64,000 nucleotides of DNA from Thermothelomyces thermophilus ATCC 42464. Lineage: Eukaryota > Ascomycota > Sordariomycetes > Sordariales > Chaetomiaceae. Both the position numbers and the translations under genes were made by a program. The stretch lies in NCBI RefSeq assembly GCF_000226095.1, contig NC_016477.1, forward strand, positions 1,488,001 through 1,552,000, given 5' to 3'. Under the pieces are notes generated by a model. That model ran no database searches, was not told the DNA's origin, and saw only the letters and a list, made by a program, of their open reading frames with translations. Of the stretch, positions 1 through 64,000 are shown in pieces (the first letter of the stretch is position 1; each line of letters begins with the position of its first letter).

Positions 1-1153
1 CTAATCCTATTTATACCTAAGAAAGACAGAAAGCTATAGTTATATATCGATTATTAGTAACTTAACGAATAGACTATAAAAACCCGATACCTATTACTAC
101 TAATCTTATAGCTCCGAGATTAGTTAGTAGGAGCCTAATATTTTACGCGTCTTGATTTGCTATCGGCCTATAACTATATATGGATTAAAGAAGGCGATAA
201 GTAGAAAACGGCCTTTAGGACACCCTATAGCTACTATAAGTACCTTATCATGCTATTCGGACTTACGAACACGCTAGCAACGTTCTAGGCCCTAATTAAT
301 TAAGCTATCTGACCCTTTCTTAACAAATTTACGGTATATTATCTTAACGATATACTTATCTTCTCTAAGACAATAAACGAACACCAGAAGCATGTAAAAG
401 CAATGCTAGATACGCTATATATATATAAACTATTAGTTAATGAAAAAAAGAGCGAATTCTATGTAAGGAAGATGGTGTTTTTAGGATACGAAATATCCCT
501 AGGATAAATCCGGATAGAACCCTTAAAGGTTAAAGCTATTAAGAATTAGCTATAACTAACGTTAGTTACGGAAATACAAAGCTTTATCGGATTTACAAAC
601 TTCTACCGAATGTTCATTAGGAACTTTAGAGCGATTATATAACCTTTGTACGAACTTATTAAGAAGAATACTAAATTCTAATGGGAAGAATAGTATAAGC
701 AAGCATTTATATAAATCTGTAACGCTATTACTAAAGATCTAGTACTAGTACTACTAGACCCTAAGAAGCTATTTAAGGTAGAAACGGACGTTTTAGACTA
801 TGCCATTAGAGGATAATTAGGACAACGAGACAAACAAGGAAAGCTATATCCTATAGCCTTCTTTTTAAAGAAGCTTAATAGATTACGTCTTAATTATCTA
901 ATCTATAATAAGGAACTACTTACAATTATTAAAGCTTTTAAGGAATAGCGACTATACCTTAGTAATACGATTAAACTAGTATAAGTATATATAGACTATA
1001 AGAATTTACGATACTTTACAACAACAAAGGAGCTTAATAGACGACAAATACAATAGGCAGAATTCCTCGCGGAATTTAACTTTAAGATCTGCTATAAGAA
1101 GGGCAAAGAGAACGTACAAACGGACATCTTAAGCCGACAAATAGATCATACGG
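1..1153 (+). pseudogene. Element A pol fragment (reverse transcriptase to RNase H), RIP-mutated
   Basis: This stretch aligns base for base with positions 16679-17831 of the intact element D, from the reverse transcriptase fingers through the catalytic YLDD region to the end of RNase H. It carries many CpA-to-TpA changes, and Gln and Trp codons have become TAG or TAA, so no long frame survives. It is cut by the window's left edge and by the insertion of element B after the five bases tacgg (1149-1153). Its downstream half resumes at 24431 with the same five bases. Dead copy; identification is secure, function is gone. Confidence 0.9.
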
Positions 1154-1605
1154 TGTGACGAACCTAACTCAGACTTCTTCTAAAAGGGTTCAGACAAAGG
1201 TAGGTTAAGCGGGACAAGCGTACAGGTCGTCTAAGAGATTCGGTAAAGCTAAAGGGTTTATAATAATACTAGAGTTGTCTCTTACAGTAGTTAACAATAC
1301 TTGGTATAAGTACTGTGATTGTAAGTTACTATCACTAGTAAACTCCTAGAGTCTACTATAACGAGTGGCTATTTATATGTATATATACTTCTGCCGATCG
1401 CTTATAGTCCCTTTCTATCCTGTCCTTAGATTGCCTTTAGTAGCTAGCTATTCTCTGCTATCTTTCCCTTTTGGCAATCGTTCGCCCGTGGTAGCCCGTG
1501 CTTCCTAGCGATCCTGTGTCAGCCTCGCTTCGTGCCCTTCTTGATTAGTAGCTCATTTAGCCTCCTATGCCCCACCGGGTTGTAATATATGGTTAGCTTG
1601 TGACA
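1154..1605 (-). repeat. Element B 3' LTR (subfamily 2, 452 bp)
   Basis: Reverse complement of an LTR starting TGTCACAAGC and ending TCACA. Its U3 half differs entirely from that of element D, while its R-U5 half matches D. The neighbouring reversed polypurine tract (about 1606-1622, cgatgccccctcttt) confirms this is the 3' LTR of a minus-strand element. Confidence 0.9.
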
Positions 1606-2052
1606 CGATGCCCCCTCTTTAGGGCTTTTGACCTAAAAGCTTCTTATAACTTGTTTTAAATACTACTAACACCCCCTTTTTCTAGTAAGTAACGTCCTTC
1701 TTTTGCTAACTTCCTTTCGTTATAGCTAATTGTATTCCTAGGAATTGTCGTAATCCCAAATGTGAATAATATGCTATTACGATTAAGATTAAGCAAGAGG
1801 GTTACAAGGTTGCTATACCTTGCGAGCGTTATTAGAATATAAAGCCGCGAAAGCATTATATAATAATAGAGGGTTTAAACAAGTGTTGAAACTATATTTA
1901 TATAGGCAAGAAGTGTAATAGTCTAAACGTTATAGATACCCGTAGGTTCCTTGTTATTTTTCTTTATAATCTTAGGTTACTAATTATCTTAGTCCTTTCA
2001 AATTTGTCAGAGCAGGAGAAGGTTTCGAGAGAGATTACTAAGACCAAGGCAC
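1606..2052 (+). pseudogene. Antisense gene of element B, first exon and start of second (RIP-mutated)
   Basis: Read on the plus strand, which is antisense to B, one frame from about 1738 keeps a Cys-rich pattern. It shows NCRNPKC, then PCERY with Tyr probably a mutated Cys, then an NKC and a GKKC about 20 residues further on. Most interruptions are TAG or TAA, as expected from RIP. A plausible intron at 1942-1992 starts GTAGGT, has a TTACTAAT branch site and ends TTAG. It interrupts the frame in phase 1. The second exon begins with a coiled-coil-like stretch (SEQEKVSRE), is interrupted by element C and continues at 9671. It corresponds to the intact antisense gene of D at 19289-19999. The exact start cannot be seen. 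Confidence 0.6.
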
Positions 2053-2057
2053 TACTT

Positions 2058-2508
2058 TGTCACAAACCAACCATATACCGCGACCCGGTGGGGCGCAGAG
2101 GGCTAAATGAGCCACCAATCAAGAAGGGCACGAAGCAAGGCTGACGCGGATCGCTAGGGAGCGCAGGCTACCACGGGCGAACAATCGCCAAAAGGGGAAA
2201 GATAGCAGAGGATAGCTAGCTACCAAAGGCGATCCAAGGACAGGACCAAAGAGGGCCATAAGCGGTCAGAAGGAGTATATATATATATAGATAGTCACTT
2301 GTTATAGTAGACTCTAGGAGTTCACTAGTAGTAACAATCACAATCACAGTACTTATACCAAGCATTGCTAATTACTATAAGAGACAACTCTAGTGTTATT
2401 ATAAACCCTTTAGCTTTACCAAATCCCTTAGACGACCTGCCTACTTGTCCTGCTTTACCTACCTCCGTCTAGACCCTTTTAGAAGAAGTCTGAGCTAGGT
2501 TTGTCACA
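2058..2508 (+). repeat. Element C 5' LTR (subfamily 2, 451 bp)
   Basis: Runs from TGTCACAAAC to TTGTCACA and is followed by the primer-binding region cgttattactactccc. The TATA-like run at about 2276-2290 is the subfamily-2 core promoter. Same length as the 3' copy, from which it differs only by scattered transitions. Confidence 0.92.
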
Positions 2509-2535
2509 CGTTATTACTACTCCCTTTGTTCTATT

Positions 2536-4797
2536 ATAGTTTAGAACGGAGGTGACTTCGACCTTGACATCGACATAGCTACCGACGTCACGGCCGAATA
2601 GCTGCTTGCTTAGCTTGGTTAACTCTAGTAGCGGATCTAGGAGTTAGACTAGAGAGATAAGGCTACTTAAGCTCAAATCAAGGAACTCGAGAACCACGAA
2701 AAGTACTCGCAGAAGTTAGTTAACGAGGCCTACGCCAAAATCGAGGCACTCGAGGGTGCCAAAGCGAAGCGTATCAAGATCGAACTACCTAGTAAATATA
2801 GAGGAACCAAGGAAGATCTTATAGGATTCCTGATAAACGTCTGATTCTACTTCTGGCTTAATAACGACAAGTTTCTGGACGATAAAGCTAAAGTCCTCTA
2901 CGTAGCCATAAGACTAGAGGGCAAGGTACTTAGATGGTTCGAGCCTATATAGAACGACTATCTTACTGAGGAAGATAAAGACGACCGAGACGCGTTTATA
3001 TAGGCAGTCTTCCGATCTTACGACCGTTTCGAAGAAGAGCTTTAGAAAGTTTTTAGTAACAAAGATAAGAAGATTTACATATAAGAAAGACTTACTAATC
3101 TCTAATAGACTAAATTAGTAGCCTTTTATACTATATAGTTTAGATAGGATATACTTAAGTCTTAGCTTAATAATAAGGCATTAATATAATTATTTTATAA
3201 TAGCTTAAAGGAAAAGGTTAAGGACAAGCTATATAAGTACGATTGGCCTAAGACTCTAGACAAATACATTATATAGGCTATTAGGATCAATAATCGACTC
3301 TATATACAAGAGCAACAAAAACAAGGTCAAATGAACGGAACCACGGTTAAGGCTAACGACAAGAAAAAGCAAGCGTACATTAGTACCTCGTATAAGATAT
3401 ACCCTAGAGCTATAGATATAAATATAGCGTAGAAGTAGGACTAGAAGAAGACGACTAAAGACAAGTCTAATGTCACCTACTATAACTATAGAAAGAAAGG
3501 GCACTATAAGCGAGAATGCTAGAGCCTAAAGAAAGAATAGAAACCAGCCCCTAGAAAGGAAATTACGGCTATCGACGAAACTACCAAGGACATCATCGAA
3601 GTAACGGCTATAAGCTATAAAGACAAGGGCAGTGATATAGATAGTCTCGGACATGATGGTAACGGTAAAGACGAACAAGCACTATACTCTAAACTGGTCA
3701 CTATGGACCTAGAGATAGGCCTTGCTAAATGGGATATGGCAGGAGAATATACACCGCTAGTTTCAATTCTCCTAGCCTTGAGGTAGTAGGGTCTTATAGT
3801 TATATAGAGGTAAGATAGATCGTAGACAACCGACACCTAAGGAATTAAAAGACCTAGACCTAATGCTTTATTCCTCTAGGAACAAATCGAATAGTACTAT
3901 AACAAAGTTTTCTAACTTAATATAGAACTATATAAACAGGATAGACGCTTGATTCGACTTATCTAGTAGAGCGATAAGATAAGGGACAAGATAAGGGAAC
4001 TCTAACGTGTCGTAGAAACCATCAAAGGAGAACAGCCTATAATATATAATAGGCCTAATAGCTACACCAAGTACCTTGACAATTAGCAACTTAGTAACGA
4101 TATATGGAACCTAGAATACTAGTTTATACGTGCGAACCGTAGAAAAGACGAGCGTACGTAGGAAAGCTACTAGAAGAAATATTCCTATATTAGTACTAGA
4201 GTACCTATAGTCTACATACAATAGGAAGGATTCGGGAAAGAATTCTAATACCTCCTAGGCAACGCCATACGACTATACCTTCGATACGAGGTACATACGT
4301 AAGTGCCCTAGTTCTAGTATATGGTATACAAATGCTAATACTACTTCTATAACAAATTCGAAAACAATTACTAGCCGACCTGACAAGGAAATGAGGACAG
4401 AAGCTTATACCCTATAGAATAGGTCTATGATATAGGAAACAGAGTAGCCAAATTGCTCTAAAAGATCGAAGCCTACAATTTAAAAAGCATTACGATAATT
4501 CTAAGACGAGCCTGGCCTAGGCACTACGGAACTAGACAAGACATATAGGACTCGTGCTAGAGCAACAATTACCTCTATCACGTAGATAAAAAGAAATTAT
4601 AAATTCGGGAGCTTTAGACAAAGCTATGGCACGTACGACAGAAAGCGGAACGGACCTAATGGTAGGAAGCCGTAAGCACTTAATGGCTTATAGAAATGAG
4701 CACGATCGACGAAGCCGCTATTAGCCGAATAACCAAAGAGGTTAGCACTGACCTAGGAAACAGGTTGGGGCCCTTTGAGGGGCCTAGAAACCATTAA
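2536..4797 (+). pseudogene. Element C gag, RIP-mutated
   Basis: Collinear with the intact gag at 13403-15664. The start codon has become ATA at 2536-2538. The Cys residues of the CCHC zinc knuckle are changed near 3480 (TGC to TAC or TAT). The stop codon (4795-4797) and the frameshift region before it are still recognisable. Numerous in-frame TAG and TAA codons. Minus-strand ORFs in this stretch are shadows. Confidence 0.9.
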
Positions 4798-7700
4798 CGC
4801 CCGTATAGCGGCGAGTGGTAGCATAGTATAGGAGGGACTAGCACAAGAGACTACTATATCGAGACCTCCTAGCAGAAATATAGGAAATTGCCGCAATCTT
4901 TGGACGACGGCGGTAAGACAAGCAATTATAGATAATAGCATAGTAGAAATAGCACGAAATGCTTGTACTAGTAGATAGTGGAGTAGAGATAAACCTGATT
5001 TCGCCAACGCTTGTAAATTAGCTATAGATACCCTAGAGAATAAAGCGGAAGCATAGCATAGTCAAAGGGCCATTTCTAACGTAATAGGTATATAGGGAGA
5101 CTAAACCGATCGATATTATTATAGTAGGAAAGACTATAGTAGTCGTATTTAGCATCGTAGACATAGGCAACAATAAAGACATAATATTAAGGTTACTATA
5201 ATATAAAGATTACGACCCGGACATTAGCTAGAAGAATAGTAGCTACCTACGACCCTAAACAGAGTTATATTCGACTAGCAAGATAGGGAGTACGCAAGGA
5301 TCGCGAGTAGACAATACTCAGAGAAAGGTATATCCTACAGATCTACCGTAAGAGACAGACAGTAGTAGGCAGACCACTACAGACTCTAGAAGAGGCAGTA
5401 TAACGACATCGATATCGCGATAAGAGGAACGAGCTAAACCGCTAATAGCTATTCTCTCCGTTGACGAATGTAGAGCACTACAATTAGAGTAGTAGGTTGA
5501 GACAGGAGAAATCGCCAGCATTGCTATAGATAGAACCAAGTTCGTATATTACTAGAAAACCGAGAGACAAGACAAGACTAGGGAAGTACCGAAGGAATAC
5601 AAAGGACACCTAGCATTCGAACCGAAATATCTAGAAGGACTACTAGAATATAGCCTATAGGATCACGAGATCAAGCTTAAGGAAGGAACATGACTAAAGT
5701 TCTCTAAGATTTATTATACGAGCTAGACATAGAACAAAGAACTTAAGCAATATTTGGAGGAAAACCTTCGAAGAGGATATATCTACCTGTCGACATTGCT
5801 AGTAGGCTACCTAATCCTATTTGTGCCTAAGAAAGATAGAAAGCTATAGTTATACGTCAACTATTGGTAACTTAACAAACAGACTATGAAAAACCGATAC
5901 CTATTACCGCTAATCTCATAGCTCTAAGATTAGTTAGTAGGAGCCTAATATTTTACACGTCTTGACTTGCCATTAGCCTATAACTATATACAGATCAAAG
6001 AAGGCGACGAGTAGAAAACGGCCTTTAGGACACCCTATAGCTACTATAAGTACCTCGTCATGCCATTCGGACTTACAAACGCGCTAATAACGTTTTAAGC
6101 CCTAATTAATCAAGCTATCCGACCCTTTCTCGACAAATTTATGGTATATTATCTCGACGACATACTTATCTTCTCTAAGACGATAGACGAACACCGGAAG
6201 TATATAAAAGTAGTACTAGACGCGCTATACATATACAAGCTATTAGTCAATAAGAAAAAGAGCGAATTCCATGTTAGGAAGATAGTCTTTTTAGGATACG
6301 AAATATCCCTAGGACAAATCCGGATAGAACCTTTAAAGATTAAAGCTATTAAGAATTAGCTATAACTAACGTTAGTCACGGAAGTACGAAGCTTTATCGG
6401 ATTTATAAACTTCTACTAAATGTTCATTAGGAACTTTAGAGCGATCGTACAACCTTTATACAAACTTACTAAGAAGAATGCTAAATTCCAATAGGAAGAG
6501 CAACACGAGCAAGCATTTATATAGATCTGTAACGCCATTACTAAAGATCTAGTACTAGTACTACTAGACCCTAAGAAGCCATTCGAGGTAGAAACGGACG
6601 CTTTAAACTACACCATCGGAGGATAATTAGGACAACGAGACAGATAAGGAAAGCTACATCCTATAGCCTTCTTTTCAAAGAAGCTCGACAGACTACGTCT
6701 CAATTATCTGATCTACGACAAGGAACTACTTGCGATTGTCAAAGCTTTCAAGGAATAGCGACTATACCTTAGCAGCACAATTAAACCGGTACAAGTATAT
6801 ATAGATCACAAGAACCTATAATACTTCACGATGACAAGGGAGCTTAATAGACGACAAATATAATAGGCAGAATTCCTTATAGAATTTAACTTTAAGATTT
6901 GCTATAAGAAGGGCAAAGAGAACATACAAGCAGACATCTTAAGCTAACGAACAGATTATACGGAAGGACGAACAGGAACAACACTACTGTTATTCAAGGA
7001 ACGAACAGACGGAACGCTACATTACAAAACGCAGATACCTATAGAAGATAATCCACTTGACTTGTTCCTAGAATACTATACAATCTTTCGGGAAGAAAGG
7101 ATTAACAAGGCATAATATCAAGTAATACCTAGACTAGTGGTACCTAACGGAGTAGAAGAAAGAGATAGGAAACTTTGGTACCGAGGCAAAGTATATATCC
7201 ACGACCAGGATCAACAGTTACAGATGATTCGAGAACTCTACAAGTCGAAACTCGGAGGACATAAGGGAGTCACGAAGACTGTTACACAAGTCAAGAAATA
7301 CTACGACTTTCTATAGTTAACGGTATAAGTTAAGGAAGTCATACGGAACTACGACATCTATAACCGAAGCAAAATAGCACGACATAAGCCGTATAGGCTA
7401 CTTTAGCTACTGCTAACAGCTAACAAACTATAGAGCTTAGTTATAATAGACTTCATTACGAAGCTGCCAGAATCCAAGGACATAGCTATAGGAGTAACCT
7501 ATAATAGTATTCTTACTATAGTAGATTACCTAACTAAGTAGGTATATTTCTTTCCCTACAAGGAGTCCTAGATAGCGGAACAGTTGGCAGACGTGATCTA
7601 TCGGCAAGTTATATCAATGCATGCTTAGCCATAAGAATAGATTACCGACAGAGATACCAAGTTCGCATCAAAGTTCTAGCAAGCGTTAATACAACGATTA

Positions 7701-8783
7701 GGCGTCAACAGCAAGCTGTCAACAGCATATTACCTATAAACTGACAGACAAACGGAGCGACTAAACCAAGTTATCGAGTAGTATCTCCGTTCTTACGTCA
7801 ACTACTAGCAAGACGACTAGGTCATGCTATTACTAATAGTATAACTTGCTTATAATACGATGCCAACAGAAACGACTAAAGTTATACCATTCTTCGCGAA
7901 CTACGGATATAAAGCAGACCTTAGGTAAGGACTACAGGTCACAGTGCTAAGAGCAGCAGTCAAAGCAGAATAGATATACACACTATATAAGAAGCTTAAA
8001 AAGGAACTCGAGTTTGTCAAAACTAGAATAAAGAACTACTACGACAAATATAGGCTCGAGGGACCTTGCCTAGAGAGGGGAGACAAAGTCTACCTAATTA
8101 TACAAAACCTATAAACTAAACGACTAAGTATAAAGCTAGACTTTAAGAAGGTTAGACCCTTCGTTATCAAAGAACGAATTTCGATATCTAACTACTAATT
8201 ATCGTTACCGTCATCTATACGACTATAGATAGATGTTTTTTATATTTCACTTCTCGAACCAATACCAAAAAACGCTAAGGTTGCTATATATATCGAAGCA
8301 GAAGATAAAGAAGAAGAATAAGACGTCGAAGAAATTCTAGATTTACGTATCATCAACAGGGAACTATAGTACCTAGTCAAATGGCTTAATTTTAGACTAG
8401 AAGATAACTTATAGGAACCTATCAAGAACCTAAATTACCCTAAGAAACTAGAGCAGTTCTACTAGCAGAATCCTAACCAGCTATAAGAACTAGCTCTAAA
8501 GCCTATTCCCCGACAGAGAAAGAAGGGAACCTGCTAGAATTAGGACCAGGATCTAACCTAATCGACTCCTAATCAAGTACGTCAAAAGTACCTAACACCT
8601 AAGCCTGACCTGTAAGGGTCTGCGTCTCTGACATCAGTAGAGGAGTATCTAGTTCTTCCTCCTCTTCTAGACGAGCTACGCTACGACGAAAAACTTCGGT
8701 ACTACGATTACACAGGGATTGCTATAAACGACGTAATCGACTTAAACGGCTTAGCGTCTAAGCAAGCAGCGCTTCGGTCTTAG
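4761..8783 (+). pseudogene. Element C pol, RIP-mutated
   Basis: Follows gag in the -1 frame, as in D. Protease, reverse transcriptase, RNase H, integrase and chromodomain segments can be aligned in order. The longest surviving piece is 6141-6359, which still reads YLDDILIFSK. Beyond the chromodomain (about 8400) the sequence departs from D. The sense frame, allowing for RIP stops, stays fairly readable to a TAG at 8781, so subfamily 2 may have a longer Pol C-terminus overlapping its antisense gene. The 3' limit is approximate. Confidence 0.85.
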
Positions 8784-9170
8784 TAATCTCCCTCGAAACC
8801 TTCTCCTGCTCCGACAAATTCGAAAGGACTAAGATAGTTAGTAACCTAAGACTATAAAGGAAAATAACAAAGAACCTATAGGTATCCGTGACGTTCAGAC
8901 TACTACACTTCTTGCCTATATAAATACAATTTTAACACTTATTTAAACCCTCTATTATCATATAACGCTTCTACGGCTTCGTATTCTAACAACGCTCGCA
9001 AGGCATAGCGACTTTGTAACCCTCTCGCTCAATCTTAATCATAATAGCGTATTATTCGCGTTTAAGATCGCGACGATTCTTAGGAATATAATCAGCTATG
9101 ACGAAAGGAAGTTAGCGGAAGAAGGACGTACCTATTGAGAAAAGGGGGTGTTAGTAGTATTTAAAACAAG
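8540..9170 (-). pseudogene. Antisense gene of element C (subfamily 2), RIP-mutated
   Basis: Same sequence, in the other orientation, as the antisense gene remnant of B at 1606-2052 plus 9671 onward. It runs towards the chromodomain end of pol and occupies the space between pol and the polypurine tract at about 9200-9210. Cys codons and the phase-1 intron position can be located by alignment with B. Not functional. Limits are approximate. Confidence 0.5.
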
Positions 9171-9214
9171 TCATAAAAAGCTTTCGGGTCGAAAGCCCTA
9201 AAGAGGGGGCATCG

Positions 9215-9665
9215 TGTTACAAACTAACCATATACCGCGACCCAGTAGGGCGCAGAGGGCTAAATGAGCCACCAATCAAGAAGGGCACAAAGCGAGGCTA
9301 ACGCGGATTGCTAGGGAGCACAGGCTACTACGGGCGAACAATCGCCAAAAGGGGAAAGATAGCAGAGGATAGCTAGCTACTAAAGGCGATCTAAGGACAG
9401 GACCGAAGAGGGCTATAAGCGGTCAGAAGGAGTATATATATATATAGATAGTCACTTGTTGTAGTGGACTCTAGGAGTTCACCAGTAGTAACAATCACAA
9501 TCACAGTACTTATACCAAGCATTGCTGATTACTGTGAGAGACAACTCTAGTGTTGTTATGAACCCTTTGGCTTTACCGAATCCCTTAGACGACCTGCCTA
9601 CTTGTCCCGCTTCACCTACCTCCGTCTAGACCCTTTCAGAAGAAGTCTAAGCTAGGTTCGTCACA
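9215..9665 (+). repeat. Element C 3' LTR (subfamily 2, 451 bp)
   Basis: Begins TGTTACAAAC after the purine tract aaagagggggcatcg and ends TCACA. It is followed by tactt, the duplicated target. TATA-like run at about 9433-9446. Confidence 0.92.
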
Positions 9666-9670
9666 TACTT

Positions 9671-12600
9671 GCTTAGACGCTAAGCCGTTTAAGTCGATTA
9701 TATCGTTTATAGCAATCCCTACGCGATCGTAGTACTAAAGTTTTTCGTTGTAGTATAGCTTGTCTAGAGGAGGAGGAAGAACTAGATATTCCTCTGCCGA
9801 TATTAGAGATATAGACCTTTGCAGGTCAGGCTTAGGCGTTAGGTGCTTTTGATATACTTGATTAGGAGTCGATCGGGTTAGATCCTAGTTTTAATTCTAG
9901 TAGGTTCCTCTCTTTTTCTGTTAAGGAATAGGCTTTAGAGCTAGTTTTTATAGCTAGTTAGGATTCTATTAGTAGAACTGCTCTAGTTTCTTAGGATAAT
10001 TTAGGATTTTAACAGGTTCCTATAAGTTATCTTCTAGTTTAAAATCAAGCTATTTAACTAGGTACTATAGTTCTCTATTAATAATATATAAATCTAGAAT
10101 TTCTTCGATATCCTATTCTTCCTTTTTATCCTCCACTTCGATATATATAGTAATCTTAGCGTTCTTTAGTACTAGTTTGAGAAGTGAAATATAAAAGATA
10201 TCTATCTATAGTCATATAGATGATAGTAACGATAGTTAGTAGTTAGATGTCGAAATTCGTTCTTTGATAACAAAGGGTCTGACCTTCTTAAAGTCTAGCT
10301 TTGTACTTAGTCGTTTGGTTCGTAGGTTTTGTACGATTAGGTAAACTTTGTCTCCCCTCTCTAGGTAAGGTCCCTTAAGCCTATATTTGTTATAGTAGTT
10401 CTTCATTCTAGTCCTGACAAACTCGAGTTCCTTTTTAAGCTTCTTGTATAGTACGTACATTTGTTCTGCTTTGACTACTGCTCTCGGCACTATGACCTCT
10501 GGTCCTTGCCTAAGGTTTGCTTTATATCTATAGTTTGTAAAGAACAGTATGACTTTAGTCGTTTCTATTGGCGTCATATTATAGGCAAGTTATACTATTG
10601 GCAATAGCATGACCTAGTCGTCTTACTAGTAGTTAACATAAGAATAGAGATACTACTCGATAACTTGGTTTAGTCGCTCCATTTGTCCGTTAGTCTATAG
10701 GTAATATGCTGTTAATAGCTTACTATTAATGCCTAATTGTTACATTAACGCCTGCTAGAACTTCGATATGAACTTGGTATCTCTATTGGTAATCTATTCT
10801 TATAGCCAAGCGTATACTAATACGACTTGCTAATAGATTACGTCTACTAACTGTTTTGCTATCTAGGACTCCTTATAGGGAAAGAAGTATACCTATCTAG
10901 TCAGGCGGTCTACTATAGTGAGAATACTATTATAGATTACCCTTATAGCCGTGTCCTTAGATTCTAGTAGCTTCGTGATAAAGTCTATCGTAACTAAACT
11001 CCATGGTTTGTTAGCTATTAGCAGTAGCTAGAGTAGCCTATATGGCTTGTACCGTGCCGTTTTGCTTTAACTATAGATATCGTAATTCTATATAACTTCC
11101 TTAACTCGTACTATTAACTATAGAAAGTTATAGTGTTTCTTAACTTATATAATAGTCTTTGTAACTCCTTTGTACCCTCCGAGTTTCGATTTATAGAGTT
11201 CTTAAATCATTCGTAGCTATTAATCCCCGTCGTAGATATATACTTTGCCTCGGTACTAGAGTTTCCTATCTTTTTCTTCTACTCCATTAGGTACTACTAG
11301 TCCGGGTGTTACTTGATACTATGTCTTGTTAATCCTTTCTTCTTAAAAGATTATATAATATTCTAGGAACGAGTTAAGTAAATTATCTTCTATAGGTATC
11401 TACGTTTCGTAATATAGAGTTCTATCTATTTGTTCCTTAAATAACGGTAGCATTGTTTCCGTTCGTCCTTCTATATAATCCGTTTATCAGCTTAAGGCAT
11501 CCGCTTATACGTTCTCTTTGCCCTTCTTATAGCAGATCTCAAAATTGAATTCTATAAGGAATTCTACCTATTGTATTTATTATCTATTAAGCTCCTTCGT
11601 CATCGTAAAATATTGTAAATTCTTATAATCTATATACACTTATACTAGCTCGATCGTGCTACTAAGGTATAGTTACCATTCTTTAAAAGCTTTAATAATC
11701 GCAAGTAGTTCCTTATTATAGATTAGGTAATTGAGATATAGTCTATCGAGCTTCTTTAAAAAGAAGGCTATAGGATGTAACTTCCCTTGTTTGTCTCGTT
11801 ATCCTAATTGTCCTCTAATAGCATAGTCTAAAGCGTCCGTTTCCACCTTAAATGGCTTCTTAGGGTCTAGTAGCACTAATACTAGATCTTTAGTAATGGC
11901 GTCACGGATCTATATAAATGCTTACTCGTATTACTCTTCCTATTAGAATTTAGCGTTCTTCTTGGTAAGTTTATATAAAGGTCGTACGATCGCTCCGAAG
12001 TTCCTAATAAACATCTAGTAGAAGTTTGTAAATCTGATGAAACTTCGTACTTCCGTAACTAATGTCAGTCGTGGCCAATTCTTGATAGCTTTAACCTTTA
12101 AAGGTTCTATCCGAATTTGTCCTAGGAATATCTCGTATCCTAAAAACACTATCTTCCTAACGTAGAATTTGCTCTTTTCTTTGTTAACTAATAGTTTATA
12201 TATATATAATACGTCTAGTACTACTTTTATATACTTCTGGTGTTTGTCTATTGTCTTAGAGAAGATAAGTATATTATCAAGATAATATACTATAAATTTG
12301 TCGAGAAAGGGTCGGATAGCTTGATCAATTAGGGCTTAGAACATTACTAGCACGTTTGTAAGTCCGAATAGCATAACAAGGTACTTATAGTAACTATAAG
12401 GTATCCTAAAGGCCGTTTTCCACTTGTCGCCTTCTTTAATCTATATATAGTTATAGGCCAATAGTAAGTCAAGACATGTAAAATATTAGGCTCCTACTAA
12501 CTAATCTTAGAGCTATAAGATTAATAGTAACAGGTATCGGTTTTTCATGGTCTATTTATTAAGTTACTAATAGTTAACGTATAACTATAGCTTTCTGTCT

Positions 12601-12927
12601 TTCTTAGGTACAAATAGGATTAGGTAGCCCACTAGCGATGTTAATAGGTAGATATATCCTCTTCAAAGGTTCTCCTCTAAATATTGCTTAAGTTCTTCGT
12701 TCTAAGTCTAGCTTGTATAATAGATCTTAAAGAACTTTAGTCATACTCCTTCCTTAAGCTTAATCTCGTAATCCTATAGGCTATATTCTAGTAATCCTTC
12801 TAAATACTTCGGTTCGAATGCTAGGTATCCTTCGTATTCCTCCGGTACTTTCCTAGTCTTGTCTCATCTCTCGGTTCTCTAATAGTATATAAACTTAGTT
12901 CTATCTATAGCAATACTAGCGATTTCT
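9671..12927 (-). pseudogene. Element B pol, C-terminal two thirds (RT to chromodomain), RIP-mutated
   Basis: Reverse-complement alignment to D shows, from 12927 down, the segment after protease, reverse transcriptase (around 12300), RNase H, integrase and chromodomain (around 10060-10150). A 113-codon piece at 10236-10577 is still open and covers the integrase C-terminal part. The stretch 9671-9960 holds the 3' exon of B's antisense gene on the plus strand (frame reading RLEEEEELDIPLP). The insertion of D at 12928 separates this from the pol start at 20529. Confidence 0.87.
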
Positions 12928-13143
12928 TGTCACGAATAAGCACATGGGCGGCCTGGCAGGCTGCAGCCAGGACGCGGGACATTCCGACAGCCAATCACTT
13001 GACGGACCAATCAGAAGATTATCACCGCCAAGACTAAGGTCTTCACTGGTGATAATAACATGTCACCGTCGACAACGCAGAATCACGAAGTGAAAGGAGG
13101 AGTGGTACTGGTGATAACTATTGAAGAAGGACAGACAATTGTG

Positions 13144-13151
13144 TATATATA
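13144..13151 (+). promoter_or_regulatory. TATA box of element D
   Basis: TATATATA lies 49 bp upstream of the R-region motif at 13193 that would begin the self-priming transcript. The spacing is within the range seen for filamentous fungal promoters. The same TATA run is present in every LTR subfamily here. The transcription start itself is inferred. Confidence 0.6.
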
Positions 13152-13192
13152 GCTAGCTAGTCACTCGTTATGGTGGACTCTGGGAGTTCACC

Positions 13193-13203
13193 AGTGGTAA
13201 CAA
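13193..13203 (+). promoter_or_regulatory. Self-primer segment (likely 5' end of genomic RNA)
   Basis: AGTGGTAACAA is exactly complementary to the 11 bases at 13378-13388, which begin two bases after the LTR. In Tf1-type elements the 5' end of the mRNA folds back on the primer-binding site and is cleaved to prime reverse transcription. The location downstream of the TATA box fits that. Inference from complementarity and position. Confidence 0.65.
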
Positions 13204-13377
13204 TCACAATCACAGTACTCATACCAAGCATTGCTGATTACTGTGAGAGACAACTCTAAGTGTTGTTGTGAACCCTTTGGCTTCACCGAATCCCTCAGAC
13301 GACCTGCCTGCTTGTCCTGCTTCACCCACCTCCGTCTGGACCCTTTCAGAAGAAGTCTGAGTTGGGTTCGTCACACG

Positions 13378-13388
13378 TTGTTACCACT
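13378..13388 (+). promoter_or_regulatory. Primer-binding site, self-priming type
   Basis: TTGTTACCACT, two bases after the 5' LTR end. It is the perfect reverse complement of 13193-13203. I do not recognise a 3' tRNA end matching it, which favours self-priming over tRNA priming. Confidence 0.65.
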
Positions 13389-13402
13389 CCCTTTGTTCTG
13401 TC

Positions 13403-15664
13403 ATGGTTCAGAACGGAGGAGACCTCGACCTCGACACCGACATGGATACCAACGTCACGGCCGAACAACTGCTCGCCCAGCTTGGTCAACTCCAGCAGCG
13501 GATCCAGGAGTTGGACCAGAGAGACAAGGCTGCTCAAGCTCGAATCAAGGAACTCGAGAACCGCGAAAAGTACTCGCAGAAGTTGGTCAACGAGGCCTAC
13601 GCCAAAATCGAGGCACTCGAGGGCGCCAAAGCGAAGCGCATCAAGATCGAACCACCTGGCAAATACGGAGGAACCAAGGAGGATCTCGCAGGATTCTTGA
13701 CAAACCTCCGATCCTACTTCCGGCTCAATGACGACAAGTTTCCGGACGACAAAGCCAAAGTCCTCTACGCAGCCACGAGACTAGAGGGCAAGGCACTCAG
13801 ATGGTTCGAGCCTACGTGGAACGACTATCTCACCGAGGAAGACGAAGACGACCGAGACGCGTTCACGCAGGCAGTCTTTCGATCCTACGACCGTTTCGAA
13901 GAAGAGCTTCGGAAGGTCTTTGGCGACAAAGACGAGAAAATCCATGCGCAAGAAAGACTCGCCAATCTCCGACAGACCAAGTCAGCAGCCTCCTACGCCG
14001 CACAGTTCAGACAGGACATGCTCAAGTCTCAGCTTAACGACGAGGCGTTGATGCAATTGTTCTATAACGGCTTGAAGGAAAAGGTCAAGGACGAGCTGTA
14101 CAAGTACGATCGGCCTGAGACTCTGGACGAATACATCGCGCAGGCCATCAGGATCGATGATCGACTCTACGCACGAGAGCAGCAGAAACGAGGTCGAATG
14201 AACGGAACCACGGTTAAGGCCAACGACAAGAAAAAGCGAGCGTACGTCAGTACCTCGTACGGGACGCACCCCGGAGCCATGGATGTGGATGCAGCGCAGA
14301 AGCAGGACCAGAAGAAGACGGCCAAAGACAAGTCTAATGTTACCTGCTACAACTGCGGAAAGAAAGGGCACTACAAGCGAGAATGCCGAAGCCCGAAGAA
14401 AGAATGGAAACCAACCCCTGGAAAGGAAATTGCGGCCATCGACGAAACCACCAAGGACGTCATCGAAGTAGCGGCCACGAGCTACGAAGACAAGGGCAGT
14501 GACACGGACAGTCTCGGACACGACGGCAACGGTGAAGACGAACAAGCACCGTACTCCGAACTGGTCACTGTGGACCCAGAGACAGGTCTTGCCGAATGGG
14601 ACATGGCAGGAGAATATGCACCGCCAGTTTCGATTCTCCCAGCCTTGAGGCAGTGGGGTTTCACAGTCACGCAGAGGCGGGATGGATCGTGGACAACCGA
14701 CACCCAAGGAATCGAAAGACCCGGACCCAATGCTCTATTCCTCCAGGAACGAATCGAATGGTACCGCAACGAAGTTTTCCGACTCAACACGGAACTGCGC
14801 GAACGGGATGGGCGCTTGACTCGACTCGCCCAGCAGAGCGAAGAGATGAAGGACGAAATGAGGGAACTCCGACGTATCGTGGAAGCCATCAAAGGAGAAC
14901 AGCCTGTGACATATGATGGGCCCGATAGCTACGCCGAGTACCTTGACGATCAGCAACTCAGCAACGACGTGCGGAACCCAGAATACCAGTTCATGCGCGC
15001 GAACCGCGGAAAAGACGAACGCACGTGGGAAAGCTACTGGAAGAAACACTCCTATGTCAGCACTGGAGTACCTACGGTCCACGTACAATGGGAAGGATTC
15101 GGGAAAGAATTCCAATACCTCCCAGGCGACGCCATGCGACTGCACCCTCGACACGAGGCACATGCGCAAGTGCCCTGGTTTCAGTGTGTGGCACACGAAT
15201 GTCGATATCACTTCCGCGACAAATTCGAAAACAATCATTGGCCGACCCGACAGGAAAACGGGGACGGAGGCTTACGCCCTGTGGAATGGGTCTACGATGC
15301 AGGAAACAGAGCGGCCGAATTGCTCTGGAAGATCGAAGCCCGCAATTCAGAAAGCATCACGATAGTTCCAAGACGAGCCTGGCCTAGGCACTGCGGAACC
15401 GGACGAGACACATGGGACTCGTGCTGGAGCAACGATTGCCTCTATCACGCGGACGAAAAGAAATTGCGAATTCGGGAGCTTCAGACGAAGCTATGGCACG
15501 CACGACGGAAAGCAGAACGGACCCAATGGTGGGAAGCCGCAAGCACTCAATGGCTCACGGAAATGAGCACGATCGACGAAGCCGCTATCAGCCGAACAAC
15601 CGAAGAGGTCAGCACTGACCTGGGAAACGGGTCAGGGCCCTTCGAGGGGCCCGGAAACCATTAA
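13403..15664 (+). CDS. gag: Gag polyprotein of element D (753 aa)
   Basis: Structural protein that forms the cytoplasmic virus-like particle and packages element RNA. Residues about 20-85 are a heptad-rich coiled coil (repeated LAQLGQLQQRIQEL-type sequence). Residues about 95-260 resemble the retrotransposon Gag capsid domain (YFRLNDDKFPDDKAKVLYAA region). A CCHC zinc knuckle follows at C315, C318, H323 and C328. Unusually, about 340 residues come after the knuckle, with a second Cys/His-rich stretch (C595, H598, C600, H603 and H663, C664, C674, C679, H682) of unknown role. The ATG at 13403 is 15 bases past the primer-binding site and is the first in frame. Translation ends at TAA 15662 or shifts into Pol at 15622-15628. 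Much longer than typical chromovirus Gag. Confidence 0.93.
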   Translation: MVQNGGDLDLDTDMDTNVTAEQLLAQLGQLQQRIQELDQRDKAAQARIKELENREKYSQKLVNEAYAKIEALEGAKAKRIKIEPPGKYGGTKEDLAGFLTNLRSYFRLNDDKFPDDKAKVLYAATRLEGKALRWFEPTWNDYLTEEDEDDRDAFTQAVFRSYDRFEEELRKVFGDKDEKIHAQERLANLRQTKSAASYAAQFRQDMLKSQLNDEALMQLFYNGLKEKVKDELYKYDRPETLDEYIAQAIRIDDRLYAREQQKRGRMNGTTVKANDKKKRAYVSTSYGTHPGAMDVDAAQKQDQKKTAKDKSNVTCYNCGKKGHYKRECRSPKKEWKPTPGKEIAAIDETTKDVIEVAATSYEDKGSDTDSLGHDGNGEDEQAPYSELVTVDPETGLAEWDMAGEYAPPVSILPALRQWGFTVTQRRDGSWTTDTQGIERPGPNALFLQERIEWYRNEVFRLNTELRERDGRLTRLAQQSEEMKDEMRELRRIVEAIKGEQPVTYDGPDSYAEYLDDQQLSNDVRNPEYQFMRANRGKDERTWESYWKKHSYVSTGVPTVHVQWEGFGKEFQYLPGDAMRLHPRHEAHAQVPWFQCVAHECRYHFRDKFENNHWPTRQENGDGGLRPVEWVYDAGNRAAELLWKIEARNSESITIVPRRAWPRHCGTGRDTWDSCWSNDCLYHADEKKLRIRELQTKLWHARRKAERTQWWEAASTQWLTEMSTIDEAAISRTTEEVSTDLGNGSGPFEGPGNH
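15622..15652 (+). promoter_or_regulatory. Programmed -1 ribosomal frameshift site (gag-pol)
   Basis: The heptamer GGGAAAC at 15622-15628 is read in the gag frame as G GGA AAC, a classical X XXY YYZ slippery site. Slipping back one base gives GGG AAA in the pol frame, which is open from 15619. After a 6-base spacer comes a hairpin: GGGCCC (15635-15640) pairs with GGGCCC (15647-15652), a T-G wobble closes the top, and the loop is TCGA. Six consecutive GC pairs make this a strong block. Pol has no nearby ATG, so this is the likely route of Pol synthesis. Confidence 0.85.
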
Positions 15665-18600
15665 CGCCCGTGCAGCGGCAAGTGGTAGCGCAGTACAGGA
15701 GGAACTGGCGCAAGGGACCACTATATCGAGACCTCCCGGCAGAAACATGGGAAATCGCTGCAATCTTTGGACGACGGCGGCAAGACAAGCGACTGTGGAT
15801 AACAGCACAATGGAGACAGCACGAAATGCTCGCACTAGTGGACAGTGGAGCAGAGATGAATCTGATTTCGCCGACACTTGTGAATCAGCTACGGATACCC
15901 TGGAGAATGAAGCGGAAGCATGGCATAGTCAAAGGGCCATTTCCGACGCAATGGGTACGCAGAGAGACCGAACCGATCGACATCACTGTGGCAGGGAAGA
16001 CCACAGCAGTCGTATTCAGCATCGTGGACATGGGCAACGACAAAGACATGATATTGGGGTTACCATGGCATGAAGATTACGACCCGGACATCAGCTGGAA
16101 GAATGGTGGCCACCTGCGACCCCGAACGGAGTCGTATTCGACCAGCAAGATGGGGAGCGCGCAAGGATCGCGAGCGGACGATGCTCAAGGAAAGGCATGT
16201 CCTACGGATCCACCGCAAGAGACGGACAGTGGCAGGCAGACCACTACGGACTCTGGAAGAGGCGGCACAACGACATCGATATTGCGACAGGAGGAACGAG
16301 CTGAATCGCCGATAGCTGTTCTCTCCGTTGACGAATGCGGAGCACTGCAATTGGAGCAGTGGGTTGAGACAGGAGAAATCGCCAGTATCGCCATGGACGG
16401 AACCAAGTTCGCATACTATCAGAAAACCGAGAGACGAGACAAGACTGGGGAAGTACCGAAGGAGTATGAGGGACACCCAGCATTCGAACCGAAACATCTG
16501 GAAGGATTACCAGAACACGGCCCATGGGATCACGAGATCAAGCTCAAGGAAGGAGCACGACTGAAGTTCTTCAAGATTTACCACACGAGCCAGACGCAGA
16601 ACGAAGAACTTAAGCGATATTTGGAGGAGAACCTTCGAAGAGGACATATCCGCCCGTCGACATCGCCAGCAGGCTACCCAATCCTGTTTGTGCCAAAGAA
16701 AGACGGAAAGCTACGGTTATGTGTCGACTATCGGCAACTCAACGAACAGACCGTGAAAAACCGATACCCGTTACCGCTGATCTCACGGCTCCGAGATCAG
16801 TTGGCAGGAGCCCAATATTTCACGCGTCTTGACTTGCCATCGGCCTACAACCACATACGGATCAAAGAAGGCGACGAGTGGAAAACGGCCTTTAGGACAC
16901 CCTATGGCCACTACGAGTACCTCGTCATGCCATTCGGACTTACGAACGCGCCGGCAACGTTCCAAGCCCTGATTGATCAAGCTATCCAACCCTTTCTCGA
17001 CAAATTTGCGGTATGTTATCTCGACGACATACTCATCTTCTCCAAGACGATGGACGAACACCGGAGGCACGTGAAAGCAGTGCTGGACGCGCTGCACGCG
17101 TACAAGCTATCAGTCAACAAGGAAAAGAGCGAATTCCATGTCAGGAAGACAGTCTTTTTGGGATACGAAATATCCCCCGGACAAATCCGGATGGAACCTT
17201 CAAAGGTTGAAGCCATCAAGAATTGGCCACAACCAGCGTCAGCCACGGAAGTACGAAGTTTCATCGGATTTGCGAACTTCTACCGGATGTTCATCAGGAA
17301 CTTTGGAGCGATCGCACGACCTTTGCACGAACTCACCAAGAAGAATGCTGAATTCCAATGGGAAGAGCAACACGAGCAAGCATTCACGCAAATCCGCGAC
17401 GCCATTACCGAAGATCCAGTACTGGTACTGCCAGACCCCAAGAAGCCATTCGAGGTGGAAACGGACGCTTCAGACTACGCCATCGGAGGACAATTGGGAC
17501 AACGAGACGAACAAGGGAAGCTACATCCTGTAGCCTTCTTTTCAAAGAAGCTCGACGGACCACGTCTCAATTATCCGATCCACGACGAGGAACTACTTGC
17601 GATTGTCGAAGCTTTCAAGGAATGGCGACCATACCTCAGCGGCACGATTGAACCGGTACAAGTGTATACGGATCACAAGAACTTGCGATACTTCACGACG
17701 ACGAAGGAACTCAACGGACGACAAATACGATGGGCAGAATTCCTCGCGGAATTCAACTTCGAGATCCGCTACAAGAAGGGCAAAGAAAACGCACGAGCAG
17801 ACATTTTAAGCCGACGAACGGATCACACGAAAGGACGAACGGGAACAACACCACCGTTGTTCAAGGAACGAACAGACGGGACGTTGCACCACGAAACGCA
17901 GACACCCGTGGAAGATGATCCACTTGACTCGTTCCTAGAATGCTGCGCAATCTTTCGAGAGGAAAGGATCAACGAGGCACAGTATCAAGCAGCACCCGGA
18001 CCAGTGGTACCTGACGGAGTGGAAGAAAGAGATGGGAAACTCTGGTACCGAGACAAAGCGTACATCCACGACAAGGATCAACAGCTGCGAATGATTCGAG
18101 AACTCCACGAATCAAAACTCGGAGGACACAAAGGAGTCACGAAGACTGTCGCACAAGTCAAGAAGCACTACGACTTTCCACAGTTAACGGCACGAGTTAA
18201 GGAAGTCGTACGGAACTGCGACATCTGCAATCGGAGCAAAACGGCACGACACAAGCCGTACGGGCTACTTCAGCCACTACCAACAGCTGACAAACCATGG
18301 AGTTCAGTTGCGATGGACTTCATCACGAAGCTGCCAGAATCCAAGGACACAGCCACAGGAGTGACCTACGACAGTATTCTTACTGTAGTAGATCGCCTGA
18401 CTAAGTGGGCATATTTCTTTCCCTACAAGGAGTCCTGGACAGCGGAACAGTTGGCAGACGTGATCTATCGGCAAGTTGCATCAGTGCATGCTTGGCCGCA
18501 AGAATGGATCACCGACAGAGACACCAAGTTCGCATCGAAGTTCTGGCAAGCGTTAATGCAACGATTAGGCGTCAACAGCAAGCTGTCAACGGCATATCAC

Positions 18601-19413
18601 CCGCAGACCGACGGACAAACGGAGCGACTAAACCAAGTTGTTGAGCAATACCTCCGCTCTTACGTCGATTACCAACAAGACGACTGGGTCATGCTGTTAC
18701 CAACAGCACAACTCGCCTACAACACGACGCCGACAGAAACGACCAAAGTCACACCGTTCTTCGCGAACTACGGATATGAAGCAGACCTTAGGCAAGGACC
18801 AGAGGTCACAGTGCCGAGAGCAGCAGTCAAAGCAGAACAGATGCACGCACTGCATGAAAAGCTCAAAAAGGAACTCGAGTTTGTCAAGACCAGAATGAAG
18901 AACTACTACGACAAACACAGGCTCGAGGGACCTCGCCTAGAGAGGGGAGACAAAGTCTACCTGATCGCACGAAACTTGCAAACCAAACGACCAAGCACGA
19001 AGCTGGACTTCAAGAAGGTCGGACCCTTCGTTATCAAAGAACGAATCTCGACATCCAACTACCGACTATCGTTACCGTCATCTATGCGACTACGGACGGA
19101 TGTTTTTCATATTTCACTTCTCGAACCAGCACCAAAGAACGCCAAGGTTGCCACGCACATCGAAGCAGAGGACGAAGAGGAAGAATGGGACGTCGAAGAA
19201 ATTCTGGATTCACGCATCATCAACGGGGAACTGCAGTACCTGGTCAAATGGCTTGATTTTGGACCAGAGGACAACTCATGGGAACCAGTCAAGAATTTGA
19301 ACTGCCCTGAGAAACTGGAACAGTTCCACCGGCAGAATCCGGATCGACCAAAGGAAAACCCGGGACAGAACCAAAGACGGCGCCCCAGTCGACAGCATCG
19401 ACGGCATCATTAA
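15628..19413 (+). CDS. pol: Pol polyprotein of element D (protease, RT, RNase H, integrase, chromodomain)
   Basis: Translated as a Gag-Pol fusion of about 2003 residues after the -1 shift. The frame has no early ATG (a GTG lies at 15670). Residues counted from 15670: aspartic protease LVDSGAE with D58; reverse transcriptase with YLDD at 450-453; RNase H TDASD at 598-602; integrase zinc finger H813, H820, C850, C853; catalytic triad D883, D949, E985, giving the expected 35-residue D-to-E spacing; C-terminal chromodomain from about W1173 (WDVEEILDSR, YLVKWLDF). It copies the RNA into DNA and inserts it. The chromodomain probably guides integration to particular histone marks, as known for chromoviruses. 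No internal stops or frameshifts. The last 125 bases overlap the antisense gene. Confidence 0.96.
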   Translation, partial: RVRALRGARKPLTPVQRQVVAQYRRNWRKGPLYRDLPAETWEIAAIFGRRRQDKRLWITAQWRQHEMLALVDSGAEMNLISPTLVNQLRIPWRMKRKHGIVKGPFPTQWVRRETEPIDITVAGKTTAVVFSIVDMGNDKDMILGLPWHEDYDPDISWKNGGHLRPRTESYSTSKMGSAQGSRADDAQGKACPTDPPQETDSGRQTTTDSGRGGTTTSILRQEERAESPIAVLSVDECGALQLEQWVETGEIASIAMDGTKFAYYQKTERRDKTGEVPKEYEGHPAFEPKHLEGLPEHGPWDHEIKLKEGARLKFFKIYHTSQTQNEELKRYLEENLRRGHIRPSTSPAGYPILFVPKKDGKLRLCVDYRQLNEQTVKNRYPLPLISRLRDQLAGAQYFTRLDLPSAYNHIRIKEGDEWKTAFRTPYGHYEYLVMPFGLTNAPATFQALIDQAIQPFLDKFAVCYLDDILIFSKTMDEHRRHVKAVLDALHAYKLSVNKEKSEFHVRKTVFLGYEISPGQIRMEPSKVEAIKNWPQPASATEVRSFIGFANFYRMFIRNFGAIARPLHELTKKNAEFQWEEQHEQAFTQIRDAITEDPVLVLPDPKKPFEVETDASDYAIGGQLGQRDEQGKLHPVAFFSKKLDGPRLNYPIHDEELLAIVEAFKEWRPYLSGTIEPVQVYTDHKNLRYFTTTKELNGRQIRWAEFLAEFNFEIRYKKGKENARADILSRRTDHTKGRTGTTPPLFKERTDGTLHHETQTPVEDDPLDSFLECCAIFREERINEAQYQAAPGPVVPDGVEERDGKLWYRDKAYIHDKDQQLRMIRELHESKLGGHKGVTKTVAQVKKHYDFPQLTARVKEVVRNCDICNRSKTARHKPYGLLQPLPTADKPWSSVAMDFITKLPESKDTATGVTYDSILTVVDRLTKWAYFFPYKESWTAEQLADVIYRQVASVHAWPQEWITDRDTKFASKFWQALMQRLGVNSKLSTAYHPQTDGQTERLNQVVEQYLRSYVDYQQDDWVMLLPTAQLAYNTTPTETTKVTPFFANYGYEADLRQGPEVTVPRAAVKAEQMHALHEKLKKELEFVKTRMKNYYDKHRLEGPRLERGDKVYLIARNLQTKRPSTKLDFKKVGPFVIKERISTSNYRLSLPSSMRLRTDVFHISLLEPAPKNAKVATHIEAEDEEEEWDVEEILDSRIINGELQYLVKWLDFGPEDNSWEPVKNLNCPEKLEQFHRQNPDRPKENPGQNQRRRPSRQHRRHH

Positions 19414-19999
19414 TCTGTGACGAGGGCATAGCAGGCGTCTCTTGCCGCTCAACCTCCTCCAACTCGTCCAAGGTCGACAGACCACGCGCCACCATGTCGG
19501 CACCTTTCTCCACCAAAAACTCCTTCTGCTGACGAAGACGCCGGAGCCGCGCAAGCTTTTCGGACAACTCGCGCTGGGCTTCTTCCAGACGGCGTTGAGA
19601 TTCATCCAGCTCAAGTTCGGCACGACGTTCAGCATCCTTGATACGACGCTGCTCCTGGAGAATGCGATCCACTAGAACGAACATCAGGAATCACATTCAA
19701 AAAAAAAAAAAAAAAAAAAAGAAGAAGAAAACGTGCTTACAGGAAGAAAGCGGTATGCCAGAGCCATCGCAAGAACGACCTCGACGAACGCAGGCTTCGC
19801 AACGCTTCGTACGCGCGATCATTTTGCAAACGAGGCCTTGCGACGCGCACCAAGAGCAAGGCATAACGACAAAACCGTTCTCAGCGATGTTCTGAGCAAG
19901 GGAAGCACGGTAACGTGCAGAATGCGACTTCCGTTTCTCTATCGGCATTTTGTCAACATGACGACCACGACGCAGAAACAGGGAGAATGCAGTACTCAC
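19289..19999 (-). CDS. Spliced antisense gene of element D: Cys-rich, coiled-coil protein (about 213 aa)
   Basis: Runs opposite to gag-pol. Exon 1 (19999-19741) encodes 86 residues with MPCSWC, a further Cys, KRCEAC and RSC, a compact cluster spaced like a small zinc-binding domain. The intron, 19740-19672 (69 bp), starts GTAAGC, ends TTCTAG and contains a long T tract. It splits a codon after its first base. Exon 2 (19671-19289) joins in frame and begins LDRILQEQRRIKDAERR. It is a charged coiled coil of about 50 residues and then has an LDELEEVERQ motif and an acidic tail ending QGSSNS. The gene lies between pol and the 3' LTR and overlaps the chromodomain end of pol. Damaged homologues with the same intron position exist in other subfamilies here. 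Function unknown; a regulatory or Gag-interacting role is only a guess. An alternative start is Met18. Confidence 0.75.
19699..19720 (+). repeat. Homopolymer (A)22
   Basis: A run of 22 A on the plus strand. On the minus strand it is a T tract inside the intron of the antisense gene, where it can serve as the pyrimidine-rich stretch. Likely to vary in length. Confidence 0.95.
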
Positions 20000-20060
20000 A
20001 AGCGAAGGGTTGTTGGCGCTATTTGAAACGGCCTAAGAGGGCTTTCGGGTCGAAAGCCTT

Positions 20061-20075
20061 GAAGGAGGGGCATCG
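20061..20075 (+). promoter_or_regulatory. Polypurine tract of element D
   Basis: gaaggaggggcatcg immediately precedes the 3' LTR. It is the expected RNase H-resistant primer for plus-strand DNA synthesis. Equivalent tracts (aaagagggggcatcg) precede the 3' LTRs of C and I. Confidence 0.85.
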
Positions 20076-20523
20076 TGTCACGAATAAGCACATGGGCGGC
20101 CTGGCAGGCTGCAGCCAGGACGCGGGACATTCCGACAGCCAATCACTTGACGGACCAATCAGAAGATTATCACCGCCAAGACTAAGGTCTTCACTGGTGA
20201 TAATAACATGTCACCGTCGACAACGCAGAATCACGAAGTGAAAGGAGGAGTGGTACTGGTGATAACTATTGAAGAAGGACAGACAATTGTGTATATATAG
20301 CTAGCTAGTCACTCGTTATGGTGGACTCTGGGAGTTCACCAGTGGTAACAATCACAATCACAGTACTCATACCAAGCATTGCTGATTACTGTGAGAGACA
20401 ACTCTAAGTGTTGTTGTGAACCCTTTGGCTTCACCGAATCCCTCAGACGACCTGCCTGCTTGTCCTGCTTCACCCACCTCCGTCTGGACCCTTTCAGAAG
20501 AAGTCTGAGTTGGGTTCGTCACA
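20076..20523 (+). repeat. Element D 3' LTR (448 bp)
   Basis: I find no difference from the 5' LTR over 448 bases. It is followed by the duplicated target tttct, after which element B's pol resumes. Confidence 0.96.
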
Positions 20524-20528
20524 TTTCT

Positions 20529-21273
20529 TCTGTCTCAACCTACTACTCTAGTTACAATGCTCCGCATTCGTCAACAGAAAGAATAGCTATCGGCGGTTTA
20601 GCTTGTTCCTTCTATCGTAACGTCAGTATCGATATACCGCTTCTTCTAGAGTCTATAGTAGTCTGCCTACTACTATCCGTCTCTTATAGTAGATCTATAG
20701 GATATGCCTTCCCCTAAGTATCGTCTGCTTGCGATCCTTATATACTCTCTATCTCGCTAGTTAAATATAACTCTATTCGGGGTTATAGGTAGCTACTATT
20801 CTTCTAGCTAATGTCCGGGTTGTAATCTTCATACTATAGTAACCTTAATATTATATCTTTATCGTTACCTATGTCTACGATACTAAATATAACTACTATA
20901 ATCTTCCCTACTATAGTAATGTCAATTAGTTTAGTCTCCCTATATACCTATTATATTAGAAATAGCCCCTTGACTATACTATACTTCTACTTTATTTTCT
21001 AGGGTATCTGTAGCTAATTTATAAGTATTGGCGAAATTAGGTTTATCTCTGCTCTACTATCTACTAGTATGAGCATTTCGTACCATTTCCATTATATTGT
21101 TATCTATAATCGCTTATCTTGCCGTTGTCATCTAAAGATTGCAGCGATTTCCTATGTTTCTGCCGGGAGGTCTTGATATAGTAGTCTCTTACGCCAGTTC
21201 CTCCTATACTACGCTACCACTCTCTGCTATATAGGCGTAAATGATTTTCGGGCCCCTTGAAGGGCCCTAACCC
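20529..21273 (-). pseudogene. Element B pol, N-terminal part (protease), RIP-mutated
   Basis: Reverse complement of the start of pol, from the frameshift hairpin (GGGCCC copies near 21250-21270) through the protease region. It ends at the D insertion. The plus-strand ORF at 20379-20717 is a shadow running from D's LTR into this fragment. Confidence 0.88.
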
Positions 21274-23502
21274 GTTTCCTAGGTTAGTATTAACCTCTTT
21301 AGTTATTTGGCTAATAGCGGCTTTGTCGATCGTGCCTATTTCTACGAGCTACTAAGTGCTTATAGCTTCTTACTATTAGGTCTATTCTGCTTTCTATTGT
21401 ACGTACTATAGCTTTATCTAAAGTTCCCGAATTCGCGATTTCTTTTCGTCTGTATAGTAGAGGCAATCGTTACTCTAGCACGAGTCCTATATATCTTGTC
21501 CTATTCTGTAGTACCTAGGCTAGGCTTGTTTTAGAACTACTATAATGCCTTCTAGATTATAGGCTTTAATCTTCTAGAGCAATTCGGCCGCTCTGTTTCC
21601 TACATTATAGACCTATTCTATAAGGCAGAGGCTTCTGTCCTTATTTCCTTATTAGGTCGGCTAGTGATTGTTTTCGAATTTGTCGCGAAAGTAGTATCGG
21701 CATTTATATAATATACACTAGAACTAGGGCACTTATATATATGCCTTGTATTACAGGTATAGTTATATAGCATTGCCTAGAAGGTATTAGAATTCTTTTC
21801 TAAATCCTTCCTACTATATATAGACTATAGGTACTCTAATGCTAAGGTAAGAGTATTTCTTCTAATAGTTTTCCTCTATATATTTATCTTTTCCACGGTT
21901 TATATATATAAACTAGTACTCTAGGTTCCGTACGTTATAACTAAGTTACTAATTGTCAAAATACTCGGTGTAGCTATTAGGCCTATCGTATATTATAGAC
22001 CATTCTCTTCTAATAGTTTCTACGATACATTAGAGTTCCCTTATCTTATCCCTTATCTTATCGCTCTATTAGGCAAGTCGAATCAAGCGTCTATCCCGTT
22101 CGCGTAGTTCCGTGTTAAGCCGGAAAACTTTATTACGGTACTATTCGATTCGTTCCTAGAGGAATAGAACATTAGGTCCAGGTCTCTCGATTCCTTAGGT
22201 ATCAGTCGTCTACAATCTATCCTACCTCTAGGTAACTATAAAACCCTACTGCCTCAAGGCTAGGAGAATCGAAATTGGTAGTACATACTCTCTCGCCGTG
22301 TCCTATTCGGCAAGACCTGTCTCTAGGTCTACCGTGACCAGTTTAGAGTACGGTGCTTGTTCGTCTTTACTATCGCTGTTGTGTTCGAGACTATCTATAT
22401 CGCTATCCCTGTCTTTATAGCTTGTAGCTACTACTTTAATAATATCCTTAATGGTTTTATTAATAGCTGTAATTTCCTTTCTAGGGACTGTTTTCTACTC
22501 TTTCTTTAGGCTTCGACATTCTTACTTATAGTGTCCTTTCTTTCTATAGTTATAGTAGATAATATAGAACTTGTCTTTAGTCGTCTTCTTTTGGTCTTGC
22601 TTCTATATTATATCTATATCTATAGCTCTAGGATATATCCTATATAAGGTACTAATGTATACTCGTTTTTTCTTGTTATTAGCCTTGACTATAGTTCCAT
22701 TTATCTGACCTTATTTCTACTACTCTTATATATAGAGTTAATTATCGATTCTAATAGCCTATATAATATATTTATCTAGGGTCTTAGGCCGATTATACTT
22801 ATATAGTTTATCTTTAACCTTTTCCTTTAAGCTATTATAAAATAGTTATATTAACGCCTTATCGTTAAGCTAAGACTTAAATATGTCCTATCTAAACTAT
22901 ATAACGTAAGAGGCTACTAACTTAGTCCATCGGAAATTAGCAAGTCTTTCTTATATATAAATCTTCTTGTCCTTGTCGCTAAAAACCTTCTAAAGCTCTT
23001 CTTTAAAACGGTTATAAGATTAAAAGACTACCTATATAAATATATCTCGGTCGTCTTTATCTTCCTTAGTAAAATAGTCATTCTATATAGGCTCAAACCA
23101 TCTAAGTACCTTACCCTCTAGTCTTATAGCTATATAGAGAACTTTAGCTTTATCATCCGGAAACTTATCGTCATTAAGCCGAAAGTAAGATCAGAGGTTT
23201 GTTAGGAATCCTATAAGATCTTCCTTAGTTCCTCTATATTTACTAGGTAGGTCGATCTTGATACGGCTCGCTTTGGCGCCTTCGAGTGCCTTGATTTTAG
23301 TATAGGCTTCGTTAACTAGCTTTTACGAGTACTTTTCGCCGTTCTTGAGTTCCTTAATCCGAGCTTAAGTAACCTTATCTCTCTAGTTTAACTCCTAGAT
23401 CTGCTAATAGAGTTAACTAAGCTAGGCAAGCAGCTATTTAGCCGTAATATTAATAGTCATATTAATGTCAAGGTCGAAATTACCTTTGTCCTAAACTTTA
23501 AT
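21237..23502 (-). pseudogene. Element B gag, RIP-mutated
   Basis: Aligns over its length with D gag. The zinc-knuckle Cys codons near 22530-22560 are mutated, and Gln and Trp codons have become stops. Start and stop codons are both altered, so limits are by alignment. Confidence 0.88.
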
Positions 23503-23526
23503 AGAATAAAGGGAGTAATAATAACG

Positions 23527-24430
23527 TATAACGAACCTAACTTAGACTTCTTCTAAAAAGGTTTAGACAAAGGTAGGTTAAGCAGGACAAGTATATAGGT
23601 CATCTAAGGGATTTAGTAAAGCCAAAGGGTTTATAATAATACTTGTCACGGATAAGCACATGGGCGGCCTGGCAGGCTGCAGCTAGGACACGGGACATTC
23701 CGACAGCCAATCACTCGACGGACCAATCAGAAGATTATCACCGCCAAGACTAAGGTCTTTACTGGTGATAATAACATGTCACCGTCGACAACGCAGAATC
23801 ACGAAGTGAAAGGAGAAGTGGTACTAGTGATAACTATTAAAGAAGGACAGACTATTATATATATATAGCTAGCCAGTCACTTGTTATGGTAGACTCTAGA
23901 GTTCGCCAGTGGTAATAATCATAATCACAGTACTTATACCAAGCATTGCTGATTACTGTAAGAGACAACTCTAAGTGTTGTTGTAAACCCTTTGGCTTCA
24001 CCGAATCCCTTAGACGACCTGCCTGCTTGTCCCGCTTCACCTACCTCCGTCTGGACCCTTTTAGAAGAAGTCTGAGTTGGGTTCGTCACAATACTAGAGT
24101 TATCTCTTATAATAGTTAACGATACTTAGTATAAGTACTATAATTATAAGTTACTATTATTAGTAAACTCCTAGAGTCTATTATAATAAGTGGCTATTTA
24201 TATATATATATACTTTTGCCGATCGCTTATAGTCCCCTTCTATCCTGTCTTTAGATCGCCTTTGGTAGCTAGCTATCCTCTACTATCTTTCCCTTTTGGC
24301 AATCGTTTGCCCGTGGTAGCCTGTGCTCCCTAGCGATCCCGTGTTAGCCTCGCTTCGTGCCCTTCTTGATTGGTGGCTCATTTAGCCTCCTGTGCCCCAC
24401 CGGGTCGTAGTATATGGTTGGCTTGTGACA
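23527..24430 (-). repeat. Element B 5' LTR, interrupted by solo LTR E
   Basis: Subfamily-2 LTR reading TATAACGAACC (from TGTGACGAACC) at its left end and ending TTGTGACA. Removing 23644-24095 leaves 452 bp, the same as its partner at 1154-1605. Confidence 0.9.
23644..24090 (+). repeat. Solo LTR E (subfamily 1), lightly RIP-mutated
   Basis: 447 bp closely matching element D's LTR, with roughly 30 differences that are mostly C-to-T or G-to-A. It is flanked by atact at 23639-23643 and 24091-24095, so it arose by LTR-LTR recombination of a complete insertion in B's 5' LTR. Its light damage sets it between D (none) and the saturated copies. Confidence 0.92.
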
Positions 24431-26686
24431 TACGGAAGGGCGAATAGAAATAACATTACCGTTATTTAAGGAACAAACAGACGGAACACTATATTACGAA
24501 ACGTAGACACCTATAGAAGATAATCTACTTAACTTGTTTCTAGAATGTTATATAATCTTTTGAGAAGAAAGAATTAACAAGACATAGTATCAAGTAGTAC
24601 CTAGACTACTAGTACCTAATGGAGTAAAAGAAAGAGATAGGAAACTCTAGTACCGAGGCAAAGTATATATTTACGATGGGGACTAATAGCTATAAATGAT
24701 TTAAGAACTCTATAAGTTGAAACTCGGAGGATATAAAGGAGTTACAAAGACTATCATATAAGTTAAGAAACATTACGACTTTCTATAGTTAACGGTATAA
24801 GTTAAGGAAGTCGTATAGAACTACGATATCCATAATCGAAGCAAAACGGCACAATATAAGCTATATAGGCTACTTTAGCTACTGCTAATAGCTAATAAAC
24901 TATAGAGTTTAGTTATAATAAACTTTATTACAAAGCTATTAGAATTTAAGGATATAGCTATAGGAGTAACCTATAATAGTATTCTTACTATAGTAAATTG
25001 CCTAACTAAATAGGTATACTTCTTTCCCTATAAGGAGTCCTAGATAGTGGAATAGTTAGCAGACGTAATCTATCGGCAAGTTACATTAGTATATGCTTAG
25101 CCGCAAGAATAGATCACCGATAGAGACACAAGTTCGTATCGAAGTTCTAGCAAGCATTAATATAACGATTAGGCGTTAATAGCAAGCTATTAACGGCATA
25201 TCACCTATAGACTAACGGACAAACAGAGCGACTAAACCAAGTTATTAAGTAGTACCTCCGTTCTTACGTTAACTACTAGCAAGATAACTAGGTCATACTA
25301 TTACTAATAGTATAACTCGCTTATAATACAACGCCAATGGAAACGACTAAAGTCATACCGTTCTTTACAAACTATAGATATAAAGCAGACCTTAGGCAAG
25401 GACTAGAGGTTATAATACCAAGAATAATAGTCAAAGCAGAATAGACATACGCACTATATAAGAAGCTTAAAAAGGAACTCGAGTTTATTAGGACTAGAAT
25501 AAAGAACTACTATAATAAATATAGGCTCGAAGGACCTTACCTAGAGAGGGGAGATAAAGTCTACCTAATTGTATAAAACTTATAAACCAAACGACCAAGC
25601 ATAAAGCTAGACTTTAAGAAGGTCAGACCCTTTGTTATCAAAGAACGAATTTCGACATCTAACTACCGACTATCGTTACCATTATCTATATAACTATAGA
25701 TAGATGTTTTTTATATTTCACTTCTCGAACTAGTATTAAAGAATGCTAAGGTTGCTATATATATTAAAGCAAAGGACAAAGAGGAAGAATAGGATATCGA
25801 AGAAATTCTAAATTTATATATTATTAATGGAGAACTATAGTACCTAGTTAAATAGCTTAATTTCGGACTAGAAGATAACTTATAAGAACCCGTTAAAGAC
25901 CTAAATTGCCCTAAGAAACTAAAGCAGTTTTACTAGTAGAATCCTAATTAGCTATAAGAACTAGCTTTAAAGCCTATTCCTTAATAGAAAAAGAGAGGAA
26001 CTTACTAGAATTAGAACTAGGATCTAACCTAATCGACTCCTAATCAAGTACGTCAAAAGCACCTAACGCCTAAGCCTAACCCGCGAGGGTCTATATCTTT
26101 AACATTAGTAGAGGAGTATCTAGCTCTTCCTCCTCCTCTAGACGAGCTATACCACGACGAAAAACTTTGGTACTACGATCGTATAGGGATTGCTATAAAC
26201 GACGTAATCGACTTAAACGGCTTAACGTCTAAGTAAGTAACGCCTTAGTCTTAGTAATCTCTCTCGAAACCTTCTCCTGCTCTGACAAATTTGAAAGGAC
26301 TAAGATAGTTAGTAACCTAAGACTACAAAGGAAAATAACAAGAAACCTATAGGCATCTATAACGTTTAGACTATTATACTTCTTACCTATATAAATATAG
26401 TTTTAACACTTGTTTAAACCCTCTATTATTATATAATGCTTTTACGGCTTTATATTCTAATAACGCTTACAAGGTATAATGACTTTATAACCCTCTCGCT
26501 TAATCTTAATCGTAATAGCGTGTTATTCGTGTTTAAGATTACGACGATTCCTAGGAATACGATTAGCTATAGCAAAAGGAAGTTAGCAGAAGAAGGACGT
26601 TACCTACTAGGAAAAGGGGGTATTAGTAGTACTTAAAACAAGTTATAAGAAGCTTTCGGGTCAAAAGCTCTAAAGAGGGGGTATCA
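24431..26686 (+). pseudogene. Element A pol, integrase and chromodomain part, plus 3' region, RIP-mutated
   Basis: Resumes A exactly where position 1153 stops, beginning with the repeated tacgg. Integrase, chromodomain (around 25790-25900), the antisense-gene region (about 26090-26640) and the purine tract follow. Heavily mutated. The plus-strand ORF at 26436-26636 lies opposite the antisense gene's coding strand and is treated as a shadow. Confidence 0.88.
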
Positions 26687-27139
26687 TATCACGAGCTAAC
26701 TATATATCGCGACCCGGTAGGGTACAGCAGGCTAAATAAGCCACTAATTAAGAAGGGCACGAAGCGAGGCTAACATAGGATCGCTAGGGAGCGCGGGCTA
26801 CTATAGGCGAACAATTGCCAAAAAGGGAAAGATAATAGAGGATAGCTAGCTACCAAAGGCGATCTAAGGATAGGATAGAAGGGGACTATAAGTAACTAAT
26901 GGAAGTATATATATATATAAATAGTTACTTGTTATAGTAGACTCTAAAAGTTTACTAGTGATAGTAACCTATAATTATAGTACTTATACCAAGCATTGCT
27001 AATTACTATAAGAGATAACTCTAGTATTATTATAAACCCTTTGGCTTTACCAAATCCCTTAGACGACCTACCTACTTATCTTGCTTAATCTATCTTTATC
27101 TAAACCCTTTTCGAAGAAGTCTAAGTTAGGTTTGTCATA
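26687..27139 (+). repeat. LTR shared by elements A (3') and F (5') (subfamily 2, 453 bp)
   Basis: Starts TATCACGAGC (RIPed TGTCACGAGC) right after A's purine tract and ends GTCATA. It is directly followed by a primer-binding region and gag. A single LTR therefore serves two internal regions in tandem. Confidence 0.85.
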
Positions 27140-27386
27140 TATTGCTATTACTCCCTTTGTTCTATTATAGTTTAGAATAGAGGTAACTTTGACCTCGACA
27201 TTAATATAGCTATAGCTTCACTAAATCCCTTAGACAACCTGCCTACTTGTCCCACTCAATCTACCTTTGTCTAAACCCTTTCAAAAGAAGTCTAAGTTAG
27301 GTTCGTTACATATTACTATTACTCCCTTTATTCTATCATGGTTCAGAATAGAGGTAACTTCGACCTCGACATCGATATAGCTACTA
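27045..27386 (+). repeat. 171-bp tandem duplication of LTR end, primer site and gag start
   Basis: Two successive copies of the stretch running from the LTR motif aaatccctt (27052 and 27223) through the primer-binding region to the first gag codons. The offset is 171 bases. The second copy keeps ATG at 27338. Confidence 0.85.
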
Positions 27387-28927
27387 ATGTTATAGCTAAA
27401 TAGCTGCTTACCTAGCTTAGCTAACTCTATTAGCAAATCTAGGAATTAGACTAGAGAGACAAGGCTGCTTAAGCTCGAATCAAGGAACTCGAGAACGGCG
27501 AAAAGCACTTGTAGAAACTAGTCAACGAGGCCTACACCAAAATCAAGGCACTCGAAGGCGCTAAAGTAAGCTGTATTAAGATTGAACTACCTAGTAAATA
27601 TAGAGGAACTAAGGAGGATCTTGTAGGATTTCTAATAAACCTTTAATCCTACTTCTGGCTTAATGACGACAAGTTTCTAGATAATAAAGCCAAAGTCCTC
27701 TATATAGCTACGAGACTAAAAGGCAAGGTACTTAGATAGTTCGAGCCTATATAGAATGACTATCTTACTAAGGAAGATAAAGATGACTAAGACGTGTTTA
27801 TATAGGTAGTCTTTCGATCTTACGACCGTTTCGAAGAAGAGCTTTAGAAGGTTTTTAGTGATAAAGATAAGAAGATTTATATATAAAAAAGACTTGCTAA
27901 TCTCTAATAGACTAAGTTAGTAGCTTCCTATACTATATAGTTTAGATAGGATATACTTAAGTCTTAGCTTAACGATAAGGCGTTAATATAACTATTCTAT
28001 AATGGCTTAAAGAAAAAGGTTAAAGATAAGCTATATAAGTATAATTAGCCTAAGACTCTAAATAAATATATTATATAAGCCATTAGAATCGATAACTAAC
28101 TTTATATATAAGAGTAATAAAAACAAGGTTAAATAAATAGAACTATAGTTAAGGCTAATGATAAGAAAAAGCGAGCGTATATTAGTACCTTATATAAGAT
28201 ATATCCTAGAGCTATAGATATAGATATAGTATAGAAGCAAGACTAGAAGAAGATAACCAAAGACAAGTCTAATATTACCTACTATAACTATAAAAAGAAA
28301 GGGCACTATAAGTAAGAATGTTAAAGCCTAAAGAAAGAGTAGAAGATAGTCCTTAGAAAGAAAATTACGGCTATAGATAAAACTACTAAGGATGTTATCG
28401 AAGTAACAGCTACAAGCTATAAAGATAGGGGCAGTAATATAGATAGTCTCGGACACGACGGCAACGGTAAAGACAAACAAGCACCGTACTCTAAACTAGT
28501 TACTATAGACCTAGAGATAGGTCTTGCCAAATGGGATACGGCAAGAGAGTATACACCGCTAATTTCGATTCTCCTAGCCTTGAGGCAGTAAGGTTTTATA
28601 GTTATATAGAGGCAGGATAGATCATAGACAACCAATACCTAAGGAATCGAAAGACCTAGACCTAATATTCTATTCCTCTAGGAACAAATCAAATAGTACT
28701 GTAATGAAGTTTTCTAGCTTAATATGGAACTACGCGAACGGGATAGACGTTTGATTTGACTTGCCTAGTAGAGTAATAAGATAAGAGACGAGACGAGGGA
28801 ACTCCGACGTATTATAAAAACTATTAAAGAAGAATAGCCTATAATATATAATAGGCCTAATAGCTACACCGAGTACCTTAATGACTAGTAACTTAGTAAC
28901 GACATGTAGAACCTAGAATACTAGTTT
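27338..28927 (+). pseudogene. Element F gag, 5' part, RIP-mutated
   Basis: Collinear with D gag from the ATG (retained at 27338) to about residue 530. It is cut by element G after agttt at 28923-28927 and continues at 36437. Many TAG and TAA codons, and the zinc-knuckle Cys codons are lost. Confidence 0.88.
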
Positions 28928-29346
28928 TGTAACGAACCTAACTCAGACTTCTTCTAAAAGGGTCTAGACGGAGGTAGGTGAAGCGGGACAAGCAGGCAGG
29001 TCGTCTGAGGGATTCGGTGAAGCCAAAGGGTTTATAACAACACTTAGAGTTGTCTCTTATAGTAATTAGCAATACTTAGTATAAGTACTATGATTGTGAT
29101 TGTTACTACTGGCGAACTCCTAGAGTCCACTATAACAAGTGACTATCTACATGTATATATAATCCTAGTGATCATTCCTAATCATAGTAATCGTAAGTAA
29201 TCGTATAGCGGTAATCACCCTAATTACTAGTAAGCGTAGTGATCACTATGCTTCCCATGCTGTAATTGGTCCTTTCGTTCCTTTGACTTAATTAGCCTAT
29301 TCGTGCCAGTGGCTTAGGCGGCATCTATATATATATTTCCGTAATA
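28928..29346 (-). repeat. Element G 3' LTR (subfamily 3, 419 bp)
   Basis: Inverted LTR reading TGTAACGAACC at its left end and ending CCGTAATA (from ...GTGACA). The reversed purine tract gccttccctcc follows. The U3 half contains several GATC-centred palindromic motifs (see 36255-36345 for the clearer copy). Confidence 0.9.
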
Positions 29347-29454
29347 CGATGCCTTCCCTCCAAGGCTTTTAACCCAAAAGCCCTCTTTAGGCCGTCTCAA
29401 ATAGCGCTAACATCCCTTGCGTTCCTTGTACGTGTTTTTTTCCTTAGCCTCTTT

Positions 29455-30086
29455 TTGCCCTTCGTGCTATCAGTCATATCGTCTAACGCGCGTAGATCCC
29501 TAGCGTCTATTCGTCGTGAGCGTTTAGCTCAGTTTATTTCCGATCACGGGTTCGTAGTGATGGCGTATTCTCATTGCGCGGAGTACAACCGAGTGTATAA
29601 GATGATTGAAAAATCTCGTCGTTACGAGGCTTACGTACGTCGGGGTCGTGCTTACGATGGTTCCGGCGTTCTAGTTTCTTCTTATAAATTCCCGTTTCCT
29701 TGTAAGAGTATATCTCTGATTATAATGTAGTAGATCGTATTATACGTAAGCAACGTCGTTTAAAGGCTAAAGAGAAAGAGGCCGAAGCCTTGCTACGAGA
29801 ATATTAATGTAAAGCTTCTAAGGTATTGGCCTATCTAACTTAGGTCTATAAATAACAAGAATTCCTAGTAGAGAAGGGGGTAGACATAGTTATACGGGGT
29901 TTGTCAAATCTAAACGAATTGGAGGCAGTAGAATAGCAGGAATTGGGGGCCGTTATATAGCTTAACGGTGGCGTTGACGTTATTAACTAGGGCGCTGTTT
30001 TTGGTTCTGTCCTAGATTTGCCTTTGGCCGATCTAGGTTCTACCGATAGAACTGTTCTAGTTTCTTAGAGTAGTTTAAATTCTTGA
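29455..30086 (+). pseudogene. Antisense gene of element G (subfamily 3), RIP-mutated homologue of the D antisense gene
   Basis: Exon 1 (29455-29683) encodes about 76 residues. It includes HGFVVMAYSHC, KSRRYEAYVRRGRAYDGSG and VLVSS, matching D's NGFVVMPCSWC, TKRCEACVRRGRSCDGSG and PLSS, with several Cys replaced by Tyr as RIP would do. The intron, 29684-29730, begins ATAAAT (from GTAAAT) and ends TGTAG. It splits the same codon in the same phase as in D. Exon 2 (29731-30086) shows QEFLVEKGVDIVIRGLS, like D's KEFLVEKGADMVARGLS, and ends TGA 30084-30086 after the equivalent of D's terminal SSNS. It contains TAG and TAA stops and is dead. Confidence 0.8.
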
Positions 30087-33000
30087 TTAGTTCCTATAAG
30101 TTGTCTTCTAGTCCGAAATTAAGCTATTTGACTAGGTACTATAGTTCCCTATCGATAATACGTGAATCTAGAATTTCTTCGACGTCCTATTCTTCTTCCT
30201 TATCTCTTACTTCGATATATATAGCAACCTTAGCGTTTTTCGGTGCTAGTTCGAGAAGTGAAATATAAAAAACATCCGTCTATAGTCATATAGATGATAG
30301 TAATGATAGTCGGTAGTTAGATGTCGAAATTCGTTCTTTGATAATGAAGGGTCCGACCTTCTTAAAGTCTAGCTTTGTGCTTAGTCGTTTGGTTTGTAAG
30401 TTTCGTGCGATCAGGTAGACTTTGTCTCCCCTCTCTAGGTAAGGTCCTTTGAGCCTGTGTTTGTTATAGTAGTTCTTTATTCTAGTCTTGATAAACTCGA
30501 GTTCCTTTTTAAGCTTTTTATATAGTGTGTGTATTTGTTCCGCTTTGACCACTGCTCTTAGTACTGTGACCTCTGGTCCTTGCCTAAGGTCTGCTTTATA
30601 TCTATAGTTTACAAAGAATAGTATAACTTTGGTCGTTTCCGTTAGCGTTATATTGTAAGCGAGTTATGCTGTTAGCAATAGTATAACCTAGTCGTTTTGC
30701 TAGTAGTTGACATAAGAGTAGAGGTATTGCTTAATAACTTGGTTTAGTCGCTCCATTTATCTATTAGTCTGTAGGTAATATGCCGTTAATAGCTTACTGT
30801 TAATGCCTAATCGTTATATTAATGCTTGCCAAAACTTCGATACGAACTTGGTGTCTCTGTCGGTGATCCATTCTTATGGCCAAGTATGCACTGATGTAAC
30901 TTGCCAATAGATTACATCTACCAGTTGTTTGGCTATCTAGGACTCCTTATAGGGAAAGAAGTATACCTATTTAGTTAGGCAGTCTACTACGGTAAGAATA
31001 CTATCGTAGATTACTCCTGTGGCCGTGTCCTTAGATTCTAGTAACTTCGTAATAAAGTCTATCGTAACTAAACTTTATAGTTTGTTAGCTATTAGCAGTG
31101 GCTAAAGTAGCCTATACGGCTTATATCGTGCCGTTTTGCTCTGATTACAGATGTCGTAGTTCCATACGACTTCCTTAACTTATACCGTTAACTATAGAAA
31201 GTTATAGTATTTCTTGACTTGTGTGACAGTCTTCGTAACTCCTTTATATCCTCCGAGTTTCGACTTATAGAGTTCTCGAATCATCTATAGCTATTGATCT
31301 TTATTGTAGATATATACTTTGCCTTGGTACCAGAGTTTCCTATCTCTTTCTTCCACTCCGTTAGGTACCACTAGTCTAGGTATTGCTTGATACTATGCCT
31401 TATTAATCCTTTCTTCTCGAAAGATTATATAGCATTCTAAGAATGAGTCAAGTAGATCATCTTCCACGGGTGTCTACGTTTCGTGATATAGCGTTCTGTC
31501 TATACGTTCCTTGAATAACAGTGGTATTGTTTCCGTTCGTCCTTCCGTATAATCCGTTTGTTGACTTAAGATGTCCGCTTGTACGTTCTCTTTGTCCTTT
31601 TTGTAGCAGATCTTAAAGTTAAATTCCGCGAGGAATTCTGCTTATTGTATTTGTTATCTGTTAAGTTCCTTTATTGTCGTAAAGTATTGTAGGTTCTTAT
31701 AATCTATATATACTTATACTAGTTTAATCGTACTACTAAGGTATAGTTACTATTCCTTAAAAGCTTTGACAATTGTAAGTAGTTCCTTATTATAGATCGG
31801 ATAATTAAGATGTAGTCTATCGAGCTTCTTTAAAAAGAAGGCTATAGGATATAGCTTTCCTTGTCTGTCTCGTTATCCTAATTGTCCTCCGATAGCGTAG
31901 TCTAAAGCGTCCGTTTCTACCTTGAATAGCTTCTTAGGGTCTGGTAGTACTAGTACTAGATCTTCGGTAATGGCGTTATAAATCTATATAAATGCTTACT
32001 CGTGTTGTTCTTCCTATTAGAATTTAGCATTCTTCTTGGTAAGTTTATATAAAGGTCGTACGATCGCTCTAAAGTTCCTGATGAACATCTGGTAGAAGTT
32101 TATAAATCCGATGAAGCTTCGTACTTCTATAACTAACGTCGGTTGTGGCCAATTCTTGATAGCTTTAACCTTTAAAGGTTCTATCCGGATTTGTCCTAGG
32201 GATATCTTGTATCCTAAAAAGACTATCTTCCTAACATAGAATTCGCTCTTTTCCTTATTGACTAATAGCTTATACACGTGTAGTACGTCTAGTACTACTT
32301 TTACGTACTTCCGGTATTTATCTATCGTCTTAGAGAAGATAAGTATGTCATCGAGATAATATACCGTAAATTTGTCGAGAAAGGGTCGGATAGCTTGATT
32401 AATCAGGGCTTGGAACATTACTGGCGCGTTTATAAGTCTAAATAGCATGACAAGGTACTTGTAATGGCTATAGGGTGTCCTAAAGGCCGTTTTCTACTTG
32501 TTGCCTTCTCTGATCTATATATGGTTATAGGCCGATAGCAAGTCAAGACGTGTAAAATATTAGGCTCTTGCTAACTAATCTTAGAGCTATAAGATTAATG
32601 GTAATAGGTATGGGTTTTTTACAGTCTGTTCGTTAAGTTGCTAATAGTCAATATATAACTATAGCTTTCTATCTTTCTTAGGTATAAATAGGATTAGGTA
32701 GCCTGCTAGCGATGTTAACAGGCAGATATATCCTCTTTAAAGGTTCTCCTCTAAATATCGCTTAAGTTCTTTGTTCTATGTCTGGCTTATATGGTAAATC
32801 TTAAAGAACTTTAATTATGCTCCTTCCTTAAGCTTGATCTCGTGATCCTATAGGCCGTGTTCTGGTAGTCCTTCTAGATGTTTCGGTTCGAATGCTAGGT
32901 GTCCTTCGTATTCCTTCGGTACTTCCCTAGTCTTGTCTCGTCTCTTGGTTTTCTAATAGTATACGAACTTGGTTCTATCTATAGCGATGCTAGCGATTTC

Positions 33001-33765
33001 TCTTGTCTTAACCTATTGCTCTAATTGTAGTGTTCTACATTTGTTAACGGAGAGAATAGCTATTAGTAAGAGAATAGCTATCGGTGATTTAGCTCGTTCC
33101 TCCTGTTGCGATATTGATGTCGTTATGCTGCCTCTTCTAGAGTCTGTAGTAGTCTGCCTACCACTATCTGTCTCTTGCGGTAGATCTATAGGATATGCCT
33201 TTCCTTAAGCATCGTCTGCTTATGATCCTTGTATACTCCCTATCTCGCTAGTCATATATGACTCCATTTAGGGTTATAGGTAGCTACTATTCTTCTAGCT
33301 AATGTCTAGGTCGTAGTCTTTATACTATAGTAACCCTAATATTATGTCTTTATTATTACCTATGTCCACGATGCTAAATATAACTACTGTAGTCTTCCTT
33401 GCTATAGTGATATCGATCGGTTTGGTCTCCTTGTATACCTATTACGTTAGAAATGGCCCTTTGACTATACTATGCTTCTACTTCATTCTCCAGGGTATCC
33501 GTAGCTAATTTATAAGTGTCGGCGAAATCAGGTTCATCTCTGCTCTACTATCTACTAGTACAAGCATTTCGTGCTGTTTCTACTGTGCTGTTATCTATAA
33601 TTGCTTATCTTGCTGCCGTCGTCCAAAGATTATAGCGATTTCCTATGTTTCTGCTAGGAGGTCTCAATATAGTGGTCTCTTACGCTAGTCCCTCCTATAC
33701 TATGCTACCACTTGCTACTATACAGGCGTTAATGGTTTCTAGGCCCCTCGAAGGGCCCTAACCCG
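29960..33765 (-). pseudogene. Element G pol, RIP-mutated
   Basis: Chromodomain (about 30110-30200), integrase, RNase H, RT (YLDD around 32350) and protease align in reverse order along the plus strand. Residual open pieces lie at 30286-30552 and 32017-32448. A near-duplicate of about 20 bases around 33042-33080 (agagaatagctat repeated) is a small local insertion. The 3' end is approximate. Confidence 0.87.
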
Positions 33766-36000
33766 TTTCCTAGGTTAGTGCTAACCTCTTTAGTCATTCG
33801 GCTGATAGTAGCTTTGTCAATCGTGCTTATTTCTGTAAGCCATTAAGTGCTTACGGCTTCCTACCATTAGGTCTGTTCTACTTTCTATCGTATATATTAT
33901 AACTTTGTCTAAAGCTCCCGAATTCGTAATTTCTTTTTATCTATATAATAGAGGTAATCGTTGCTCTAGTACGAGTCCTATATATCTCGTCTAGTTCCGT
34001 AGTGCCTAGGCTAGGCTTGTCTTGGAACTATTGTAATGCTTTCTAGATCGCGGGCTTTGATCTTCTAAAGTAATTCGGCTGCTCTATTTCCTATATTATA
34101 GACCTATTCCATAGGGTGTAAACTTCTGTCCTCATTTCCTTGCCGGGTCGGCTAGTGATTGTTTTCGAATTTATCGCGGAAGTAGTATCGGCATTTATAT
34201 GCCACACATTAGAACCAGGGCACTTACGTATATGCCTTGTATCAAGGGTATAGTTATATAGCATCACCTAGGAGGTATTGGAATTCTTTCCCGAATCCTT
34301 CCTATTATATATAGACTATAGGTACTCTAGTGCTAATATAGGAGTGTTTCTTCTAGTAGCTTTCCTACGTACGCTTGTCTTTTCTACGGTTTGCTTGTAT
34401 AAACTGATATTCTAGGTTCTATATGTCGTTGCTAAGTTATTAGCCGTCAAGATACTCGGCGTGGCTATCAGGCCTATTATATATCATAGGCTATTCTCCT
34501 TTAATAGTTTCTACAATACGTTAGAGTTCCTTTATTTCGTCCCTTATTCTATTACTCTAGTAGGCGAGTCGAATCAAGCGTCTATCCCGTTTGTATAGTT
34601 CCGCGTTAAGCCGAAAAACTTTGTTATAATATTATTTGATTCGTTCCTAGAGGAATAGAATATTAGGTCTAGGTCTCCCGATTCCTTAGGTATTAGTTGT
34701 CTACGATCTATCTTGCCTCTATATAACTATAAAACCCTACTACCTTAAGACTAGGAGAATCGAAACTGGCGGTGCATATTCTCTTGCTATATCCCATTCG
34801 GCAAGACCTATCTCTAGGTCTATAGTAACTAGTTCGGAATACGATGCTTGTTCGTCTTTGCTGTCGCCGTTATATCCAAGACTGTCCGTGTTACTGCCCT
34901 TGTCTTTGTAGCTCGTGGCTACTACTTCGATGACATCCTTGGTAGTTTCGTTAATAGTTGTAATTTCCTTTCTAGGGGTTAGTTTCTATTCTTTCTTTAG
35001 GCTTTAGTATTTTTGCTTATAGTGCCCTTTCTTTCTATAGTTATAGTAGGTAATATTAGACTTGTCTTTAGTTATCTTCTTTTAGTCTTGCTTCTATGCT
35101 ATGTCTATATCTATAGCTCTAGGGTACGTCCTATACGAGGTACTAACGTATACTTGCTTTTTCTTGTCATTAGCCTTAACTATGGTTCCGTTCATTTGTC
35201 CTTGTTTCTGCTACTCTCATATGTAGAGTCAATTATTAATTCTAATAGCCTATATGATGTATTCGTCTAGGGTCTTAGGCCGGTCGTACTTATATAGCTT
35301 ATCTTTGACCTTTTCCTTTAAGCCATTATAGAATAATTATATTAATGCCTCGTCGTTAAGCTAAGACTTGAGCATGTCCTATTTAAACTATATAGCATAG
35401 GAGGCTACTAACTTAGTCTGTCGGAGATTAGCAAGTCTTTCTTATATATAAATCTTCTCGTCCTTATTGCCAAAAACCTTCTAAAGCTCTTCTTTGAAAT
35501 AATTATAAGATCAGAAGACTGCCTATATAAATACGTCTTAGTCATCTTCGTCTTCCTTAATAAGATAGTCATTCTATATAGGCTCGAACTATCTAAGTAC
35601 CTTGCCCTCTAGTCTTATAGCTATATAGAGGACTTTAGCTTTATTATCTAGAAACTTGTCATCGTTAAGCTAGAAGTAGGATTAGAGGTTTGTTAGGAAT
35701 CCTACAAGATCCTCCTTAGTTCCTCTATATTTGCTAGGTAGTTCGATCTTGATATACTTTGCTTTAGCGGTCTCAAGCGTCTCGATTTTAGTATAGGCCT
35801 CGTTAACCAGCTTCTACAAGTACTTTTTACGGTTCTTAAGTTCCTTGATTTGAGCTTAAGCAGCCTTATCTCTCTAGTCTAACTCCTAGATCCGTTACTA
35901 GAGTTAACTAAGCTAAGTGAGCAGCTGTTCGGCCATGACGTTAGTAGCCATGTCGATGTCGAGGTCGAAGTCACCTCCGTTCTAAACTATAATAGAACAA
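33729..36000 (-). pseudogene. Element G gag, RIP-mutated
   Basis: Aligns with D gag over its full length. The start codon has become ATA (35998-36000) and the stop is kept at 33729-33731. The C-terminal Cys/His-rich extension is also recognisable (around 34150-34210), so the long Gag is a family feature. Confidence 0.88.
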
Positions 36001-36017
36001 AGGGAGTGGTAACAACG

Positions 36018-36436
36018 TGTGACAAACCTAACTTAGACTTCTTCTAAAAGGGTCTAGACGGAGGTAGGTGAAGTGGGATAAGTAGGCAGGTCGTCTAAGG
36101 GATTTGGTAAAGCTAAAGGGTTTATAATAATACTTAGAGTTGTCTCTTATAGTAATTAGCAATGCTTGGTATAAGTACTGTGATTATGATTGTTACTACT
36201 GGCGAACTCCTAGAGTCTACTATAACGAGTGACTATCTATATATATATATAATCCTAGTGATCATTCCTGATCACGGTGATCGTGAGTGATCGTATGGTG
36301 GTGATCACCTTAATCACTAGTGAGCATAGTGATTATTATGCTTCCCATGCTATAATTGGTCCTTTCGTTCCTTTGACTTGATTGGCCTATTTGTGCTAGT
36401 GGCTTAGGCAGCATCTGCATGTATATTTCCGTGATA
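36018..36436 (-). repeat. Element G 5' LTR (subfamily 3, 419 bp)
   Basis: Starts TGTGACAAACC at left and ends CCGTGATA. The primer-binding complement gtggtaacaa lies just left of it (about 36007-36016). Length equals its partner at 28928-29346. Confidence 0.92.
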
Positions 36437-37113
36437 AGTTTATATACGCGAACTATAGAAAAGACGAGTGTATGTAGGAAAGCTACTAGAAGAAATATTC
36501 CTACCTTAGCGTTAGGGTACCTATAATCTATGTATAATGGGAAGGATTTAGGAAAGAATTCTAATACCTCCTAGGCAACACTATATGACTATATCCTTAA
36601 TATAAGGTATATATATAAGTACCCTAGTTCTAGTATATAGTATATAAATGCCGATACTACTTCTACGACAAATTCGAAAATAATAACTAGCCGACCTAAT
36701 AAGGAAATAAGGATAGAAGCTTATACCCTGTAGAATAGGTCTACGATATAGAAAATAGAGTAGCTAAATTGCTCTAGAAGATCGAAGCCCGCGATCTAGA
36801 AGGCATTACAATAGTTCTAAGACGAGCCTAGCCTAGGCACTACGGAACAGGACAAAATATATAGGACTCGTACTAGAGTAACGATTGCCTCTATTATATA
36901 GATAAAAAGAAATCGCGAATTCGGGAGCTTCAGATAAAGCTATGATATATATAACGAAAAGCAAAATAGACTTAATAGTAGAAAGCTATAAGCACTTAAT
37001 GGCTTACAGAAATAAGCACGATCGACAAAGCTACTATCAGCCGAACAACCGAAGAGGTTAGCACTAACCTAGGAAACGGGTCAGGGCCCTTCGAGGGGCC
37101 TGGAAACTATTAA
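36437..37113 (+). pseudogene. Element F gag, 3' part, RIP-mutated
   Basis: Continues F gag from the duplicated agttt to TAA at 37111. It includes the Cys/His-rich C-terminal extension and the frameshift hairpin (GGGCCC copies near 37084-37101). Confidence 0.86.
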
Positions 37114-40100
37114 CGCCCGTATAGCGGCAAGTAGTAGCGTAGTATAGGAGGAACTGGCGTAAGAGACCACTATATCGAGACCTCCTAGTAGAAACATAGG
37201 AAATCGCCATAATCTTTAGACGATAACGGCAAGACAAGCGACTATAGATAATAGCATAATGGAAATAGCACAAAATGCTCGCACTAGTAAATAGCAGAGT
37301 AGAGATAAACCTAATTTCGCCGATACTTATAATTAGCTATAGATACCCTAGAGAATGAAGCGGAAGTATAGTATAGTTAAAGGGCTATTTCCGATATAAT
37401 AGGTATATAGGGAGACTAAACTAATTAATATTACTATAGTAAGGAAGACTATAGTAATTATATTTAGTATTATAGATATAGGCAATGACAAAGACATAAT
37501 ATTAGGGTTACTATAGTATAAAGATTATGACCTAGACATTAGCTAGAAGAATGGTAGCTACCTATAACTCCAAATAGAATCATATTCGACTAATAAGATA
37601 GGAAGTATATAAGGATTGTAAGCAGACGATGCTTAGGGGAAGGCATATCCTATAGATCTACTATAAGAGACAGACAATGGCAGATAGACTACTATAGACT
37701 CTAGAAGAGGCGGTATAACAATATCAATATCGTAATAAGAGGAACAAGCCAAACCGCCGATAGCTGTTCTCTCCGTTGACGAATGTAGAGCACTATAATT
37801 AGAGTAGTAGGTTAAGATAGGAGAAATCGCTAATATCGCTATAAACGGAACTAAGTTTATATACTATTAGAAAACTAAGAGATGAGACAAGACTAGGGAA
37901 GTACCGAAAGAATATAAAGAATACCTAGCATTCGAACTAAAGCATCTAGAAGGATTACTAGAACACGGCCTATAGGATTACGAGATTAAGCTTAAGGAAG
38001 GAGCATGACTAAAGTTCTTTAAGATTTACTATACGAGCTAGATATAGAACGAAGAACTTAAGCGATATTTAGAGGAGAACCTTCGAAGAGGATATATTTG
38101 CCTATCGACATCACTAGTAGGCTACCTAATCCTATTTATACCTAAGAAAGATAGAAAGCTACGATTATATATCGACTATTGGTAACTTAACGAATAGATT
38201 ATAAAAAACTAATACCTATTACCGCTAATCTCACGGCTCTAAGATTAGTTAGTAGGAGCCTAATATTTTATATATCTTGATTTACTATTAGCCTATAACT
38301 ATATATAGATCAAAGAAGGCGACAAGTGGAAAACGGCCTTTAGGATACCCTATAGCTATTATAAGTACCTTGTTATGCTATTCGGACTTACAAATGTACT
38401 AGTAACGTTCTAAGCCCTGATTGATTAAGCTATCCGACCCTTTCTCGACAAATTTACGGTATATTATTTTAACGATATACTTATCTTCTCTAAGACGATA
38501 GATAAATACTAGAAGTATATAAAAGCAGTGCTAGATATGCTATATATATACAAACTATTAGTTAACAAAGAAAAGAGCAAATTCTATATAAGGAAGACGG
38601 TATTTTTAGAATACGAAATATCTCTAAGACAAATCTAGATAGAACCCTTAAAGGTTAAAGCTATTAAGAATTAGCTACAACTAACGTTAGTCACGGAAAT
38701 ATAAAGCTTTATTAGATTTACGAACTTCTACCGAATATTTATTAGGAACTTTAGAGCGATCGTACGACCTTTATACGAACTTACCAAGAAGAACGCTAAA
38801 TTCCAATGGGAAGAACAGCACAAGTAAGCATTTATATAGATCTATAACGCCATTACCAAAGATCTAATACTAGTATTACTAGACCCTAAGAAGCCATTTA
38901 AGATAGAAACGGACGCTTTAGACTACGCTATTAGAGGATAATTAGGACAATAAGACAAACAAGGAAAGCTATATCCTATAGCCTTCTTTTTAAAGAAGCT
39001 TAATAGACTACGTCTTAATTATCTAATCCATAATAAGGAACTACTTACGATTGTCAAAGCTTTTAAGGAATAGCAACTATACCTTAGTAGTACGATTAAA
39101 CCGGTATAAGTATATATAGACTACAAGAATTTACGATACTTTACAACAACAAAAGAGCTTAATAGACGACAAATACGATAGGCAGAATTCCTTATAGAAT
39201 TTAACTTTAAGATCCGTTATAAGAAGGGCAAAGAGAACATACAAGTGGACATCTTAAGCTAATGAACGGATTATACGGAAGGGCGAACAGAAACAATATT
39301 ACCGTTATTCAAGAAACAAATAGACGGAACGTTATATTACGAAATGTAGACACCTATAGAGGATAATCTACTTGACTTATTCCTAGAATGTTATATAATC
39401 TTTCGAGAAGAAAGAATCAACGAGATATAGTATTAAGCAGTACTTGGACTACTAGTACCTAATGGAGTAGAAGAAAGAGATAGGAAACTCTAGTACCGAG
39501 GCAAAGCATATATCTATAACGGGGACTAATAGCTACAAATAATTCGAGAACTCTATAAGTCGAAACTCGGAAGATATAAAGGAGTTACGAAGACTATCGT
39601 ATAAGTTAAGAAACACTACGACTTTCTATAGTTAACGATATAAGTTAAGAAAGTCGTATAGAACTATAATATTTATAATTGAAGCAAAACAGTATAATAT
39701 AAGCTATATAGGCTACTTTAGCTACTACTAATAGCTGACAAACTATAGAGTTTAGTTACGATAGACTTTATTACAAAGCTACTAGAATCTAAGGATATAG
39801 CTACAGGAGTGACCTACAATAGTATTCTTACTATAGTAGATCGCCTGACTAAATAGGTATACTTCTTTCCCTATAAGGAGTCCTAGATAGTAGAACGGTT
39901 AGTAGATATAATCTATCGGCAAGTTATATTAGTATATGCTTAGCCGTAAGAATAGATCACCAATAGAGACACCAAGTTCGTATTAAAGTTCTGGTAAGCG
40001 TTAATGTAACGATTAGGCATTAATAGCAAGCTATTAACGGCATATCACCCGTAGACTAACAGACAAACGGAGTAACTAAACCAAGTTATTAAGCAATACC

Positions 40101-41048
40101 TCCGTTCTTACGTTAACTACTAGCAAGACGACTAGGTCATACTATTGCTAATAGTATAACTCGCTTACAATATAACGCTAATAGAAACGACCAAAGTCAC
40201 ACCGTTCTTCGCGAACTATAGATATAAAGCAGACCTTAGGCAAGGACCAGAGGTCATAGTGCTAAGAGTAGTAGTCAAAGCAGAACAGATACACACACTA
40301 TATAAGAAGCTCAAAAAGGAACTCGAGTTTGTTAGGACTAGAATAAAGAACTACTATAACAAATATAGGCTCGAGGGACCTTGCCTAGAGAGGGGAGACA
40401 AAGTCTACCTAATTATACGAAACTTATAAACTAAACGACTAAGTATAAAGCTAGACTTTAAGAAGGTCAGACCCTTTGTTATTAAAGAACGAATTTCGAC
40501 ATCTAACTACCGACTATCGTTACTATTATCTATACGACTACGGATAGATGTTTTTTATATTTTACTTCTCGAACTAGCACTAAAGAACGCTAAGGTTGCT
40601 ATATATATCGAAGTAGAGGATGAAGAGGAAGAATAGGATATTGAAGAAATTCTAGATTTATATATCATTAATAGAGAACTATAATACCCAGTTAAATAGC
40701 TTAATTTTAGATTAGAAGACAACTTATAGGAACCCGTTAAGAATCTAAATTGCCCTAAGAAACTAAAGCAGTTTTACCGGCAGAATCCTAACTAGCTATA
40801 AGAACCGGCTCTAAAGCCTATTCCCCAATAGAAAAAGAGGGGAACCTGCTAGAATTAGGACCAAGATCTAACCCGATCGACTCCTAATCAAGTATATCAA
40901 AAGTACCTAACGCCTAAGCCTAACCCGCGAGGGTCTACGTTTCTAATATCGGTAGAGGAGTATCTAGCTCTTCCTCCTCCTCTAGACAAGCTACGCTACG
41001 ACAAAAAACTTCGGCACTACAATCGCGTAGGGATTGCTATAAACGACA
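37077..41048 (+). pseudogene. Element F pol and truncated 3' region, RIP-mutated
   Basis: Protease through chromodomain align with D. The last part (about 40800-41048) is the subfamily-2 type 3' region, with gag-pol sense and antisense-gene remnants overlapping. It is cut at 41048 by the LTR of element H, so F has no 3' LTR of its own in this window. Confidence 0.85.
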
Positions 41049-41470
41049 TATTACAGAAATATACATGTAGGACGCCGCCTAAGCTGCCTTCCCTAACAAG
41101 TTAATAGGATAGCAGGTACAAACGGACTAATTAAGAAAGGATCACGCTTAGCAAAGTAATCTATATACTATAGAATCACTACTATAGCCATAATCTAGAT
41201 AGTAAAGGATCACTAGATAAAGAGTAATCCTAGGAATATATATATATATAAATAGTTACTCATTATAATAGACTCTAAGAGTTCACTAGTAATAGCAACC
41301 CATAATTACAGTACTTATACTAAGCATTGCTAATTACTATAAGAGATAACTCTAGTATTATTATAAACCCTTTGGCTTTACCAAATCCCTTAGACAACCT
41401 GCGTACTTGTCCTACTCAATCTACTTTCGTCTAAACCCTTTTAGAAGAAGTCTAAGTTAGGTTCATCATA
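41049..41470 (+). repeat. Element H 5' LTR (subfamily 3-like, 422 bp)
   Basis: Begins TATTACAGAAATATACATGT (from TGTCACNGAAATATACATG as in G) and ends CATCATA, followed by the primer region and gag. It carries a subfamily-3 U3 in front of a common R-U5. Confidence 0.85.
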
Positions 41471-41497
41471 CGTTACTATCACTCCCTTTGTTCTATT

Positions 41498-43759
41498 ATA
41501 GTTTAGAACGGAGGTAACTTCGACCTTAATATCGACATAGCTACTAACGTTATAGCCGAATAGTTGCTTGCTTAGCTTGATTAACTCCATTAGCAAATCT
41601 AGGAGTTAGACCAGAGAGATAAGGCTGCTTAAGCTCGAATTAAGGAACTCGAGAACGGCGAAAAGCACTTGTAGAAGCTAGTTAACGAGGCCTATACTAA
41701 AATCAAGGCACTCGAGGGCGCTAAAGCGAGCCGTATTAAGATCGAACTACTTAGCAAATACGGAGGAACTAAGGAGGATCTTGTAGGATTCCTAATAAAC
41801 CTTTAATCCTACTTCTAGCTTAATAACGACAAGTTTCTAGACGATAAAGCTAAAGTTCTCTATATAGCTATAAGACTAGAGAGCAAGGCATTTAGATGGT
41901 TTAAGCCTATATAGAACGACTATCTTACTAAGGAAGACAAAGATAACTAAGATGTATTTATATAGGCAGTCTTTCGATCCTACGACTATTTCGAAGAAGA
42001 GCTTTAGAAGGTTTTTAGCGATAAAGACGAGAAGATTTATATATAAGAAAGACTTGCTAATCTTTGATAGACTAAGTTAATAGCCTCTTATGTTATATAG
42101 TTTAGATAGGATATACTTAAGTCTTAGCTTAATAACGAGGTATTAATATAATTATTTTATAATAGCTTAAAGGAAAAGGTTAAAGACAAGCTATATAAGT
42201 ACGATTGGCCTAAGACCCTAGATAAATATATTATATAGGCTATTAGAATCGATAATCGACTTTATATATAGGAGTAGTAAAAACAAGGTCAAATGAATGG
42301 AACTATAGTTAAGGCTAATAATAAAAAAAAGCGAGTATATATTAGTACCTTATATAGGATATATCCTAGAGCTATAGATATAGATATAGTATAGAAGTAG
42401 GATTAGAAGAAGATAACTAAAGATAAGTCTAATATTACCTATTATAATCATAGAAAGAAAGGATACTATAAGTAAGAATATCGAAGCCTAAAGAAAGAGT
42501 AGAAGATAGTCCCTAGAAAGGAAATTATAGCTATCGACAAAACTACTAAGGACGTTATCAAAGTAATAGCTACGAGCTACGAAGATAAGGGTAGTGATAC
42601 GGATAGTCTCGGACACAATAGCAACGGTAAAGACAAACAAGCACTATACTCCGAACTAGTCACTATAGACCTAGAGATAGGGCTTACCAAATAGGATACG
42701 GTAGGGGAGTATGTACCGCTAATTTCAATTCTCCTAGCCTTGAGGCAGTAGGGTTTTACGATTATATAGAGGCGGGATAGATTGTAGATAACCAATATCT
42801 AAGGAATCGAAAGACCCGGACCTAATGTTCTATTCTTCTAGGAACGAATCGAATGGTACTATAATGAAGTTTTCCGGCTTAATATAGAACTATGTAAATA
42901 GGATAGATACTTGATTTAACTTGTCTAATAGAGCGATAAGATAAGAGATAAGACAAGGGAACTCTAACGTATTATGGAAACTATTAAAGGAGAATAGCCT
43001 GTGATATATGATAGGCCTAATAGCTTTACCAAGTACCTTGACGATTAGTAACTTAGTAATGATATATAGAACCTAGAATACTAGTTTATATATACGAACC
43101 GCGGAAAAGATAAGCGTATATAGGAAAGCTACTAGAAGAAACATTTTTACCTTAGCATTAGGGTACCTATAGTCTATATATAATAGGAAGGATTTGGGAA
43201 AAAATTCTAATACCTCCGAAACGACACTATATAACTATATCCTTGACACAAGGCATATATATAAGTGCTCTAGTCCTAATATATAGTATATAGATACTAA
43301 TACTACTTCTATAACAAATTCGAAAACAATTACTAGCTAACCTGACAAGGAAATAAGGACAGAAGCTTACATCCTATAGAATAGGTCTATAATATAGGAA
43401 ACAGAGCGGCCAAATTACGCTAGAAGATCGAAGCCCGCGATCTAGAAGGCATTACAATAGTTCTAAGACGAGCCTAGCCTAGGTACCATAGAATAGGACG
43501 AGATATATAGGACTCGTGCTAGAGTAACGACTGTCTCTATTACGCGGACGAAAAGAAATCGCGAATTCGGGAGCTTTAGATAAAGCTATAGCATATACAA
43601 CAAAAAGTAGAACAGACTTAATAGTAGGAAGCCGTAAGCACTTAATGGCTTACGGAAATGAGCACGATCGACGAAGCTACTATTAGCCGAATAACTGAAG
43701 AGGTTAGTACTAACCTAGGAAATGGGTTAGGGCCCTTTGAGGGGCCCAGAAACCATTAA
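41498..43759 (+). pseudogene. Element H gag, RIP-mutated
   Basis: Full-length gag remnant. The start has become ATA at 41498 and the stop is TAA at 43757-43759. The frameshift hairpin is kept almost unchanged (ggGCCCTTTGAGGGGCCC region around 43730-43748). Minus-strand ORFs here are shadows. Confidence 0.87.
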
Positions 43760-46431
43760 TACCTATGTAGCGGCAAGTAATAGCGTAGTATAGGAGGAAC
43801 TGGTATAAGAGACTACTATATCGAGACCTCCTAGTAGAAATATAGAAAATCGCTATAATCTTTAGACAATAGCGGCAAGATAAGCGATTATAGATAATAG
43901 TATAATAGAAATAATATAAAATGCTTATATTAGTAGATAGTAAAGTAGAGATAAACCTAATTTCGCTAACGATTATAAATTAGCTATAGATACCTTAGAG
44001 AATAAAGCAGAAGTATAGTATAGTCAAAGGGCCATTTCCGATATAATAGGTATATAGAGAGATCGAACCAATTAATATTACTATAATAAGGAAGATTATA
44101 ATAGTCGTTTTTAGTATTATAGATATAGGTAATGATAAAGATATAATATTAGGGTTACTATAGTATAAAGATTACGATCTAGACATTAGTTAGAAGAATG
44201 GTAGCTACCTATAACCCTAAACGGAGTCGTATTTAACTAGCAAGATAGGGAGCGTATGAGGATCGTAAGCAGACAATACTTAAGGGAAGGTATGTCCTAT
44301 AGATCTACCACAAGAGACAGATAGTAGTAGATAGACTACTATAGACTCTAGAAGAGGCGGTATAACGATATCGATATCGTAATAGGAGGAACGAGCTAAA
44401 CCACCGATAGCTATTCTCTCCATTAACGAATGCGGAGCATTGTAATTGGAGTAGTAGGTTGAGATAGGAGAAATCGCTAGCATCGCTATAGACGGAACTA
44501 ACTTTATATACTATTAGAAAACCAAAAGACGAGATAAGACTAGGGAAGTACTAAAAGAATATAAAGAATACCTAGCATTCGAACTAAAGCATCTAGAAGG
44601 ATTACTAGAATACGGCCTATAGGATTATAAGATTAAGCTTAAGGAAGGAGTATAACTAAAGTTCTTTAAGATCTATTATATAAGCTAGACTTAGAACAAA
44701 GAACTTAAGCGATATTTGGAAGAGAACCTTCGAAGAGAATATATTTGCCTATCGATATTGCTAGTAGGCTACCTAATCCTATTTATATCTAAGAAAGACG
44801 GAAAGCTATAGTTATATATTAACTATTAGTAACTTAACGAATAGACTATAAAAAACCGATACCTATTACTACTAATCTTATAGCTCCGAGATTAGTTAGT
44901 AGGAGCCTAATATTTCATATATCCTAACTTGCTATCGGCCTATAACTATATATAGATTAAAGAAGGCGACGAGTAAAAAACGGCCTTTAGGATACCTTAT
45001 AGCTACTACAAGTACCTTATTATGCTATTTAGACTTACAAACACGCCGGTAACATTCCAAGCCCTGATTAATTAAACTATCCAACCCTTTCTTAACAAAT
45101 TTACGGTATATTATCTCGACGATATACTTATCTTCTTTAAGATAATAGATAAACACTAGAAGCACGTAAAAGCAGTGTTAGACGCGCTATATATATATGA
45201 ACTATTAGTTAATAAGGAAAAGAGCGAATTTTATATTAGGAAAATGGTATTTTTAGGATACGAAATATCCCTAAGATAAATCTAGATAGAACCTTTAAAG
45301 GTTAAAGCCATTAAGAATTAGCTATAACTAATGTTAGTTACGGAAGTACGAAGCTTCATCGGATTTGTAAACTTCTACCGAATGTTTATTAGGAACTTTA
45401 GAGCAATTATACGACCTTTATACAAACTTACAAAGAAAAACGCTAAATTCTAATAGGAAGAACGGCACGAGTAAGCATTTACGTAGATCTATAACGCTAT
45501 TACTAAAGATCTAGTACTGGTATTACCAGACCCTAAGAAGCCATTTAAGGTAAAAACGGACGCTTTAGACTACGCTATCGGAGGACAATTAGGATAACGA
45601 GACAAACAAGGAAAGCTATATCCTATAGCCTTCTTTTTAAAGAAGCTCGATAGACTATGTCTTAATTATCTAATCTACGACAAGGAACTACTTATAATTA
45701 TTAAAGCTTTTAAGGAATAGCGACTATACCTTAGCAGTACGATTAAACCAGTATAAGTATATATAGATTATAAGAATTTACGATACTTTATAATAATAAA
45801 AGAGCTTAATAGACGACAAATATAATAGGCAGAATTCCTCGTGGAATTTAACTTTAAGATCTGCTATAAGAAGGGTAAAGAGAATATACGAGCAGACATC
45901 TTAAGCTAATGAACGGATTACACGGAAGGATAAACGGAAACAATACTACTATTGTTTAAAGAACGAACAGACGGAATGCTATATTACGAAACGTAGACAC
46001 CTATAGAAGATGATCTACTTGACTTATTCCTAGAATATTATATAATCTTTCGAGAAGAAAGAATTAACAAGGTATAATATTAAGTAGCACCTAGACTACT
46101 AGTACCTAATGGAGTAAAAGAAAGAGATGGGAAACTTTAGTACCGAGGCAAAGTATATATCTATGACGGGGATTAATAGCTATAAATAATTCGAGAACTC
46201 TACGAGTTGAAACTCAGAGGATATAAAGGAGTTATAAAGACTATTATATAAGTCAAGAAACACTATAACTTTCTATAGTTAATAGTACAAGTTAAGGAAG
46301 TCGTACGGAACTATGACATTTGCAATCGAAGTAAAACGGCACGATATAAGCTATATAGGCTACTTTAGCTATTGCTAATAGCTAATAAACTATAGAGTTT
46401 AGTTATGATAGACTTCATTATAAAGCTACTA
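43723..46431 (+). pseudogene. Element H pol, truncated within integrase
   Basis: Protease, RT and RNase H are followed by the integrase zinc finger and the first catalytic Asp region. The fragment stops after aaagctacta at the LTR of element I. The missing remainder and the 3' LTR are not found in the window. Confidence 0.85.
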
Positions 46432-46834
46432 TATTACGAGCTAACTATATACCGCGACCTGGTAGGGTATAGTAGGCTAAATGAGCCACTAATCAAGAAG
46501 GGCACAAAGTAAGGCTAATATAGGATTGCTAGGGAGCGTGGGCTACTATAGGCAAACAATTGCCAAAAAGGGAAAGATAACAGAAGATAGCTGGCTACTA
46601 AAGGCGATCTAAGGACAGGATAAAAGGGGACTATAAGCGACCAATAGAAGTATATATACATATAAATAGTCACTCGTTATAGTAGACTCTAGGAGTTTAC
46701 TAGTAATAGTAACCCCTAGTGTTATTATAAACCCTTTAGCTTTACCAAATCCCTTAGACAACCTGCCTACTTGTCCCACTTAATCTACCATCGTCTAAAC
46801 CCTTTTAGAAGAAGTCCAAGTTAGGTTTGTTACA
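46432..46834 (+). repeat. Element I 5' LTR with internal deletion (403 bp)
   Basis: Starts TATTACGAGC and ends GTTACA. Compared with the other subfamily-2 LTRs, about 50 bases are missing around 46713, where gtaacccctag joins the sequence before and after the deleted part of R-U5. Confidence 0.86.
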
Positions 46835-46861
46835 CGTTACTATTACTCCCTTTATTCTATC

Positions 46862-49123
46862 ATAGTTCAAAACGGAGGTGACTTCGACCTCGACATCGAT
46901 ATAGCTACTAACGTTATAGCCGAACAGCTGCTTGCCTAGCTTGGTCAACTCTATTAGCGAATCTAGGAGTTAGACTAGAGAGATAAGGCTACTTAAGCTC
47001 GAATTAAGGAACTTGAGAACGGCGAAAAGCATTTGTAGAAATTAGTTAACGAGGCCTACACCAAAATCAAGGCACTCGAGGGCGCTAAAGCAAGCTATAT
47101 CAAGATCGAACTACCTGGTAAATATAGAGGAACTAAGGAGGATCTTATAGAATTCCTGATAAACCTCTGATCTTACTTCTAGCTTAATAATAATAAGTTT
47201 CTAAACGATAAAGCTAAAGTCCTCTATATAGCTATAAGACTAGAGGGTAAGGTACTTAGATAGTTTGAGCCTATATAGAATGACTATCTTACTAAGGAAG
47301 ATAAAGACGACTAAGATATATTTACGTAAGTAGTCTTTTGATCCTATAACTGTTTCGAAGAAGAGCTTTGGAAGGTTTTTAGTAATAAAGACGAGAAGAT
47401 TTATATATAAGAAAGACTTACTAATCTCTAATAGATTAAGTTAGTAGCCTCCTACGCTATATAATTTAGATAGGATATACTTAAGTCTTAGCTTAATAAC
47501 GAAGTATTAATATAACTATTTTATAATAGCTTAAAGGAAAGGGTTAAAGACAAGCTATATAAGTATAATCGGCCTAAAACTCTGGATAAATATATTATAT
47601 AGGCTATTAGAATTGATAATCGACTCTATATACGAGAGTAGTAGAAATAAAGTCGAAAGAACAGAACTATAGTTAAGGCTAACGATAAGAAAAAGCAAAC
47701 GTACGTTAATACCTTGTATAAGATATACCCTAGAGCTATAAATATAGATATAGCACAGAAGCAAGACTAGAAGAAGACGACTAAAGACAAGTCTAATGTT
47801 ACCTACTATAACTATAGAAAGAAAGGGCACTATAAGCGAGAATGTTAAAGCCTGAAGAAAGGGTAGAAGATAGTCCCTAGAAAGAAAATTATAACTATTG
47901 ACGAAACTACTAAGGACGTTATCAAAGTAGCGGCTATAAGCTATAAAGATAGGGGTAGTAATATAGATAGTTTTAGACATGACGGTAACGGTAAAGACAA
48001 ACAAGCACTGTACTCCGAACTAGTCACTATAGACCTAGAGATAGGTCTTGCCGAATAGGATATAGCAGGAGAATACGTACCGCTAATTTCGATTTTCCTA
48101 GCCTTGAGGCAGTAGGGTTTTATAGTCATATAGAGGTAGGATAGATTGTAGATAACTAATACCTAAGAAATCGAAAGACCTGGACCTAATGTTCTATTCC
48201 TCTAGGAACGAATTAAATGGTACTATAATAAAGTTTTCTAGCTTAATATGGAACTACGTAAACGGGATGGACGCTTGATTTGATTTGTCTAGTAGAGCGA
48301 TGAGATGAGGGACGAGACAAGGGAACTCTAATATATCGTAGAAACTATTAAAGAAGGATAGCCTATAATATATAATAGGCCTAATAGCTATACCAAGTAC
48401 CTTGATGACTAGTAACTTAGTAATGATATACGGAACCTAGAATACTAGTTTATATATATAAATCGCGGAAAAGATAAATATATATAGGAGAGCTACTAGA
48501 AGAAATACTCCTACTATAGTATTAGAGTACCTATAGTCCATATATAATAGGAAGGATTTAGGAAAGAATTCTAATACCTCCTAGGCAACGCTATATGACT
48601 ATATCCTCGATACAAGGCATATATATAAGTGCCCTAGTTCTAGTGTATGGTATATAGATGCCGATACTACTTCTACGATAAATTTGAAAACAATCACTAG
48701 CCAACCTAACAAGGAAATAAGAACGGAAGCTTACGTCCTATGGAATAGGTCTACGATATAGGAAACAGAGCGGCCGAATTACTCTAGAAGATCGAAGCCC
48801 GCGATCTAGAAGGCATTACGATAGTTCCAAAACGAGCCTAGCCTAGGTACTATAGAATAGGATAAGATATATAGGACTTGTGCTAGAGTAACGATTGCCT
48901 CTATTATATAGATGAAAAGAAATCGCGAATTTGGGAGCTTTAGATAAAGCTATAGTATATACGACGAAAAGTAAAACAGACTTAATGGTAGAAAGCCGTA
49001 AGCACTTAATGGCTTATAAAAATGAGTACGATTAACGAAGCCGCTATTAGCTAAATAACTAAAGAGGTTAGTACTAACCTAGGAAACAGGTTAGGGCCCT
49101 TTAAGGGGCCCGGAAACTATTAA
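46862..49123 (+). pseudogene. Element I gag, RIP-mutated
   Basis: Full-length remnant with the start as ATA at 46862 and TAA at 49121-49123. In-frame stops throughout. The 149-codon minus-strand ORF at 47555-48004 is a shadow. Confidence 0.87.
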
Positions 49124-52100
49124 CGCCCGTGTAGCGGCGAGTAGTAGCATAGTATAGGAGAAACTAGCATAAGAGACTACTATATCGAGACCTCCTAGCA
49201 GAAATATAGAAAATCGCTATAATCTTTAGACGATGGCGGCAAGATAAGCGACTATAGATAATAGTATAATGGAAACAGTACAAAATGCTTGTACTAGTGG
49301 ATAGTAGAGCAAAGATAAACCTGATTTCGCCGACGCTTGTAAATTAGCTATAGATACCTTAGAGAATAAAACAAAAGCATAGTATAGTTAAAAGGCTATT
49401 TCTAATATAATAGGTATATAGGGAAACCGAACCGATCGATATTACTATAGTAAGAAAGACTATAGTAGTTATATTTAGCATTATAAATATAGGTAACGAT
49501 AAAGATATAATATTAAGGTTACTATAATATAAAGATTACGACCTAGATATTAGCTAGAAGAATAATAGTTATCTATAACCCTAAATAGAGTTATATTCGA
49601 CTAGGGAGATAGGGAGCATATAAGGATCACGAGCGGACGATGCTTAGGGGAAGGCATATCCTATAGATCTACCGCAAGAGACGGACAATGGTAGACAGAC
49701 TACTACGGACTCTAGAAGAGGCAGTATAACAATATCGATATCGCGACAGGAGGAACAAGCTAAACCGCCGATAGCTGTTCTCTCCGTTGACAAATATAGA
49801 GCACTATAATAGGAGTAATAGGTTAAGATAGGAGAAATTGCTAGTATCGCTATAGATAGAACTAAGTTTGTATACTATTAGAAAACCGAGAGACGAGATA
49901 AGACTAGGGAAGTACTAAAAGAATACAAAGGACACCTAGCATTTGAACCGAAGTATCTAGAAGGGCTACTAGAATACGGCCCATAGGATTACGAGATCAA
50001 GCTTAAGGAAGGAGCATAACTAAAGTTCTTTAAGATCTATTATATAAGCTAGACTTAGAACGAAGAACTTAAGCGATATTTAGAGGAGAACCTTTAAAGA
50101 GGATATATCTGCCTGTCAATATCGCTAGCAGGCTACCTAATCCTATTTATACCTAAGAAATATAGAAAGCTATAATTATATATTAACTATTGGTAACTTA
50201 ACGAATAGACCGTGAAAAACTAATACCCGTTACCGCTAATCTTATAGCTCCGAGATTAGTTAGTAGGAGCCTAATATTTTACGCGTCTTGACTTACTATC
50301 GGCCTATAACTATATATAGATCAAAGAAGGCGACAAGTGGAAAACGGCCTTTAGGATACCCTATGGCCATTACGAGTACCTCGTTATACTATTTAGACTT
50401 ATAAACGCGCTAGCAACGTTCTAAGCCCTAATTAATCAAGCTATCCAACCCTTTCTCGATAAATTTACGGTATATTATCTTGATAATATACTTATCTTCT
50501 CTAAAACGATAGACAAATACTAGAAGCACATGAAAGTAGTGCTAGACGCGCTATACGTATATAAACTATTAGTTAACAAGGAAAAGAGCGAATTCTACGT
50601 CAGGAAAATGGTATTTTTAGGATATAAGATATTTCTAGAATAAATCTAGATAGAACCTTCAAAGGTTAAAGCTATTAAGAATTAGCTACGACCGATATTA
50701 ATTATAGAAGTATAAAGCTTTATTAGATTTATAAACTTCTACCAGATGTTCATTAGGAACTTTAGAGCGATTATACAATCTTTATACGAACTCACTAGGA
50801 AGAACGCTAAATTCTAATAGAAAGAATAGTATAAGCAAGCATTTACGTAGATCCGTGACGCTATTACTAAAGATCTAGTACTAGTACTACTAGATCCTAA
50901 GAAGCTATTCAAGGTAGAAATAGACGCTTTAGACTACGCCATCGGAGGACAATTAGGATAACAAGACAGATAAGGAAAGCTATATCCTATAGCCTTCTTT
51001 TCAAAGAAGCTTAATAGACTACGTCTTAATTATCTGATCTATAACAAGGAACTACCTACAATTATCAAAGCTTTTAAGGAATAGTAACTATACCTTAGTA
51101 ATATAATTAAACCGGTATAAGTATATATAGATTATAAGAACTTGTAATACTTTATGATGACAAAGGAGCTTAATAGACGACAAATACAATAGGCAGAATT
51201 CCTCGTAGAATTCAACTTCGAGATCTGCTATAAGAAGGGTAAAGAGAACGTACGAGCAAATATCTTAAGCCAACAAACGGATCATACAGAAGGACAAATG
51301 GAAACAACACTACTGTTGTTCAAGGAACAAACAGACGGAACGCTATATTATAAAACGTAGACACCTATAGAAGATAATCCACTTGACTTGTTCCTAGAGT
51401 GTTATATAATCTTTCGAGAAGAAAGGATTAACGAGATATAGTATTAAGTAGTACCTGGACTACTAGTACCTAACGGAGTAGAAGAAAGAGATAGGAAACT
51501 CTAGTACCGAGGCAAAGCATATATCTACGATAGGAATTAATAGCTACGAATGATTCGGGAACTCTATAAGTCGAAACTTGGAGGACACAAAGGAGTTACG
51601 AAGACTGTCGCACAAGTTAGGAAACACTATAACTTTCTATAGTTAACAGTATAAGTTAAGGAAGTCGTATAGAACTACGACATTTGTAATCGAAGCAAAA
51701 TGGTACAATATAAGCTATATAGGCTACTTTAGCTATTACTAATAGCTAACAAACTATAGAGTTTAGTTATAATACACTTCATTATAAAGCTACTAGAATC
51801 TAAGGATATAGCTATAGGAGTAACCTATAATGGTATTCTTACTATAGTAGATCGCCTAACTAAATAGGTATACTTCTTTCCCTATAAGGAGTCCGAGATA
51901 GTAAAATAGTTAGCAGATATAATCTATTAGCAAGTCACATTAGTATATGCTTAGCCACAAGAATGGATCACCGATAGAGACACTAAGTTCGCGTCGAAGT
52001 TCTAGCAAGCGTTAATATAATGATTAGGCATTAATAGCAAGCTGTTAACGGCATATCACCCGTAGACTAACGGACAAACAGAGCGACTAAACTAAGTTGT

Positions 52101-52990
52101 CGAGTAGTATCTCCGTTCTTACATTAACTACTAGCAAGACGACTAGGTCATACTATTGCTAATAGTATAACTTGCTTATAATATAACGCCAACGGAAATA
52201 ACTAAAGTTATACCGTTCTTTGCGAACTATAGATATAAAGTAGACCTTAGGCAAAGATTAGAGATTATAGTACTAAGAGCAACAGTTAAAGTAAAATAAA
52301 TGTATATATTATATAAAAAGCTTAAAAAGGAACTCGAGTTCATTAAGACTAGAATAAAGAACTACTACGATGAATATAGGCTTAAAGGACCTTGCTTAGA
52401 GAGGGGAGACAAAGTCTACCTAATTATATAGAACTTACAAACCAAACGACTAAGCACGAAGCTAGACTTTAAGAAGGTCGGACCCTTCGTCATTAAAGAA
52501 CGAATTTCGATATCTAACTATTGACTATTATTACCGTTATCTATATGACTATAGACAGATATTTTTTATATTTCACTTCTCAAACTAGTATTAAAGAATG
52601 CTAAGGTTATTACGTATATCGAAGCAAAGGACAAAGAGAAAGAATAGGACATCGAAGAGATTCTAGATTTATATATTATTAATAGAGAACTATAGTACCT
52701 AGTCAAATAGCTTAATTTCGAACTAGAAGATAACTTATAGGAACCTATTAAAAACCTAAATTGCCCTAAGAAACTAAAGTAGTTCTACTAGTAGAATCCT
52801 AACTAGCTATAAAAACCGGCTTTAAAGCCTATTCCCCGATAAAAAAAGAGGGGAACCCGCTAGAATTAGGACTAGGATCTAACCTAATCGACCCCTAATC
52901 AAGTACATCAAAAGCATCTAATGCCTAATCCTAACCTATAAGGGTCTACGTCTCTAATATCAGCGGAGGAGTATCTAGCTCTTCCTCCTC
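49087..52990 (+). pseudogene. Element I pol, RIP-mutated
   Basis: Complete order of protease, RT, RNase H, integrase and chromodomain by alignment with D. All domains are broken by stops. The C-terminal limit is approximate because the subfamily-2 3' region departs from D. Confidence 0.86.
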
Positions 52991-53541
52991 CTCTAGACGA
53001 GCTACGCTACGACGAAAAGCTTCGGTACCACGATCGTATAAGGATTACTATAAACGACGTAATCGACTTAAACGGCTTAACGTCTAAGCAAGTAATGCCT
53101 TGGTCTTAGCAATCTCCCTCGAAACCTTCTCCTGCTCTAATAAATTTAAAAGGACTAAAATAGTTAGTAACCTAAGACTATAAAGGAAAATAACAAGGAA
53201 CCTATAGGTATCTATAACGTTTAGACTACTATACTTCTTACCTATACAAATATAGTTTTAACACTTATTTAAACCTTCTATTATTATATGACACTTTTAT
53301 AGCTTCGTATTCTAATAATGCTTATAAGGTATAACGACTTTATAACCCTCTTACTTAATTTTAATTATAATAGTATATCGTTCGCGTTTAAGATCACGAC
53401 GATTCCTAAGAATATAATTAGCTATAGCAAAAGGAAGTTAACAGAAGAAGGACGTTACCTACTAGGAAAAGGGGGTATTAGTAGTACTTAAGACAAGTCA
53501 TAAGAAGCTTTTAGGTCGAAAGCCCTAAAGAGGGGGCATCG
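52991..53541 (-). pseudogene. Antisense gene remnant and polypurine tract of element I
   Basis: Same subfamily-2 sequence as 8784-9214. It is the reverse complement of the Cys-rich antisense frame, followed by the purine tract agagggggcatcg directly before the LTR at 53542. Too mutated to give a protein. Confidence 0.5.
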
Positions 53542-53860
53542 TGTTACGAGCCAACTATATACCGTGACCCGGTGGGGTATAGTAGGCTAAATGAGCCACT
53601 AATCAAGAAGGGCACGAAGCAAGGCTGACATAGGATCGCTAGGGAGCGCGGGCTACTACGGGCGAACAATTGCCAAAAAGGGAAAGATAGCAGAGGATAG
53701 CTAGCTACTAAAGGCAATCTAAGGATAGAATAGAAGGGGACTATAAGTAACTAACAGAAGTATATATATATATAAATAGTCACTTGTTATAGTAGACTCT
53801 AGGAGTTTACTAGTAATAGTAACCTATAATTATAGTACTTATACTAAGCATTGCTAATTA
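53542..53860 (+). repeat. Element I 3' LTR, truncated (319 bp)
   Basis: Begins TGTTACGAGCC and follows other subfamily-2 LTRs up to ttgctaatta. It then passes abruptly into inverted gag sequence at 53861. About 130 bases of the LTR end are missing. Confidence 0.88.
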
Positions 53861-55536
53861 TATAGGTACCCTAATGCTAAGGTAGGAATGTTTCTTTTAG
53901 TAGCTTTCCTATATATGCTTGTCTTTTCCATAGTTTATACATATAAACTAGTATTCTAGGTTCTATATATCGTTACTAAGTTACTAGTCGTTAAGGTACT
54001 CGGTATAGCTATTAGGCCTATTATATATTACAGGCTATTCTCCTTTAATAGTTTTTACGATACGTCGGAGTTCCCTCATCTTATCCCTTATCTTATCGCT
54101 CTACTAGGCAAGTTAAATCAAGCGTCTATCCCGTTTACGCAGTTCTATATTAAGCCGGAAAACTTTATTATAGTACCATTCGATTCGTTCCTAGAGGAAT
54201 AGAACATTAGGTCTAGGTCTTTCGATTCCTTAGGTGTCGGTTATCCACGATCTATCCTACCTCTATATAACTATAAAACCCTACTACCTTAAGGCTAGGA
54301 AAATCGAAATTGGTAGTATATACTCTCCTACCGTGTCCTATTTAGCAAGACCTATCTCTAGGTCTATAGTGACTAGTTCGGAGTACGGTGTTTGTTCGTC
54401 TTTACCGTTACTATCGTGTCCGAGACTATCTATATTACTGCCCCTGTCTTTGTAGCTTATGGCTGCTACTTCGATAACGTCCTTAGTAGTTTTATTAATG
54501 GCCGTAATTTTCTTTCTAGGGACTATCTTCTACTCTTTCTTTAGGCTTTAATATTTTTACTTATAATGCCCTTTCTTTATATAATTATAGTAGGTAACAT
54601 TAGACTTGTCTTTAGTTGTCTTCTTCTAGTCTTACTTCTACGCTATATCTATATCTATAGCTTTAAGATATATCCTATATAAGGTACTAATATATGCTCG
54701 CTTTTTCTTGTTATTAGCTTTAACTATAATTCCGTTTATTTGACCTTGTTTTTGCTACTCTTATATATAGAGTTAGTCATCGATTTTAATAGCCTATATA
54801 ATATATTTATTTAGAATCTCAGGCTAATTATACTTATATAGCTTATCTTTAACCTTTTCTTTTAAGCTATTATAGAATAGTTATATTAATACCTTATCAT
54901 TAAGCTAAGACTTAAGTATATCCTATCTAAACTATATAGCATAAGAGGCTATTAACTTAGTCTATTAGAAATTAGCAAGTCTTTCTTATATATAAATCTT
55001 CTTGTCTTTATCGCTAAAAACCTTCTAAAGCTCTTCTTCAAAACGGTCATAAGATCGAAAGACTACCTATATAAATACGTCTCGGTCGTCTTCATCTTCC
55101 TTAGTAAGATAGTCATTCTATATAAGCTCGAACTATCCAAGTACCTTGCCCTCTAGTCTTATAGCTATATAGAGGACTTTAGCTTTATTGTCTAGAAACT
55201 TGTCATTATTAAGCTAGAAGTAAGATCAAAGGTTTGTTAGGAATCCTATAAGATCCTCCTTAGTTCCTCTATATTTGCTAGGTAGTTCGATTTTAATATA
55301 GCTCGCTTTAGCGCCTTCGAGTGCCTTGACTTTGGTATAGGCCTCGTTAACTGGTTTCTATAAGTGCTTTTCGCTATTCTCGAGTTCCTTAATTCGAGCT
55401 TAAGTAGCCTTATCTCTCTAGTCTAACTCCTAGATTCGCTAATAGAGTTAGCCAAGCTAGGTAAGCAGCTGTTTAGCTATAACGTTAGTAGCTATATTGA
55501 TGTCGAGGTCAAAGTTACCTCTATTCTAAACTACAA
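53861..55536 (-). pseudogene. Element J gag fragment (N-terminal three quarters), RIP-mutated
   Basis: Reverse complement of gag from the middle of the C-terminal extension to the start. It includes the zinc-knuckle region near 54560-54600. No pol accompanies it. The plus-strand ORF at 54234-54455 is a shadow. Confidence 0.86.
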
Positions 55537-55561
55537 TAGAATAAAGGGAGTGATAGCAACG

Positions 55562-56014
55562 TATAATAAACCTAACTTAGACTTCTTCTAAAAGGGTTTA
55601 GATAAAGGTAGATTAAGTAAGACAAGTAGGTAGGTTGTCTAAGGGATTTGGTAAAGCTAAAGGGTTTATAATAATACTAGAGTTATCTCTTATAGTAATT
55701 AGCAATGCTTGGTATAAGTATTGTAATTGTAGGTTGCTATCACTAGTAAACTCCTAGAGTCTACTATAATAAGTGACTATTTATATGTATATATACTTCT
55801 GTTAGTTACTTATAGTCCCCTTCTATCCTGTCCTTGGATCGCCTTTGGTAGCTAGCTATCCTCTGCTATCTTTCCCTTTTTGGTAATTGTTTACCTGTAG
55901 TAGCCTATACTCCCTAGCAATCCTGTGTCAGCCTTGCTTCGTGCCCTTCTTGATTAGTAGCTCATTCAGCCTGTTACACCCTACCGGGTCGTGGTATATG
56001 GTTGGCTCGTGACA
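55562..56014 (-). repeat. Element J 5' LTR (subfamily 2, 453 bp)
   Basis: Reads TATAATAAACC (from TGTGACGAACC) at left and ends CTCGTGACA. This is the right-hand edge of the Gypsy cluster. Confidence 0.9.
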
Positions 56015-56494
56015 GTTATAGGCAGCAGGTATACGGCTAGGCAGGCAATTAAGCTAGGAAGGGCGTTAGGCCTTATAGTAGCTACTAGCAGTAGCTAAGT
56101 CATAGGTACCTAGGCTCTAGGAGCCCTCTATAGTATAGTTGCTAGTATATTATACTTACTAAGCTAGGCGATTATACCTTCGAGCTTTAGTAGCTTCTTA
56201 TCTACTCCCTTCTTCTAGTTAAAGGTAGCTATATAGTCATTATTTACAGCTATAGAAGTCTCTTATAATTGCCTAAGCTCTGCCTTGATCTGGTTAAGGG
56301 CCTTTATAATACTATTAGTAGCCTTATCCTATCTCTAGACTATAGTCTAAGCTAGCCTAAGAAGGTCGGCCTTAGTAGCTAGTTACCGGTATTTGGCAAA
56401 GTCCTTATTACTCTTGCCATCTTTAACTATGCCCTAGGTAGTGATGACCTATATAGGCGTAGGCTATAGGGCCTAAGGTTTTAGTAGTGTTAAA
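56015..56494 (-). pseudogene. RIP-mutated coding remnant, unknown coiled-coil protein
   Basis: On the minus strand one frame reads through about 150 codons whose interruptions up to the second half are nearly all TAG, as RIP makes from CAG. Readable pieces include KDGKSNKDFAKYR, LATKADLLRLA, ATNSIIKALNQIKAEL and KKGVDKKLLKLEGIIA, a helical, Lys/Glu/Gln-rich, coiled-coil-like composition. The frame continues from the hexapeptide repeat at 56495-56584. It does not match the Gypsy Gag. It must have been repeated to be RIPed, so another transposon or a gene family is likely. Not identified. Confidence 0.5.
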
Positions 56495-56584
56495 AGTCTA
56501 GTATAAGTTGGTAGTCTAGTGTAAGTTAGTAGTCTAGTGTAAGTTAGTAGTCTAGTGTAAGTTAGTAGTCTAGTATAAGTCGGT
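56495..56584 (-). repeat. 18-bp minisatellite, five units
   Basis: Unit agtctagtgtaagttagt repeated five times with small differences, plus a partial sixth. On the minus strand each unit encodes six residues, L-P/L-T-Y-T-R, in frame with the coding remnant to its left. Confidence 0.9.
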
Positions 56585-56589
56585 AGTCT

Positions 56590-57240
56590 TATATAATTAA
56601 ACTAACGACACCTTCTTTACTCCCTATATCACTAGCCCTCTTACTAGATAGAAAACATAGAAATAGGCTATATAAGAGGAACATTGTCAAGGAATTAGAT
56701 CTAGAAAGGAGATTAGGCAGTTGTTAACATTTTTTAGTTCAGTCTAATACTGCTAGTGTTATAGGATTTAACTGTCTATAGGTCAGATCGGACTGACCCA
56801 CCAATAGGGATGACAAGCCAGGGTCAACATATATTTAGACAGCTTCTCTAAGTGCCTTCGGCACTTAGAACAATCAACGCTTTTATCACCTACTTCTGCA
56901 GACCGTAACAGCTGGTTCAGGAGTACCGCCCATGGCGCGAACACCGCTGTGGTGTCGTACCTGTTTGCAGCCTTTCTAAGCTATACTGATTTGCAGCCAT
57001 CGAGCTGTAGCAGCTGGTGCGTCTTCAGAGGGCAGGGGATTAGGGCATCGGAGCAGCATCAGCTATGCCCGCGCCTCATTGGCCAGCTTTAGTACCACTT
57101 CGCATATATAAGACCGTCTCTCCCATTCTATTTTACTTTCTTCCCTCTTGTTCTTCCCTTCTCCTTTCCAAGAACACCAAGGTACCCTGACCTGCCCATT
57201 ATCCTACGCATCCTCTTAGCCACCACCAAATCCTAATTAA
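56590..57240. other. Transition region without a recognised gene
   Basis: RIP-like TA richness fades over this stretch. A small hairpin, gtgccttcggcac, occurs near 56849-56861. At about 57103-57112 there is a TATA-like catatataag followed by a CT-rich tract (57113-57177), an arrangement common in fungal promoters and in LTRs. No convincing reading frame is attached to it. Confidence 0.5.
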
Positions 57241-58976
57241 ATGCTGATCCCTCGTCTCGGCTTATCAAGACGGCTTAATTATACTAATAGGCTTCCGCTC
57301 CATAATTATGTAATTATCCGGACGGGGCCGGGCAATACCGTTCTCAATAATAGTGTATCAGGTACAAACCCTGGTGCAGATCTCCCGGCTTTCCTTCTCG
57401 ATCTTTCTGACGGGGTGGTGTCAATATCGTGAATCCTTACGCTCGCCATGTCTTTTTCCTGGCCCATTCGCTGAAGGGGCCTTGTGAACGGTCAGAACCC
57501 GACCGGCTTGACACAGTCGACCAGGGACCTGTTCTTGTCCGCTCCGGGAACCTGTCGGAACCACTGTCAGCTTTTGCTTTTTTTATAAAAAAAAATAAAA
57601 CGAGAAAATAGATAGGATAGGATCACTGCTGCTCACATTGTACACAATGGAAAACGAATCCCAGTGGGAGTCCGTGTGAGGCGCGTATCTAATTACCCGA
57701 CTAGGTTGATTATGGTCTGCACGGCGGCGTGGCTGATGATAGACAGCTTAATGACTTCGTAGCGCGACATTTATTAAGTAGTAGAGTTATTAATGTGTGG
57801 TATTCTTCTCCTTTCAATTTTTTTCTTTTTTTGTTTTCAACAAAAAGGAAAAAAAAACGAAATAGGGGCCCGCGGCTTACAGAGGAACAGAGCTCCAGTG
57901 GTCCGCAGACATCGAGGGGTTGGTACCCCTCAAACAGGATCTAGGTTCAAACCATCTAGGTGTTAGTAACAGACAACTGTTTACCGGGTACTCGGAAAGA
58001 AACTTGCAATGCCCAGCGACGTCGGCTTCGTGGCGCCCATAGTAGGTAGCAGTGGTGACAAGGAGCGGCAGCAGCAGTGAGGATGCACGGGAGAGGATGT
58101 CCTTGAAGAGCATGGCGACTGAAGAGTATGGTGCGCTCAGAGCAGATATAAGTGAACTGTCATGAGTCTTGTCGGTGACCATCTCAGGAACACCTTAGAT
58201 GCGGGAAGTGATTCGAGGAGGCATGCAGCCGTCGATGTCACATTGCAACGATTGCCTGCAACAGCTCGTTGTCTATTATCACCTTCGAGTCGGATCGGGG
58301 CTTAATAGCCATCGCGTAATCCCCCTGAAGACATATTATTTCTCTTCGCCGGCTACGATGGAATCCCATGGGTCAGAGACATGAAAAAATGCTCTCATAT
58401 CTGCTCAGCTCCTACATCGAGACATGGTCTGTTGACTGCCCGCGTTATTAGGCATGACGGGACCCTTGATGTAACCGTGAGATTTTGTTCCACTCCTCTC
58501 TCGCTCTAGCTCCGACGCTCATCCGTTCCCAGGTTTCCCGATAAAGCGTGAACACAAGAACCCGAAACCACCTCGCGTGCTTGGTCCCTGCATTCTTACA
58601 AGGCCGAAATCAAAAACCCGCCCATTCGGATGCGTGGGGACCGCATACGGTTTCGCATCTCATTGGGCCAACTCTGGTCCTCCGGAGAGTGTTATTGACT
58701 CGAAGCTGCGCAACCTAGGGCTCCCCGTCTGCAACTCAGCGTCCTGCTGCTCGCTGTATCCGGCTCCGCCGGGTGAACACAAGGACGGGCCGATGTTGCA
58801 TTGCCGCCAGGTAAGAGCCTCTGTCAGCTCCCCCTCGTGATCCAATTGCATGTATTATTATTGTACGGAGTGAGTCCGTACATGTAGTAATCAGTAGTGA
58901 TAGCGACCTGCCCACACCGAGGGTTCATTCCTGCTGTCAGGGCCGAGGCGGTAATTACCTGCGACTTCCGTCTCGA
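57241..58976. other. Intergenic region, no gene seen
   Basis: Several short ORFs (up to 101 codons) occur, but none shows domain features or splice signals that I trust. There are A/T-rich homopolymer patches near 57568-57605 and 57817-57862. Balanced base composition and no RIP bias. Confidence 0.5.
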
Positions 58977-60899
58977 TCACACCATCCCATCCGGTTGTTG
59001 TCCGGCGTTCGCGTTCCTCATTGCGTCTCGAATCGAGATCCCCCCTTGGCAGTTGAGTAAGACAGAGCTGAAGCCCGCCATTTGAGCAACCCTGCCGATC
59101 TCTTTCTCTGGCCCTTTCTCGGCCCCGTAGTGCCTGCTCTCGAGACTGTACTGCGTGCCAAAGAGGTGGCCGACCCAGTCTTTCTCGCGGTTGACAAAGA
59201 CGCTGTCCGACTCGTAGCCGCTGTCGTGCTCGTCCTTATGTTCGCTGAGGACCCCGAGCTTCGCGACGAAATCGGCCGCATTGGCGAAGTGCTCGGTGCA
59301 GAGGACGTGCGAGCTGAGGAACCCGAGGTCCGTTCCGCGCTTCTCCTGCTTGCTGCCCCTCAGGGGCGCCGGGAAGGCCCCGTCCTCGTCCCGCCCCAGC
59401 CTCCAGTCCACGCTCGGGCTCCCAAACGTAAAGACGCAGAGTCGATCCAGCATCGTCCTCCGGATGTCATCCGCTCCTCTCGAGTCCTTCCCGGCGGACA
59501 GGATCAGCTCCTCGAGCGCCGGGCGCAGCAGGAGGCAGCCCTGCGAGTGGGCAATCACCACGACGTGGTCGTACGCCCTGCCCTCCCCGGCCTGCCGCAG
59601 CGCGGCCCTCAGCTGCTCCTCGAGCTTCTCCTGGGCCATCCGGCTGCTCTTGGTCCGATTGGTGGCCGCCTTCTGGCTGCCCGCGCTTCCCACCCCCCGG
59701 GCGTCCCTCTCGCCGGCACACTCAATCAGGTCCCACAGGATGCCGTCACCCCGGTTGAAGACGCCGGTGACCTCGCGCGAGTACCTCTTGGCTAGCTTCT
59801 CGCACGCGAGGTGCAGCCAGAAGAGCTCCGTCGCGATGCCGTTGACGAAGAGCCACTTCTCCCTCGTGACCTTGGGCGGCTCGTCCGACGGCTGTGCCCC
59901 CGGACCCAGCCTCTCCGCCACCGGTCCTCCTCCGGGTTGCTTTCCGTGTGGGCCCCCTCCTCCTGCTTTCAATGAGGAGGGCGGGAGCCGTGTCCAGGGC
60001 CGCTGTGGCATGCCCGGCTCGACCACGCACTGCCATCCCGACGGTCGGACCACGATGAGGGTGCCCAGGCCGCAGTCGTCGCTGGGCAGGATCGTCTCCT
60101 TGGTCATGTCGATCTGCTCGAATTTGACAGGCGCCGCCGCGCGCTTGAGGATGAAAACGACCGACTTGACGAGCCGCTGGAGCTGGCAGGCCACGGCGTG
60201 CCTGTTCATGGGCTGCAAGAGATCCAGCTCGTTGTAGGGCCCGTGCGGGTCTCCCTGCGCGGCCTTGCCATCCAGCGAGCTCGCCGGGGCGTAGCACTTG
60301 ACGCACTCGATCAGGTCGACGAAGAACTTGACCAGCTCGTCGAAGTGGTTCCACACGAGACCCAGCGTCGCCACGTTGATCTCGTTGCTGAGTATCCCGC
60401 CCCGGAGAACCCCGAGCCGGCCCACGGTGCCGAGCGCCGTCTCCAGCACCAGCCGCGGCAGTTCCGGCAGGGCCTTCAGCAGCTTCCCGGGGCTGACCTT
60501 CTCGGAGATTGAGGTGACGAGGCCCCACAAACACCGGAGGACGCTCTCGACCTCGTCGTCTTGCGCTCTCTCGATCGCGTCCGCAGCACCATCCTGAATC
60601 GGGCGCCACCGCTGCAGGACCTGTGTCGACAGCTGAACCAGCGAGTCATCAGCGGCGTCCCGGACCGTCTCACTGGCGGCCTGGACGATCCGATCCTTGT
60701 CGGCAAACTTGTCCACCAGCCACGCCGGCACCGCGGTGACGGCCCTCTCCTTCCTCTCCTTTCCAATGATGGCGTCGGCCACCACGCTCGCGGCGGTCCC
60801 CACCTGCTCTCCCAATTGGATCGCCTGATGCTGGGTGACATCCACCAGGGAACCCAGCACCGGTCCGACGAAGGGGATCTCCTCCCAGGGAGCAGACAT
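58977..60899 (-). CDS. Hydrolase-like protein with alpha/beta-hydrolase nucleophile motif (640 aa)
   Basis: A single long exon. I start it at the ATG 60899 (MSAPWEEIPFVGPVLG). The frame is open 81 codons further up, but that part has a different, 5'-UTR-like character. Residues 1-240 are mostly amphipathic helix. Around 348-363 is KWLFVNGIATELFWLH, like the first strand and oxyanion turn of lipase-type folds. VVVIAHSQG with S452 fits the nucleophile elbow (variant A-x-S-x-G). FGSPSVDW follows and could supply acidic residues, and several His occur further on (HVLCTEHF, WVGHLFG). Residues about 310-345 are Gly/Pro-rich linker. Substrate unknown. No signal peptide is evident, so it is probably intracellular. 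GC-rich codon use and no RIP, unlike its left neighbours. The plus-strand ORFs inside it are shadows. Confidence 0.85.
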   Translation of the reverse strand: MSAPWEEIPFVGPVLGSLVDVTQHQAIQLGEQVGTAASVVADAIIGKERKERAVTAVPAWLVDKFADKDRIVQAASETVRDAADDSLVQLSTQVLQRWRPIQDGAADAIERAQDDEVESVLRCLWGLVTSISEKVSPGKLLKALPELPRLVLETALGTVGRLGVLRGGILSNEINVATLGLVWNHFDELVKFFVDLIECVKCYAPASSLDGKAAQGDPHGPYNELDLLQPMNRHAVACQLQRLVKSVVFILKRAAAPVKFEQIDMTKETILPSDDCGLGTLIVVRPSGWQCVVEPGMPQRPWTRLPPSSLKAGGGGPHGKQPGGGPVAERLGPGAQPSDEPPKVTREKWLFVNGIATELFWLHLACEKLAKRYSREVTGVFNRGDGILWDLIECAGERDARGVGSAGSQKAATNRTKSSRMAQEKLEEQLRAALRQAGEGRAYDHVVVIAHSQGCLLLRPALEELILSAGKDSRGADDIRRTMLDRLCVFTFGSPSVDWRLGRDEDGAFPAPLRGSKQEKRGTDLGFLSSHVLCTEHFANAADFVAKLGVLSEHKDEHDSGYESDSVFVNREKDWVGHLFGTQYSLESRHYGAEKGPEKEIGRVAQMAGFSSVLLNCQGGISIRDAMRNANAGQQPDGMV

Positions 60900-62004
60900 G
60901 GTCGGACGTAGAATTGCGGAGCAGCGCCCGAACAGCGAAACGATGGTGCGTTTTGTGTTTAAAGTAAATGACACTTTGATTCCAGAGGGGATCTGAAATA
61001 GAATCTCACAGTAGCTGTGAGAAGGCTTCTTCTTTCCTTTGAGAAAATGCGGCCCCTGTTGTTCTGTGTTCCGGAGGAATCTGTAGGTTTGAGAAGTTCG
61101 AAACCCAACCACCGTCATTATCACGTCGGGTTGGACGAGCATATTAATTAAATATGTGATGTCAGGCTCATGTCAGGTACCGGGCCCCTCTCGTCTATCT
61201 CCTGCCATGCAGCGACTTAAAGTAAAGGAAGGCACACATGATGAGGTCAGGCATTGGTAAAGGTCGGACAGTTGCAGTAGGCCACTTGGTAATTAAGTAA
61301 TTAATTGCTTGATATTGGGAAAGAGCACCCTTGAGATGCAACTGGTATATAATAAGACTGTGAACTGCGTGGCTGGAAACCGGGCGCCTTCTTTTTCTCC
61401 CCAAGGCATCGTGTGTACCATTCTTCCGGGTCTGTTCATACCTTAGCCATCTGGGCCTGTCGTGCCCGCCATCTAGTCCTTCATCTCTCTGTGGAGCCGT
61501 CAAGCTTGGTACTCCTTCGCGCCCACGTTTTGCGCATAAAAGTTCTATGTCTGCTCAGAAGGGTCCAGAACTAGTAGCTACAAGGACAGGAAACCGCACC
61601 CTTTAAACAACAACGAAGACCAGAAGCTGTCGTTTCTCCCTGGAAGGCGAGAACGCGAATCTGGACCTAGTCGTCAACCTTTTTTTTAGGCCCAAAATTG
61701 CTGACTTAGCAAAACGTGGTCACGTGCTGTTGACGTTTTCCGAGCATCAAAACGGTAGACCTCGTAACCTGCTTAGTTTTTGCTCTTCCGTTTCCTAACT
61801 CTGTTTCCTATCTATATCATAGTGTCTTGCAGTGGATGCGCGGATAGAACTGACGATCTTCGTATCTCTGCTACTCTGATGGTTGGCGATGGTTCTGGAG
61901 GAAGAAGGACGGAGGCGTCCAGAGCCAGCCTGCAGGAAGATGTGGGTGGCTGTAACCTCGGTAGGGCTGGAGCCCTGGTAGGCCCAGTCCACCACATAGT
62001 GTGA
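60900..62004. other. Upstream region of the hydrolase-like gene, no other gene seen
   Basis: Contains the presumed promoter and 5'-UTR of the minus-strand gene. A 102-codon ORF at 61195-61503 (minus) shows no recognisable features. T-rich run at about 61680-61687. I see no RNA gene. Confidence 0.45.
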
Positions 62005-62740
62005 TCCTAATATCGCCTTGTGACTACAAGTTCTACTAACGTGCTATAAAGATTATTCCTGGCTAACCGAATGCGTTTACGGCCTCACTAGACGTCTTGG
62101 CAAATTATAAGGCGTAGTAGTTGCTAACTCGGCATATACTATAACGTTGATTTATAACCAGGTCAACCCTACTTTTTCTATAGCGTAACCGGCGCCATCC
62201 TCTGCTCGCGTGTTGCCTCGTAACCTACCGCGCCCTTCGTCGGCGAATGATAGCCATCGCTAATAGCGCTATAAATAACACACTCCTTGCCAAAGGCTTC
62301 TTATACCTTAACTCCTATCTCCTTGCCAAAAGTGTACCGCTATTATAAAGTATCTTAGACGATCGTCACGTAGGTTAAATGTCCTCATCTTGCCTAACTA
62401 CACCACGCCTCTAGCTTAGGTGTACAAGGTATACAAGCTCTGCCTGCAGTATATTGGTCTTAGATATACGGATCGTTAGCTTTATCTAACATCTCGGCTC
62501 TTCGGCGGAAAACCAAGGCGGCCTTAGGCAGCTTTTGTCGCGTTCGCTAATCTTCGAGCTATACGTCCGTCCTACCTTCTCACCTTATGGCCCATGTTCT
62601 GGCGAACGATGCTCATTCGGGTCCGACCGTGTATCCATGTAGGCATACATAGGCTGCCTTTACAGTATTCACCAGTCCACTTCGGGCGCGATCTGGTTTG
62701 GAAGCCCGGGAAGAGGCGCTTCAGCTAGCTTATTGGCGTA
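62005..62740. other. Moderately TA-skewed, possibly decayed repeat
   Basis: Richer in TA and poorer in CA than its flanks, with many TAG and TAA in all frames but short coding-like pieces on the minus strand (for example ISDGYHSPTKGAVGYEATRE around 62200-62265). It looks like an old, partly RIPed insertion. No terminal repeats found and no family recognised. Confidence 0.3.
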
Positions 62741-63080
62741 AGGCTTGAATGTTATTATTCTACTTCTACCCAACGGGTTCTGCTAAAACACTCGTGCGGC
62801 CCACCGCACAGCCTACACTCCCACAACGTCACTGGGTGAGTGGAGGGCAAAGTACTAGGGACAACTCATCGCCGGGGATGAATTGTCATGATGAAGACAG
62901 GGCATTGCAGATGAACGGGAAAAGCGAGGCTTATAGCCCGCCGCAAGTGCAAGACTTAGAGGTTTAAGCGTTCTTCTGAGGTCTATATATAAAATAACAG
63001 GATTCCGTCCTGAGCGAAGGCACCGTCACTCAAACATCGGTTTAACTCTCAAGCAAGCATCCCTCCAAGTTCCTCTACAC

Positions 63081-63538
63081 ATGTTTGAGGTTGTCCATTA
63101 TGCGACCAGACCAGCGGACGAACTGGACATACGGATACCTCTTCAATTCCAACAACGTCAACATGAAAGAGCGGTCTCACTCAGCAGGAGACCCGGCCCC
63201 TGAAGGCCCTCCGAGACCTGCGACCCTGGTTTGGGTACAGGCACAGCGGGTGATCCTCAACCTATCGCACCTTCCCCGGTGAGTTCCCTTCGCGCCAGCT
63301 GACCGCAACTATATTGACAAGAGAACCGAGCAGATAAATCCTCCGAACGACTTGTCTGAGAACCGAAGGGAGACCTGAACAAAGTTGTTCCAGAGGTTGC
63401 AATCCGCCTCCAGCTCCCGCCAGCGGCGATGGAGGCGAGAGCCCTAGCATAGATATCTTTATAGCGGATTTTATGCAACGCCTCGACGACGAGGTAGCAG
63501 ACGGAATGGGTTTCCCTAAATCGTGTTCTGGTGCCTGA
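63081..63538 (+). pseudogene. Possible decayed or multi-exon gene of unknown function
   Basis: A TATA-like tatatataaaata (62984-62996) precedes ATG 63081, which opens a 40-codon frame (MFEVVHYATRPADELDIRIP...). A second frame reads LTQQETRPLKALRDLRPWFG (about 63179-63238), and a third, open at 63338-63538, contains SPSIDIFIADFMQRLDDEVA. A GTGAGT at 63279 and a GCTGAC at about 63298 could be splice signals. The frames do not join simply. It is either a gene with introns I cannot resolve or one broken by frameshifts. Confidence 0.25.
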
Positions 63539-63656
63539 GGCAAAAACATACACACTGCCCCGCACACCGCCCCGTCCAAATGGCCTGCCAATTCAGAATT
63601 CAGCGCTGTAAAGATCCTCGTTCGTTTTGGTCACAAAAGAGTATCGTGCGATTACA

Positions 63657-64000
63657 ATGGGCTGGCATTGGTCGATTATCGGCATGGGGGCATCTGCCTT
63701 CATTACGTGCACCGACGGGAAAACAGTGCTAAAAGGCCAAGATGTGTGGGAAAACGGTCGGCATTGTGCGTCGTTCGAATGCCCATCGGAAGATGCGATT
63801 GTCCGGGAGGCAGCCATCTATAAACTGCTCGGCGACCATCCGCAAATTCTCCGTTGCTCCGGCCTCTCGGAGATCCACCCTGGCGTCCGTGCCCTACGCC
63901 TCGAGCTTGCCCCGTTTGGTGACGTGAGGCACTATCTCGAGCAGCACCCAGACGATCCTCCGCCGCTGAAAACACGCCTGAACATGGTTCTAGACGTCGC
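63657..64000 (+). CDS. Protein-kinase-like protein, N-terminal part (runs off the window)
   Basis: From ATG 63657, 114 codons are open to the edge. The Gly-rich loop is GMGASAF (9-15), the ATP-anchoring lysine is in VLK (K26), the alpha-C glutamate is in VREAAIYKLLG (E51), and the hinge-like stretch is LRLELAPFGDVRHYL. This arrangement matches the fungal kinase-like proteins with a short N-terminus and a VLK-type lysine motif. The catalytic HRD and DFG motifs would lie beyond the edge, so activity cannot be judged. The frame is open back to 63612, so an upstream exon is possible. Confidence 0.75.
   Translation, partial: MGWHWSIIGMGASAFITCTDGKTVLKGQDVWENGRHCASFECPSEDAIVREAAIYKLLGDHPQILRCSGLSEIHPGVRALRLELAPFGDVRHYLEQHPDDPPPLKTRLNMVLDV

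What the first reader, a model, noticed from the sequence alone, without database searches (positions are those of the whole stretch)
19289..19999. A spliced antisense gene inside an intact chromovirus
Seen: opposite to gag-pol, two exons joined by a GT-AG intron of 69 bp give one frame of about 213 codons, with a compact cluster of six Cys followed by a long coiled coil. It fills the space between pol and the 3' LTR and overlaps the chromodomain end of pol by 125 bases. Known: autonomous Ty3/Gypsy elements normally carry only gag-pol on the sense strand, and an intron in the genomic RNA sense would be lost on retrotransposition, whereas an antisense intron survives it. Inference: the gene is a genuine accessory function of the element, perhaps countering silencing or controlling its own copy number.
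Basis: partly seen in the sequence, partly recalled or inferred. Interest (0 to 1): 0.85.

Follow-up and report, generated by a model that had tools for sequence, protein, structure and literature searches.

The report
Antisense regulator gene in fungal retrotransposon
A retrotransposon in a heat-loving fungus carries, on its opposite strand, a real spliced gene for what looks like a small DNA-binding protein, and this gene is swapped between element types together with the element's own promoter region, which suggests a built-in regulator of the element.

Summary
In the window (Thermothelomyces thermophilus) an intact chromovirus (LTRs 12928-13375 and 20076-20523) carries an antisense two-exon gene (ATG at 19948, 196 codons, intron 19740-19672). 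The 17 other stop-free copies fetched encode the identical spliced protein, while their introns run from 66 to 80 nt in all three phases. Intron position and phase recur in four diverged cassettes. The protein belongs to a family found in many fungal genera, reaching Botrytis: six Cys with Zn2Cys6 spacing, predicted coiled coil, acidic tail with near-invariant DW. New here: within one genome, elements with practically the same pol (1-3 transversions in 1816 bp) carry different homologous antisense cassettes and, with them, a different U3, in most types rich in repeated GTGAT sites. Best reading: an element-encoded, Gal4-like dimeric regulator of its own U3, inherited with it as one 3' module. 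Antisense genes at this place were already known (Boty brtn; plant aORFs). Transcription, DNA binding and the sign of regulation are untested; the motif was chosen by eye before its count.

The parts
12928..13375 (+). 5' LTR, 448 bp; preceded by TTTCT (12923-12927), which is repeated after the 3' LTR (20524-20528) as target-site duplication
   Evidence: sequence read
13403..15664 (+). gag (Retrotrans_gag, Ty3_capsid, zf-CCHC)
15670..19413 (+). pol (protease, RT, RNase H, integrase, chromodomain PF00385)
19741..19948 (-). exon 1 of the antisense gene: ATG, basic N-terminus, Cys cluster C-x2-C-x6-C-x8-C-x2-C-x6-C
19672..19740 (-). phase-1 intron GTAAGC...poly-T...CCTGATG...CTAG; 66-80 nt in the 17 stop-free copies fetched
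19289..19671 (-). exon 2: predicted coiled coil, acidic tail with DW motif, stop; last 125 bases overlap pol
   Evidence: coil by homology to the model
19998..20075 (.). leader recognisable in all cassette types compared (approximate limits); holds the element's polypurine tract and would be 5' UTR of the antisense gene
20076..20306 (.). U3 of the 3' LTR up to just after the TATA box; type-specific; 5 GTGAT/ATCAC sites against 0.73 expected
20167..20174 (.). operator-like half site TTATCACC
20196..20203 (.). operator-like half site GGTGATAA, inverted to the one at 20167
20258..20265 (.). third copy GGTGATAA
20307..20523 (+). R-U5 part of the 3' LTR, near-identical between cassette types

Best explanation
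The gene encodes a small dimeric DNA-binding protein built like the DNA-binding half of Gal4/Put3: an N-terminal Zn2Cys6-like cluster, linker, coiled coil, and a short acidic tail with aromatic DW that could be an activation surface. Transcribed leftwards from the 3' LTR and spliced, it would bind repeated sites in the element's own U3, which lies upstream of both its own start (3' LTR) and the gag-pol promoter (5' LTR), and so tune element transcription. Because gene, polypurine tract and U3 sit together at the 3' end of the genomic RNA, one template switch near the end of pol moves regulator and target sites together, which explains why cassette and U3 change together on an otherwise constant pol. 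Shown: the gene frame, the conserved intron position, the family, the coding-type divergence, the linked replacement, the motif enrichment. Inferred: transcription and splicing, zinc and DNA binding, action on U3, and its sign (activation slightly favoured because of the acidic tail and sites just upstream of TATA; autorepression or copy control stays open).
For: Cys spacing of the Zn2Cys6 kind in the window protein; of the six Cys, two are invariant and four at least 90% conserved over 66 members. Zn_clus is the commonest Pfam match of these 66, 29 members at E<=1, best 0.001; several members bear the source name 'Zn(2)-C6 fungal-type domain-containing protein'. AlphaFold2 of member P0007: mean pLDDT 87, two short helices in the cluster, one helix 71-129; the first of two Foldseek matches is a Pho7-DNA complex, weak (that Pho7 is a Zn2Cys6 factor is recalled). 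DW after residue 100 in 63 of 66 members; last 28% of the chains holds 666 acidic against 126 basic residues. Window versus L100, L101, L102: 3, 1, 1 transversions in 1816 bp of pol, while cassette and U3 are replaced and leader and R-U5 are kept. GTGAT sites in U3: 5, 6, 4, 6, 8, 6 in window, L100, L102, L103, L104, L105 against 0.5-1.0 expected. GGATCAC-N10-GTGATC, the F3 arrangement: 138 and 136 matches on the two strands of the genome, reversed control 0. In the 64 kb, 231-bp stretches (step 10) with 5 or more GTGAT lie at five places only, all at LTRs.
Confidence: 0.55

Rival explanations
1. The antisense protein is a real accessory protein but does not bind U3: a nuclear or particle-associated coiled-coil zinc protein, for example one that binds nucleic acid, helps integration or marks particles; it changes together with U3 only because both lie at the 3' end of the RNA.
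For: Function of brtn and plant antisense ORFs is unknown, and some plant ones are nuclear (PMC7264820). Linkage alone is explained by adjacency.
Against: Cluster spacing and architecture fit a DNA-binding dimer; most U3 types hold repeated, partly palindromic sites beyond shuffles.
Confidence: 0.25
2. A variant of the best explanation (its probability overlaps with it): the protein is an autorepressor or exclusion factor, giving copy-number control or immunity against related elements, so that new cassette types are favoured because they escape resident repressors, as phage immunity regions do.
For: Strong diversification of cassette and U3 on a constant pol is what escape from resident repressors would give; HBZ of HTLV-1, also antisense and spliced, lowers sense transcription (PMC3185765, passages read).
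Against: The acidic DW tail suits activation as well; no expression data.
Confidence: 0.3
3. Antisense transcription itself (double-stranded RNA, silencing) is the function and the frame is incidental.
For: Antisense RNAs without coding function are discussed for other retroelements (PMC7264820).
Against: In-frame exon lengths with free intron length; position-3 excess; conserved Cys over many genera.
Confidence: 0.04
4. Chance open frame or annotation artefact.
For: None beyond the absence of RNA data.
Against: All coding evidence above.
Confidence: 0.01

Closest known systems
brtn of Boty-like retrotransposons (Botrytis cinerea; Zhao et al. 2011, Virology 417:248; only the title seen, in reference lists)
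   Same: additional antisense gene in a fungal chromodomain Ty3/Gypsy element, between pol and 3' LTR according to PMC7264820; a Botrytis cinerea protein (P0143) is in our family at E 1.9e-16
   Different: whether P0143 is BRTN, and whether brtn has an intron or a zinc cluster, could not be read; P0143 has Tyr at the fourth Cys; linked exchange with U3 was not mentioned in the passages seen
Antisense aORFs (aORF-3R) of plant LTR elements: Grande gene23, RIRE2, Retand, PvRetro13 (PMC7264820, parts 1 and 2 of 3 read)
   Same: position and orientation; Grande's is transcribed from its own upstream promoter; some nuclear
   Different: no sequence of theirs was compared; the review reports no clear similarity of those proteins to others
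HTLV-1 HBZ (PMC3185765, abstract start and passages)
   Same: antisense, starts in 3' LTR, spliced, dimerising transcription factor that acts on the element's own transcription; works-alike only
   Different: bZIP, not zinc cluster; no homology claimed; a retrovirus of people
Fungal Zn2Cys6 factors (Gal4, Put3, Pho7; properties recalled)
   Same: Cys spacing, linker plus coiled coil, paired target sites
   Different: far larger proteins; ours is below the Pfam gathering score where shown, candidate half site GTGAT not CGG, encoded by a mobile element

Membership tests
Fungal Zn(2)-Cys(6) cluster (PF00172) | C-x2-C-x6-C-x5..12-C-x2-C-x6..8-C (spacing recalled) | tested here: met
   window protein C31,34,41,50,53,60 (sequence); Cys conserved in A3
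Fungal Zn(2)-Cys(6) cluster (PF00172) | Pfam gathering score | tested here: not met
   window protein: no Zn_clus match at E<=1; P0007 16.0 bits against 21; 29 of 66 members match at E<=1
Fungal Zn(2)-Cys(6) cluster (PF00172) | fold of the cluster with coiled coil | tested here: inconclusive
Fungal Zn(2)-Cys(6) cluster (PF00172) | binds two zinc ions and DNA | not testable with these tools
   needs protein
brtn-type antisense genes of fungal chromoviruses | antisense gene between pol and 3' LTR of a chromodomain Ty3/Gypsy element | tested here: met
brtn-type antisense genes of fungal chromoviruses | sequence homology to published BRTN | tested here: inconclusive
   paper not held; a Botrytis protein P0143 is a family member, its identity with BRTN unknown; its C-terminus does not score as antisense of pol (30 of 200 shuffles reach it)
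Plant antisense aORF-3R | position and orientation | tested here: met
   review PMC7264820
Plant antisense aORF-3R | common descent of the protein | not tested
   no plant sequence compared

The most novel reading that the evidence does not exclude
Fungal chromoviruses carry, antisense and spliced, a Gal4-like regulator that recognises their own U3, and regulator plus target sites form an exchangeable 3' module: elements in one genome share one pol but differ in regulator/operator type, a retrotransposon counterpart of phage immunity regions.
Probability: 0.45. Interest if true: 0.88.

Novelty: new variant of a known kind. Interest (0 to 1): 0.75.

Why it matters
The review read (PMC7264820) gives no assigned function for antisense accessory genes of LTR elements. 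Here one genome offers natural swaps of the gene with its promoter region on a constant pol, which turns function into a direct test: does each protein bind and regulate its own U3 and not the others? If so, LTR retrotransposons have evolved self-recognising regulators, and a wide family of 'hypothetical' fungal proteins is explained. The antisense intron also gives a clean marker, because retrotransposition of the genomic RNA cannot remove it.

Full report
WHERE. The genome has 38,744,216 bases in 7 contigs; the window is C6:1488001-1552000. Two proteins found with the antisense frame and named as Thermothelomyces thermophilus ATCC 42464 lie on contigs of 4,127,677 and 5,454,242 bases, the lengths of C6 and C2 here, so the host is that thermophilic mould.

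THE ELEMENT. LTRs of 448 bp at 12928-13375 and 20076-20523 flanked by TTTCT; gag 13403-15664; pol 15670-19413 with protease, RT, RNase H, integrase and chromodomain. The two LTRs are identical: the one mismatch in a 451-bp local alignment falls in flanking bases.

THE ANTISENSE GENE. Exon 1 19948-19741, intron 19740-19672, exon 2 19671-19289; 196 codons. The gene overlaps pol by 125 bases. On the sense strand the rest holds only short mechanical ORFs (85-108 codons, no ATG start).

IS IT A GENE? In one search the best 40 DNA copies were scored; with the protein 217 matches were counted, both lower bounds. I fetched 80 copies: 17 picked because exon 2 had no stop, 63 with stops. Against the window they differ almost only by transitions, as repeat-induced point mutation gives, so substitution tests inside this family say nothing. 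Length changes do: in 17 of 17 stop-free copies exon 1 is 208 nt, exon 2 is 383 nt and the protein is identical, while introns are 66-80 nt in all three phases; among the 63 others exon 2 is 383 (38) or 392 nt (25), exon 1 is 208 (59) or 207 (4), introns 52-89 nt; none of the 80 has lost the intron. In the 63, GT is kept in 15 and AG in 55, decay expected of dead copies.

THE FAMILY. One search gave 15 relatives; an alignment of five gave 128 (120 listed; only the 7998 candidates sharing most words were scored); a diverged alignment of 14 gave 31. Named sources include Canariomyces, Chaetomium, Corynascus, Staphylotrichum, Parathielavia, Verticillium, Colletotrichum, Metarhizium, Fusarium, Trichoderma, Pyricularia, Apiospora, Thyridium, Xylariaceae and Botrytis cinerea (P0143, where the fourth Cys is Tyr). 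Over 66 aligned members two Cys are invariant and four at least 90% conserved, as are D161 and W162. Some members carry an in-frame insert at the exon junction: 23 of 112 members with the Cys pattern were flagged; read by eye, 12 of them (P0004, P0016, P0018, P0019, P0033, P0034, P0035, P0036, P0045, P0053, P0056, P0066) enter with R or G and leave with V or A, as an unspliced phase-1 GT-AG intron would read; others (such as P0078, P0106, P0135) do not look so.

SAME PLACE ELSEWHERE? Genomic context of the relatives was not available. But the C-terminal ends of four annotated proteins (P0014 and P0021 of Corynascus, P0025 of Staphylotrichum, P0003 of Chaetomium globosum) match the antisense strand of the pol chromodomain (E 3e-10, 4e-7, 4e-7, 0.003, for a search of 122 proteins). 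With codon-choice scoring, 13 of 66 C-termini fit the antisense of this pol end better than all 60 shuffles, against 2 of 66 for mid-protein controls; 53 of 66 do not, among them Botrytis-like and Fusarium members, whose pol ends may differ or not overlap.

DIFFERENT CASSETTES ON ONE POL. Searching the genome with diverged relatives found other antisense cassettes. I fetched six loci: L100, L103, L105 (type F3), L101 (F4), L102 (F2), L104 (F5), typed from their translations. Over 1816 bp of pol, window versus L100, L101, L102 shows 84, 94, 145 transitions but only 3, 1, 1 transversions, all at third positions; yet the stretch from the end of pol to the leader, and U3, are replaced, while the leader with the polypurine tract and R-U5 are kept. 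The proteins of F1-F4 are 28-57% identical, and three of the four are closer to proteins from other genera or metagenomes than to each other: F1 79% to Canariomyces P0001, F3 64% and 68% to P0016 and P0021, F2 78% to P0062; F4 has no close relative (34-36%). So the cassettes look older than the present spread of this pol, which means exchange by recombination (inference). All four have the intron at the same point and phase, with CTGAT or CTGAC before the acceptor; lengths 69, 47, 49, 51; donors GTAAGC, GTCCGT, GTTCGT, GTAGGT for F1, F3, F2, F4, the middle two not of the commonest form (limits of F2-F4 set by eye). Transversions by codon position outside the pol overlap: F1-F3 44/26/68, F1-F2 44/35/54, F1-F4 55/38/62, F3-F2 40/20/50, F3-F4 48/33/57, F2-F4 47/36/57; transitions, blurred by RIP, also peak at position 3 in 6 of 6 but are lowest at position 1 in F1-F3.

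U3 GOES WITH THE CASSETTE. GTGAT/ATCAC counts in U3: window 5, L100 6, L102 4, L103 6, L104 8, L105 6, each reached by at most 3 of 1000 shuffles; L101 has 0 but 4 CGATC, reached by 3 of 1000; L104 holds 3 CGATC as well. These words were chosen by eye beforehand. In the unbiased word count the commonest word beats all 300 shuffles for L100, L103 and L105 (6-mers; in L105 the commonest is a TA repeat and GATCAC comes third) and L104 (6-mers), for the window only with 8-mers (GGTGATAA, three times), for L102 nearly (7-mers 1 of 300), for L101 not. Extensions: GGTGATAA in F1; GTGATC in F2, F3 and F5, which also share distal U3 by eye. F3 has three GATCAC-N10-GTGATC palindromes 34 bp apart; the pattern GGATCAC-N10-GTGATC occurs 138 and 136 times on the two strands of the genome (near-palindromic, so many places count twice), reversed control 0. 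The window holds two further decayed elements that repeat the pairing: one probably spanning 2058-9666 with F4 cassette and F4 U3, one on the minus strand at about 28.9-36.4 kb with F5 cassette and F5 U3, both typed by eye. In the complete 3' ends examined cassette and U3 types agree: F1 80 of 80 fetched plus the window (LTR columns), F3 3 of 3, F4 2 of 2, F5 2 of 2, F2 1 of 1. One place does not: at 40700-41300 an F4 cassette is cut short and abuts an F3-type LTR without a leader, which I read as a later insertion or fusion. Copies of one type are not independent, so this is five pairings; loci were chosen by cassette, not by U3.

WHAT IT PROBABLY DOES. The cluster spacing, the predicted cluster helices and long helix, and weak matches to Pho7 and Put3 (in one search eight other chains score above Put3) suggest a dimeric DNA binder; the acidic DW tail may contact the transcription machinery. 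Its own U3, rich in repeated and inverted sites, is the obvious target. In the 3' LTR that U3 lies upstream of the antisense gene; in the 5' LTR it drives gag-pol. Activation or repression cannot be told from sequence.

KNOWN AND NEW. Antisense genes at this place are known in plant elements and in Boty (PMC7264820, parts 1 and 2 of 3 read; brtn paper by title only; PMC8365987, PMC4227169, PMC5987419 by passages). New in this work, as far as I saw: the zinc-cluster/coiled-coil/acidic architecture over a wide family, the conserved antisense intron, and the linked replacement of gene and U3 on a constant pol.

Noticed in passing
window 2058-9666 (+), approximate: Probably a second element of the same pol family, heavily RIP-mutated, with an F4-type antisense cassette and F4-type U3.
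   Followed up: partly
window 28928-36430 (-), approximate: Third element, RIP-mutated, with an F5-type cassette and GTGAT-rich U3 (up to 9 sites in 231 bp within the window's LTRs).
   Followed up: partly
window 40700-41300: End of an F4-type element (pol end and part of the cassette) cut short by an LTR of F3 type, shown by its operator-like repeats; the only place seen where cassette and neighbouring LTR types differ.
   Followed up: no
window 10009-12927 and 20523-23644: Inverted, 76-80% similar stretches flank the intact element: it seems to be nested in an older, RIP-mutated relative on the other strand.
   Followed up: no
T. thermophilus proteins P0005 (MYCTH_105130), P0015 (MYCTH_66448), P0071 (MYCTH_71551): Public gene models that cover only parts of this antisense gene, with other splice choices; probably misannotated copies.
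   Followed up: no
window 19699-19720: Poly-A on the plus strand (poly-T in the antisense intron); intron length varies between near-identical copies, a fast length marker for insertions.
   Followed up: partly
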